DNA of 64,000 bases from assembly GCF_000764305.2 (NCBI RefSeq), contig NW_025931625.1, forward strand, positions 1 to 64,000, in the 5' to 3' direction. The DNA comes from Hyalella azteca (lineage: Eukaryota > Arthropoda > Malacostraca > Amphipoda > Hyalellidae). The translations under genes and the position numbers were made by a program. Under the pieces are notes generated by a model. It saw only the letters and a program-made list of their open reading frames with translations. It was not told the DNA's origin and did not search any database. This document shows, in pieces, positions 1 through 64,000 of this stretch (its first letter is position 1; every line of letters starts with the position of its first letter).

Positions 1-1254
1 ACTCCGCACCACGCGACCTTGGCGCGCCGGAAGCTCGCAGCTTCCGCTTCTCGCGGCCGCTGTGCGTTGGAACTGCCCTGATATGGGCCACGTCTGGCCT
101 CCTAGTGAGGCCCTCATACGGGCCACGTCTGGCCTCCTAGTGAGGCCCTGTTAAGGCCACGTCTGGCCTCCTAGTGAGGCCCTGTTAGGGCCACGTCTGG
201 CCTAGTGAGGCCCTGTTAGGGCCACATCTGGCCTGAAAATGAGGCCTAGCGAGGTCTCATTTTCATGGCCAGGTCTAACTTGAAAATAAGGCTAAGTCAG
301 GTCTGGCCTCGCGAGCCCCTCAATAGAATATGGTAGTGAGACTACGGCCTTTACATCGTGGCGCGTTACTGAGTATGACCTAAAATTTTCCGTTTCACGG
401 AGTTTCGCCAAGGCAATTCAATCTCTATGTTACATATTGCTGCTTCAACATCGTGTTGTGTTACGCCTTAACATCGTGTCGTGTTACGCCTTAACATCGT
501 GCCGTGTTGCGCCTTCCATTGTGTCGTGCTACGCCTTAATATCGAGTCGTGTTACGCCTTAACATCATGTCGTGTTACGCCTTACCATCGTGTCGTGTTA
601 CACCTTAACATCGTGTCGTGTCACGCCTTAACATCGTGTCGTGTTACACCTTAACATCGTGTCGNTTGTGATGATGAATATCATCGTAATGATGAACATG
701 ATAGTAACATTTAGATGTTCTAAATCTAAAATAAATAACCCCCCACCCTCCCCCCAGAAGGCCCCGACGCAGAGCGGCTCGCTAGGCGGTCGTCCTACCT
801 GAAGGCGACGAGCAGCGAGTGGCGTGGTGACGAGTGGTGAGTGGTGACCAGTGGTGAGTGGTGACGAGTGGTGAGTGGTGACGAGTGGCTTGGAGACTTG
901 CAGTGAGTGGTGGAGCGTTGTAATTGATGAGTGGTGGTGTTTCGGCACTTTGAGTTTTGAATGGTGGTGTTTCGGCATGTTTTGAGTTTTGATGAATTTT
1001 TTTTTTTTTTGGAGACCAGTGGTGGATGTCAAAACGGTGGATGACACGGAGCTACGCAAAAGCTGTACTTACATTACACATCCTTGCTGCCTTTCTGTCC
1101 AGTCTATACCCTCGCTAAAATGCCTATTATGTCATGCATATGCTAATTAGGCAAGGGGAGTGATGGCAAGTTGTTGGTGATGAGTGCTTAGTAGTATCGA
1201 GTTATTAGTGTCGGAGCTAAACTTGGAATTTCTGATGGATCCTTCTCTCCCCAG
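1..1254. repeat. Intron or flank: three tandem arrays around a gap
   Basis: About 80-260 holds a ~35-bp array (core GGCCACGTCTGGCCTCCTAG). About 446-664 holds a 23-bp array (TTAACATCGTGTCGTG core), ending at the n at 665. About 815-905 holds a 17-bp GTGGTGACGAG array. No coding signal was found. Confidence 0.85.
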
Positions 1255-1414
1255 TCCACCCCCAGCTCCTCCAAGTCCTCCTCCAGCCCCACGAGTTCCT
1301 CCAGAAGCGTCAGCTCCAGTTGGGGAAGAGGGAGTGTCAGAGTCCTCCTCTCATCCCCAGGACGCCTCCGCTCATGGCGCCCTTCACTACAAGCTTGCCC
1401 TCCTCGATGGCAAG
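1255..1414 (+). CDS. ARHGAP21: RhoGAP exon: Pro-rich linker and first PH strand
   Basis: The frame reads a Pro-rich stretch and then HGALHYKLALLDGK, which fits the first strand of the ARHGAP21/23 PH domain (vertebrate form resembles EGWLHFKQxLTDKGK). The acceptor is CTCCCCAG before 1255, and the donor is GTGCTG at 1415, the same weak type used at 12438. The exon starts mid-codon (one base) and ends in phase 0, the phase needed by the next PH exon. Alternative frames also look Ser-rich, so the call rests on the last 14 residues. Confidence 0.6.
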
Positions 1415-4400
1415 GTGCTGGGGGATTCTAGGCCTATACTTTCAAAAAAAGTTAAGAGATCGTAAGTTCATCAGCCAATCATTGACGGGCTTTCAAGCAA
1501 AATCCACCCATCATAGACAAGAAAATTGAGCGTAAGTACTTACGTTAACTTTTGCGAATTTTGAAAGTATGGCCCCTGGGCTGCAGGCGTTGAGGCAGTG
1601 TAGGGATTAGGCAGGCTGTGTATAGGGGCAAGTAGGTTGTGTGGATATGTCGTGTGTAGAAGGCAGAGAGACCATGTGTAGGGAATTAGGTAGGCTGTTT
1701 ACAGGGGGAAAAAGGCCGTGTGAAGAGGGCAAGAAGCCATATGCGAGAGGAAGGTTGATTGTATGCCAAGGGCAAGTACGTCGTGTACAGGTGGATCCTA
1801 AATTTTTGGCCCGTGGCTTCGACCTGTAATCAAAGTGTTTGAAAAGGTTTGGTCAAAGGTCTGACGATTTTTTTCTACAGTGACTGACAATTTAATTGCT
1901 GACGACTAAGTTTCAAGCATGGTCGCTCATGCCTGTTAAAGTTGCTGGAATGTAATCTTTTTATGTAAACTTGCTAGAGAAGAAGACGAGTTGGGCTCTG
2001 CAAAGGCCGTCGAAAAAAATGGACACCCGAGTGTTCTTCAGTAATTGGAGGGTCTGGGGTGTGCTGTTCGTCTAGTGACTCTAGTCCCGAAACACTGACT
2101 GACAGGGTAAAAACTATTGCAGTTGGAGGCTCAAACTGAGGCGAAGTGAAAAAGCGAAGTTTTGGAGTGGAGAAGGAGTGTCACAGGGAACAGTGCTAAA
2201 ATCTATCTTAATCCTCATAGCTGATCTAAACTTGGGGCTGCGTCTGCGTTTGATTCGTCATTTGTGGGATAACTCGTTCGTGGTCTCGAAGTAATTATGA
2301 GTTCCGAGGCAACGTTCGTTGTCCTCATAACGTCAAAGGCAGTAAGATGCACCAATCAGATTAGGTAAATCTGACGGAGTTTAAACAGTGGAAGAGGCGC
2401 TCGTGGTATTCACTTTTGAGTTTTTGCCCTCTTCTATCTGAAGTTCTGTGGCCAGCGGTGGGTTGCGCTCATAGAAGGAGCAATGCCTGTAATTGTAGGT
2501 AGTCCGGCGCATGGTTGAACTACATAAGGTTGACCCACGAGAAGTTCCGTCAGTCAGGTCAGTTCAGATTTCTTGTTACGTCACGTAGATCTAGGAACGT
2601 AAACAAACCCGTCATTCCCATGACGGATTGGTTGACTGGTTTGATCGCATTTCGGTGATTGGTTAATGCACGTGACGTCACTGAGAGCAGTGACGTCACA
2701 GGCGAACAACGAACTACATCCGCAAAAATGTTCTTCTCATGGGTCAACCTTGTACAGTTCAACCATGGTCCGGCGCGCCATAACTTCTCGGATTAGCGGT
2801 GTTGTGGACGCGGGACTACCGGGAGAAGCTGAAGCACCTAGCTGAGACTGTTGGATGATATCTGGAATGGTCACAAACTTTGATTATGACGCATCGAGAA
2901 TTCAAAATTACCGCATTGAAAGGCGATTGAAACTGTTCAGAATACTCATTGTACAGCAGAGCTGTGGTCAGAGTTTATTCTCTGCTAGAGGGCTCTTTTT
3001 TTCCTTGGCGGGACTATGGCTATTCATTGGCTTACCGATACTGCTCAGAGGGGTAGACTATACCTTTGAGGCCTCCTAGAGACGGATCTTCAAGCATTAT
3101 CCCTGATCATCCCTTTCTGCCCAAGTACTATCAGCAAGAAGCAGGTAAGAGCCTCTTGCAACAGTTGGCCAAACTGAGAGCTTCAGTTAAACTGCTTTGC
3201 TGGTCCTTTGGGCCCGGGCGCCGTCTCTGCTGCATCGCGGGGTTACGGCAGGATGAAGTAACGTAAACTTAGCCGTTATCATTGATGTGTGCAGAGCTGG
3301 GCAGCACTGCTTTGAAACGTAGCGGCCACTACCTTAACCGCTACATGTCGCGCGCTACTGCCCACCTCTGGATGTGTGTAGCCGTTATCATCGATTTTTC
3401 TAATGCCTCTCTTCTGTCCTCCCTTCAGCGGGCTGTGGACCGATCCTGGAAGACAGCGTGGGGGCAGAATAGGCAGCGAAACTTTGGTGAGTATCAAAGC
3501 ATCACTATAGGCAAAGTTCTGCTACAATTTGCCTCGGACATCCGCCGGCAGCTGCAACGTTTTAAAAGTGCCTTTGCGTGGGGGGGCCCCCACAAAAAAG
3601 TAAAACGGAATGACTCTTTAAAAATATATTAATTTATCGAAAATATTTGTTCATAATTTGCTGGAGTGAACTCTAAGTCACTTACACAGTTCCGCAAGTT
3701 CGTTCATACTTCTGCGTCAATCCTCAAGTATTAGGTCACTAGTTTTCTCAACATTTCTTCAGAGCGGTAAGTGGAAGGACGAACTGAGCGAGGTTGGTAG
3801 TCAATTGACATTTCTCCCTTTTTTGGAGCGCGAAAACTCCACTGAAACTTGAGCTCTCCCCATAGCATAATCCTTGTAAGCTGTCTGTAGCATTTCATTC
3901 TCAGTTTTTTACGAAAAAAAAATTAGCTGGCAGCGCTTTGCTCACGAAAATCAGCCATCATCAAAAATGGACGAGCGCGCAATAGAAGTGTCACAAAAAA
4001 TTTGCGATAGCGAACCACGGCCTTCTAGAGCAGCAATGCGTGGCACATTACTGAGGAATGTCAGTAGAATATTCACGTAATGGGAGAATGCGGTACTAAT
4101 AAAACTTCACTCACCACGCAGGCAGTCCTTTTATGGGTCGCTCCTAAACGGGAAAAGTTTTAGCCGATAGTATTAGCGTCAGGTACTTTCCTCTTCTGTT
4201 TGCCGGCCGAAAACCTATGAACTAGGAAAGTGTTACAATTTACTGGCCAGTTTGGTTTCTGGCGACGGTCATTATTATGAAAAATCAAATAATTCGTCCG
4301 CGGCAATTTAACGGCATCTGTATATTCCTCTGTACATTGATTGTAAACTTCAGATCTCTTGCTTTTACGTACGAAAAGCATTGATGACGATTATAGTACA

Positions 4401-7400
4401 CTTCGGGAAATAGTTTAACAACGCTTAACTGCTCGCAACTTTTGGGGGCTTAGCTATGGCCTTATTTCGCGTCCGCGCGGCCACCTCGATGATCGTTGCG
4501 ACCGACGGCTCACGGCTGTGTTTGTTTAGTGTCGCCTCGCGCGCTGTCGAGTGAGGTTGTGCTGCGTCGCGGAGGATGTTGCATGACGTAGCCACTATGT
4601 GCACAGTTATTTATTCCAGTCCTGTTATTTTCGTGTCAGTGAATTTTAATTACCGCGTGTTTTGAATATATTATGTTAGCATATTAAGTGTATTGATGGT
4701 TGAAACAAACACATGTATCAGTATCGCCATGAAGTCTGCTTGTCTCTCAGCTGTGCGCCTAACTTCCATTAGAAATTTGGCGTTGCATTCACCAACATTT
4801 TAACAATGACCGTTAGTTCTAGGATTAATATGATGGTCCAGCACGTTAGGTATTCTATTCAATAATTCACTTTTAGTTATTGAGTGATTGTATAATAGAC
4901 ACAATGATGCCTGGCTACTGAAGTGTATTGTAGGAATGGAGTGTGAGGACACCTAAACATCTAATGTCGCAGTGAGAACGATCGCTCCGACGCGACGACA
5001 ATCGTCACGCGCTGGAGGAACGGAGTTATGTAGAGTAGACGACACGTGCTCGCCTTGTATCTCTCGCTCGCATCACACTCTCCTCGAGCCACATGCTGTA
5101 AATACACGCATTGTCACACACTCATGCTCTCATTCCTGCTGTCGGGTTTTCACCAATTCCTATCAATGAAGAACAAACATGTCTAGCTTTCTGAACGTAG
5201 CCCTGGATTATATGTCCATGGTGTGTGTGGCTCTGTGTACATTTAGCTACATAGATAGGATAATATAGCTTAGCTTTAAGCCTTAAACTGCGTTGAGATA
5301 ACAAATAGTTTATGTAAGGCTGATGTTAATGAGGTCAGCGTTAAATTAGCTAGTTTCCATCAGTCACGACCGAGTGCATCGAATGACGACACTCGAGGAC
5401 CCAAGCTCGACGTCATATTCTTTACTTCTTGTCGCCCGAAGTAAGACTAGGGAATACTGGAATATCAGCGATTTTTCTCCGTTGCAGATGAAGAGTTTGT
5501 TTGCGAGTATAGAAGCTTACGGAGTGTTAGTATTTAAAAATTTTTAGTGTCAGTGAGATAAAAGTGTCAAGTTTAGGCCATTCAATTAGTGAAAAAAGTG
5601 AGGCCAACATGGCGCGAGTGCGGCGCACGGTGGCCTGATCTCGACTTGCGTTGACCACGGCGGAAGCGTTATCTGGTGTAGGTGAGTGTCCTGCAACGTG
5701 GGGCTTACCTAGGCAACTGCCTTGCCTGGGCCGCGCTCATTGCAGACAAGGTCGTGCCTTGCTTTATCCATAGCACACTGGTCCCCTATATGTAAATAAA
5801 TTAAACTCAGGACATGATTTAAGAATTTATTAATTTACAAATTAAATATGACGGAATTGCGTAAGGGGAATGAGTAGGGTGCAAACTGGTCTGTGAAATG
5901 TTCACTGGCTTGCATGGTGTGCACTGTAGTGTATAGTGTACAAGGGTGTGTACTGTATATGGTGTACATTGGTAAACGAGGTGTGCCCTAGTGTATAAGG
6001 TGTTTGCTGGTATGTACGGTGTACACAGTTACACTGGTGTGTAAAATGTTCAGTGGTTTTGATGGTGTACAAGGATGTGTATTGTGTACGATGAACACTG
6101 GTATTCGAGCTGTGTAGCGCGCACTAGGCTGTTAATCTTTACTGGTGTGTACGGTGTACACGGGTGTTCAGTGTGTACGGTGTTCATTGGCGTGTACGAT
6201 AAGCACTAGTGTGTACGCCACTATACACTGCTGTACACACCACGGCGAGCAACGTGCGCGCCCGTAGCTCCCAGAGAGGGGTGAGAGGGAGGACAGTAGA
6301 GAGGGGTGAGAGGGAGGACAGTAGAGAGGGGTGAGGGGGAGGAGAGTAGAGAGGGGTGAGAGGGAGGAGAGTATAGAGAGGGGTGAGGGGGAGGACAGTA
6401 GAGAGGGGTGAGAGGAAAGAGAGCAGAGAGGGGTGAGAGGTAGGAGAATAGGTAGGGGAGCAGAGAGGGAGAGGGAGTGGAAGGTGGGACTCCCTATAAG
6501 TTTTAAGCGCTCCGCCGTTGTCTACATGGGCTACTTGTACTTCCCTAGGAATAACATTGTAATGCAAAGAACCGGTAAGAATAGCATAACAATTTTTAGT
6601 TTCGCTTTTCCCACATCATATACTTCATCACACACAACATCTCACACTTCAACACGCACGCCATTCAAACTTCACCCCCACTCCACATACAATCGCACAA
6701 TTTAGTTGTCCAATTCACCAAAAATATATCTTCACATTGCATCACACATTTCACTTCACGGCAGTTCACGCTTAATCATATTTCACAATACTATTCACTA
6801 CAGACTTCACTATATTTCACAAACTTCACCATCATACTTCACAGTGCACCACACTTCATTACGCTTCACCACACTTCATTTCGCTTCACCACACTTCATN
6901 CCACGCTGCAGCGCTGCTGCACCACACACATCACACCTCACAACATAATTCACCGCATACTTCGCCAAATATTTGTCACATTTCTGTTCACCTCTTACTT
7001 CGCTACATACTGTACCCCCAATCTGCACCACACTTCACCAAAAATTACATATACTTATATACCTACTTCACCACTCACTGCGTCACACGTCACACATCAT
7101 AACTTTTCACCTCACTTCACATCTCGTTAGACTTCACTCCACTTCATAGTTCATTACACTTCACTCTGCACTACATTCACACCTCATGACACTTCACACT
7201 TCACCACACTTCATACCTTATTACACTTCACTCTAGAACAAACTTTACACCTTACTACACTTCACCACACTTCACTCTGCATCACACTTCTCACCTTATT
7301 AGTTATTACACTTCACTTTTTACACCTCATTAGCCCTCACCACACTTCACACCTCATTAGCCCTCACCACACTTCACACCTCATTAGCCCTCACCACACT

Positions 7401-10400
7401 TCACACCTCATTAGCCCTCACCACACTTCACACCTCATTAGCCCTCACCACACTTCACACCTCATTAGCCCTCACCACACTTCACACCTCATTAGCCCTC
7501 ACCACACTTCACACCTCATTAGCCCTCACCACACTTCACACCTCATTAGCCCTCACCACACTTCACACCTCATTAGCCCTCACCACACTTCACACCTCAT
7601 TAGCCCTCACCACACTTCACACCTCATTAGCCCTCACCACACTTCACACCTCATTAGCCCTCACCACACTTCACACCTCATTAGCCCTCACCACACTTCA
7701 CACCTCATTAGCCCTCACCACACTTCACACCTCATTAGCCCTCACCACACTTCACACCTCATTAGCCCTCACCACACTTCACACCTCATTAGCCCTCACC
7801 ACACTTCACACCTCATTAGCCCTCACCACACTTCACACCTCATTAGCCCTCACCACACTTCACACCTCATTAGCCCTCACCACACTTCACACCTCATTAG
7901 CCCTCACCACACTTCACACCTCATTAGCCCTCACCACACTTCACACCTCATTAGCCCTCACCACACTTCACACCTCATTAGCCCTCACCACACTTCACAC
8001 CTCATTAGCCCTCACCACACTTCACACCTCATTAGCCCTCACCACACTTCACACCTCATTAGCCCTCACCACACTTCACACCTCATTAGCCCTCACCACA
8101 CTTCACACCTCATTAGCCCTCACCACACTTCACACCTCATTAGCCCTCACCACACTTCACACCTCATTAGCCCTCACCACACTTCACACCTCATTAGCCC
8201 TCACCACACTTCACACCTCATTAGCCCTCACCACACTTCACACCTCATTAGCCCTCACCACACTTCACACCTCATTAGCCCTCACCACACTTCACACCTC
8301 ATTAGCCCTCACCACACTTCACACCTCATTAGCCCTCACCACACTTCACACCTCATTAGCCCTCACCACACTTCACACCTCATTAGCCCTCACCACACTT
8401 CACACCTCATTAGCCCNAACATTGTGTCGTGTTACGCCTTAACATCGTGTCGTGTCACACCTTAACATCGTGTCGTGTTACGCCTTAACATCGTGTCGTG
8501 TTACGCCTTATCATCGTGTCGTGTTACGCCTTATCATATTGTCGTGTCACACCTTAACATCGTGTCGTGTTACGCCTTAACATCATGTCGTGTCACACCT
8601 TAACATCGTGTCGTGTTGCAGAGCACGGCCGAGGCGCCCGAGCTACGGCTGTGCGTGCAGGGCGCGGCCATCACGCATGCCGCGGACTACACGAAACGCC
8701 GCCACGTTCTACGAATCACGACGCCTGCCGGCACGCAGCTCCTGCTGCAGGCGGAGTCTGCCGTCTGCATGACCACCTGGCTGGGGCACCTGCAGCGCGG
8801 CGCTCTGCAGGTAGTGGCAACCGCAGGAGGTGACAGTTACAGGTGAAGTTAGTCGCTACGGGCGGTGACAGCTGCAGGTTCTTGCAAGCACTGCAATTAG
8901 GAGCAGGTGCTGCAAGTATAGGTATTAGCCAACTGTGTGGGGATCCACGTGAATGGGGCTCGGGATTGGAGGTAGAGGCGGGATGCCAGCCTGCTGTGAA
9001 GTAGCAGGCCGGTTATCGGACCAAATTGTGGCAGAGGGCCAATGCTGCAATCATGGAGTGACTGATGCTTTCGAAAGTTTTGAGAAGTACTTGAAGGAAG
9101 TACTGTATTGCTCGTGGTCCCAAGAACTTCCAAATGAGGAACTGATCCCGATGTAGGGACTTCGTTTACGAAATTATGACCAGTTTTCCTTTTTAACAGG
9201 GAAGAAAGTTCCCAGATCATGGGGGTAATATGGTTTCTTGATAGGATCGTCCGCCTGAGGCGAGGGGCGGAGGTATGTGCATAGAGGATAGTCGGGGTTA
9301 ACTGTTCGCAGAGATTGCTGTCAAGTTTCCGTTGTGTAGTCAAATGTTTCCGTGTTAAGAAGGGGGATAAGTTCTTTTTTGCATATAGCCAGGTGGAACC
9401 ACCCGTTTTCCCTCATGTGGGCCTGTATTAGTGTTAAGACTTTTAGATTTATAATTGGGAGTTATGCGGTTGTCACAGTTCATATTACCTCGCTGTGCGA
9501 CGAGTCTCTGGTTGCTGGATTAAATGGAGAGAGAAAATTCTTTTCGGGAACTATCAGGAATTTGGTTTTTAGTTGCCACGGAAAATACTATAAGGTTATT
9601 AAATATGATGGACCCAATTTAATAAATTCGTACATATTCAAGTATAAATTCTAAATAAATAATTTATGCTCCAAGGGAAAGAGAAAGATTTAAAGTTTTT
9701 TACATGTTTATAAATGTTCAATATGTCCCCCATCTGCTTATGATGTCCGAAACTTTTTGTATCAACTTCCTAAGCGTTGGGTAGGACGCATAGGAAATCA
9801 TAGGAAATGAAGATTTGGCTCTACACTTGTGACCACCGAGATCACCTGATCTCACCCCATGTAACTATTTCTTATGGGGTTACGTCAAGGAAGCTGTTTA
9901 CGTCTCGCCTTTACCAGCAACTCTGTTTACGTCTCGCCTCTACCAGCAACTCTGTTTACGTCCCGCCTCTACCAGCAACTCTGTTTACGTCCCACCTCTA
10001 CCAGCAACTCTGGTGGATCTGAAGAACCGTATCACTGCTACGGTGCACTCTGTAACAAGATATGCTTTCTTGTGTGTGGGACGAGTTTGGCTGCCGTTTA
10101 GATGTTTATTGTGCAGTACAAGTGGGATATATTGAACATTTATAAATATGTTAGAAAAACTCTGAATCTTCCTCCTTTCATTGGTGAATAAATATTTTAT
10201 TTTGAATTTATAGGTACTTGATCATTCATTTTAAAATAGCCCTGTATATATCCATCTTGGCATTACCTAGCATCTTCACGAAATAGAGGTCGGAGCAGCC
10301 TCAAATGCGGATTACCCAGCAGTTATCTCAGCCAGTTAGCTTTGCGAAAATTTACGTGGGAACGGAAGGATCGAGAGATTGAGATGTGTCTGATGATGGA

Positions 10401-13400
10401 AGTCAGATAAGGATAGATTGATTATCAAGTTTGAGGAAGATGATGAGTTAGAGGTTGGATGAGGAAGCGGGACCGTGGGTTGGGCATTCTTTCTTCAGTA
10501 TACCCGAAGAAAGAATCGTCAACGACAACCCTTGTGAGGTAGCTGGGGGTAGAGGTTGGTCATATTGAAGAAGAGCAGTTGGGCCAGGTTCTTTGCTGTT
10601 GTCGTTGTTGTTGTGGTCGTTGCTCTAGTTGTTGTTGTCGTTATGGTCGTTGCTCTAGTTGTTGTTGTCTTTATGGTCGTTTCTGTTGTTGCTGTTGTGA
10701 TCGTTGCTGTTTGCGTTGTAATGGATTTATATATCGTTCTTACGGTGGTTGTTTTGGTGGTTGCTGTTGTATCTGAAGATGTTGTTATTGTTGCTGCTGT
10801 CATTGTTGATGTTGTTGTCATTGATGAGTTTGCTGTTACTGTTGCTGTTTTTATTATTATTTGCTATTTGCGTACATCATTGTTGATAACTTCGTCTTTG
10901 CCGTTGTCGTTGTTGTTGTCTTTGCGTTGGTTTTTGTCATTGCCAATATTATCGTTGTTGTTTCCGTTTTTTCCTTATTTTTGTTGCTGCTGTTGCTGTC
11001 GTCCTTACCATAACCATTTCTGTTGTTGTTGCTGCTGTTGTCCTAACCATTGTTGTTGCCGTTGTTTTTGACGTTTTGCTCATTTTAAAATGAAAATAAT
11101 GGCAACTAATATCACTTTATCGTCAGGATGACGATGCGTTGTTCCCCTCTGGAGACCCGGAGACCCCCACTGGGGCTGAAGCCCCCTGGTCCCCCGACCC
11201 CCCAACTCTCGGTGGGAAGCACACTAGGAAGCCCGCTTCCCTCAGGGCCCACTCCCCCACTCCGCCCCCATCCTTCAATAGACGCAGCGCCCCAGCAGCC
11301 ACACCCACCACTCCCTCCGGTGAGTGTTGCAGGAGAGGTGGTGTTGCAGGAGTGTGAGTGTTGCAGAGGTAGTGGTTTTGCAGAGGTGGTGTTGCAGCGT
11401 TGGTGGTGTTGCAGGAGTGGTGGTGTTGCAGAGGTGGTGTTGCAGGAGTGGTGGTGTTGCAGGAGTGGTGGTGTTGCAGGAGTGGTGGTGTTGCAGGAGT
11501 GGCAGTGTTGCAGGCTTGGTGGTGTTGCAGGAGTGGCAGTGTTGCAAGAGTGGCAGTGTTGCAGGAGTGGCAGTGTTGCAAGAGTGGCAGTGTTGCAAGA
11601 GTGGCAGTGTTGCAAGAGTGGCAGTGTTGCAAGAGTGGCAGTGTTGTAACTCATGTCTCCTCCCCAGATCCCTCCTCGGGAAGGACATGGAAAGGGCTGC
11701 TCGGTAAGCGCCTGAAGAGAAACCAGGGGCCTGGGGCCACCACCTACCCTCCCGGGGCCTCCTTTGGAGTCCCTATTCCCCTCTGCCCCATGGTGAGGTC
11801 CCCAACAATAGCGCGCAGTGTAAGTCCTCATTGTAGCTTACAGTAAAGCCTACAATATGGACTCGTTTTTTAATTCTAAACAAAGTTAGTTTCATATTTT
11901 TACATATTCATATTACAACATGTACACTGAGCAGGCTCACGGGCCACGTACGGCACTCGTGCCATAAATTGACTACCACTTTTACTTAGTTAGTCCCGAA
12001 ATGTATCCCGTAATGTAACGTACAGAGTAGACTACAAAGTAACCCAGAGTGTAACCTACATTGTATATTATAGGTAGCACAGAGTGTAGCCTACACTGTA
12101 GCCCGGAGTGTAGCCTACACTGTCGCCCGGAGTGTAGCGTACACTGTTGCCCGCGGTTATTCCTACAGCGTAGCTAGCACAGAGTGTAGCCTACAGTGTA
12201 GCCCGGAAGGTAACATACAGTCTAACCCAGAGTGTAGCCTACAGTGTAGTCCGTATTGCAGAGCGAGCAACATGACGGCGCTGTACCGCTGGTGGTCGCA
12301 GCGTGCGTCGAGGTGGTGCAACTCAAGGGGTTGCGGTGCCAGGGGTTGTACAGGATTCCTGGTAACAAGGCTGCTGTAACCCACCTCACCGAGGCCTTAA
12401 ACCGCAACCCTACCCAAATCGACCTCACCGACCCAAGGTGCTTAGACTACCTGCTTTTCAGGTGGGGTCTGTCTTACCCTACAGGGGCGACCCACTGCCT
12501 CCTGAGTCCTGCCACTGACTGCGTTGTCGGCTTCAAAGAGTGTGTGCGTGTGCCATTGTTTGTATTGTGTGTGTGTGCCTTCGTTTGTATTGTGTGTGTT
12601 TTTTATGTACCTACTGCACTCTTAAATCGTGGGTGTAGGCACTGTAGTGGCCTCCTCTCTGGTGCCATTATTTCTTTCTTCTCTTTGTCTCTTCACGTCT
12701 CAAAGCTCAACAGCTCCAGTCCAAATCCACTCCTGTTCTCGGTGTGTGCCCTTCAAGTTTCCAGGATAGGCTACTTCATACTCTATACTAGGTTAAAACC
12801 CTACACCCAGTTACGAAGATATGCAGGTCGGCCGTCCATCAATCCATTGACTAAGTCGGCTGAGTGGTCGCCTTGACAAATTCATGTTTGACACCATCCT
12901 CCACCTCAACTGCATCTATGTGCTTTCTAGTGCAGTGAAGCTTATCACTAAAACGTCGTGGCTTTTCATTTTTGTTAGGACGCCGAGCTAACAGTCTCTT
13001 CCATGACCTCCCATGATTTCGCGGTCGAGAACGAAGACCACTTCTCCTTCTCCCATCACGACGAGGCCACTGACACCAAATATGCCAGACCTCTGCATAT
13101 TCTGGAGGCTATAATCGGATCTAATTTTTTCAAAGGAAGACTTCACAGCCCCCAAGAGAACTTGTTGACTTTACGAGAGTGCCAAGCGTTCTCTCTTGAT
13201 TTTCCGCCACACTGAGGTCGCGTGGAGCAGTGACAGGGTTCTGGCTACTTCATCTTTTCCAATTGCTTCTGGAGAAGCTCTGCTCGTCCACTCGCACCAC
13301 TCAGCTGCTGTCGGCCACGACAGTTACTTGCATTCATCGTGTTTACTTGAAGATGGCTCCGAATCCCGCCTGCTGCAACGGTCCTCTCCAGTGCGCCCAA

Positions 13401-16400
13401 CAATTTTTCTCCTGCTGTTCTTTTTTCCACGATCCCTTCTTAGCGAGCAATGCTTGTAGATGCGACCGTGTTTTTCACTTGCCTCCCTTTTCGATCGTCC
13501 TCATTCGTCGGCCACCTTTACCGCTTCTTTAGCATGCGTTGGCGCCAGCCCCACCTCACACACTACTACTTTTCTCACGTGTGTGTTGTGTGTGTTTTCG
13601 ATGCTCATGTGTCTGTGTTCACATTGCCTCGTGTTCGTGATGCCCAAGTCTCACGGCCTTGTGCCTGCAGGTGGGGAGACGTGAACGTGATCTCAAGTCT
13701 GCTGAAGCAGTTCTTCCAGCGCCTGCCGGAGCCGCTCGTGCCCAGCCACCTGCATCCTCTCTTGCTGCAGGCGGCCGCTGCTCCCCACCCTCACCAACGT
13801 CTGCTGCAGCTGCGTACCTTGGTTAGCCTGCATGTGTTGGCACGTGTTATACACTAGCGAATTCAGTAAAGGTGCACCGGCGGACGTGTTGCAGGTGCAC
13901 CAGCATCCGTGTTGCAGGTAGCTGGTTAACCTCTTGGTGCATTGTAGGTGCAACCATCTTGAGTGTTACGGTACGCATTTTTCACCTTTCTTTTAGGCGA
14001 TGTATAATCCGACGTGTTGCAGATGAGTCATCTAACACGGTTCGTGTTGCAGGTGCACGAGTTGCCCATGTTCCACTACGAGACCCTGAGGCTGCTGTGC
14101 CTGCACCTGCAGCAGGTGGTGCAGCACTCGCAATACAACAAGATGGACGCCCACAACCTGGCCATCGTATTCGGACCGACGTTGTTGCGTGCAACCCACG
14201 ACGACATTGCCAGGATGGTTACGGACACCCCCCGACAGTGCAGCGTAGTCGAAGCCCTCATCTCACATGTGGGTTGCACTGGATTTCACAAGTTACAGTT
14301 TTACAGGTTGCACTGGGTTCCAATGTTGCATGTGATGGAAGTTTAGGGTTGTATATGACAGTAGCTAAAGGTTAACGGCTGGTATTTCTGGGTTACATGG
14401 GGCGGCTGTTCAAGGCTGGAAAGGGCTGCAGCTCAAGATAACAATGAATTAGGTGAAGTTTCCCTTGTTACAGTTGAAGGAATGCGATGGTATATATACG
14501 GTATATATGTACAGTTAAGGGATATATGGGGTTGTAGTCCGGGGTTGCATTTCAAATATGCTTGGGGCTACAATTCAAGGACACAAGTGGCGGCACCTCG
14601 AGGTTGACTGGGTTGCATTCTGGGTCAAATGTTCATTGCAATCCAGGATTATCAACACTGCACATCAGGGTTGCATAGTTTGCAGTTCATGGCGTTATTT
14701 AGTCTCCAGTTCAGGGTTGTTACACTCGTGCAAATGACGGTGCAGTGGCTACTCTCTGACGGTGTAGTGGTTGCTTTCTGACTGTGCTCTTGCTGCGCGG
14801 ATTTTTTGCAGCTGGCCGCTGTTTGCTCTTCTCCCTTTACAGCATCATAGCTGTCATGACCTGTGCATAACATTTCCTGCATCTGTGCGCTGTTTATAAT
14901 TATTTTTTTTCATTAAAATTAATGGTTCCTCATACTCAGCTCCTGCTAAGTTACTCAAAAGCGGTCGCCAGGCCGGTTTCTACTCACTCTTTCAACTCAC
15001 TCTGAGGACTACGGTATATTGTAAGTATTCGTTTTGGTGTTCGCTGTATTTGGCTTTGAGCTGACTCAAGACGAGCACCCCTTAAACAAGCGTTTAATAA
15101 CAATTCAGGAAACTGCGCAATTGTGATGATTTCCTGGAGGCGTAGCACAAAATTTTATTAAAGGCAGAGATAATCTAAAACTAGCCTTAGTATTATTAGG
15201 AATATCTTACCAGGACTCCACTCCACTGTCTACTAATTGGCTGACTAATCTAGACCCTGCGTCCCAATGCGCTCCGTGGCGCCTGAACTCGTTCCGAACA
15301 CGTAATGAACTCGACTCGTACTCGTACGGTTCACATAAAGTGCCTTGGAAGCCTTAGTTAAGACTAAGGGTAACATTTTTTACTCAATACTCAGCCATAC
15401 ATCGACAGTTTTGCGGTGTTTGTCGGACCACTAACTAACTGCCATGTCAGTTAGTCAGACAAATTTTGCTAAATCTGTAATTAACTAAATTTAACTGGTA
15501 ACTGTCTATGGCCCTATTAGCAATAAATGGCTAACTTGTCATTCTTCAACCCATGTTTTCGAAACAATTCGTATCGTAATCGAAAAACTTGATTTATCCT
15601 TAATAATTAAGACAAATCTCGTCTCGTCTCGGTATGTCTCGTTTCAAATCTGTCTGTCTCGTCCCGGTTCATAAATAACCGGGACACAAGTTTTAAAATC
15701 CGGGACAGAAGTCTTGTCTCGGTTCATACGTTTATTCCGGGACAAATTTTACCCTCTGTCCCGTTATTTTTTTCCCGGAATTTTCTCGTCTCGTTACGTC
15801 TGTCTCGGTTCATTTCGAGAAAATTATTTCGAGACGCAGGAGTCTACAGTACTGTGCACCGACTGACGCTGCAGCGCTGCAGATCCGGATGTCGGTCTGC
15901 ATGGACGCCGTTTCAGACTGGGTGCGCTCTAACCGGCTCCAGCTCAATGCAGCAAAAACCAACTTCATTTGTTTCGCGACTGCTAGGCGATAGCTTCCGG
16001 CCAACCCTGTTCGCGTGGGCAACGAGTTCGTCATTCCTGTGTCTTCGGAACTTTCTATAAACAATCTCATTGCCAAAAAAATAACCACAGCTTGATTTGG
16101 CGCTCTGGAACGAATAAGCAAGCGACAGCCGCTGTCTCTCGAGGCCTTCTTGGTGGCGCTCGTTCTGACCCGATTTGACTATGGTATTAGCACACTCTAT
16201 GAACTTCCGACGAGGGCACTAAGTAAACTGCAATACCGTAATGAACGCTTCGGCATGACTCGTGTGCAATGAGCGAAAATTCGACCACGTGACGAGGATA
16301 TTGCGTTATCTTCACTGGCTGCGCATGCAGGAGAGCACGCAGTTCAAGGTCGCCGTTCTGAAGTCCCGATGCTTTCACGGTCTTGCGCCTCCCGATCTCA

Positions 16401-19400
16401 CGGAAGGTCTGCAGCGCGTGTCGGATCTGTGTCTGCCCTCTAGAAGACTACTGTGTTCGTCATCAACAGCGGACCTCGTTGACTCTCTACACGTCTATCT
16501 ACCGTCGGTGACACAGCGTTCCCGGTCGTCGGCTGTCGGCTTCCGTCTGTCGGCTTCCATAACTTTGGCTTCTTCGTTGCAGGTGTTTCGTCAACGCCTA
16601 AAGACTGAACTATTTCGTAGAGCTTATGAATCTGGTGTTTAGTCATTTTCATCCGTTCTCATCCTTTCTCGTGCCGTGAAACTAAGGCAATATTTTCTTG
16701 AGCACTATTCTGCGTAAGTAATAGCAGCGTAATAATATAACGATCGTCGTAATCATTTAATGATCCCTGCAGGCGGGCTGGTTCTTCAGTGATGCTGAAG
16801 AGGACCAAGTCCCACCAACCCCCGTCACAGGTGCTCCTCTTGGTGACTACGAGCCCCAGCCTCCCCAAGTGCAGGCTTTGCTCGACAACGCTGCTAAACT
16901 TTCGGGTGAGTTACTTTGCTCCTTCCTCCAACCCACATCCTGTCTCGTCTCCACAGCCTCCATCGTTCCCACAGCTTCTCCTGTTCCTCAACCATAATTT
17001 TTCCAACCCATTACCAGCTCCCCTCCCCTCTTCACAGTCTCCCGCACTTCTCGCAACCTCCCCTCTTCCCACCATCGCATCTTTGCTTCCCACCAGTTCT
17101 TTGTTCAACGCAGCTTTCCTTCACTGCTCACTTTCCTTTTTGTAGCTTCACCTAAACTTTTCCTTTCTACAACCCCATCAGCGTCCATTTCCTTGCTCCT
17201 GCTTCTCATTACGTTTTCCTTGCTTCTCAAAACTTCCATTCGCTTCTCAAATTTCCGCTTGCTTCTCTAAACCTCCTCTTGCTTCTCAAAACTTCCGCTT
17301 GCTTTTCATTGCCGCCTTTTGCTCCTCACGGCCCCCCTTGCTTCTCAAAACAGCTTTTGCTTTCACAACCTCCCTTTGTCTATCGTAACCGATTTTTTTT
17401 TTTTGCTTCCCACAATTGCTCCGCGTTCTATAGTCCCTACAAAAGCTTCAGCCCGCTTCCCACAATATCCTGTCGCCTAAAAAGCCTTCATGGTGATTCT
17501 GCCACTCCCCCCCCCCTCCATGCTAACCATAGCCTCCCAAGCTGCGCGCAACCACTTTCTCACTTTTCTACTTCCTCCTCTTGCTACCCGCTATGTCACG
17601 TTGCCCTCTTGCTACTCACCACGTCAGTCCAGGTTTGCCATTTTAACTTAACTGCGATCATGATTTATATTTCCTATAATTTACACCGAACGGTTTCAGC
17701 AGGTCTGGGCAAGTCGGAGAGCAAGAAGGTGCTCGTGTCATCAATAATTTCGGCGGCTAGCAGAAAAGTTCATAAGTCTCGCAATCGTCGCAGGAGCGAG
17801 GAAATCCTTGGGGAGTGGGGAAGCAGGGACCTGGAGCGGTCACGTGACGGGGGCGAGGTCCCCCAATACTCTTCTGTAGAAAACAACCCCAGAATATCCA
17901 GTGGGTCTGCCAATGATTCGGAGACCCATGCGGCTTCTGAAGTATCCCATGATAATGATGAAAGAAACGTTCCTCTTAACAACTCTTTAATTAACCACTC
18001 TGATACGTCCAGTATTGCTGAAGTGTCTAGACAGGATACAGATAACACTTTAAGACTCTCGGCAATGTCTCCGTCCGAACGTTCGTCATGTTCGGACGTC
18101 ACCATGAACTCTGACGTCGCCACACACGTCGGTGACTCCTCTATCTCCTCTGACGTCTACAGACGGCACGACGGGCGGTTATCAGTAGACGTGGCCAGAG
18201 AATCCATCTACGACGTTGCACGGACGAGTTTACCGTCAAGTCTGAACCATGATAGCTACAGAGACGCAACTCTTCGGCCCACCGGCGCCACGCCGTCATA
18301 CCGCGACCACAGCCGCACCAAGCAGCGCATCAAGCGCTTCGTCGACGAAACGAAAGCCAACCTCGACCGGCAGATCCCAGTAGTGCTCCACTCCTCCTCG
18401 GGACCTCTCTCCTCGTCAGGACTCCTTTCCTCTAGTGGGCCTTTCTCCTCTGCAGAGCCTCGTACCTCCGAAGGGTCCCTTTCCTCCCAAGGTATCCTTA
18501 ACATTGCAGGACCCCTCTCTTCTCGTCCTCTATCCTCCGGAGGGCCGCTACCTCCTCCCAGAAGACGGACTAGCGTCCGGCTAGACTTTGACAAACAATC
18601 CATCGATGCCGCCTGGTTGAAGGCAAAAAAGGATTTAGAAGAAGTGGATCCTTTAGATCTCATAGCCGATAATCCATCAGGTGAGCATCTATAATCGATA
18701 ATTGATCAATAATTTTGTAACTTCAGTATTTTTTCCGATAATGCAATCACACAATATTGTAATAAAAATTTAAAGTTACCTTCATTTTAGTTCTTTTCCA
18801 GAAATATATGATAAATTAACAAACAATAACCCTACTGTGCAGAGGTGCTTCAGTTGTTCGGGCACTCCGAGACCAGAAGCAACGAAGCCCTCAGTTTACC
18901 CTCACCCTGTGTGACGTCCGGCGATGCTGCGGACGAAGATGACGAAGTCTCCCTGACTAGCTTGCCCTTTGCTTGCGCCCCTTCTGCCCTCACTAACGTT
19001 TTACCCTCTCAGGTAAATGGGCAATGGGAACAAAATACTAACGAGGGAATCTACAGGAACACTCTAACGGCGAAAGCTTTACTTCGGCAGGGATACAATG
19101 GTAGCATTACTGGTCCTATTTCTTTCCTATCTCGTTCCATACGGGGCTCTCACTCAAATCTCCTTAATGTTTCTCTGTCGCCGTATACAACAGGTTCTCA
19201 GTCTGCCTCTGTCTCCTCTGTCTCAAGTACCGGGCCAATACCTGCTTGTCATAAATCACAAGTTGCATGCGTTTCTTCTCATTCTAAGTCTGTGACACCC
19301 AAGGTAGCAAATGTTATCGAAACACTTTTGTGTCCAGCGCTTGCAGTTGGTCACCCCTCTACTCGTACGTTCTATTCAACCCCTACTCCTCATACCCCAT

Positions 19401-22400
19401 TGTTCACGCCTTCCTTGGGCACAAATTCTTCAATAAATGTCAATATTTCACTGAACTGCATTGGTGACATAACCACTAATTCTTCCCCAAACGCAGATTT
19501 TTCCAATACCTCCTCCTATTTATCTTCAACCACTAATTCTTTACGAACCACAAATGTTATTTTAAGTACCAATTCCTCTAAAACAAATTATACTAATCCA
19601 ACTACCAATTCTTTTTCAACCACAATTCTTCCCCTAACCACCAATTCTCCTCTAACCACTGAAGCCTCCAGCTCGGCGGTAAGCCGTCCTCCTTGCACTA
19701 CTTACCCAATAACTTATCTTCCACGGCGCCATTCACTCGTCTCTTCCTGCTCGCTTCTTCCTCATTCCAATGTCCTTGTGAGACGGCATTCTGATCCTGG
19801 TGCTCAAAAAACGCGTGCCTTCAAATATCGCCAATTTTTCCATACACATTCATCTTGTAGAATGTCAACAACTGAGATACCTTTCACTGAACCGTTCCAC
19901 GCTCAACCTATCAATGGTGTTGCTGGCACTGCTAACTTTTACTCAACATTAAGCAGCGGAAGCATGCGACAAGGTTCTACTTTGTACAGTTGCTTGCCTC
20001 TTGACCCCGCTGTTGGAATGTCGACTAGAACGCTTAAGCTCGAGGACTGCACTGAACAGACTGATAGATCAGTCGGCGAGCACTGTACTAAATGGACTGA
20101 TGGGCCAGTCAGCAAGCACTGCACTGAACGGACTAGTGCATCAGTCGGCGAGCACTGCACTAAACAGACTGATGGACCAGTCAGCCAAGACTACACCGAA
20201 CGGACTGATGAATCAGTCGATTACTTCACTGAACGTACTGATGGACAAGTCAGCCAAGACTACACCGAACGGACTGATGAANGAACGGACTGATGGATCA
20301 GTCAGCGAGGACTGTACTAAAGGGACTGATGGATCAGTCAGCAAGGACTGCACTGAACGGACTGATGGATCAGTCAGCGAGCACTGTATTGAACGGACTG
20401 ATGGACCAGTCAGCCAAGACTACACCGAACTGACTGATGAATCAGTCGATTACTTCACTGAAGGTACTGATGGATCAGTCAGCGAGCACTGTACTGAACG
20501 GACTGATGAACCAGTCAGCCAAGACTACACCGAACTGACTGATGAATCAGTCAGAGATGGTTTAGACTCGGTATCGCGTGAATCTCCGAATCGCGGTTTG
20601 CCCATGCTTCAGAACTATGATAAAATCTCGTCAGCTTTGTCACTGACGTGTAAAGAATCATCAACTGCAACATCTGCAATGTCACAGTCTGAAGCCCCGC
20701 CAACTGCAACATCTGCAATGTCACAGTCTCAAGCTCTGCCGACGGCAATGTCCGTAATGTCACAGTCTGACGCACCCCCATTTGAAACATCACAGCCTTC
20801 TGTTATCTCATTCGAAATCCCAATATCTGCAGTGCCTCTAGCAGGAGCACCACCATTTGCTGCGTCGCCTTACGCGCCCTCTTCAGGCAGCCTTCGTGCA
20901 TCATCCGTTTGGGCAACGCGACCCACAGTTCCGAGGGCGCTACCCTGGCACTCCGTTGTGGCCAGCCTCTTGCCAGCTCAACTCTGCGTGTCTGATGCCG
21001 CTCTCTACGACGAACTGAAGAAGCCTGGCGTTTCCGACGCGTTCATATTTGATAAGATTAAAAAAAACTATAATTCCGACTCTTGTTTAGCAGCTACTCT
21101 CAAGACCCCGTATATTTCTGACCCTTCCTTGCATCGTGAGCTCTCAAAGCCTCGCATTCGTGACAGCTCTTCCCTTTCTTCCTCTGTCAAGGAGAAAAAA
21201 TTGTCACCCAACAAACGCTTCACTGAGTTCCTAAACAACTCTCTGTCCAGTGACGCCTGCGCCAACGTCGCCCTGCTCTCTTACAGATCAACTCCCTCCC
21301 TGTCGCCCATCTCAGGTGGCTACCAGCAGGTTCCATCGCCCCAGACTGCCAGCAGATTACCTCGTGAATTCTCTAACACCTTCAAAAGTATCACCAATTC
21401 ATCCACAAGGATCCCTATTTCGTCCAAGAGTATGCCCAGTTCACCCAACAGGATTCCCAGCTCGCCAAGAAGCATCTTGATCTCTCCCAAAAGTGTCCCT
21501 AGATCATCCAATAGTCCCTCCACTTCGTCAGAAAGCATAAAGACACAAGCTCCCTCAAGTGCACCCGAAGATCTTGTAGAGTCATGCGGACTCACGGTCG
21601 TCAGCCCCTGTGACAAGCTCGCCCTTCTTCCTGTTCCGACTTCTCCACCCTTGGGGAGACGTCCTTCGCTTGAGGGGTTGGGCACCGATTCCCCTTGCGT
21701 CCTCGCGCATCCCCTCGCTGATGCGTGCTCTTCTGATTTGCACTTCACAGCTTCTTCACACGTTCACACACCCTGCACTTCACTACTTCACTTTTCGAGC
21801 TGCGACTTTCCTTCTCAGCCTGACCTCGCGAGGGCTCTAGGGCGCGAGTGTCATTTGGTGAGTGGTTGAAGGGGAGTGTTATTTGGTGAGTGGTTGAAGG
21901 GGAGTGTTATTTGATGAGTGGTTGAAGGGGAATATCGTGTTGAGTGGTTAAGGGCTAGCGTCGTTTGGACGCGAGGGGTTGCAGGAGAGTGTTACGTGGT
22001 GAGTGGTTGAGGAGGGAGTGTCGTGTGGTGAGTGGTCGAAGTGTTGTGGTTTGAGTTGCTCGCCGTTCTGTGTTACTTGCAGCACTAGGTTTCTCTTGCA
22101 GCAACAGTGTTGCAGTATTACTGTCTTGAAGAAACGAGGTGTTCAAGCTAGGCTGTCCTACATTAACGCAGGTTTACACTTACAGTAGTGGAGGTTCTGC
22201 AGAACTTAGTTGTAGTAGTGGTATTTTACTATGGGTTTGTAGTATTGGTGTAGCAGTAACCCACTAACGTCAGCTCGCGTGTGCAGGAGGGCGGCAGGAG
22301 TCAGGTGACGTCTGCAGATGACGGCTCACGGCAGCTCGCCGACGACGGTAAGTTTCTACCACATTTCATTCACTTCCAACCTATTCGTAACTTCTGCAAG

Positions 22401-24387
22401 TGATTATAATTCATCTTCATTTATCTTACGACTGCAAGCTAAATTATCCAATAATGCCGCACAACTGAAGCGTTCGTGGCCTTGGTGCTGGGTTATGGAA
22501 TTAAAAACTCGATGGTGGTAAATGAAATCTCTCGCAATTAATGACCCTAACTTCAAGTTTGCAGGTCAAAAATTCATAGTTAGTTACAGATAATTGTATA
22601 TAGATTGTACATATATGTACTTATCAATACTAATGGTTAAAGGTACAAACGACCCAACCATTTTTTGCTGCTTAAAAGATACTATTCCGTATGGTTTTCT
22701 CGAAACATCTTTCGGATTACTGGCGACCATAATTATTATGATATGTATTAACGACGTAAATTTCTGTCGATGCCATTGGCAACTCAAAATTTTGTGAGAT
22801 GCACTGGAACTTGGATTATTGTGAGAGGACTTGGTGACTTCAATCATCATTTACGTCACTGGCACTATTAATTATTGTGAGAGGCACCTGTGACTTTAAG
22901 GTGGTGTCGACTCAAATGGATGGGTTTGAGTATGACGTAGAGCAGATAGTGTGACAACCATTTGCGGTGGGCAGAGAGCCAGAGATAGTCAGCTTTTGTC
23001 GTTTGGAAACAAGATATTATCGATAGGACGTTTGCACAGACCGTTTTTTTTTTATAAACCAAGCAAACTTCGGCTGCTAATAATTGAATGCCGTTCACGC
23101 GGTGATGGCATTATCCCGCTCGGATGAGTATAGCTACATGTATTGCTGCAAGTGACAGCTGATGTGCTGCTTGTGTCAACTGTTGTCGCCCTGCTGGATT
23201 CACGCTGCTGACATCAGCGTCTCTCATCTCAGCTGACGACCGCAGGTCCGTACGGGCAGCCGCCCGCCGCCTCATCTTGAGAATACCGTCCGCCGCCCGC
23301 GTCTGATGACCGCCCTTACGTCCGCTAGCTGCTGTACGACCCCGACACGCCACGTCTGATGGCTGCCGTGCTCCCACTCGCCACGTCTGATGCCGCGACC
23401 TGCTCCTATCTCCTCTATGCTCCCCAATACTGATAATCACATTCAGTCCTCCCGCATACACGTCCAAGTTTGCCGTAGCCATTCATTTCCTCTGGTCGAG
23501 AGCGTTTCATCCACGCTGATAAAGGGCAGACGTCTGATGGCCGTCCTACTCCTCCTTCGCTCTGAGGAGCGCGCTCCCTCTGCCCTCCAAGGTGCAGAGT
23601 CCCGCCGTGTTCCTACTACTTTTACGCGCGTGTAAAGTGTACAACAGTTCCAGCAAGTGTTACGCATGCATAAAGTGTTCATATAAATAACCTTCTAACC
23701 AGTATTACGCGTGCATAAAGCGTTCTCGCAAGTAACCTCCTAGCAAGATTTTCGCATGCATAAAGCGTTCATACCAGTAACCTCCTAACAAGGGTTACGC
23801 GTACAGAAAGTGTTCATACGTTTTTTTTATGTTTGGGTCCAAGGCTTTCCTCGAATTGGACTATGTCACCAGTAAACTAATATTGTATATGAAAATGCAA
23901 AGGTTCATGGTCTAGAAGACAGTTGAACTGCACATTGTCTGGTCACTATTGTGAGGCTGGACTACTGATGAGAATGTTTTCCCGAGTCGAGATTCAAGGG
24001 TTATTTATAATGAAGGTATAAATAATTCAATATAAAGTAAGTTTATAGTGAACATAAGCATATATTTACCGCTCAACTGAGCCTTATTTTGTGGCGGCAG
24101 GAAGCGACTTCTTGAAGGCGATCACGGCGACATTCGAGAAGATGCGCAGCGAAGGACCTTCTGAGGAACCCTCCCCTCCCCTCACTCCCCCTCCCCCTGC
24201 TCGCGAGTGGCCTAAGGAGGAGACACTCGCCACCCTCGACATCGCGAGTGGCGAGGCGGACGAGCGGCGACACTCACGAGGGTCGGGCGAGGGCAGCGGG
24301 TGTCGCCTGTACCGCGACCCCTCACTGCACCGACGCACCGGCGACCCTCGGGGCTCCCTCGCGCACCGCCTCTCCGTGCCCCGCAAG
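1255..24387 (+). CDS. ARHGAP21: Rho GTPase-activating protein, ARHGAP21/23 (RhoGAP19D) family; gene span, partial at both ends
   Basis: A multi-exon gene for a protein that would stimulate GTP hydrolysis by Rho-family GTPases at membranes, junctions or Golgi (family knowledge). I join exons 1255-1414, possibly 3429-3486, 8622-8810, 11127-11319, 11668-11792, 12262-12437, 13671-13821, 14053-14268, 16773-16905, 17703-18680, 18843-21857, 22287-22347 and 24101-24387. All junctions from 8622 on keep phase with GT-AG borders. Domain order is PH, linker, RhoGAP with arginine finger (GLYRIPG), the family signature KKVLVSSIISAASRK, then a long Ser/Thr/Pro-rich tail. Upstream PDZ exons characteristic of the family are not in the window. 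The central PH strands are missing, and the 3' end disappears in the gap at 24455. The n at 20282 interrupts the largest exon. Family assignment is firm; orthology to one vertebrate paralogue is not implied. Confidence 0.9.
2510..2767 (-). mobile_element. hAT-like MITE, copy 1 of the CATGGTTGAAC family
   Basis: 258 bp bounded by inverted termini CATGGTTGAAC/GTTCAACCATG and flanked by a perfect 8-bp duplication GTCCGGCG (2502-2509 and 2768-2775). Orientation is opposite to the copies at 29900 and 52560. It contains two TGACGTCA octamers. Eight-bp duplications point to the hAT superfamily. It lies in an intron of the RhoGAP gene. Confidence 0.88.
3292..3370. mobile_element. 79-bp hAT-like MITE
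   Basis: Starts CAGAGCTGGGCAG and ends CTGCCCACCTCTG, with a perfect 8-bp duplication GATGTGTG on both sides (3284-3291, 3371-3378). It is essentially both termini of the larger element at 45646 with the interior removed. Confidence 0.85.
3429..3486 (+). CDS. Candidate central PH exon of the RhoGAP gene
   Basis: A 58-bp segment has a strong pyrimidine tract plus CTTCAG acceptor and a consensus GTGAGT donor. In phase 0, as required after the previous exon, it reads RAVDRSWKTAW. The RSWK core matches the PH strand that follows the DGK turn in this family (RPWK in vertebrates). The following residues do not match the expected V-L-R-G-H strand, so this may be a decoy or a decayed exon. A 79-bp hAT insertion lies about 60 bp upstream. 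Confidence 0.3.
3487..5894. other. RhoGAP intron without clear genes; CpG-rich stretch at 4440-5690
   Basis: No homology recognised. The part from about 4450 to 5680 is richer in CpG than its surroundings and ends with TGTAG/GTGAGT at 5680, which could be a non-coding alternative first exon. This is speculative. Confidence 0.3.
5895..7320. repeat. Degenerate GTGTAC, 25-bp purine and CACTTCA arrays
   Basis: 5895-6230 is a loose GTGTAC-rich repeat. About 6269-6460 is a 25-bp array (GAGAGGGGTGAGAGGGAGGA). About 6600-7320 is a degenerate CACTTCA-rich satellite with a gap at 6900, leading into the homogeneous satellite that follows. Confidence 0.8.
7321..8416. repeat. 27-bp satellite, about 40 nearly identical copies
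   Basis: Unit core CACCTCATTAGCCCTCACCA, period 27 bp, virtually without variation over 1.1 kb and ending at the n at 8417. Such uniformity means recent expansion or an assembly artefact. Confidence 0.97.
8418..8619. repeat. 23-bp array leading into a splice acceptor
   Basis: About nine copies of a 23-bp unit (TTAACATCGTGTCGTG core), the same unit as at 446-664. The last copy is altered to CGTGTTGCAG, the acceptor of the exon at 8622. Confidence 0.93.
8622..8810 (+). CDS. ARHGAP21: RhoGAP exon: C-terminal half of PH domain
   Basis: A 63-codon exon, phase 0 at both ends, between TTGCAG and GTAGTG. It contains DYTKRRHVLRITTPAGTQLL, then LQAESAVCMTTWLGHLQ. These correspond to the last PH strands and the C-terminal helix with its invariant Trp (vertebrate SETKRKNVFRLTT, LFQAED, W). 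The acceptor is the last, mutated unit of a 23-bp tandem array that fills 8418-8619. Confidence 0.85.
9660..10250 (+). mobile_element. Tc1/mariner-like transposase remnant
   Basis: From 9839 the plus strand reads RSPDLTPCNYFLWGYVKEAV followed by VSPLPATL. The DLTPCNYFLWGYVK block carries the third catalytic Asp (SPD) of a Tc1/mariner-type transposase. After a 29-bp array (9889-10015) the frame resumes DLKNRITATVHSVTRYAFLC and VWDEFGCRLDV, ending at a stop near 10145. The N-terminal part is absent. It sits in a RhoGAP intron. Confidence 0.8.
9889..10015 (+). repeat. 29-bp array inside the transposase frame
   Basis: About four copies of GTTTACGTCTCGCCTCTACC plus nine more bases. The unit encodes the transposase VYVSPLPATL segment and is not a multiple of three. 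Confidence 0.9.
10590..11075. repeat. GTT/GTC-rich imperfect microsatellite
   Basis: Long GTT-dominated triplet tract. Apparent ORFs on both strands are products of the repeat. Confidence 0.9.
11127..11319 (+). CDS. ARHGAP21: RhoGAP exon: PH-to-GAP linker
   Basis: The acceptor is CGTCAG and the donor GTGAGT at 11320. The frame chosen (starting DDDALFPSGDPETPTGAEAP) is the only one that joins in phase to both neighbours. The product is Pro/Ser-rich and poorly conserved, as this linker is in the family. The other two frames are also open, so the identity depends on phase consistency. Confidence 0.65.
11320..11650. repeat. 17-bp minisatellite filling a RhoGAP intron
   Basis: Unit like GTGTTGCAGGAGTGGTG or GTGTTGCAAGAGTGGCA. 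It starts immediately after the GTGAGT donor of the exon ending 11319 and occupies nearly the whole 348-bp intron. Many units contain TTGCAG, an acceptor-like motif. Confidence 0.95.
11668..11792 (+). CDS. ARHGAP21: RhoGAP exon: linker just before the GAP domain
   Basis: This 125-bp exon reads SSGRTWKGLLGKRLKRNQ and ends GASFGVPIPLCPM. It aligns with the vertebrate segment that has GTWRKGI, a basic stretch and then TFGVRLDDCP immediately before the GAP domain. The preceding intron is almost entirely a 17-bp minisatellite; the donor is GTGAGG at 11793. Confidence 0.8.
12040..12261. repeat. ~24-bp array ending in a splice acceptor
   Basis: Unit like AGTGTAGCCTACACTGTAGC. The final unit changes to CCGTATTGCAG, the acceptor of the first RhoGAP-domain exon. 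Confidence 0.9.
12262..12437 (+). CDS. ARHGAP21: RhoGAP domain, first exon (arginine finger)
   Basis: Reads VPLVVAACVEVVQLKGLRCQ followed by GLYRIPGNKAAV and IDLTDPR. The Arg of GLYRIPG is the catalytic finger that RhoGAPs insert into the GTPase active site. The acceptor TTGCAG is the terminal unit of a ~24-bp tandem array. The donor GTGCTT splits the Arg codon completed at 13671. Confidence 0.93.
12438..13670. other. RhoGAP intron, nothing distinctive
   Basis: Contains a short GT-rich stretch near 12540-12610. No coding evidence beyond chance ORFs. Confidence 0.6.
13671..13821 (+). CDS. ARHGAP21: RhoGAP domain, second exon
   Basis: Reads [20 protein letters not shown] and PLVPSHLHPLL, the near-invariant helix bundle of RhoGAP domains (vertebrate [20 protein letters not shown]). 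The acceptor is GCCTGCAG; the donor GTTAGC is non-optimal but gives the correct join QLRTL/VHELP. Confidence 0.95.
13885..14052. repeat. Irregular repeats of an acceptor-plus-exon-start sequence
   Basis: GTGTTGCAGGTGCACC-like segments recur near 13888, 13908, 14012 and at the real junction at 14053, which reads CGTGTTGCAG/GTGCAC. Confidence 0.65.
14053..14268 (+). CDS. ARHGAP21: RhoGAP domain, third exon
   Basis: 72 codons, phase 0 at both ends. Reads VHELPMFHYETLRLLCLHLQ, later YNKMDAHNLAIVFGPTLLR and VVEALISH. The Asn-Leu-Ala-Ile-Val-Phe-Gly-Pro segment is the conserved GTPase-contacting helix of RhoGAP domains. Several copies of the acceptor and exon start (GTGTTGCAGGTG) lie just upstream. 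Confidence 0.97.
14269..15837. other. RhoGAP intron, low-complexity TCTCG tracts
   Basis: 14269-14720 carries degenerate GGTTGCA repeats starting at the donor. 15600-15830 is rich in CTCGTCTCG-like motifs. No genes seen. Confidence 0.5.
15838..16645 (+). mobile_element. CR1/L2-like LINE fragment, C-terminal reverse transcriptase region
   Basis: One frame near 15850-15990 reads MSVCMDAVSDWVRSNRLQLN, then AAKTNFICFATARR, the thumb segment following the catalytic YxDD of CR1-type elements. A second frame (16262-16642) reads LRYLHWLRMQESTQFKVAVL, CFHGLAPPDLTEGL and VFRQRLKTELFRRAY, the typical CR1-clade C-terminus. It is 5' truncated, frameshifted and lies in a RhoGAP intron. Confidence 0.9.
16773..16905 (+). 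CDS. ARHGAP21: RhoGAP exon after the GAP domain
   Basis: Joined to ALISH it reads ALISHAGWFFSDAEEDQVPP. The WFF motif and acidic run follow the GAP domain in ARHGAP21/23 (HHDWFFTEEGAEEP). The end VQALLDNAAKLSG matches the family's IDHLLTNIGRTG. Acceptor CCTGCAG, donor GTGAGT-like at 16906, phase 1 end. Confidence 0.9.
16906..17702. other. Polypyrimidine-rich RhoGAP intron
   Basis: Almost 800 bp of strand-asymmetric C/T-rich DNA with CTTGCTTCTCAAAACTTCC-like repeats around 17210-17360. An open frame runs through it into the next exon but lacks coding character. Confidence 0.75.
17703..18680 (+). CDS. ARHGAP21: RhoGAP exon: family signature and Ser-rich tail
   Basis: Begins LGKSESKKVLVSSIISAASR, the post-GAP signature shared with ARHGAP21/23 (vertebrate ELLVSSIFAAASRK). 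A polar, Ser-rich, probably disordered region follows, with a short SSSGPLSSSGLL-type repeat (about 18385-18540) and RTSVRLDFDKQSIDAAWLKA near the end. The acceptor is a tandem CAGCAG, so exons starting at 17700 or 17703 both keep frame and differ by one Ala. Confidence 0.88.
18843..21857 (+). CDS. ARHGAP21: RhoGAP giant tail exon with coding minisatellite and assembly gap
   Basis: About 3 kb of open frame rich in Ser, Thr, Pro and Asn (long NSS/TTNS runs around 19430-19680). A block of ~12-residue repeats such as HCTERTDGSVSE spans about 20037-20560. The n at 20282 lies inside the repeat block. The open frame is position 2 mod 3 before it and 0 mod 3 after it, which fits lost repeat units rather than a real frameshift. 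The 5' join to 18680 gives Glu; the 3' end is phase 0 at GTGAGT (21858). No known domain is visible. Confidence 0.85.
20037..20560 (+). repeat. 36-bp coding minisatellite in the RhoGAP tail
   Basis: Twelve-residue units such as HCTKWTDGPVSK and DYTERTDESVD on both sides of the n at 20282. Units alternate C/Y at position two and end in VS(Q/K/E). Confidence 0.95.
21845..21960 (+). repeat. 28-bp array duplicating a RhoGAP splice donor
   Basis: The exon ends GAGTGTCATTTG/GTGAGTGG, and the repeat unit is GAGTGTTATTTG/GTGAGTGG plus TTGAAGGG. Copies of the donor occur at 21858 and 21886; further copies at about 21914 and 21943 are degraded. Confidence 0.9.
22287..22347 (+). CDS. ARHGAP21: RhoGAP small tail exon
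   Basis: A 61-bp exon between GTGTGCAG and GTAAGT reading EGGRSQVTSADDGSRQLADD. It has no homology I recognise. It is accepted because both splice sites are strong and the phases (0 in, 1 out) connect the exons at 21857 and 24101 exactly. Confidence 0.7.
22348..24100. other. RhoGAP intron, no features recognised
   Basis: Mostly AT-rich with a GC-rich CCGCC/TCTGATG segment at about 23210-23420 and weak TAAAGTGTTC repeats at 23630-23820. Confidence 0.5.
24101..24387 (+). CDS. ARHGAP21: RhoGAP tail exon, last one visible
   Basis: Reads GSDFLKAITATFEKMRSEGP, a Pro-rich stretch and RLYRDPSLHRRTGDPRGSLA, ending in phase 0 before GTGAGA. The exon is GC-rich against an AT-rich background. No stop codon is reached. 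The next exon must lie beyond the gap at 24455 or was not recognised. Confidence 0.75.
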
Positions 24388-24680
24388 GTGAGAGTGGCAG
24401 TTGGTGTGGCGTGGCAGCTGGTGTGGCGTGGCAGCTGGTGTAGCGTGGCAGCTGNTCATCAGTTAGTGGTATCACCAAACAGAGTTATCATCAGTTAGTG
24501 GTATCACCAAACAGTGTTATCATCAGTTAGTGGTATCACCAAACAGTGTTATCATCAGTTAGTGGTATCACCAAACAGAGTTATCATCAGTTAGTGGTAT
24601 CACCAAACAGTGTTATCATCAGTCAGTGGTATCATCAAACAGTGTTATCATTAGTTAATGGTATCACCAGTGTTATCAAC
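24388..24680. repeat. Two arrays around the gap at 24455
   Basis: 24388-24454 repeats GGTGTGGCGTGGCAGCT directly after a RhoGAP donor. 24456-24680 is a 32-bp array with core CATCAGTTAGTGGTATCACC. Confidence 0.92.
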
Positions 24681-25715
24681 AGGTGTCATGTCTTGAAGGC
24701 GTTATCTTGAATGAGCTGTGGTTTAGTGTCGTGGTAGCCCACGCACAAAGAGCCTCACCGAGAACTTCAGGGATACAAAGGTAGCCGTAGGCCTCTTTTC
24801 TCTGATGTCCAATGACGGAATTTGTGCCTTACTGCTAGCCGACGAATTCTGTGAATAATGCATTTAGCTTTAGGGCATCAACTCGAGTGACGCTACTCAA
24901 ATTACTACTGCATAGCCAACACCATACCTTCTACGACTACAGGAAATTATTTATTAGGAAAGAATTCAATTGAATTTGAGGGAGTTGATAAAAAGAGATA
25001 ATTACTTTGAAACATGTCTCACTATAGCCATTCAAACGTATTGAATCTTGGGCGAATCTTGCCACCTGAACTTTTTTCCACGTTTGAACCCACGATGAAT
25101 AAAAGTTGACCGCAACTAACACGTTGCTCCCTTTCGAAATTTAATACATGTCGAAACATGCGTGCCTAGGTGCTTTATACATGCGTGCTTTATGCGCACC
25201 AAAATTCAAACGAAGTGATATAATCGAAACAAAATCCGATACGCGTTGCAGCACGCAGAGTATTTGTGTCAGTGCAGATGATGTATGACACACCATACAG
25301 TGTACGGTTTAACTGCATGCTATGCAGTGTAGAGTGTAGACCGTCCTTCCAGGTCCAGGGCAGCGAAATTTACCGTAGCCGTGCCTCAAAACTCGTGCTT
25401 CGCGCTGTGATGCTATGGAAAACAACCGCCTGACTCGCAATAATGCCTTCCTAAGTATAGCCATGGTGCACTGTAATTATTGCACTACCTCATTTTTTAT
25501 GCGCCTATAGATTTTTATAATTACATCTATGAATAAGCATCTTTGTACGTTGGTATATGTATGTACGTACAAAGCCCCACAGCAGCTGACACGTCGATTG
25601 CTTTTGCTGGCGAAACGGGTTGGGTTTTTCATGGGGCAAAAGCTTTAGAGGATCGCAAGAAAATAAATCCTGGAGGTTATGGATAGAAATGTAAGAGCCT
25701 TGTCCGCACACACGA

Positions 25716-26042
25716 AAATGGAGCGGCGCATGGAGCACGCGGTAGGAGCGGCGCATGGAGCACTCGGTAGGAGCGGCGCATGGAGCACTCGGTAGGAGCG
25801 GCGCATGGAGCACGCGGTAGAAGCGGCACATGGAGCACTCGGTAGGAGCGGCGCACGGAGCACACGGTAGGAGCGGCGCATGGAGCACTCGGTAGGAGCG
25901 GCGCATGGAGCACTCGGTAGGAGCGGCGCATGGAGCGGCGCACGGAGCACGCGGTAGGAGCATCGCACGGAGCACACGGTAGGAGCGGCGCATGGAGCAC
26001 TCGGTAGGAGCGGCGCATGGAGCACTCGGTAGGAGCGGTGCA
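25716..26042. repeat. 25-bp minisatellite
   Basis: Unit GGAGCGGCGCATGGAGCACT plus CGGTA, about 13 copies. All six-frame ORFs over it are repeat artefacts. Confidence 0.95.
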
Positions 26043-27054
26043 CACAATAAACTGTAGATTTTTTTTGTATATGGAGAAAATGTTCGACGAATCCTGGCTT
26101 ATTTTATTTGTATATATTTTGTAGAGGTTTTATTCGCCAGGTTATCTTTAAGAAATAATGACTGGAGAATCACATGCGCGTTGCTCACAGTGAAGCTTCT
26201 TATTATAGGACGCTGTAGCGACAACATACCACAAACTCGACCGTTATCATCACATCGTAATGAGGCAACCGCTTACTCGACCATTGTTATGTCGCAATTG
26301 CCGCAGCCACTACAGTCTTTTTTGCTTTTTTTCAACGTGTGACATAAAAACAAGGTCTTTGATCATCAGGAGACTAGTGGACTACGGCTTGTGAACAAAA
26401 AACTTGTGGACAACGACAGATTGCGGTCATTGAATGAATTGTGATCGGCATCACTTTCTCTTAGTAGTAAACACCTTGCCAGGCGTAGGCCACAGTTCTG
26501 TAATAAAACAACTGCTCAAGTAATTTGACTTTCATTCATCCCGTCACTTCCATCAGACGAAAATTTGCTATTTTTCTAGAATTTGACCTTTTGGAATCTT
26601 GTAGTCGTGTTATGACTGTCACTACAGGTATGAAGATTTTCCGATTAATAGAATTGCGAAATGGGCAGGCACCAACCTGCTGTTTCTCTTCAGACTCTTC
26701 CGTCTTCCATTCAACTCATCATGGAAACGAAGTTATAATTCTGATTTCAATAGCCTTGGGAGAAGATGGGCAAATGTTCTTGCCGCCTGTGATACGTGCT
26801 AGTAAAATAATCTTAAATAAAATCGTAGTGCACCGTAACCAAAACGCGATTTTTTGTTTCAATGGGACAAAAATTAACCACTAACCGGGGTGCTACGCCT
26901 CGAATACAGAGCTAACCCAAGGCCCCAGTCGCCTTGGAGAAAGCAACGGTGATTGCGAAGAACGAAGAAGAGACCTGTACAGTGTAAGAACGAGATGTCG
27001 GCTACCCGCACTGGTGATGCCGGAACACTTCCACCTCCTGGATAACTCCTAAAT

Positions 27055-27185
27055 GCAAAGGGTGGGGAGTGCGAGGGATCCTGCCTGCAAAAGGATGGTT
27101 AGTGCGAAGGATCCTGCCTACAGAGAATGGGTGAGTGCGAGATATCCGGCCTGCAGAAGTGGGAGTGGTAGGGACCCTGCCTCCA
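27055..27185. repeat. Short degenerate repeats, ~35 bp
   Basis: Three to four copies of AGTGCGAGGGATCCTGCCTG-like sequence. Confidence 0.7.
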
Positions 27186-29899
27186 GAAAAACCAAGAACA
27201 CAAGTCCCATGATACATATCTTATTTAATATCATAGTGAAACCCCGTGTAATGCATAAAAACTGGTTGTAATAAACGAATTTGACTACATGAGTTGTTTC
27301 TTCTTTATCGGATCGGATATTTTTGCCCAAAGAAACAACCGAGGGCCTCAAACGTAGGGCTGAAGCCATGTGCTCACTTCGCCCAAAACATTTCACACTG
27401 TACAGCAAACTGGGTACTTTCAGTACGCAGTGAAAATGAAGGATTCATCTCACCCTCCTCTCCACAATTTGAATAAAACGCAAGACAAAATTGATCACTG
27501 TGAAAGTTTAATGGACACAAAATGAGAAGAATAATGTTTAATCATACGAGACATGGCAAGTCATAAACAAGGAGAAAATAGCACCAGTTAATCTCGAAGA
27601 TCATAACGTCCTTGGGTCTCGGAGGACACGACTGCTTATCTGGAATATCGTTTTTGCTAGACTTGCTAACCCAAAACTCAAAGACCGTCTCGTGTATTGA
27701 ATTTCTTATAAAATAAATCATATTTTAATTTGAAGTTTGCGCATGAAAGAATTGTTTCTCTTGGTCTTCGCGAACTTAGTGGAGTAAAACATTTTGAAAA
27801 AAATCCAACTTAAAACTTACTTACCGAGTTATTTGTTAAGATCATTTGGCCACTGCTGAGCCAAAATTATACATGCAAAAGAGAATCCAGTATATTACGG
27901 TTACCTGGAAGTAATAATAATCGGTGAAATTAATGCAGATGGTGATAGTGCAACGAAAGCAGAGGTCCACGTAAGAACGTACGCTACGATATTAAATGTT
28001 AAAACTTTGATGGAGTATCCTGCACAGGGCACATCACATCGCTGTCATTATGACTAAGCAAAAATCGTGTTACATTTTTCCCAAATAAGAAGAAAAAAAA
28101 GAGGTAGATTAATTCGATTCATCTCGAACAACCGTGCCCTTGGAAGCGCGTGCCAGAATAATCTTGATAAAAAAACCCTGAAAAAATGTTGATTATTCTT
28201 TCAATATTTTTTGATTGTGATGAAATTCATTATACGGCAGGCTAAAAGATGCAAATTTTAATTCAATATAAAGGTATTGACCCCTAAAAAAACGGTATCG
28301 ACCCCTAAGAACAGAACAAGATGCTACTTAAAAAAAAATATTGATCAACAAACCACTGCATACAAACTTTAAATCAAGATTCGTTTTATCAATCTCCAAA
28401 ATCGCAGTAAGACGAAATACTCGCAGCAAAAATTACCAAATTTTTTGACAAGAATTTCATGCACAGAAAGATCTAGAGAATTGCTTGAGCAAATAGTTAT
28501 ATAAGCCTTTATTCCCAACCGTTGGGACATTACATTGCACCGCGACATCAATTTGATGAATGTGATTCGCGTTAATGGCAAGCAACTTGTCTCCCTTTCT
28601 GCTTGCTTCATAAGTTTCTTTAATGAATTAAATAACAGTTTCACGTCTATAACTTACGATTTAAATAACTAAAGACAAATGAGAATATGTTCACAAAAAC
28701 TGATGCAGCTAATAATGCGTCATCGGCGGCTAAATTATCGGAAGACGAGAGAGAAAGCGGTTTAGAATCCTTCAAAAATTTGTAAATAATATTAGAGATG
28801 GCGTTAAAATTACAATCTAAATCGTACCTAATTAAAAGCTTGGCTGTAATCATAAGCTCGACCACCTATAAATCGAAATATTGAATATGCAGAAGGAAAT
28901 TTTCGAATGTTTCCCAACTATAATGAATTGTCTCAACTCATTCAGTCATTATCATAACTCAGCAACGGTAGCGTACGAGTTCGAAACCCGCAGCAAGATG
29001 CGGAAATTCCGCGTTTTATGAACAGGCGACAGGCCAATATGGCCTAATCTTCAATGTTACGCCACTATGAAGGCAAATTGTGGTGATAACGATATTTTTA
29101 CTTACGTATTTTCTGTTTTTGCTTCAGGACACCATCGTTTTTACCGGTATGACTTGAGAGGATGGGAACATGAAGCCTTGACGCAATTCTACGGTAGATC
29201 GTCCCGTCAACGTTCCTCGTCCGAGAGTTTAGTCCTGAACGCTGGCTAATAAGTTGACAGAAATGCGGAAGGACAGAGACAATGAAGCACAAAAATTGAT
29301 GGGCATAAATCAGACCAGCGACATGCGACTGTAGCGCTTAGTCTTCACCGCTCCAACAGACACGGAAAAATAATTTTTAAATCAAGTCTCAATTGTAATG
29401 AGCTAAGAACACGGCTGAGGATCTCAGCCTGTAGGGATTTCAAGCCAAGAGCTTCAATGACGAATATACAACAGGGTTCTAAATGCATTATTTCAACAGC
29501 AATCAAGAAAGTGAGCCTTTAGCCCGAATGCTTTTATAATATATATTAAGTCCCAACAGAAAACTAATGATAAATGATACTGAATTATTAGGTGATAATA
29601 CTTTCAATACAGAGAATAACGCAGAACTTCCTGTCAAGAAGAAACAACCCAACAAATAATACTAGTATAACTTTTATAGAATTAACGAAATATATAGGTA
29701 ATAATAAGATGTTCGAGCAGACAACAAGGAATCTGAAATACTGAAAGAAAAACAACCTTAGAAAATTCACATGAATTGCGGCGAGAATATTGCTTGCCTT
29801 GGCAGCCTCCGCGCGGCGCATGACGGGGGCCAGGGAAGTAGTCTTCGCTCGCACATTGTTGGAACCTGTGACATTCCTTGCATTGTATGGGATGGACCT

Positions 29900-30153
29900 C
29901 ATGGTTGAACTAGTATAAGGTTGACCCATTAGAAGCCCATTTTTGAGGATGTAGTTCGTTGTTCGTCTATGACGTCACTGATCTCAGTGACGTCACGGGC
30001 ATTAACCAATCACCGAAATGCGCTCAAACCAGTCAACCAATCCGTCATGGGAATGACGGGTTTGTTTACGTTTCTCGATCTACGTGACGTAACAAGAAAG
30101 CTGAACTGAAAGACGGAAATCTTTGTGGGTCAACCTTATATAGTTCAACCATT
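29900..30153 (+). mobile_element. hAT-like MITE, copy 2
   Basis: 254 bp with termini CATGGTTGAAC and GTTCAACCATT and a perfect 8-bp duplication ATGGACCT (29892-29899, 30154-30161). It has two TGACGTCA sites in its centre. Confidence 0.9.
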
Positions 30154-30194
30154 ATGGACCTGACCGTGCACATAGATTGCTTTACTAAGATACG

Positions 30195-30335
30195 TGAGCA
30201 TGAGCAGTGAGCACGTCACCAAGATACGTGAGCACGAACAAGTCACCAAGATACGTGAGCACGAACACGTCACCTAGATACGTGAGTACGAACACGTCAC
30301 CAAGATACGTGAGCACGAGCACGTCACCAAGGTAC
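30195..30335. repeat. 25-26-bp array
   Basis: Unit like CACGTCACCAAGATACGTGA, about five copies. Confidence 0.88.
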
Positions 30336-30677
30336 GGCATGAGAAAGATAGATAAAAACTTTGAGTGTCACTCACGAGGCCCAGTACCGTCTTGAGGGGA
30401 GACAACTTCCCTCGTACTGCCTCTGCAGGAAATGCTGCGCTTCCAAACCTCCATGCACCGTACAACATTATTATAAAATATATCCACTTATTTTCCAAAA
30501 CGCTTAAGAATATTTCGAGTGCGTAAAAAGTTAACGGAAGCACTTTTCTTCCACTATAAAAAGCAAACAAGAATATTAAGGCATACAATAATATGATTCT
30601 TACCTACAGATTTCTAACAATAATTAGCCCTTCTTTCCGAAAGCATACAAAGTCATGCATTGCAAGGATTTATGTCC

Positions 30678-30683
30678 TTTATT
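30678..30683 (-). promoter_or_regulatory. CRAT: Probable CRAT polyadenylation signal
   Basis: AATAAA on the minus strand about 180 bases after the CRAT stop. Nothing else supports it, but spacing and orientation fit. Confidence 0.4.
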
Positions 30684-30862
30684 TATACTAAATTCTCGCC
30701 TAAACAAAGGCAAATGGACTAATATCGTGTCGGCCCCTGCCGTCCTAACGACCACGAACCGAAATTCGATGACTCAAGATTTCTCGTATCCATCACCTCT
30801 ATATTACCAGCACCAAGCACCGCCATTCCCTCAAGACCCAATGTGACAAAAGTGAATATGTT

Positions 30863-31075
30863 TTATGCGGCATCGTCGGGAAGTTCGAGGAGCTCCCTCA
30901 TCTGGGTGAGGGAGGCCTCGAGAGCGTCTCTGAAGGTGCTGGAGTGTGTCTCGGGGGAGGAGTTGAGGGCTGACACGCCGAAGACGATGGAGGCGCTGCG
31001 TGGGTTGTAGCAGCAGCCGTAGCCATCAGGCACCAGCGGCCCGTAGCACATGAAGGCCTCGCAACGAGCAGGGAC
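30863..31075 (-). CDS. CRAT: CRAT last exon with stop
   Basis: Reads VPARCEAFMCYGPLVPDGYG, CCYNPRSASIVFGVSALNSS and MRELLELPDDAA followed by TAA. This matches the C-terminal block of CRAT (MFFGPVVPDGYGVCYNP). Acceptor TTTACAG. A minus-strand AATAAA lies about 180 bases downstream. Confidence 0.95.
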   Translation of the reverse strand, partial: VPARCEAFMCYGPLVPDGYGCCYNPRSASIVFGVSALNSSPETHSSTFRDALEASLTQMRELLELPDDAA

Positions 31076-34000
31076 CTGTAAAGATGCATGTGATGGTAAA
31101 GCAAACCCCAAATTATTTCGCATAAGAACTAATGCCATTTACCTTATGCTTTATTCAATTTATTGTCCATGATTTTGGCCTAATTACAAGCGGCTCTCGC
31201 GTAGAAAGAAATCTACTTTCGAAGTCGCGGAACGGTTGCTAATAATGCTGCATAGAAGGTGACATTTAAAATCAAAATAAAATTTATTACTACAGAAGTT
31301 TCATTCAAAGTATCTACATTTTTATTAATTACCAGCAGCACATGATCTTCTCCGCTCAAAGGAGTATAGTCACTAAGATCAATGGAGGCATTCTTTATCA
31401 TAATTTGATTGTTCTAATTGAATTAGATTTTATTCACTTCTTTTGGACATCATTAGGCAATTTTTGAGGTTACCTACAACTGCTTCAGTCGAGCAGTTTC
31501 ACTAAACTTCATAGGAACATTGCTAGGCTCTAATGGTAGGGTACGCACCTGGCTGGTGGAGAGGCACGCACCTGGCTGGTGGAGAGGCACTCACCTGGCT
31601 GGTGGAGAGGCGCATGTGTGCAGATCGCGCATAAGCCACGTCCATGAAGATGGCCGGCACGTCCATGCCGAGCTCGATGGCCGCAAGCTTCAGCCCCAGC
31701 AGGTGGCGGTCCACCCCCTCCCCTTTAACGGCCTGCAACAAGACGGCCATTCAACACTCAATAACTTTACTTTTAATTCAGTTCTACATTACTCAGGTAC
31801 AGTTAATTCAGTTCTAGCTAATTCAGTTACAGTTAATTGCTCATAATTGTTTGGTCAATTCAATGCAAAAATGCTACTATTGCACTCTCGGTCTAGTCCT
31901 AATGTTTACTGGAAGGAAATATTCACACATAAATATATCTTTTACCGGTACTAAAATTAGTTTTCAGCATCGGTTAACTTATCACCGGTTCATATCTTAG
32001 GGTACGTACACAGTGAAAGCAGGTTTGCCCGCGCGGGCAACCTGCTCCAACCTGCCACAAGAATGAACATAAGATAATAATGTAAGTGTTCACAGTGAAA
32101 ACCTGTACGAATAGGCTTCTGCCGACAACCTGCTTATACCTATTTACCGGAATGTACTGCACATTCTTATCTGCTCAACCTGCTTGGCATATGGTCATTT
32201 TTGAATTAGTTGTACTTTTAAACCCTCCATTTTCTTTGTTTGCACTCAATTGGAGGGATTTTTGAGAGGTAATAACACATGATGAGCATCGGCAGTGATC
32301 AATTAATCACGGAGGTGTATGCTCGAACAACCATTTGGGACAAATGGAGTAAAGAGCACTCTAACCGAATTGTAGTTGAGAAATTTGAGCCGACATTGCC
32401 AAGAAGATGAACTGTGAAGGTAAGGGAACATTGGTTTAATCTTACTTTAACTGCATATCAAAAAAAGACCTGGTTTCTTCCTCTTGCGAATGGTTTCTTC
32501 CTCTCTAATGACAAAGGCCTGGTTTCTTCCAGCTGGTTTCCTGCTTCCTCTGTGAAAACCCTCTCGCATTTGTTTCAGGCGCCAGCCTCAGCAGGTAACC
32601 AGCACGCTGGCAACCTGCTTTCACTGTGTACGTACCCTTACACTCTATCACCACTGCCGACAACCTGCTTATACCTATTTACCGGAATGTACTGCACATT
32701 CTCATCTGCTCAACCTGCTTGGCATATGGTCATTTTTTAATTAGTTGTGCCTTTAAACCCTCCATTTTCTTTGTTTGCACCCAATTGGAGGGATTTTTGA
32801 GAGGTAATAACACATGATGAGCATCGGCAGTGATCAATTAATCACAGAGGTGTATGCTCGAACACTTATTTGGGACAAATGGAGTAAAGAGCAATCTAAC
32901 CGAATTGTAGTTGAGAAACTTTGGGCTGACATTGCCAAGATGATGAACTGTGAAGGTAAGGGAACATTGGTTTAATTTTACTTTAACTGCATATCAAAAA
33001 AAGACCTGGTTTCTTCGTCTTGCGAATGGTTTCTTCCTCTATTATGAAAAAGGCCTGGTTTCTTCCAGCTGGTTTCCTGCTTCCTCTGTGAACACCCTCT
33101 CGCATTTGTTTCAGGCGCCAGCCTCAGCAGGTAACCAGCACGCTGGCAACCTGCTTTCACTGTGTACGTACCCTTACACTCTATCACCTGCCTGCCCTAC
33201 ACTCCCCAGCACCTGCCTGCCCCACACTCCCCAGCACCTGCCTGCCCTACACTCCCCAGCACCTGCTTGGCGTAAGCGTTATGGGCAGCGACGGCCTGCA
33301 GCAGGAGGCGCCGCTGGTGGCGAGGGGCGGCGGAGGCATCCAGAGCCGCGGCGCAGAAGGCGGCGCTCTCCTCAGAGCAGCTCCTGATGGTCTCCGTGCG
33401 ACCCCCGGCGAACATCCGCGTAGACGCGGACTCGTAGTGGGCGGCGGGCTCCCCGTGAACTCTGGGGGAGGAGGCGGAGGATTAGTGAACGGCGGGCTTC
33501 CCACTCCCCTTGGAAGTGAGGTGGAGGCTTATGAAGCCGTTGGGACTTACCTGTAGTGGGACTTACCTACTTACCTTCATACAAGTCTGTATGCAGCTGT
33601 TGAGATTTACCTGTAGAAGGCCAGCTGGATGGCCATCTGTATGAAGCTGTCGGGACTCACCTGTAGAAGGCCAGCTGGATGGCCATTTGTGTGAAGCTGT
33701 CGGGACTCACCTGTAGAAGGCCAGCTGGATGGCCATCTGTATGAAGCTGTCGGGACTCACCTGTAGAAGGCCAGCTGGATGGCCATCTGTATGAAGCTTT
33801 CGGGACTCACCTGTAGAAGGCCAGCTGGAAGGCCATCTGTATGGGACTCGCCTGTAGAAGGCCAGCTGGATGGCCATCTGTATGAAGCTGTCGGGACTCA
33901 CGCCCTTCGCCTTCATGAAGGTTTTGCCGTACTTGTCGTACACGAAGCACGTCATCTCAAGGTCCTCCACCAAACTGTTAGGAACCATACAAAATAAATA

Positions 34001-37000
34001 ATTTATGCATCAAGTCATTACCAGACAAAGAATAGCGTCAAATAAAAGTCACATCAAACAACGCCACAAGTTCACTCCATAATCACGCTACAATAAAGCA
34101 GGCAACCGATCACAAGATTGAATTCATATTAATGTAAGGACACACGAATATAGTGGAAATACATACCGAGTTCTGGTAGTATTTAGATAATAAATTATGA
34201 ACTTGTTTTATTTATACATAAATAACACATAATAATGTTAGTAAGTACATAATGATCCATCTGTCGACAATGACCCACCCGTCAACAGTATCCCGCCTGT
34301 CAACACAAACCCACCTGTCAACACTAACCCATCTGTCAACAGTATCCCACCTGTCAACACTAACCCACCTGTCAACAGTAACCCACCTGTCAACAGTAAC
34401 CCACCTGTCAACAGTATCCCGCCTGTCAACAGCAACCCGCCTGTCAACAGTAACCCACCTGTCAACAGTAACCCACCTGTCAACAGTATCCCGCCTGGCA
34501 ACAGTAACTCACCTATCAAGCACGGTACCCGCTTGGTGAATTTGTGCCTCGAGATCAGACGGGACGGTGAACTGCAGGCGACGAGGCCGGGACGTCTCCA
34601 CGGCCAACAGGGACTTGCTGGCGCGCCCACTGGCCCTGTCCAGACGACGAGACAGGGATCAGACAGGCGAGACAGTGTGAGATTTCATCGCTTGCCCTGT
34701 CTAGATAGTGTTGAGACAGTCGTGACAGTGAGAGTTGGGCGCAGTACTTGTTGAACACTGTCCAGACAGTCGTGAAGGTGATGGTCGACACTTGCACTGT
34801 CTAGGCCCCGATGCGACAGTAGTGACATGCTATGAGTGCATCAAGACTAAGCATCAAGTCTTCATCCCTAAGTCAGCAGCGATGCAAGAAGGAGAACTGT
34901 AAACGCTGGATTATGCATGACTTCGAACTCCACATCCCAATCATCTCTAACTGAACCTAAAAAAATTGCCTGCTCTGTCGAGGACTTGTATAGAATGTCA
35001 CAACTGGCTGGAAATTTTCATGTGATCATGATTAGTTGCGCCATACCTGGTTTATGTGTGTTCATGCTGGCTCGCACGCTCCACGGAGAAGAGAGACTCC
35101 ACATGCCATATGGCCCAAACGCCACACATCACCTACACGCCACATAGAAACTTACGCCACACGGCTCATCCAGCACCACACGCCACACATGCACCACACA
35201 CCACTCATGACCCACACGCCACACATGCCCTACACGTTACACGACACACATGCACCACACGCCACACATGATCCGCACGTTACACGCTACACATTACCCA
35301 CACGCCACACAAGACCCACATGTAGTCGACGATGTGGTCCATGAGGTTGGCGATGGGAGGGCCCTCGGCGGGGGAATGTTCGTACGTGAGCCCCACGCGC
35401 CCGCTGGCCCCCACCACGAACTGTAGGCGGCGACACAGAAGTCAAGGCACCAGAAGCTCAAATTGAAAAGGCAAAAATATGAGTAGGAAAAATGATGGAC
35501 CATTAACTGCAACTGGAGTGAAGAACGAAATACTCTTATTAAAAACTTCCACTTGACATGAGAATCTGAGGAGAAGTGGCACGGAGCGACTTGAGGACAT
35601 AAGGCAGACTGGCAGTAATGATGGTGACAGTAAAGAGGAAGTAGTTGCAGTTGCAATGTAGGAGCTACAGTAAAAAGGCAGTAGTATCAGTGGCTGTGGT
35701 GGCAGTGAGAGTAAACTGGCAGTAAAATCGCTCGCCTGCTTAATATAACTGAACCTATAATATATAGGTTCAGTTATATTAAGTTATATATTATTATATA
35801 AAATATAATAATATAACTGAACCTATAAATAACTATATTGAATAATGAGTCTCTTCCCTAGAGTAATTTGACTGAACCATCTGTTGCTGGGGAACATCAC
35901 TGCTCACCTGGATGGTCTTATCAAACCAACCATCTGTTGCTAGAGACAACATCACTGCTCACCTGGATGGTCTTATCGAACCATCTGTTGCTACGGACAA
36001 CATCACTGCTCACCTGGATGGTCTTATCGAACCATCTGTTGCTAGGGACAACATCACTGCTCACCTGGATGGTCTTATCGAACCATCTGTTGGTAGGGAC
36101 AACATCACTGCTCACCTGGATGGTCTTATCGAACCATCTGTTGGTAGGGACAACATCACTGCTCACCTGGATGGTCTTATCGAACCATCTGTTGGTAGGG
36201 ACAACATCACTGCTCACCTGGATGGTCTTATCGAACCATCTGTTGCCAGAGTTGCCAGAGGTGCCGCCGCCATGCAGACACTGCAGCGCGGCGTCTGTCA
36301 TGGCGTTGCCAGTTGACGGCTGCACGACGGCGTCAAGGCAGACCAAGAACAGCGAGCGCTGCACCTCCCGCAGGCTGGCCGCGTTCTCAGCACTCGCTGC
36401 AATTTCAGGTCATTACAATCGTATAATATCATCATAATATAATAACTTTATAATGTAATCCAGGTCATTAAAATAATATATTCTCATAATATAATAACTT
36501 TATGATGCAATAATAATTTTATTAATCCTAAGGAACCCCATCATAGACCAGCATGTATAGGCAAGGCTTTAACTATACGCAGCGTTTTTTACACGAGGCC
36601 ATATTGATAAGCATTGTATTTAGGCAAGGACTTATGAACCAGCATCAGAAAGGTATGAACTCTGTGATACACTTGAGAACGACAATGCTGTACAACCAGG
36701 CGCACACCGTGGATTCAAGTTGCTATCTCTTCTCAATCTCATAGACACAACAACCACATTTCTGTCACTGCAGTGCTTCAAGGAATCAAGGGGGTTTTTA
36801 GGTAGCCATTACTTTCCACTTGCTTTCCATGAGTTCCCGCCCACCCCATAAATAAGTCCAGGTCGGCAGCTGAGGGTTTTAGATAGGCTGTCTACACATT
36901 CCTTAATGCCTAGCCTTTGAAAATACGCACTGTAATAATAAATACAACTACTTTCGCGCTGTTCTACGGAAATTTCACTGCTAATATGAGATATTTTGGT

Positions 37001-40000
37001 TTACCTACCACATGGAGTCTGATTCAGTAATGTGCGACATACCAACTAATGTAGACTAAATATTAACGCATGTCTCAAACACGGCGTACAATTCGCACGC
37101 TTCACGAGCATCGGAGTACAAAAATTTTTATTTCTTGCAGGGAAATTTTTCAAGCAGAAGGTCTTACCTTTGAGCAGCGCTTTGTAGGCCTGGCCCCACA
37201 CGTTCCTGTTCTGCGTGGTGAGAAGCCCCAGGGGCACCGCGGGGCGCGTCGATCGTTCGAGGATACTTTGTAGCTGCGCCTGCAGCTGAGACACGTTCAG
37301 GAGCTGGTTGTTCTTGCCGTGCACGTCGAGTCTGAAAAACTGTACAATGTTTACCGTGAGACAGAACTGTAAAATGTCCAGTCTGAAGAACTGTACAATG
37401 TCCAGTCTGAAGAACTGTACAATGTTCACCGTGAGACAGAACTGTACAATGTCCAGTCTGAAGAACTGTACAATGTCCACCGTGAGAGAGAACTGTAAAA
37501 TGTCCAGTCTGAAGAACTGTACAATGTTCACCGTGAGACAGAACTGTACAATGTTCACCGTGAGACAGAACTGTACAATGTCCAGTCTGAAGAACTGAAC
37601 AATGTTCACCGTGAGAACAAACGTGAGACCAAAGCTTCGAAACTGCACTGGAAAGACAAGCTAAAAAGCACGCTCAGTTTTGTTGTAAAATAATTAAAAC
37701 TTTGATACAGACCTCTAGTTTTGTACACGTGCAAGACGAGAACTATGCAACACACATGTCAGGAGTACATAGCATGTTGTAACTATGCAACACACATAAC
37801 TGTGTGTACATAGTATGTTGTGTTGCTGCACGAGTATAGTGCGAGTATAGAAGCGGGAACTATAATACTTAGTCCTTGTAGTCAAGTTCACTGAGAGGGA
37901 CAGAATGATTTCCATGTCTTCAGAATAAAACTTGAACACATTGAAATATCAAAGACAAACAAACGTTTATCTTTCTCTAGCGCAACTTTATCACCAGGCG
38001 TCCGAACTTTAATTAGTTTACACTTTACAGTTTAATAAAATAACAATTTCTATTTATTTGGCCATAAAATTAGCAGCATAATTAAATCATCTGGTGAATA
38101 ATAAACGTTTACTGCTCGAGGACCATGAATATAGAAAGGCAATTGCGTTACTTAGTTCAGAAGTGACGTAATGTCAGACGCTTGCCAGTCCCAGTACAGT
38201 CCACCTGCACTGTGGGAGGCCTCCGCGCTGATAAGTTAAACATTAGGAAAACGTACAATGTTTTACGTATTAGTCATTTCATTTATTTGCCCTGCCTTCC
38301 CTCATATTTAATGGACATTTACCTCATATTTTGCGTGAAGACACATCGTGGCAGTTTCAGGAGTAACAAGGTTAAGGTTGAATGTAAAATATTTGCCTGT
38401 ATTAAATAGAAGAAGTCTTGGCAACATTAATAGTCTGACTGACAATTAATACTAAAGAATGTGAGTGGTTCTGGTGCATCACCACAATGTGGCGAGCAAC
38501 TCACGTGGTTCTGGTGCATCACCACAATGTGGCGAGCAACTCATGTGGTTCTGGTGCATCACCACAATGTGGCGGGCAACACTCACGTGGTTCTGGTGCA
38601 TCACCACAATGTGGCGAGCAACACTCACGTGGTTCTGGTGCATCACCACAATGTGGCGAGCAACACTCACGTGGTTCTGGAGCATCACCACAATGTGGCG
38701 AGCAACACTCACGTGGTTCTGGTGCATCACCACAATGTGGCGGGGAGGGTCGGGATCCTGGCCGTGGAAGCACAAGGAGTCCTTGGTGAGGCCGGGTATC
38801 CTGCAGGTGCCGAAGATCTTGTGGTACTGTGACATGTCCATCTCAGTGCCTCCGCTGCGGTCCACGGGCACCTGGTTGCTGCACAGCACGTATTCAGTGA
38901 GCATGACATGTTTGGTGAAAGTTAACTTGGGATTACATTTTTAGCAGGCATCATTTGTATAATGTTTATTTTGCAAATGGGCTTTCGGTTAAATATTCCG
39001 AATATTGCGAACGGGCTTCCATTTCAAAACAATGACTGCAGTTATCTACTGAATTTCCAACACATTAATCTAATGGATAATGCAATAAGAGGACAGTAAA
39101 AGATACCTAGTGTAGNACTCCATTTAAATATTTTTTTTATCAGTGTATGAAGGCAGGAAAATGGTACCTACTTTGCTTAGTACAAAATTTTGAACTTCAA
39201 AACTGGCAAAAAGTCTATGGTTCTGACCAAGGACTACTACACACATTGTAATACTATTGTATGAAACAATTATGGGCATATCATTTGTTGATGCCACTAA
39301 AACACCAGCATTTTCATAGTGTAGGCGATCGCCTCTGCTAGCAGAGGCTGGACATAGGCTATGCATGTCCTGTGTGTAGTAGTCCTTGCCTGAAACATAA
39401 GTGAGCCTATAAGTATAAGCAGCCTATAAGTGAGCACAATTAGTGTAACTCTTCCAGTCCTTGAAATTTAAATTTTGATCAATGCTTCATGGATTGTTGT
39501 CACAAGTGCATCACATTCATTTCAGAAACATGCAATGTGCTAGGAATTCCAGTTTGTTGTTCAATGTCTCTTTTTTTCTTTGGCTCTGACAAAGATTTAC
39601 TAAAGAGCTGCATATATGTAGTACGATTTATAATTTTCATTCACTATACTCCATAATACATGTTGCTTTCACTACACTGATCCTACAGTCCAGAATCCTT
39701 CATTGCCACCTCTTTCCTTTCATTGCCCCAGGTTTACTTGTTTCAAGACTTAACAGTTAATTGGGTGAAAAATTTGACCCCACCCCAAACATCCCATTTA
39801 TAGTTATGTGCACCACAGAAAACTCTGCACTACTCAGATTCAAGCATAAATTCTAAAATTAAGAGATTATAATTTTTTAATGTCATTCCAAATCAAAATT
39901 GATGAACTCGGGAGCCTAAAACATCTGCGTGTTCTCAATGCCATGTCAGACCTCAAAATGTCTCAAGGTCTCATGGTCATACAAATCAAGCCAAATTTGA

Positions 40001-42201
40001 TTCAAACCTGAATAATTTTCAGTCAGATGTCCATTAAGTACCTACTACCAAATTAAGTACTATCATGTACCGTACGTACATAACTTACTTCAAATACTTT
40101 TGAATGGTACTCTGTAGCGCAGGGACAGGCAGGCGAGGGAGGATCTGCTTCAGGGCAGTAGGTGCTGAGTAACGAGCAGCAGGCTGCCTTAGAGGTGCTG
40201 CTGGACATGGAGGTGATGGAGGCACCCAAGGTTGTCCAATGTTGCAGATGGCGCGACATGACTGTGTTTGTGCACTTCTACACACCTGCATATTTAGAAA
40301 TATTTTCAATCCTCTTGTTGTCTTCGGTTAATATGAAACCAGATGACACAGTATTTATGCACTTGTTTAGATGTGAACAATTCCAACCATAAGCAAAGAA
40401 GGCTAGAGACATACCTTATACCAGAAATGAAGACAACAGGAGAGTTAAAACAGAAGTTAAAGCAAACAATACAAGTGCATCTAACGTTAATGTACAGTTA
40501 TATATACATGACTTCATTTAAAAGCCTTTCCCTTGTTTGCAATGAAGGTATAATGTTCTCATTCATTTAATAAATCTTTTACAAATTTATGAACAGAGCA
40601 GTAGCTTCATTGACAAGTTTTATCATAAATGTTCAATATGTTGGTAGGTATTTCTTTGTCAACCTGCAGCATTAAAGCAGAAGCAGACAAGCCTCCATGG
40701 TGATGAGAAGAGTGGAGGTAGCTTTGCCGCACACCGAGACAGGCAATCTGCAAATATAGAACCCAATGAATAAAAATGAAAACATGCACAGCTAAAATTG
40801 CTGATGAAATTAGTAAAATGCAAAATTATTGGACATGAATCACAAAATAAAATATACTGGATCCTTCTAAGTCAAGTAGACAAATTATCACATCTCATTA
40901 AATGTTATTAAATTTTTAACAATATTTTGTAATGTAAAAAACTAAATTTGCCTCAGGTTAAGAACAAACTATGGGACATTAGTGAGGCTATGGACTATTG
41001 AATGGGTCAAGTGAATGTGGTGATGGATCATGGGCTGTAAAATTAGACACTCAGGACATTTTAGCAGGATATCTATGAAAGGGCATACTTCAAATTGCTT
41101 TCAATACATTTTTAATTACATGTAGTTAGATATATAATTTAGGTAATGTTATAATTTTAAAGCAGGAATTAAATAGTTTACAAAAATTTGATCACAAGCT
41201 GGGGCACCTAGATCTTAGAGAAAATTTTTGTTCAACATGATACATAAACAACCTAAACAATATACCATAACATCCAGCACAAATTTTTTCACAAGTTTAC
41301 ACAAGGTTTTCCTGCTTGCACACTCTAAAGATTAGACATGCAAACTATTTTCTTCTTGGGCATATACCAGTAATACTGACAAAAAAGGAAAAATTCTCAG
41401 ATATTGACAGAAAAAGAGAGACAGTCCTCATATAGGTACATTAAAGAAAAAAAATTTGCATGTGAATGCATAAATGAAACTTTACCCCAAGAAAAAAATA
41501 TATTCACCAAAATATAATTGTGAGACTTTGAAGCACATCAGCCAGTTTAGTAGGCTTTGTGTGTGACAAATACATTATTATTTCTTGACACAAAGTGTTT
41601 ATGAACTACATTTCAGTTTCAGTTGTTAAATTATTACATTCTATTTTTTCAGTGACATTATTATGCTATTACATTTAAATTATTTTACATTTTATCAACA
41701 TTAAACCTGAAAAATAGATTCTTGATACACCTGACACTTGAAAAAATAATATAGATTTCATATAAATGAGCCAAATGATTGATACGATATGCAGGCTTTA
41801 GTGGAGTTAATAAAGGGGGTGGGAGGGTTGGTGACATAGTGAATTTATCCAATTTCACAGTACAGTATTTATCATAATCAATTCCACCACAAGAAAGAGT
41901 CAATAATAGCACCTGGATCTGGATAGATAGAGAAGACAAAAATAATTCAGAAATATATAGCATACCTATATGAGAAATTTTGGAGTAGCAAAATCTCCAA
42001 TAAAAATGTGATCATTTGAATAATTTTTTAAATGTGATGAAGGATGTTTTGAACAAATACTGACAATTTCATAACTAAATTAGAGATGGCTAAGCCATAA
42101 GTATAAGACAATGACATGAACATGATGAAATGAGATTATATGAAACACTTGCAAGCATAAGAAGTAAGAAGATACCTCACCTGTCGAGGGAGAATTTCCA
42201 T
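30863..42201 (-). CDS. CRAT: Carnitine O-acetyltransferase; gene span
   Basis: Transfers acetyl groups between CoA and carnitine in mitochondria or peroxisomes. Exons in transcript order: 42181-42201, 40664-40747, 40089-40285, (missing), 38713-38878, 37168-37339, 36218-36396, 35320-35420, 34513-34635, 33852-33974, 33263-33461, 31595-31732, 30863-31075. All listed joins keep phase. The active-site His lies in LTYEHSPAEGPPI. Thr of GRTETIRS and Arg of VDRHLLGLKL are the two positions where carnitine enzymes differ from choline acetyltransferase (Val and Asn), so CRAT is preferred over ChAT. The STSQ and PDGYGCCYNP motifs are intact. About 90 residues between LPRLPVPAL and QVPVDRSG are absent, probably lost in the gap at 39116. 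The last exon ends ELPDDAA with no obvious peroxisomal SKL/AKL tail. Confidence 0.93.
31546..31615. repeat. Triplicated CRAT exon end and donor, 23 bp
   Basis: On the minus strand CTCTCCACCAGCCAG is followed by GTGAGT (true donor) and then twice more by GTGCGT. Confidence 0.93.
31595..31732 (-). CDS. CRAT: CRAT exon: VDRHLLGLKL to LSTSQ
   Basis: 46 codons, phase 0 at both ends. Reads AVKGEGVDRHLLGLKLAAIE and VPAIFMDVAYARSAHMRLST, ending SQ. The Arg of VDRHLL is the carnitine-specific residue (Arg518; Asn in ChAT), and STSQ is part of the active site. The donor region is triplicated. Confidence 0.95.
32000..33173. mobile_element. PIF/Harbinger-like element with tandem 536-bp duplication
   Basis: Termini GGGTACGTACACAGTGAAAG and its inverse TTTCACTGTGTACGTACCC, flanked by TTA on both sides, the 3-bp TWA-type target of PIF/Harbinger. 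The first unit spans 32000-32637. A second 536-bp copy follows (to 33173) and includes 15 bp of flanking DNA, so the duplication happened after insertion. Both copies contain a MADF-domain coding remnant, matching the DNA-binding second ORF of this superfamily. It sits in a CRAT intron. Confidence 0.85.
32814..32975 (+). pseudogene. MADF-domain ORF fragment of the PIF/Harbinger element
   Basis: The open frame reads MMSIGSDQLITEVYARTLIW, then DKWSKEQSNRIVVEKLWADI and AKMMNCEGK. The pattern LI.EV..R..IWD and a later W..IA fits the start of a MADF domain. The sibling copy at about 32279-32420 has small deletions that break the frame. GTAAGG inside the last codons could be the donor of a lost intron. 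Confidence 0.7.
33187..33268. repeat. 25-bp array of a CRAT donor
   Basis: Minus-strand unit GCAG/GTGCTGGGGAGTGT plus GGGGCAG, three copies besides the true junction AAGCAG/GTGCTG. Confidence 0.9.
33263..33461 (-). CDS. CRAT: CRAT exon: carnitine-site YESAS and RTETIRS
   Basis: Reads VHGEPAAHYESASTRMFAGG, RTETIRSCSEESAAFCAA and LLLQAVAAHNAYAKQ. Tyr and Ser of YESAS and Thr of GRTET correspond to residues that bind the carnitine carboxylate (vertebrate Tyr452, Ser454, Thr465). The exon is GC-rich. Its donor GTGCTG is repeated in a 25-bp array. Confidence 0.95.
33600..33885. repeat. 50-bp array of a CRAT exon end and donor
   Basis: Six copies of the segment encoding DSFIQMAIQLAFYR plus donor, at 33612, 33661, 33711, 33761, 33811 and the exon at 33852. 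Donors read GTAAAT, four times GTGAGT, and GCGAGT next to the exon. Confidence 0.95.
33852..33974 (-). CDS. CRAT: CRAT exon: FIQMAIQLAFYR, with GC donor
   Basis: Reads SLVEDLEMTCFVYDKYGKTF and SPDSFIQMAIQLAFYR, strongly conserved CoA/carnitine tunnel residues. The exon-proximal donor is CAG/GCGAGT, a GC donor. The next four downstream copies of the junction carry GTGAGT instead. Confidence 0.92.
34262..34515. repeat. 18-bp array derived from a CRAT donor
   Basis: Minus-strand unit TTGACAG/GTGGGTTACTG against the real junction TTGATAG/GTGAGTTACTG; about 14 copies. Confidence 0.93.
34513..34635 (-). CDS. CRAT: CRAT exon: RPRRLQFTVPSDLEAQI
   Basis: Reads ASGRASKSLLAVETSRPRRL, then QFTVPSDLEAQIHQAGTVLD, aligning with PMPKKLRFNITPEIKSDIEKAK of CRAT. 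The acceptor is CTGGACAG; the donor GTGAGT follows TTGATAG. An 18-bp array derived from this junction follows. Confidence 0.85.
35085..35319. repeat. Degenerate CACGCCACACATG array at a CRAT donor
   Basis: Irregular repeats containing ACCCAC (GTGGGT on the minus strand), the same hexamer as the donor of the catalytic-His exon. Confidence 0.75.
35320..35420 (-). CDS. CRAT: CRAT exon: catalytic histidine
   Basis: Reads FVVGASGRVGLTYEHSPAEG and PPIANLMDHIVDYM. The His of YEH is the general base of the acyltransferase family (His343 in vertebrate CRAT). AEGPPI is typical of CRAT rather than ChAT. The donor is GTGGGT, and copies of GTGGGT recur in the degenerate array downstream. Confidence 0.93.
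35741..35781. repeat. Perfect 19-bp inverted repeat with 3-bp loop
   Basis: TAATATAACTGAACCTATA, three bases, then its exact inverse; a third partial arm occurs near 35811-35828. It could form a cruciform. It lies in a CRAT intron. Confidence 0.92.
35874..36217. repeat. 51-bp array of the CRAT NRWFDKTIQ exon end and donor
   Basis: Six extra copies encoding NRWFDKTIQ followed by GTGAGCAGTGATGTTGTC. The period is exactly 17 codons, and the minus strand is stop-free throughout. Confidence 0.97.
36218..36396 (-). CDS. CRAT: CRAT exon: CLDA to NRWFDKTIQ
   Basis: Reads ASAENAASLREVQRSLFLVC, LDAVVQPSTGNA and LHGGGTSGNSGNRWFDKTIQ, matching CRAT (SIFTVCLDA, LHGGG, SGNRWFDKTLQ). The donor taken here (GTGAGC) is the exon-proximal one of seven tandem copies. 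Confidence 0.93.
37168..37339 (-). CDS. CRAT: CRAT exon: FFRLDV to AYKALLK
   Basis: Begins FFRLDVHGKNNQLLNVSQLQ and ends PLGLLTTQNRNVWGQAYKAL, equivalent to FFELDV and PVGILTSNHRNSWAKAYNTL in vertebrate CRAT. The start chosen uses GTACAG at 37340-37345, which gives phase 0. An internal TTCAG six bases later would also resemble an acceptor but breaks the phase. Confidence 0.92.
37340..37615. repeat. 24/27-bp array of a CRAT acceptor and exon start
   Basis: Minus-strand units GTACAG/TTCTTCAGACTGGACATT (24 bp) alternate with a GTACAGTTCTGTCTCACGGT variant (27 bp). The true junction is GTACAG/TTTTTCAGACTCGACGTG. All periods are multiples of three and the strand is open. Confidence 0.93.
38465..38712. 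repeat. 42/40-bp array of a CRAT exon end and donor
   Basis: Copies start at 38465, 38505, 38545, 38587, 38629 and 38671 before the exon at 38713. Each encodes RHIVVMHQNH followed by a GTGAGT-type donor. The four junctions nearest the exon are spaced 42 bp (14 codons); the distal ones 40 bp. Confidence 0.97.
38713..38878 (-). CDS. CRAT: CRAT exon: YHKIFGTCRIPG segment
   Basis: Reads NQVPVDRSGGTEMDMSQYHK, IFGTCRIPGLTKDSLCFHG and PPRHIVVMHQNH, matching the CRAT block NQYYQILSSCRVPGPKQD followed by ITVVHN. The exon's last ~40 bases plus its GTGAGT donor are repeated seven times toward the intron. Confidence 0.92.
38879..40088. other. CRAT intron with assembly gap where conserved exons are missing
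   Basis: AT-rich, with the n at 39116. No sequence matching the expected CRAT block (conserved Trp-rich ENWLSEWW region) was found on the minus strand. Confidence 0.6.
40089..40285 (-). CDS. CRAT: CRAT third exon: end of leader and start of mature enzyme
   Basis: Reads VCRSAQTQSCRAICNIGQPW, a Pro/Ala stretch, then ILPRLPVPALQSTIQKYL, the N-terminal hallmark of carnitine/choline acyltransferases (LPRLPVPPLQQSLDHYL). No acidic residue occurs before this motif. Acceptor TATGCAG, donor GTAAGT, ending two bases into a codon. Confidence 0.85.
40664..40747 (-). CDS. CRAT: CRAT second exon: probable mitochondrial presequence
   Basis: 84 bp, phase 0 at both ends, between TTTGCAG and GTTGAC on the minus strand. 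It reads IACLGVRQSYLHSSHHHGG and on to SALMLQ, with Arg/Ser/His and no acidic residue, as expected for a mitochondrial targeting peptide. The donor GTTGAC is weak. Confidence 0.5.
42181..42201 (-). CDS. CRAT: CRAT first coding exon (predicted start)
   Basis: On the minus strand GCCATGG gives a strong start context, followed by MEILPRQ and the donor CAG/GTGAGG. Phase 0 matches the next exon. The exon is very short, so the call depends on the joined leader looking like a mitochondrial presequence. Confidence 0.5.
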
Positions 42202-45200
42202 GGCAAATGTTTTCTGTGTGCAAGCAGTAGATCAGCCACAACACAGCCCAACCTAATCACCTAAACTACATATGAACTTATATTGGACATAGTTCAATTG
42301 TACTATAAATGGGAGTCCAGTGCTCAGTGATCAATTCTGAAATTAAATATCAAAAGCATGATTGATTATTAGTATCAGATGATCAGATGATTGATTATTA
42401 GTATCTTTATTAACAAGTGGTGACAAGTATAGTAGGTTTCTGAAGGCATATTTTTTTTGCAAAGATTTCAATTGATTTCTGAAAAAAGTCATGTTTGATA
42501 CAACTCCTAGTCTCCTACTATGTTATCTGTCTCATTTTAATATGCAAGCTTAATTATACTATTATAGACTTATAGTGTAAAATTGTCAATTTTTGGGTTA
42601 ACCAGACATCAGATGATCAGACAATAGGATAATGACCACCCTACTTAGCTATAGTACTATGAGTCTATGACTATGAAGAAACTTTACATCAAGAATATTG
42701 CACCTAAGAGGCCTTTAAATTTACAGGCAAACAGAATATTTACCTAGCAAATCAGTACTACTGTACTACCAGTGGCAGTGGGACTTTGAAATTTAAATTA
42801 GATAATATAAATACCATCAAATGGAGTAATAAGGGATGCTTTTTTTGTTGATAACTTACAAACTACAAAGTTGCAATGAAACATTTCATAAACAAATTTA
42901 GGCTCATTTTGAAGGTCTTTGCAATTTAACATTTGGTTCCATCACTTCCATGTTGCAGACTTCAGACTTGCAGGTCAGGTCTGTTTTTGATGATCAATTG
43001 CTCATTGCTGGGCTGGAGGATAAGACACTTTCAGCCTCTTCAGGATTTGAGTCTATAGCGGTGAGACTTTGACTGACTTTCCATGCTGCAGGCTATGTGG
43101 TCTAAATGCTTTTGATTTTTTATTACTCCTGTTTTTCCCATACTCATAGTTGATTGGGCAATTTGTGATCTTGTTCCAACTGCCAACGTTCCAAGTTCCA
43201 GGGATCCAGGCTAGTTGCTAGTCAGACTCAGATGTCTTTTCCTGGCCCTGATGCCTGATGGCACTCGCATTTTGGTAATGGATCTGCTTCCTTGTCTTCA
43301 GGTATTGTTGTCTTTGTTAATTGTTGAGGTAGTTCTCTCTGGAGTCTGGTGCTGATGAAGCCGAAGGGTAGGGTTCAAGTTCAGATTCAGTTCCCTTCAT
43401 CTTGGACATTCATGCCGGTTGGCTCACTTGGCTGTCTAGGGGTTTTGTTCCCAGATTTGGGTTCATCTTGTTTTTCCACATGAACGCTCTAAATTCAGAA
43501 CTTCAAATTTTTATAAGAAATATCTGGTTATTTGAATTCAGAACTGAGAAGACTAGTTTTAGTTACTATGGTCATGAACTTTCATTTTAGAGTTTAGGCA
43601 CAGCACGTCTTCTCACCTTCACGGTGAAATCCCTAATCCAATACAAATGCGGTACGGAGAGCATCTGCAACTTACGTAGCGCTCCAAACATTGGATTAAT
43701 CCGCCAAAAAAAATTGATATCAGTTGTATACATGGTTGAAATAGTATATAAAGTTCAACCATGGTTGTATATATCTGAAAGTAATTTCTCCTTGGCAATC
43801 AGCAGCCTTGATACCATGTCATACTCATAGTGATATCGGCGCTAAAGAATAGACTGCGATGTGGCCTGCTCGAAATCTGTTACTTGCTCCACGAATTGTT
43901 TGAAAGCGTCTTGTATGCCTTTAAAGGTGTATTGGCTGACAACAAATAGTTTATTAAATTCCCTTGTAAATGGTAGGCAGGCTTGCAAAATTTGCACAAC
44001 ACTGCTTTGCCGGAACTTCGCAGAGATTAACATCGTTAATGTCGAATAATTTTCTTAAATACCGGTCTCTCGCTGGAGGAAAGAGTTTTCGATAATAGCT
44101 TAATGCTTTGCTCTTTCTTTCTCCATTGCACCAAAACCTCGAAACGTGTAGGAACGAAAGAGTAAGCTAAGGCGCGAGTGTGCAACAAACATGGCGGAGT
44201 CATTCCATGTAAGCCGCGTTGCTACTCCCTCTGTTGTTAATCAACTCGGTACACAGGCTATACAGCGCATCACTACAAGTATAAAGTATACCTCTTTATA
44301 CGAACTTAATTCCTTCCGTGACTGGGTTCGCATAAAGAAATGTTCGTATGTCGAAAAAAATATTTCCCAGTAGAATCAATGTAAAAGCAAGAACATCGTA
44401 AAATCAGTAACTGTAACGCAGAACACACAAAACCATACCTATAAATAAGAATTAAAAAACATTATCCATATTTATCCATAGGCGTTTTTCCGTGTCTTCA
44501 TTAACGCTGGAACGACGTTTGAATATGATCAATATAAGCGCGTGCAGGAAAATTTCTTCCCCCCTGTGCTCGGGCGCAGCGGCGTGTGTTGCTATTTTCG
44601 AGAAACGTTGAGAAGTTCGGAGTAGCTGGAGGTCGTCGGACAGGACTCTGAAGGTCAGAGTAGCTGAAAGTCGCATACTGTACGACGGGATCGAAGCTTA
44701 TTTCGTGGTATATTTTTTTGTTTCTAGGAAGTATTAGTTCGACTGGACGTTCTATTAATCTTGTGCTTAGATTAGTGACTAGTCAATTGTTGGTAACATT
44801 TATTTTATGACTGTAATATGGAATCTTATTAAACTGTGATATTATTTTGCTAACTCAAGGGTTTAATTTATGTAGAATAGATCGAATAGAATAGAAGTGT
44901 TGGCGTTGAAGAAATAGGCTCATAGCCTGTTGCCGATTCTTGAACTTTTCGTGACTGAGTAAGCAATGCGTAAACAAATATTTATTTCAAGACTGTAATA
45001 TGGAATCTCGCCTAGCTGTGATATTTTTAGGATTTAGTTGTTAGCGTCTTGGGACGAGACTGAATGTGTGGCTCCAACGTGAATGGTTGAGCTGCTCCAG
45101 GCCTGGTGACGGAGCGCGCTAGATAGTCATGAACGTTGGAGAGTTAGGTCACTTTGGAATTAGTTTAGGATTATTCGACTTTTAACTGCGATTAGTTTGC

Positions 45201-45645
45201 CAAATGATTGAAAATATGATGACTTTATGTGTTGTATTATATTATCTATTTTTTCTTGCACTTAGAAAGTGTTTACGGTCTGTTTTGTACATTGTAAACG
45301 GGTGAGGTAAGCTTATTTTGGCTGAGTTACCCCTCGCTGAGATGTTGTGTGTGCTCAGTGTTACTGGGTTGGGGTGTCACGGTTTCGACTCTAAATAGGC
45401 GGAGCCAAATTCGGACTTTTAAGAATAAACTCCACCGCAGTTCTGGGCATAACTCTTAATGAGTTCCACTAACGGACTAATAACGGCATAGGTGGAGTTC
45501 TTGGATAGTTCCAGGTTTTGGCTGCGTTGGGCGGTTAACAGTCGTTCAATTCGCAAAATTTAGAGCCGGACCAAAGAGCGACTCTTTAGCTCTTGTGTTA
45601 AAACCAATACGCAAGTCACCGTAAAGTCGGTACGCTACCCGCAAC
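42202..45645. other. Intergenic region between divergent genes
   Basis: No homology recognised. A GCAACAAACATGGCGGAGTC segment at 44184 resembles a strong start codon in CpG-rich surroundings, ending at a potential donor (CAT/GTAAGC). A weak direct duplication (ACTGTAATATGGAATCT) occurs at 44812 and 44992. Confidence 0.4.
43731..43763. mobile_element. 33-bp minimal hAT-like element
   Basis: Only the termini CATGGTTGAA and TTCAACCATG separated by 13 bp, flanked by a perfect 8-bp duplication GTTGTATA (43723-43730, 43764-43771). The ends match the MITE family at 2510. Confidence 0.8.
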
Positions 45646-46855
45646 CAGAGCTGGGCAGCACTACTTTGAAATGTAGCGGCCACTATCGCTACCGCTACAT
45701 GCTCTAAATGTAGCTGGCGCTACCGCTACCGCTACACCCACTAGATTGTAGCGGGCGCTACCGCTACCGCTACTGTAAAATGTATCGCCGCTACGCTAGC
45801 CGCTACAATGGCCAAAATTATTAGAAATTTCTAAATATTTATTGTTCTGCTATTGGTATTTACTCATAAGCATTTATTGTTAATAAAACATTTTCAAAAC
45901 ATATTAATGCAACTTTATTGCAATTAACCTAACCGAACTATTACGGGTTAGATACAGTAAATAAAAGTTACAGTTATTTTTATGTTTTACCTTCCCTACA
46001 TGGATGTCTACTTCGGGATCGGGTTACGTTGACTAAGGTAGTGAGGGATATGTAAGACATGCACATAAGTCCAGATAACGTATCTCGTAAACGGGGTGGT
46101 AATACAGAGTTGCGATGCAGAGGAATAAGCTACGGCATCGACCGTAAGGTCGGAGAACTCTACCGACACGCTACATCGCGCAGTGCTCATCAGCTACTGG
46201 GGGGTTTGCTTAAGGTTGCTTGACCTTTTATTAGCTTCGCTTCCGCCCACTACTGAGGTCTGATCGCGTGATCTATCACGTGTCTATCAGATGTTGACTC
46301 GTCCTCAATCTTTATCAGGTCAAGTGAATTGACACCGGACAACTTTAATCTACCAATCTCAAAAATCATCCACATACACATATAAAAAAGCAGTCTTTTT
46401 TATATGTGTGGATAATTAACTTAACTTAACTTTAACCTACTTAACTTTTTAACTTTAATAATTAATTAAATTAACTGTGGATATAAGTACCAACTTAACA
46501 AATAACAACTAACATGTTGACACTAGTAACAGGCTGAGGTTGACAATACACTGAAATCTTTCGTACAGTTTTATTCTGTAATTTATATTATGTATGTATC
46601 ATGCTGGTTTTTAAATAATATTTAATACTAGTTAGTAAAATCAAAAGGCTTTATCTATAAATGTAGCGGTAGCGCTACAGCGGCAAAACCTCGTATCACT
46701 ACTTAAATATGTAGCGAGCGCTGCGCTACATTGCGTTAAATGTAGCGCCGCTACCGCTACTGAAAATGTAGCGGCCGCTTCATGTACGTAGCGCTCTACT
46801 GCCCACCTCTGACTAGTAGCGGCCGCTACATGTAGCGCGCTACTGGCCACCTCTG
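45646..46855. mobile_element. 1.2-kb non-autonomous hAT-like element
   Basis: Starts CAGAGCTGGGCAGCACTAC and ends CTACTGGCCACCTCTG. It is rich in TAGCGGCCGCTAC-type subterminal repeats at both ends, with an AT-rich interior lacking a transposase. Flanks CCCGCAAC and CCCGTAAC are an 8-bp duplication with one mismatch. Confidence 0.82.
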
Positions 46856-48144
46856 CCCGTAACTATTTAGACTTCGCGGCGGTGTTTCCGGTTTCACGTG
46901 AAAAACGTCGGATTGGCCTGAACTGTGGACTAAATATTATTTGTAATATTTCTAACGTATTTTGGTCGCTGCAGGATGCAAATTTTTAGACCATTTAATG
47001 CTCATAATACCGATCATTAAAATTTCAGTTGGAGGATGTGTATGGAGTTGCAACGAAGCACCGACGCACGTCACGGTCTTCGTTACGTGTTCGTTTTTCG
47101 TTAGAATCGATGAATTGATGCAGAAGTTCCTGTAAATCAATCCGCTTTTTTAATTTTTCCAGGAGTTCATGTGAAATTTTCCGGTTTGTCTAGTCCCAGT
47201 CTGGCCTTTAAAACTCCTCGCATGTGATGCGCAGGCTCATTATTCAACTCTCTGGTGCTTTGAACGCTTCTCCCGTCTCCATGGGATGCCGTCTTATATA
47301 GTCCAGAGTCGGCGCTTGCGTGGAACCATGCAATTACAGCTTCGCTCTATAGTTTACTTTTACGTGTAGTAAAGTTCTCAAGGAGGCAGTTTCTGATAAA
47401 GCGGTTACTGTTGTTTAATCGTTAAAGATATAATACGATGTCAATCAAGTTAATTCAAGTTATCCCTGCTACTTACCAACACTTACTACTACTACGTGCT
47501 GTAGCTACATATACTTATACTTGCTTCTGCTACTTATACTACTTCTTTTTTCTACCACATTTGGCTGCTTACCACTATTACTAGAAACTACCATTTCGCA
47601 CCTAACTTGATTTGTTGCCTGTTTCCTCAGTTTTGGTAAATTGAATTTTTCTTCATTTTTTTCTTATCAGCAGCTTTCCGGATACGGGCTCAGTCAATAT
47701 TAAGTAGCAACTCGTTTATGTTGGAGGTCATTGATGCAGAAACATTCAAGCGAGTCGCACTTCAGAACTTAGCTCCTGACCATGAACTTAGCTCGTCAAT
47801 TGACCTTATTGACCTTACCCACTATAATTCTTCCTATGAAATGTTTATTCATTCTAACTGAATAATTTGATGACGGATTGTAAATATTTATTTACTTTAT
47901 ATTTGCAGTATTTTCCCGTTTTCGACGTTACTAAACACAAATTAGTTAATTTATTCTAATACAAAAATCCAGGGCTTGAATAACACAACATCATCTTACT
48001 CACCTACTTTAACGTTCCATGCAGTGTTCGTCGCTTCAAGCCCTCCGATGATAAAATTTATTCCTTCTTTCTCAAATGTTATTTGTTCTTTCTCAAATCA
48101 CAAATTATACTTGAGTATCTCCGTCTAGAATTATAGACTCTAGA

Positions 48145-48260
48145 GCAGTGGTTCCAAAATTGGGCTGTACCCCCTGGGGGCGGTCGAAAGATCTGGGGGG
48201 AGGCGAGGAATAAAGGGGCAGTATATAGGGGGGCGGCAGTCCGCGAAGTCGAAGCCAGAA
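48145..48260. mobile_element. One end of a hAT-like element
   Basis: CAGTGGTTCCAAAATTGGGC followed by CGGTCGAAAGATC, matching the inverted right end of the element at 52384. The other end is not found nearby. Confidence 0.55.
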
Positions 48261-48677
48261 GTTCGAACGTTTGTTTGACGGTTTGTACAAAACACGTGCA
48301 GCATATGACTCCCAGCGATGGGTTTTTCCGCCCAGATCTGTTTTTTTACCTCTCCTGGGTTTACGTCTCGGACAAATTCACGGCCTCACGGCTGGTCTCA
48401 CGGCCAATTTCCAAATTCTATGATCAAGAAATATGTCCCAAAGTAATGCACGTAACTCAACGAAAGTACACGTATTAATTAAGACCAATATAGCGGTGAT
48501 GTTTAGCTCGTGAAAAATTTTTGAATTAAGGCCATTAAATTTCTTGAGCCAAGACTAAATATCCAAACCCTCTGTTTCCATTCATTAATGTCACTTTTAT
48601 TTACACACGCAGAGCTTGACTGCAGGTTTAATTCAGTTTACGCACACTCAACAGGATAGTTGATTCTTCATTCAGAA

Positions 48678-48744
48678 ATGAATTCTACGGCGACTAATGC
48701 AGCGATGGTCACCCTGCTGCTGCTGACCGCGTCACGCATTGTCG
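48678..48744 (+). CDS. Serine protease homologue exon 1: signal peptide
   Basis: MNSTATNAAMVTLLLLTASR then IV and one base before GTGAGT. It has the hydrophobic core of a signal peptide. The RIV at its end resembles the activation-site start of the mature protease, although the next exon does not continue with the usual GG. Confidence 0.6.
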
Positions 48745-51351
48745 GTGAGTCAGGCCATGTAAATGTATTCCCTCACATTGTCCTCACATTGTCCTCATAT
48801 TCCCTCACATTGTCCTCATATTCTCTCACATTGTCCTCATTTTCCCTCACATTATCCTCATATTCCCTCACATTGTTTTCGTATTCCCTCACAATGTACT
48901 CATATTCCCTCACATTGTCCTCTTATTCTCACATTGTCCTCATATTCTCTTACGTTGTTCTCATATTATCTCACATTGTCCTCATATTCCCTCACATTGT
49001 CCTCATATTCCCTCACATTGTCCTCATATTCCTTCACATTGTCCTCATATTCCCTCACATTGTCCTCATATTCCCTCAATGAAGAAATAGGCCCATGGCC
49101 TGTTGCCGATTCTTGAATTTTCGTGACTTGATTCACAAGGGATCCGGCCTTTGGAACCCGACCTTTCCATAACTGACGATTGATTGAGATGACAGTTCCT
49201 TTGGAGGAAAGGCAGACTTAGATCAGATTTATTCATATTATTATTCTTATTTAATGAAATATTTATTTTTAAATTCTATTCAAATTCAGTATTTTCAAGG
49301 ATGATGGATAATAATAGATGGATAATAAACAACTTATTTAATAATTAACTCTGTCATGTGCATTGTCGTATTTCAAAACTCAATTTGAGTAACTCCATAA
49401 TAATAAAACGTTACATGCTGATGAGTGACTATAGTGGCAGTGCCTGAATGTCGAATATAAGCGTTTTGGTATGCATTGAAATTTCCACATGACTCTCAAG
49501 GTATTGATCAAAAGAAATTAGAGTGTGCATTTTTTCCTAAAACTTGTGATAATTTAGCATTGAAGTCCTTGAGTTGGAATAATACCATGCGTGGCAACGA
49601 CAACATGAGCCAAGTTTAAAGCAATACGTTTGTTGCATCAGCAAAAAATGTCAACTCCCGAAAAATCATAGTTTTTTTAATTCAATCCAATCTAAATACA
49701 AAATAATGGCCAACGACGGTTACAACATTCATACAATCCGCTATGACAACACCAGTAATCTTCAGCTTCTTTGAATACCAATGATCAAAAAAATGAAATT
49801 TTTTAAATTAACGCCAATTAATTTTTTCACACGGAAGAAAAATTATCTTGAGTTTTTAACACATTCTTCGAAAAATTCCGAAAGCTTGAGAATAATAAAC
49901 CGAAATTTGAGACCAGCAGTAAAACATCTGATGGTCACTCACTATCTTTGCTACTGTCACTTGCAGATACGAAAAATGGGGAGCGGAGAGTTCGGTGCGG
50001 GGGATCGCTGGTCAGTGGACGCTATGTACTGACTGCTGCGCAGTGCGTCGCGCCAAGCTACATAAGAGGGAGGAAACTGTGAGCATGCGGTAGGCTGGTA
50101 CTGCACGACGCTAGCTCACATGTATATTGTGCAGTAACTGCAACAGTAAACACGAAGTTATTTAACGCATTTTCCCACAAAGCTTGAACGCAATATGCGT
50201 GCTCTGCGCCATAACAAGCGCAGTTCACAGGATTATAGCTGGAAAAACAATGTCATATAATTTTTTGAAACGCTTATCCGTTTGATTCGCCCACGCAGGA
50301 CGCATGTGACTCTCGGGGACTGGAGGCTGAGCACAGACCCCGACTGCTCGGACAACGTCTGTGCTCCTGAGCGCCTTTCCGTCTTAGTTGAAGAAGTGGT
50401 CGTGCATCCGGGGTTTAACACACCCTCGAGGCTGAACAACGATATCGCTCTAATAAGACTGCAGAGCGAGGTCAATTTTAATCGTGAGTGTCCGTAATTC
50501 TTTATACGGTATAAAATAGATAATTGGAACTTGGGAAGCCTGTCGATAGATCGACGGAATTTTCAACTCTGAAGGCAGAAAAAGGCTTTCCATACCTACC
50601 GATAATTAAATGCATTAATAGGCTAGCGGATTAAGCATATTTACTTTCAATGAGACGAATTAAATGAGAAACTATCAGACAAACAAAGCCTATTTTCTAT
50701 TGGGGAATCATGAAATATTTCTCATAGGTTTTATTCAACCAATCTGCCTGCCGCCAACGAACTTTGGGAGCTCTGAAGTCTCGGTGAACCAAACCGTGGT
50801 TGCGGTTGGCTGGGGCGACACCGTAACTGGTGACGCTAGCGACGTGCTGAAAGAGGTTCGCCTCAACATCGCAGAACCGTCCGTCTGCAAACGAGTTTAT
50901 TCTTCGAATTTTCAACTTAACGGAGCGCACGTGAGTGTAATGACGCTGAGATAACAATATTATTCCATCACATGTGCATCGACATGCCATCTTAATCACA
51001 AGCAAAAACCTGTTTGATATGACTTCGGTGAAGCGCTAAAACTAACTATAGAAGTTGTTCGATTCCTCAAATTGACATTAGAGGATGTAAAACATCTTAT
51101 CTTGCTACAGAAGACATAAAGATACATTAACAAGTTTAAATGCCATTCAGATGTGCATCGGTGGAGGGCTAGAAGACACGTGCTTTGGTGACTCTGGAGG
51201 CCCAGTGATGAAGCTGAACAAAGACCAGCGTTCCTATGTGCTGGCCATCACGTCGTTCGGAGCGCCAAACTGTGGTACTCCTGGACAACCTTCCGTGTAC
51301 ACCTCAGTAGCTCACTTCAATGACTGGATCCGCCAGTCAATGAAGTCATAA
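48678..51351 (+). CDS. Secreted S1A serine protease homologue with His-to-Gln active site; gene span
   Basis: Exons 48678-48744, 49967-50078, 50299-50483, 50728-50930 and 51151-51351, all joining in phase with GT-AG borders. A signal-peptide-like start (AAMVTLLLLTA) is followed by a trypsin fold: CGGSLVSGRYVLTAAQCV, NNDIALIRL, QPICLP, VAVGWGD, CFGDSGGPVM and PSVYTSVAHFNDWI. Asp102 and Ser195 are present, and Asp189 (in EDTCFGDSGG) suggests trypsin-like specificity. His57 is Gln (codon 50041-50043), so ordinary proteolysis is unlikely. The CSDNVC pair and VEEVVVHPGF resemble the catalytic domain of clip-domain proteases. No clip domain is visible, and the stretch normally linking IVGG to CGGSL is too short, so an exon may be missing. 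It could be a non-catalytic homologue or a decaying copy. Confidence 0.85.
48765..49080. repeat. 21-bp array in the first protease intron
   Basis: Unit CCTCATATTCCCTCACATTG plus T, about 14 copies, starting some 20 bp after the donor. The unit resembles the exon end TCACGCATTGTC, though less closely than in CRAT. Confidence 0.92.
49078..49125. repeat. Dispersed ~60-bp repeat, one of three copies
   Basis: GAAGAAATAGGCCCATGGCC and TGTTGCCGATTCTTGAA recur at about 44895-44955 (plus) and 56550-56595 (inverted). The class is unknown. Confidence 0.7.
49967..50078 (+). CDS. Serine protease homologue exon 2: CGGSL and mutated His57 motif
   Basis: Reads TKNGERRVRCGGSLVSGRYV, then LTAAQCVAPSYIRGRKL. 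Cys42 and Cys58 are kept; position 57 is Gln (CAG at 50041). Acceptor CTTGCAG, donor GTGAGC. Confidence 0.88.
50299..50483 (+). CDS. Serine protease homologue exon 3: catalytic Asp
   Basis: Reads THVTLGDWRLSTDPDCSDNV, CAPERLSVLVEEVVVHPGF and NNDIALIRL. The Asp of DIALIRL is Asp102. The extra Cys pair is typical of arthropod clip-protease catalytic domains. Acceptor CACGCAG, donor GTGAGT. Confidence 0.9.
50728..50930 (+). CDS. Serine protease homologue exon 4
   Basis: Reads FIQPICLPPTNFGSSEVSVN and VVAVGWGDTVTGDASDVLKE, then EVRLNIAEPSVCKRVY. These match the PICLP and VAGWG strands of S1A proteases. Acceptor CTCATAG, donor GTGAGT after GGAGCGCAC. Confidence 0.9.
51151..51351 (+). CDS. Serine protease homologue exon 5: GDSGG and C-terminus
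   Basis: Reads MCIGGGLEDTCFGDSGGPVM, SFGAPNCGTPGQPSVYTSV and ends DWIRQSMKS with TAA. Ser195 and Asp189 are present. An AATAAA at 51807 could end the transcript. Confidence 0.93.
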   Translation: MCIGGGLEDTCFGDSGGPVMKLNKDQRSYVLAITSFGAPNCGTPGQPSVYTSVAHFNDWIRQSMKS

Positions 51352-51352
51352 G

Positions 51353-52375
51353 ACCTTGCAATAATTACCTCGGCAAAACAGTTACTTCTGTATTATTTAC
51401 TTATGTTTTACAGTAATTACTTCTATGTTTCAGTATTTACTCCTGTATTACATTAATTACTTCTTATATACACTTTCAGCACTTTACCTGTTGAATCTAA
51501 AGGAACGTACAGTAATCCCGTATAGTAACCCAGTAAACCTTACCGTAAACTTCTAATTGAAACGTACACTAACCGAAGGACGGCCGCCCAATTTTCCTCA
51601 AGCAACTCGTGCGATCTAATAGCGGTTTTCCTCAGAGTTCCAGACTGCTTCATTTAGCGCCCGTAGCTTAAATAATTGCACTTACGAACCCAATACCAAT
51701 TTCAAGTGAGACAAGCTTCAACTCTGGCCAGGTTCACATGAAGATAGTAGGGTGGATATATATATATGAGTTGAAGCTATCATATATAATAGAAATTGCA
51801 CTTTCAAATAAAATATTATTATTTGAACGATTTGTTTTTAACTCTGATTCTCACGTGGGAGAGCTTCAGGGAAAATTTATAATTACTATGTGCGTCGGAA
51901 AATCTCTTGAAGACCTGCTTTATTAATATGATTCTCAAAAGATTTCCCTTAAAATAATCTTTTATTTATACCCTTTTTGGCTTCTTCCCAATGACCAGCC
52001 AGCTGCCCTCGTTAGATACCATTAATGCCGTGCCTCGGTGATAGGAATTATTCATCGTGACAAGCTAACAAATAGATCCTTGACATCTTTACGGCTCCCC
52101 CTCTGGTTGAATTTGTTTTCCATTTCTTTGACGACTTGGCTGAAGCAATTGATTACCTTGGGGACGCCTGTCGGATCCTAATATTTAAAGCAAGATGATG
52201 TCACGGGCTGGTTACCGACGGATGGCTTAATCCGCGGCTCAGGCGGCTGATTGGTGGTCATCCGGAAATATGCTAGGCGTTCCTTTCAAGGCTGATTGGT
52301 GCACAAATTTAGTGATGCACGGCTGCGTATCCCACAAGATTACACTCATCAGAGACAAATGGTAGCCGTAGGTTA
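51353..52375. other. Non-coding DNA after the protease gene
   Basis: AT-rich, with a short TTACTTCTGTATTA repeat at 51380-51470. No gene seen. Confidence 0.5.
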
Positions 52376-52383
52376 GGTTACAT

Positions 52384-52873
52384 CAATGGTTCCCAAACTT
52401 TTGCAGGCTGGCTCCCCCTTGGCTCCTCACTGAATTCCTAACCCCCCCAAAAGCCCCACAGACGCACAAAAAAAACAGATTTTGAATATTTTCAAAAATT
52501 TACACTCGTAAAAAAGAAGAGGCTAAAAACAGATATTGGTGGAAAACCTTATAGCTGAGCATGGTTTAATTAACTAGTATAAGGTTGACCCATCAGAAGC
52601 CCATTTTTGCGGATGTAGTTCGTTGTTCGCCTGTGACGTCACTGATCTCAGTGACGTCACGGGCATTAACCAATCACCGAAACGCGTTCAAACCAGTCAA
52701 CTAATCCGTCATGGGGATGACGGGTTTGTTTACGTTTCTCGATCTACGTGACGTAACAAGAAGGCTGAACTGAAAGAAGGATCTTCTCGTGGGTCAACCT
52801 TATATAGTTCAACCATGCTTAGATCTTTCTACCACCCATAAGGGAGCGGTACCGCCCACTTTGGGAACCACTG
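52384..52873. mobile_element. 490-bp hAT-like MITE containing a nested element
   Basis: Ends CAATGGTTCCCAAACTTT and TTTGGGAACCACTG, with a perfect 8-bp duplication GGTTACAT (52376-52383, 52874-52881). It is interrupted by the CATGGTT MITE at 52560. Confidence 0.9.
52560..52817 (+). mobile_element. hAT-like MITE, copy 3, nested
   Basis: About 258 bp, very similar to the copy at 29900, with two TGACGTCA octamers. Left terminus altered (CATGGTTTAATTAAC); no clear 8-bp duplication. Confidence 0.88.
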
Positions 52874-53639
52874 GGTTACATGAACATAAGGTAACCGTGT
52901 ATGGCGTAGAGTCTATAATGTGGCATAATCGCATAAAGCATACTCATGCAGTACAATTATCGTTGAGAAATTGAAACCTGGATTAGTATAAGAACAATGC
53001 ATCCAAGGTACAATGGGAAGAAAGGATGAGATTTTTAAAAAGTCAGATTTGAAGAAGTGAAAGATGGCATTTTGACCAATTAAAATTGGCCGCAAAAATT
53101 TTAGATTGCTCGATTTATTGTCTCCGATGAAAGTAATCGAAAAAGTATCTCGAAAGCACTCCTCAATACGCAACAGGAAATAGAAATCTCTCTAGGTTTT
53201 CCTAATCCATGTCGCTGTTATTGTGGAACATTACACATCGTTGAACATTTGAAAATTATTTCTCATTCTATTAAATTTAAAATGTAATTAATTTCATAAT
53301 GTACTTCAAACATAAATACATTAACAAATACAGAAGAAATATTTTATATAGAGAAAAGATTTCTTAACTCTGATCTAGAAAAAAAAATTTTTTATCTGAA
53401 TTAATATGAAGGTTATAATAAGCAAAAACACAGACAAAACACATGACACAAATTGGTTAAACCATGAGCGTTTGCCATGGTGTACATTTTCTATGACATG
53501 AACATGAAAATTCATAGAAAATATTTTTGAGCAGAAACTAAAATGTTTTTCAGCATCCAGTGAGTGTCCACGCGAGAGATATTATAAATGTAAATATTAT
53601 TACGCTTAGTAGCGCGTCATAGCACATCCACCAAACAAT

Positions 53640-56600
53640 GAAAAAAATAGAACAGTGCTCACTGCAATGAGTGACAGAGAGCGTGAGATGAGTGAGAGAC
53701 ATTTTCTCTGCTTCGCGAAGTCACGAACGGTCCGGAACGGACATGACGACTTGACGAGCATAGTCTAGCGCCTTTTAAGCGCATTTTCTCATTTACAGAA
53801 AAAATGCACTATTGTGCTCGCCATGTCCGTCTGTCCGTCCGGCTGCTTGTCTGTTCGTCCGTCCGTGACTTCACGTTTTCGTCGACGAGAAAATGCGCTC
53901 TCAAATCACTCACTGCAGTGAGTACTGAGTTTTAATTTTTTCCATAAATGAGAATATGTGCTAAAAAGGCGCGATTGTGCTGGTCAAGTCCGTCCGTCCG
54001 TGACTTCACGGAGCAGAGAAAATGCACTCTGTCACTCACTGCAGTGAGTACTGATATAATTTTTTATGTGCTGTTATTAAACGTGAGGCAACGGCGGAAA
54101 AATTCAGTAACCTCACAAATAGCTTAGTTTCTGCAAAGGAATATCACGTACTCAGTAGCTACGAACCGGTCGCGAATAATTCACTACAATTTGAAGTCAC
54201 GGACAGACGGATATACTTTTTGTAGGCTACCAAGTAGCTCATATCGAAATTGTATAGAGGATCTCTGGCGCAAATCATGAGCCAGTCATTAATATATATC
54301 TATATTTTCCCTAAACTGTCCATTAATATATTACAATATTGAACATATAGTTGGCGTCTAAGTGCAATAAATAAATGCTAGTGTATTTGTTTACTTATAA
54401 TCGATGGTATAGAAGGCCAAAGGGATGAATCCTCGGTAATTGACGATAAAAATTATAACTGCCTTAATATAAAATTATTTGGCTCCCTAAAACAGAGATC
54501 ACGTTCTTGTGGTGCATGTCGGAATAGAATTTAAACACCTCCTTGAAAAGCACATAATTAATAAAAATATAACTCAGTACTCACTGCAGTGAGTGACAGA
54601 GCGCGCATTTTCTCGTCGACGAAAACGTGAAGTCACGGACGGACAGACGGACGGAGTGACGGACATGGGGAGAACAATAGCGCCTTTTTTCCATTAATGA
54701 GAAAATGCGCTAAAAACACAAAATTATTTTTATTTTCCTGAAACATCGACTTGTGCACTCTCTTTTGTGGTGTTCTAAAAAAAATTTAATTTGCTGTGAG
54801 ACTTCAAATAAGTGAGAAAGTTTTATGTTCTCATACGAGCAACTTTACTGCTAACTACGAGCAAAGATGAAGTTCAATATATTAGATTGTTAACATGCGA
54901 CTTCCGTGCAAACTTTAAGAAAGAAAAGTTTAATCATCTATTTATTAGGCCAGAAGTTGGTATTATTTTTATTTAGTCTTCTGTCTGATAGATACTGCAG
55001 ACATTTCCTGACTTTATTTATTGCAGGTCCAATGAGGCAAATGCTGTGGCGGACAACAGCGCGCCATAACTGCGGGGGACCCACAGCGCCGTTCTGATGT
55101 ACTGGGTGCCAGTTAATACGTATATTGTAATAATTACTTATATCTTGAATTATAATATCATTATATAAAGGATAAAATTATCACATAATTTCAGTTGAGA
55201 TTATAAATTATATCGATACTTGTTCTCCATTCTAATTACTAACGTGAACGACATTTTATTAACAGTTTATAAACTTTCAAAGCTGCTTTTACTTCACTTC
55301 GTAGTTTGACGTAACTATACAATTTCATTTATTAATTGACTTATACAGTTATACTACAGTATTTATATTAAAATACTATATTATTTTAATCATTGTATTT
55401 AACCATTGTACATCTCTAATGTTAGTTGCGTTTGACATCGAGAACATCATTTTGATAGATGGAAATTAATGCTTCATGCTTTCTGAGGACTTGGCGGCAA
55501 TATTGGTATTCTATAAAAGTTTCAGTGGCTGCGAGACTTCGAAATAAACTACAATCAAATGAGAAACTTCGATAGACTCGATATCCTCCGAGCAACTACT
55601 ATAAACTATGATTAATATTATAGTTAAATTTATTAGATGATTGCAAGATGCACTTCGGTGCAAACTGGAAGAAATAAATCTGTGTTATAATCAAATCATC
55701 CACTTGTTTGGCGCGATCTGAAATTTCCTGACTTATATTTTAATAGCAGGTCAAATGTGACAAATGTTGAGGCAGGCAACAGCGCGCCATAACAGCGGGA
55801 GACCCACAGCGCCATCACCTGGGGGCGCCAAGCCACCAATCTGTGTATAATATCAAGAATTGGTACATTGCATGAAATATACCCCCTATTTCAGCTAAAA
55901 TTATTTATAATTTCATATTATAATGTAAATTATATCAATACTCGTTCTGCTTTTGAATTCTACACGTGATCAACATTTTAGAATCAGTTACGTAAATTTC
56001 AGAGCTGCTTATACTTCGCCTCGTAGTGTGAAATACAATTCCATTTATTAATGGAATTATAATACTTACTCTGGTACGTGCCTGTATATTTGGTATTTGC
56101 ACCCAATTCGGGAATATATTTCTAATATACTCAACTTTCGTTTTCTGTTGTAAATTCTCCGTTAGCTCATAAAATGTGAATGTCTTGGGCCTATAGGCTA
56201 TAGGTGATTAATAGAATCGAGAAGATTCAGAAAACGAGTGTTTAGAAGAAGCTTACGATGTTTCATTTCATAAATTATATTCAAACTTTGTTGGTTTGCA
56301 GGGTCCATTATTTACAATGCTGAAAATATCAATAAGCCGATAGAAAATAACTGCTCCGAGCTATTTGAAGATAATGAATAAATTATCTTTACCTGACGTG
56401 ACAGGATGCTGTTAAGTGATCGGAACAATATGTCAATTTCATTTGAAAAACATTTCTGAAGTTAGCAATGAACATTGCATCCATGTTGAATAAATTTTGC
56501 TTGCTTGTTCAATCATACATCTGAAAAATAGAAATCATACATCAATCATACCATGGGCCTATTTCTTCAGCGCCGACACTTCTATTCTATAATCATACAT

Positions 56601-59035
56601 CTGAAAAATAGAAATTCTAGTTTTGTTACCCCTCAAATTTTTTATTTTTCTGTCGAATCCATTGGCTCACAGAGAACGTTTGCTGCCCTGTCGGCTGTAC
56701 GATTGAGAACCTGGATTTGCTACCGAAATTTTTGAGATGTCAATTTATTTATATCAACTTCCTCATCCTAACAAATTTAATTTATGTATGACTAATAATA
56801 GGACATTTTCCCATGCATTTTTGATAGTCAACTAAAAAATATGGAAATACTTGTAGAGGCACATAAATTCGTAGTGTACACACAATTGACGGAGAAGGTT
56901 AAAAGCTCGACTCAATGTCATTGATAAATAATTCAATATTTGGTCTGCACATACAATTCACATTTTGATAATGGTTTCTCTCCCAAAAATGAGGCTTCAT
57001 ATCAATAACGCAAAAATGTAAATCAATCTCCGGTCTAATGAAGTCTCAGATGATTTGATTACTGTTGACGTTAGGGTGGGGAAACCGTCCGGAGGGTGAA
57101 ACTGTGCTTGATAATTATTTGTTATTTTTAATAGCGAAGAGCCGCAGTGCCCAACCTTTCCTTTGTTATAGTTTCACTATTGTTATAAGACGTTTAATAG
57201 TATTTTTTATGCATTAATGAATTGTGAAGCCACCTAAAATTATTATAGGTCTATGCAGATAGTTTAGTTGATATAGAGAAAATACCATACGTACGTGATA
57301 TCAGGTGTTGTCAGGTTAAGGTCAATCAAGTGTTGTGCATTACAGTTGTGATATCAAATTTTGACGGCTACAGTGTAGCTGCTGCATATGCGTGACGAAT
57401 TGCTATTATAATAACATTCTGGCAGTGAGGATTTTTCCTACTATGTTTCTTGCGATTTTAATATGCACAAACTTGACATTTCAGTGACGTCTTGTTGTGA
57501 TAAATGCTCATTCATTTGTTCACTCATCATCGATTGGATCTGAAGGCAACAGAGTTGGATCCTGGATCGTCGGTTATTGACGATTAAAAATACAACTATC
57601 TTAATTAGTCGTATAAATAAATTGACAATAAATAACAATAAACAAAAAACAAAAATATATAATTTTTTGTTTGCTTTTTAGCTCATTTTCTCATTTATGG
57701 AAACAAAAAAATTTAACTCAGTACTCACTGCAGTGAGTAACAGAGAGCGCATTTTCTCTACTCCGTAAAGTCACGGACGGACGGACGGACATGACGAGCA
57801 CAATAGAGCCTTTTCTCATTTATGGAAAAAATGCGCTATTGTGCTCAGCTCGTCATGTCCGTCTGTATGTCTGTCCGTCCGTCCGTGACTTCACGTTTTC
57901 GTCGACGAGAAAATGCGCACTGCAGTGAGTGCTGAGTTATAATTTTTTCCATAAATGAGAAAATGTGCTAAAAAGGCGCGATTGTGCTGGTCAAGTCCGT
58001 CCGTCCGTGACTTCACGGAGCAGAGAAAATGCACTCTCTGTCACTCACTGCAGTGAGTACTGATATAATTTTTCATGTGCTGTTATGAAACGTGAGGCAA
58101 CGGCGGAAAAATTCGGTATCCTCACAAATAGCTTAGTTTCTGCAAAGAAATATTGCGTACTCAGTAGCTACGAGCCGGTCTCGAATAATTCACTGCTCTT
58201 TGAAGTCACGGACAGACGGATATACTTTTTGTAGGCTACCAAGTAGCTCATATCGAAATTTTATAGAGTATCTCTGGCGCTAATCATTAGTCAATCATTA
58301 AATTGTAGCTATATTTTCCCTAAACTGTTCATTTCCATATTACAATTTTGAACATATAGGTGATGTCTAATTGCGATATATGCTAGTGTATTTGTTTACT
58401 TATAATCGATTGGATCAGAAGGCCAAAGGGATGAATCCTCGGTAATTGACGATAAAAAAGTATAACTGCCTTAATATAAAATTATTTTGCTCCCTAAAAC
58501 AGAGATCACGTTTATTTGGTGCACGTCGATATGAAGTATAACACCTCATTGAAAAGCAGAAAATTGTAAAAAAAAATCTTTATTTTCGTGAAACATCGAC
58601 TTTTGCACCCTCTTTTGTGGTGTTCTACAAGAATTTAATTTGCTGTGAGACTTCAAATAAATGAAAAAGTTTTATGTTCTTCTCATACGAGCAACTTTAC
58701 TGTTAACTACGAGCAAAGATGAAGTTCAATATATTAGATTGTTAACATGCGACTTCCGTGCAAACTTCAAGAAAAAAAAAGCTTAATTGTCTATTTCTTT
58801 GGCCAGAAGTTGGTAAGTCACGGACGGACGGACGGACATGACGAGCACAATAGAGCCTTTTCTCATTTATGGAAAAAATGCGCTATTGTACTCGTCATGT
58901 AAGTCCGTCTGTCTGTCTGTCCATCCGTCCGTCCGTGACCACGTTTTCGTCGACGAGAAAATGCGCTCTCTGTCACTCACTGCAGTGAGTACTGAGTTAT
59001 ATTTTTTCATAAATGAGAAAATGCGCTAAAGATAA
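53640..59035. repeat. Cluster of GTCC-containing foldback elements and ~1-kb duplicated modules
   Basis: Copies of an element with ends like TTTAGCGCATTTTCTCATTT, an internal CACTGCAGTGAGT palindrome, CGTCGACGAAAACGTGAAGT and runs of GTCC occur at about 53640-54055, 54565-54715, 57670-58060 and 58812-59035. Separately, 53998-54960 is repeated at about 57978-58812, and diverged pieces recur at 55495-56080 (ACAGCGCGCCATAAC motif at 55057 and 55779). No coding potential. Confidence 0.8.
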
Positions 59036-60427
59036 CAAAAATTACGAAATTTGCCAGAGTAAAACACTCATAATAGTTGAAGGAAAGAGTATTTGTGGGA
59101 GCTCAACAATGATTGGCAGTCTGGCGCCCGCCTTTAATTTTTGGTAATTTTTTGCACTCATATGGACATTAGTTAATTTTTTCATGGAGTGTTGCTTGAG
59201 CCGTGAGAGAGGACGGACGTGACGTGTCGTACCGGTCCTGATATGACTTTTTTCTATTGCCTGTTGGTGGCATGTATCTTGTACGAAGTGTTTCAGTGAA
59301 AAGTTTTAAATTCAGTGTGAAGTCAGTAAAGAGAGTGTGAGTAGGGAACATACTGTAAGTGGATATTAAAAGTCATTCTACCGAATTTCGCCTTTTATGT
59401 CAAGTGTTTAGGTTGACCTTCAAATTGGTTCAGTGAAATCGTAAATGAGATGGTATAAGATCATTTCAGAGAACACTATTGTGAGCGGTAAAAATGGCAG
59501 CCAAAGCTTGTACAAGCCAACCATCTGGAGAAGGCCTTGAATGCAAAAAACTAAATTACGGTAAATTAATGTAATTAATGCAGCCTGGTCGGTAACTTTG
59601 AATGCTTTCTACCCCCAGTATACCAACTTGCTAGAACGTAAAGACGAGGGCGTCATTCATATGCAGAAAATGTGTAAAGAATGAGGAGTGGTTCAAAGAA
59701 TGTGCCGAAGTTATGCAAAGAGCTCTAGGGAGTAAAGGGAGTCAAAATAAGACAAATATGTTTACCTCGGCCGGCGTGCCCAGGCGTTGCCACCCTCTAC
59801 TCCCTCTGGTCCCGCCTGCCCCAACGCTGTCCGAAATCGTACCCCGAGCCCCTTTCCCTTTACTCGCACTCCACTCCTTGACCGCAGCCCAGAGAAGGAA
59901 GGGGAAAGGGTAACCCTACCCTTCTCCCGCACCACCCTCACTCCCACAAGCCATTTAAATGCCTCTGCTGATATACCGCCTGGTAACAAGCGCATCTGCT
60001 GGAGGTATCTTCAGGGAAATTTAGATCGGGAGAATAAAGGATTGAGCTGTAGGTATCCTCAACCTAAGATTTTTTCACAAATTTTCAACATTTGGGAGCA
60101 AAAACCAACGCGGGTGCATAAATGGGAAATACTGCCAATAATATCATCCGTTTTTGTGCTGCAATACTAAAAAAATGTAGCTTGCAAACGAGATAACTGT
60201 CGGTTTCATAACCATAAACACAGCCTGCAGGCGGGAAATGATGCCGAAGGGAGACGGTACTCTGATACTTCATCCCCGGAACACCAGATAGATTCTACTC
60301 CCAAACTGAAAACTTCAGAAAAAATGCATTTGTTAAAAAAACGTTCTGGAAGCGCGAATCAATCGTAATCAAGGGAACAACAGCGCGGTTCCAATAATTA
60401 CTACACCGGACGCCATATCCTACCGTA
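59036..60427. other. Non-coding DNA upstream of the LINE
   Basis: 59770-59950 is a GC-rich Pro/Ser-coding-like stretch that may be 5' sequence of the LINE. Nothing firm. Confidence 0.35.
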
Positions 60428-62530
60428 GTGGAGAACAACACAGAGAACTCGATATCACTCACAGTATTTTTTAGGCCTGCAGAGGCAAGTAGATCAGATT
60501 CAACAATAAATGCAACACCTGTTGATACTGCACGAACAACGTACAGCAGAAATCACAGCAACAAAAATGCAAGAGCTGCTGAACCAGAGACCCCGGGCAG
60601 TGCAGTGTTGCAGCAACTAAGAACGCACGTAAAGGAAGAGTCTAGCTCTAGCATCATGATAGCCAATATCGAGGGACTCTTCCCAAGAATGAAACGCCAC
60701 AAGATCAGCGTACTTAAAGGAAACTGCTGTGGCAGAAGGAATAAACATACTTGTATTAACCGAGCCACATCTAAGAGAGGATATCGAAGATGGAGAAATC
60801 GAAATGAAAGGCTTTCAACATTACCGAGCGGACCGAAAAGAGGGGGGGGGATGAAGGGAGGTGTTACAGTCCACCTCAGAAACTCCCTCTCGGCAAAAAA
60901 AGTTCCCTTACATTTGGGCGTCAGTGCCATGGTGATCAGCAACATGTAATACCGCACATCTCCCATCTCCAATTGTGCATAGCTATCGTATACTGACGGC
61001 GCGACTCCCCGCCGGAAAAATTCAATGAAACTCTGGAGATAATAAAAATAGAGGTGGCCGATTTGGGTGAACCTTCGCCAAATATTGTGGTTGTAGGAGA
61101 TTTTAACCTACCACGCGTACGATGGCCACACTTGGACTGTTTAGGATGGCAGAGATCAGGCCAGAAACCAGGCAACACAACTACTTCGATTCGCTGGGGA
61201 GCACTTTCCCAGTCAGCAGGTGCTGGTGCCTGTTGACACACAATAAGAGAATACAATATCCTGGATTTATTCTTCATCAGCAATGAAGAATTGGTTGCTG
61301 ATATTCGTGTTGAGGAGACCACACTGTCAGATCATCGACTAGTGGTGGTCAAAACAACAATTAGGATTGGAAACCAGCTCAGACCTATATATAGAGAGGG
61401 CCTGGCTGGGCTAAATTTTTATAGTCGAAGAACAGACTGGGAGGCCATTGGAAACGAACTCCTCGACGTCGACTGGAGATCAGAGTTCCTGGAGTTAAAT
61501 GCCTAAGCAATGTACAACAAACTGTGCGAAGTATTACTGCAGGTATGCACACGTCACACACCGAGAAGAACGACCCCCAAACGGCACAAAATTTCAAGGG
61601 ACAGACGAATCCTCATGAGGAAACGAACGAGTCTGGACCACCAGATAGCGGCTGCCTCCGGGAATATGAAGAGGCGGAGGCTGGAACATCTAAAGGAGAA
61701 AATTAAGGACACTGAACAACAGTTGCAGGACTCGCACGAGGCTGAACAACAAGTTGCGGAAGCGGAAGTGGTGGCTACCTCTCGGAAGAATCTCAAATAT
61801 TTCTACAAATATGCCCAGTCATAGGCCAAAGATCAGAGCCTCAGTGGGGCTTCTGAAAAGTAACGATGTCCTTGTTGGAGGCGACCAGGGCATGTGCAAG
61901 CTGCTAGGAGCGCAGTTTGAAAATGTATTCAGCAAACCCCGATACTCAAGACAGGAGCCGAAATTGGAGTCATTCAAGACCTACCAAGGGGGCGGGTGCT
62001 GTTAAACATCGAGTTTGAAACACCGGATCTAGAAATATTTATTATATTTACTGACAAATAGTTTCTGACTCACTGCAGAGGAGACGGGAGAGGTATGTCA
62101 TTCTGTACACATGAAAAATGATAACCGGAATGGCACTAAACGTCGAAAGCGAGATCTTAAGACATACCATAAAGCGAGAAGGGGGAGACTGTGCAGGATC
62201 CCCCCACTACGTAACAGATCTGCAGTCAGATTTCAATCCCTGCGGGACGGATCCCTTTCCTTAGCAGGGCAGAGGCTGTTTAACGTCCTAACAAAAGATC
62301 TAAGAGAGGGTGAGTTCACCCTGGAGACGTTCAATAGACGACTGGACGTGTTCCTGGGCACAATCCCTGATCGACCGCCCCTGCACCACTACCGACGGCA
62401 AGAATCAAGCAACAGCATCGTGCATCAGTTGGCCCAAATGAGGGCGGATGCGCGACAATCAGAGGCGGCAAACCATCGTGGTCTGGGACTACTACGTCCG
62501 AAACAAATACTAAGGATACTAAGCATGTAG
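60428..62530 (+). mobile_element. CR1-like LINE with endonuclease domain, reverse transcriptase deleted
   Basis: Frameshifted coding remnants in order: IMIANIEGLFPRMKRHKISV and AVAEGINILVLTEPHL (endonuclease start), NIVVVGDFNLPRVRWP at about 61081-61128 (GDFN motif), TLSDHRLVVVKTTI (SDH motif), a Lys-rich linker with KYFYKYAQS and LGAQFENVFSKP, then a jump at about 62010-62160 to IPPLRNRSAVRFQSLRDGSL, RLFNVLTKDLREGEFTLETF and IPDRPPLHHY, the C-terminal part. The whole reverse transcriptase is missing between them. Confidence 0.9.
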
Positions 62531-63096
62531 CTTACATGAAATCACCACAGAAGGTCTAAGAGCTTTCACCATGGCACTCGAATGCCGCGTCCATCCGCAT
62601 CTGAGTTATAGGGAGATCCACTTCGCCTCCTCTTTATGGTGGCCCATCGTGTCCAGAAGCGCTAACTAGGGTCGCATAACAACTACCCTTCAACTAACTA
62701 CATAAAAAAGGATGAAAAATGATATTAATTCTAGTGAATGGGTACAATTTTTGCAGTCATCTTGGAATGCAGGATTGGCAAAAATAAGTCGGTTGATTTT
62801 CAATGCTCCTATACACTACACCGATTCATACCGTCGAGAACATCCACTGCGACATTCTTAAACAAAGCGTGGTCTCGACTTCACTTTATTATTATAATGT
62901 TACAAAATTCTGCGAAGAAGCTGAGAGCAGTCGAAAGTCGCCTGCAGCCGTTGTCGCATTGACGCTGGTCCTGGAAACTCACGAATGTCAATTTGAGGCT
63001 GGTCATGGGGACTGACTGAACGGGGTACAAAGACATTGTGAAATTACCTCGACCCGAGTACCTGCATGTACATCATTCCGAGTACATCATTCCGAG
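62531..63096. other. Non-coding DNA, nothing recognised
   Basis: Sequence after the LINE without homology; the 3' limit of the LINE is uncertain. Confidence 0.4.
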
Positions 63097-63137
63097 CATG
63101 GTTGCATTAATACATTCAATTATTTAATTCAACCATG
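63097..63137. mobile_element. 41-bp minimal hAT-like element
   Basis: Begins CATGGTTGCATTAATAC and ends TTAATTCAACCATG, flanked by a perfect 8-bp duplication ATTCCGAG (63089-63096, 63138-63145). Confidence 0.75.
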
Positions 63138-63180
63138 ATTCCGAGTACATCATTCCGAAATCCGAATACATCATTCTGAA

Positions 63181-63221
63181 CACGGTTGAATTAATACATT
63201 CAATCAATTAATTCAACCATT
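63181..63221. mobile_element. Second 41-bp minimal hAT-like element
   Basis: Begins CACGGTTGAATTAATAC and ends AATTAATTCAACCATT. Flanks ATTCTGAA and ATTCCGAG match at six of eight bases. It may be a local duplicate of the copy at 63097. Confidence 0.65.
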
Positions 63222-64000
63222 ATTCCGAGTACATCATTCTGTCAGTGAGGCTGGTCCTAGAAACTGCTGACAGAATGTCAGGGAGGCTGCTTATAAAGTA
63301 CACTACTTCTTCAGCTTACGAGCTACAATGTCGGAAGACTTATAAGATTCATGATAGCAATATCTATCGACTCGAATAGCCTTCACCTGATTTATTTTTT
63401 TCGTATAAGATAAAAATACGAAATATTCATCACGAAATAAATTTCGTGATAAAAATTTGGGTGGTTTAAAAAACTGAAAAATCTCACCACCAAAAAATAA
63501 AAATGAACTACAAAACAGGAAGCTCTAGAGTCGATATTCATATGCATTCTGCATATAATGCCAATTTTTATATTTTTTAAATTAATGACTCTTGAGCTAT
63601 TTGAGTTGAAGTTTTTCTTCTAAAAATATCGGCACGTTAATAATCAAGTTATTTTAGAGTGAGTAATTGGGAGGTGCCTTGAATTAGGTTGTACTGGGAA
63701 CGTATCTCGAGTACTCATCGCATGATTGATAAGTTTTGCTTAAAAATACAATTTATAAGATGCAAATTATCAGGCTTCTTATTATAAATAATTCTTGTCA
63801 TGCATATAATACATGCCTGTGTGAACCTAAATTTCGACATTCGGGATAAAAACTACACAGAAATAACTGTTATAGAGATGTCGGAGCGATAACGGCATAT
63901 TTAATTATTTCACTTACATTTTCTTTCCAAATACGTGTGTGCAAATTTCTTCGTACAGATGACGCATCATTTTCAGCTGGCTTAAAATTACTCAAAGAAA
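63222..64000. other. AT-rich DNA, nothing recognised
   Basis: No coding, RNA or repeat signal that I can support. Confidence 0.5.

What the first reader, a model, noticed from the sequence alone, without database searches (positions are those of the whole stretch)
31546..38712. Minisatellites built from splice junctions at most CRAT exon borders
Seven CRAT borders (donors at 31594, 33262, 33851, 34512, 36217, 38712 and the acceptor at 37340) are followed or preceded by tandem arrays whose unit contains the exon's own terminal bases plus its splice site. An eighth (35319) is similar but degenerate. Periods differ (23, 25, 50, 18, 51, 42, 24/27 bp), so the arrays arose independently and share only their anchoring. 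I know of no described genome-wide process that amplifies splice junctions like this. Repeated slippage seeded by GTGAGT/CAGGTG motifs, or repair at transcription-linked structures, are inferences.
Basis: partly seen in the sequence, partly recalled or inferred. Interest (0 to 1): 0.9.

Follow-up and report, generated by a model that had tools for sequence, protein, structure and literature searches.

The report
Repeated splice junctions beside crustacean exons
In a small freshwater crustacean, many exon ends of some genes have been copied over and over together with their splice signal, so that the start of the intron is a run of near-identical false exon ends, which probably survive because splicing cuts them out.

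Summary
The gene is Hyalella azteca CRAT: the joined exons equal an annotated protein over all 468 residues. TRF arrays overlap the exon edge at 7 of 8 CRAT donors and 1 of 9 acceptors; random placement gives at most 2.0 donors on average and reached 7 in none of 4000 runs. It is not private to CRAT. In other genes of the assembly (acyltransferase paralogues, myosins) 17 of 102 predicted donors lie inside an array, and only 2 have one starting 1-10 bp away. Kinesins gave 1 of 15. Cases concentrate in array-rich loci: 16 of 41 donors against 1 of 61 elsewhere. Four CRAT introns concerned sit at the same place and phase in a paralogue without junction arrays there, so the arrays are later than the introns. 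Best reading: tandem duplications arise widely in GC-richer genes; those across a donor are removed by splicing and can expand. A donor excess remains unexplained: 2.5-fold over GC-matched intron, 2.3- to 4-fold over donor-like motifs that are not known donors. Scattered precedents exist in print, so: new variant of a known kind.

The parts
38713..38871 (-). CRAT exon E1 (donor after 38713; its acceptor at 38871 is my inference, the annotated protein reads on upstream)
   Evidence: translation identical to P0001
38465..38742 (-). donor array of E1, 42 bp x 6.7, 30 exon bases inside; period a multiple of 3
37168..37339 (-). CRAT exon E2 (acceptor before 37339; its donor at 37168 has no array)
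37334..37617 (-). acceptor array of E2, mixed units
36218..36396 (-). CRAT exon E3
35874..36246 (-). donor array of E3, 51 bp x 7.3, 29 exon bases inside; six further copies with the identical junction 16-mer; frame open over most of the array
36398..36511 (-). array starting 2 bp from the E3 acceptor, in the intron (52 bp x 2.1)
35320..35420 (-). CRAT exon E4
35173..35320 (-). degenerate array starting at the E4 donor
   Evidence: no junction copy reaches 11/16
34513..34635 (-). CRAT exon E5
34257..34519 (-). donor array of E5, 18 bp x 14.6, 7 exon bases inside
33852..33974 (-). CRAT exon E6 (exon-adjacent donor is GC: CAG|GCGAGT)
33586..33901 (-). donor array of E6, 50 bp x 6.5, 50 exon bases inside; copies carry GT donors
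33263..33461 (-). CRAT exon E7
33185..33266 (-). array at the E7 donor, 25 bp x 3.3, 4 exon bases inside
31595..31732 (-). CRAT exon E8
31543..31611 (-). donor array of E8, 23 bp x 3.0, 17 exon bases inside
30863..31075 (-). CRAT last coding exon E9
21846..22041 (+). second gene (pac-1, ARHGAP21-like): donor array 28 bp x 6.9 with 12 exon bases at 21857; this exon end is my model, the annotated protein leaves that exon earlier
11319..11646 (+). second gene: array starting at the donor 11319 (17 bp x 19.6), 1 exon base inside

Best explanation
These are minisatellites that grew out of tandem duplications straddling 5' splice sites of old introns. A duplication of about 20-90 bp that covers the exon end, the donor and the first intron bases places every extra copy downstream of the original donor. 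If the exon-adjacent donor is used, all copies are spliced out whatever the unit length, so the event is nearly neutral and the array can grow; copies keep recognisable donors because the unit contains one. The events are frequent only in array-prone, GC-richer genes of this genome. Shown: position, unit content, recurrence in other genes, age order (intron before array, four introns), dependence on locus. Inferred: the duplication step, use of the exon-adjacent donor, neutrality, purging of duplications inside coding exons, and weaker tolerance at acceptors (an upstream acceptor copy would tend to be used first; from general knowledge of splicing).
For: Array starts lie inside the exon end: 17 of 102 donors at distance 0, 2 at 1-10 bp, 2 at 11-30 bp; in the last 30 exon bases 11 starts against 2.7 expected from intron interior, P 1.3e-4. 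Of the 18 donors printed I read 9 with at least 8 exon bases in the unit, 3 ambiguous, 6 short. Stages run from about 2 copies (C2268, C3598) to 68 (C3321). The exon copy is coding sequence identical to the annotated protein, and the residues at the E1, E3, E5, E6 and E8 ends are alike in Hirondellea P0002, so the exon is the source. Introns after E1, E3, E5 and E6 have the same position and phase, read by eye, in paralogue C2747, which has no junction array there. Donor-array periods do not favour multiples of 3 (10, 8 and 9 of 27 in the three classes), as expected if they are spliced out. In CRAT donors exceed acceptors (7 of 8 against 1 of 9, Fisher P 0.003). Array-rich loci hold the cases: donors 16 of 41 against 1 of 61; array fraction follows GC3 (rho 0.69) and background GC (rho 0.59) over 26 loci, some from one contig.
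Against: Neutral tolerance alone predicts no excess over other intron DNA, yet donors show 2.5-fold (16 against 6.3, P 8e-4), and 3.9-fold for arrays of 5 or more copies (9 against 2.3), after GC matching, and more than antisense pseudo-donors (12/102 against 8/275, P 0.0015). Slower decay, because one copy is protected by coding selection, could give part of this, but donor arrays are not cleaner than interior ones (90% against 88% median match, P 0.45). The donor-over-acceptor contrast is not significant in the other genes (17/102 against 10/113, P 0.10). Array coverage just inside the intron at donors is no higher than deeper in the intron (0.19 against 0.16-0.22). Array copies have a donor as strong as (E1, E3) or stronger than (E6: exon-adjacent GC 5.5, copies 12.2) the exon-adjacent one by my scoring, so use of the first donor is not a given. 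The class 'array-rich' includes the donor arrays themselves. The four exon-internal arrays show no frame preference (2, 2 and 0 by period class), so purging inside exons is not shown. No RNA was available. Kinesins gave 1 of 15 donors.
Confidence: 0.6

Rival explanations
1. Donors are mutational hot spots: something tied to a working 5' splice site (transcription, co-transcriptional spliceosome assembly, repair) raises the rate of tandem duplication there.
For: Excess over GC-matched intron and over the same motif where it is not a known donor; donor arrays have more copies than interior arrays (medians 6.7 against 3.2, P 7e-4; without CRAT 7.1 against 3.2, P 0.003).
Against: Interior arrays show no link of copy number with sense-strand G skew (rho 0.04), so no transcription-strand effect was seen; 1 of 61 donors in array-poor loci is touched, so a donor alone is not enough; sense pseudo-donors (14/270) differ from predicted donors only at P 0.04 and may include unknown real ones.
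Confidence: 0.22
2. The arrays are kept by selection because extra donors help splicing or make useful protein variants (periods of 42, 51 and 18 bp in CRAT are multiples of 3).
For: Donor arrays keep a donor motif mainly on the sense strand (mean best score 7.06 against -0.27, 27 arrays; at least 8 in 11 against 1); a human interferon-induced transcript has a minisatellite that supplies several donors (title seen).
Against: The motif is in the unit by birth, so its presence is no proof of selection; periods are not biased to multiples of 3; copies at E8 (GTGCGT) and some at E5 (GC) have weaker donors.
Confidence: 0.1
3. The introns themselves were born by tandem duplication of exon segments (the AGGT or tandem-genomic-duplication model).
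For: Unit content resembles that model; at E6 the coding bases GTGAGTCCC one unit upstream equal the intron start in the copies (by eye).
Against: After E1, E3, E5 and E6 the intron exists at the same place and phase in a paralogue without junction arrays there. Not tested for E4, E7 and E8.
Confidence: 0.03
4. Assembly artefact: the assembly multiplied single-copy junctions.
For: The window has 6 N (665, 6900, 8417, 20282, 24455, 39116), five of them in or at the edge of arrays; one C3321 donor array also holds an N, so copy numbers are unsure; two arrays of one unit lie 8 kb apart (447-664 and 8418-8617).
Against: Copies within donor arrays differ (median 90% match); no N lies in the CRAT arrays; other loci of the same assembly are clean (1 of 61 donors).
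Confidence: 0.05

Closest known systems
Human IFI6 (6-16, G1P3) minisatellite with multiple splice donor sites (Nucleic Acids Res 1995, 23:1854; title seen in the reference list of PMC2572611; content recalled)
   Same: A minisatellite at an exon end whose unit supplies splice donors.
   Different: One gene with a short unit (recalled); here several genes with different units, many of them made from the exon's own end.
Internal tandem repeats at exon-intron boundaries in human segmental duplications (PMC2812944, passages read)
   Same: Minisatellites (on average 30-bp units, 4 times) at exon-intron borders that change splicing; 27 intron modifications after manual inspection.
   Different: There they are reported to form novel introns in recent paralogues; here old introns carry the arrays, at 7 of 8 donors of one gene.
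Human introns from tandem arrays (Zhuo et al. 2007; title seen in the reference list of PMC3488318; content recalled)
   Same: Tandem arrays whose units hold splice signals.
   Different: Concerns intron birth with matching boundaries (recalled); here the array is one-sided and, where tested, later than the intron.
[quoted passage not shown] PMC3443670 and PMC2891723, passages read)
   Same: A tandem duplication across or beside a splice border.
   Different: A single duplication giving a new intron; here no intron gain where tested, and many copies.

Membership tests
Minisatellite | head-to-tail units of 10 to about 100 bp (range as given in PMC3152781), several copies with variants | tested here: met
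   TRF periods 18-51 bp and 2.8 to 14.6 copies at the seven CRAT donors; up to 68 copies in other genes
Minisatellite | copy number varies between individuals | not testable with these tools
   one assembly only
Splice-donor minisatellite (IFI6 type) | units hold a donor in the right strand at an exon end | tested here: met
   met for 6 of 7 CRAT donor arrays and 1 of 2 in pac-1, not for E4 and pac-1 exon B (no junction copy at 11/16)
Splice-donor minisatellite (IFI6 type) | several of the donors are used in RNA | not testable with these tools
   no transcript data
[quoted passage not shown]
   introns after E1, E3, E5, E6 shared in place and phase with paralogue C2747; E4, E7, E8 not tested
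Introner elements | near-identical introns dispersed over many genes | tested here: inconclusive
   the donor-array units listed differ from each other, which speaks against it; no genome-wide search for copies of one unit was made

The most novel reading that the evidence does not exclude
A working 5' splice site attracts tandem duplication in this animal: a process linked to transcription or splicing copies exon-end-plus-donor segments, making introns grow from their 5' ends and giving genes dozens of near-identical donors. The evidence (excess over GC-matched intron and over similar motifs that are not known donors) does not exclude it.
Probability: 0.2. Interest if true: 0.88.

Novelty: new variant of a known kind. 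Interest (0 to 1): 0.62.

Why it matters
It offers a natural series of genes with 2 to 68 near-identical tandem donors, which makes an old question (how the spliceosome picks one among equal 5' splice sites) testable in RNA from one animal. It points to a route by which old introns lengthen from the exon side, and to splicing as the filter that lets exon-derived repeats persist. It also warns that gene models and assemblies of such genomes may be wrong at these places.

Tried and rejected
Motif seeding: interior arrays (105 far, 28 near) have no donor-motif bias between strands, and pseudo-donors lie nearer to background. R-loop or strand effect: no correlation of copy number with sense G skew in 133 interior arrays. 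GC as the whole cause: GC goes with copy number (rho 0.35) but GC matching leaves a 2.5-fold donor excess. Younger age of donor arrays: no difference in match. Contig length as cause: no correlation (rho 0.19, P 0.35). Microhomology at seed ends: considered from the fractional copy numbers, judged uninformative, not computed. No Rfam family in the window at gathering score; one CRAT piece has no plasmid match. Rows dropped before counts: of 119 exon hits 17 gave no donor and 6 no acceptor call; three of the 90 myosin hits were fetched later and tabulated apart (0 of 3 donors inside an array, one with an array 18 bp away); of 141 listed kinesin hits 20 (every third of the first 58) were fetched, of which 15 gave a donor call. 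Donors outside the window were called by my script with recalled splice-site frequencies, so single calls can be off by a unit; one donor array (C3321:33245) was missed by it. In one search I first tested CRAT donors against 8 acceptors; there are 9, corrected.
Full report
What it is. The window is part of the Hyalella azteca assembly (G000, 519 Mb, 4890 contigs; the window is C335:1-64000; the organism from the name of protein P0001). Nine minus-strand exons between 30863 and 38871 join into one open frame with consistent phases, which matches an annotated H. azteca carnitine O-acetyltransferase at 100% over 100% of the query (P0001) and carnitine acetyltransferase chains of the PDB (1nm8, E 1.2e-128). 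On this contig no hit to positions 1-109 of the family was listed, so the first part of the enzyme is missing here.

Observation. TRF finds 48 merged arrays of period 9 or more in the window, 8284 bp. Arrays overlap the exon edge at seven of eight CRAT donors and at one of nine acceptors, and one starts 2 bp from another acceptor. Further junction copies with at least 11 of 16 matching bases number 4, 6, 0, 11, 5, 3 and 2 for E1, E3, E4, E5, E6, E7 and E8. With 11 arrays placed at random in the gene, 7 donors were touched in none of 4000 runs under each of three placement rules.

Second gene in the window. A pac-1 (ARHGAP21-like) gene lies on the plus strand; the annotated protein P0121 agrees with most of my exon borders, but ends exon C at LCPM and leaves exon I at VLPSQ, well before my end. 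Two of its 11 modelled donors are touched (11319, 21857), a third has an array 7 bp away. This is not above chance under the two placement rules that allow overlap with exons (touch P 0.20 and 0.43; within 10 bp P 0.06 and 0.17).

Other genes. Six other contigs with carnitine acyltransferase hits were read (32 exon hits). One, C3321, has 25 arrays over 49% of the stretch: three of its four exon hits end inside an array (20, 20 and 42 bp units), and at the fourth a 29-bp array starts 22 bp past the hit with the junction repeated in register by eye. The other five have 0 to 4 arrays each; two small ones lie near C2747 exons. Of 90 listed myosin-head exon hits, 87 were fetched. Over both families 119 exon hits gave 102 donors: 17 inside an array, 2 at 1-10 bp, 2 at 11-30 bp; and 113 acceptors: 10, 1, 3; the donor-acceptor difference here is not significant (P 0.10). 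The 20 kinesin stretches gave 1 of 15 donors and 0 of 19 acceptors, the one case having about 40 exon bases in a long unit.

Controls. Array coverage just after donors (0.19) is the same as deeper in the intron (0.16-0.22), whereas before acceptors it falls to 0.10: arrays run right up to and over donors but thin out at acceptors. Array starts in the last 30 exon bases are 4.0 times the interior rate per non-array base (11 against 2.7; P 1.3e-4); acceptors 1.8 times (6 against 3.3; P 0.11). GC-matched, the donor excess is 2.5-fold (16 against 6.3) and 3.9-fold for arrays of at least 5 copies (9 against 2.3). Predicted donors carry an array that starts 0-30 bp upstream in 12 of 102 cases, sense pseudo-donors in 14 of 270, antisense pseudo-donors in 8 of 275. 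Unknown exons in the 'interior' would make these contrasts conservative; mis-called donors may work either way.

Nature of the arrays. Donor arrays (27, CRAT and pac-1 included) keep a donor mainly on the sense strand (mean best score 7.06 against -0.27), are GC-rich (0.52 against 0.39 background) and have more copies than interior arrays (medians 6.7 against 3.2). Their match between copies is about the same as in interior arrays. Loci with many arrays have higher GC3 and higher background GC; nine stretches picked without regard to genes have array fractions of 0 to 0.25.

Age order. In the paralogue on C2747 the introns after H|(M)FR, before FVV, and in VD-AG| and YF-AG| sit at the same places and phases as the CRAT introns after E1, E3, E5 and E6, by eye, without junction arrays; a 26-bp two-copy array without exon bases lies in the first of them. 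So these introns are old and the CRAT arrays are later.

How it most likely works. Inferred: a tandem duplication that straddles a donor leaves the coding exon intact and places each extra copy in the intron; if the exon-adjacent donor is used, the change is silent and free to expand. The same duplication across an acceptor would tend to be read from its first AG and be less silent, which fits the weaker signal there. What this does not explain is the remaining donor excess; slower decay of a pair in which one member is protected, and a true mutational preference, are both open.

Comparison. Full-text searches (CC-licensed PMC papers only) found scattered precedents: minisatellites at human exon-intron borders (PMC2812944, passages), a potato duplication across an intron-exon border (PMC4974935, abstract), Drosophila intron positions from tandem duplication (PMC2891723, passages), a C. 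elegans intronic minisatellite near alternative splicing (PMC4039745, passages), and the IFI6 donor minisatellite (title in a reference list). None of the titles and abstract starts listed describes a genome with recurrent donor-anchored arrays; the Daphnia pulex tandem-repeat survey has no occurrence of 'splice' in its main text (PMC3152781). The H. azteca genome paper (recalled to exist) was not read, and most subscription papers are not in the library.

Noticed in passing
447-664, 7322-8416, 8418-8617: Two arrays with the same 23-bp unit lie 8 kb apart, and a 27-bp array of 40.6 copies at 100% match ends at an N (8417); five of six N in the window sit in or at arrays. Probably gap closure inside arrays; copy numbers and perhaps order are unreliable.
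   Followed up: partly
20045-20555: Repeat (36-bp units) inside a long open frame of pac-1 is broken by an N (20282) across which the frame differs; the annotated protein leaves this frame at VLPSQ, about 2.8 kb before its end at 21857.
   Followed up: partly
8418-8617, 12074-12253, 16728-16765: Three arrays of the pac-1 gene end at distance 5, 9 and 8 before acceptors without containing exon bases.
   Followed up: no
32002-33180: By eye, a stretch bounded by inverted GTACGTACACAGTGAAAGCAGG-like ends and present about twice in tandem inside a CRAT intron; looks like a DNA transposon next to the E7 donor array.
   Followed up: no
2510-2770 and 29900-30155: By eye, two copies in opposite orientation of a roughly 260-bp element beginning TGGTTGAACTA..AAGGTTGACCCA; looks like a MITE family.
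   Followed up: no
33843-33859: The exon-adjacent E6 donor is GC (CAG|GCGAGT) while most copies further in are CAG|GTGAGT; a natural test of donor choice.
   Followed up: no
49852-51351: Pieces of a trypsin-like serine protease gene on the plus strand; by eye no TRF array lies at these pieces.
   Followed up: no
38872-64000: The first exons of CRAT (234 residues precede the matching point in Hirondellea P0002) had no family hit on this contig; the annotated start reads into what looks like intron.
   Followed up: no
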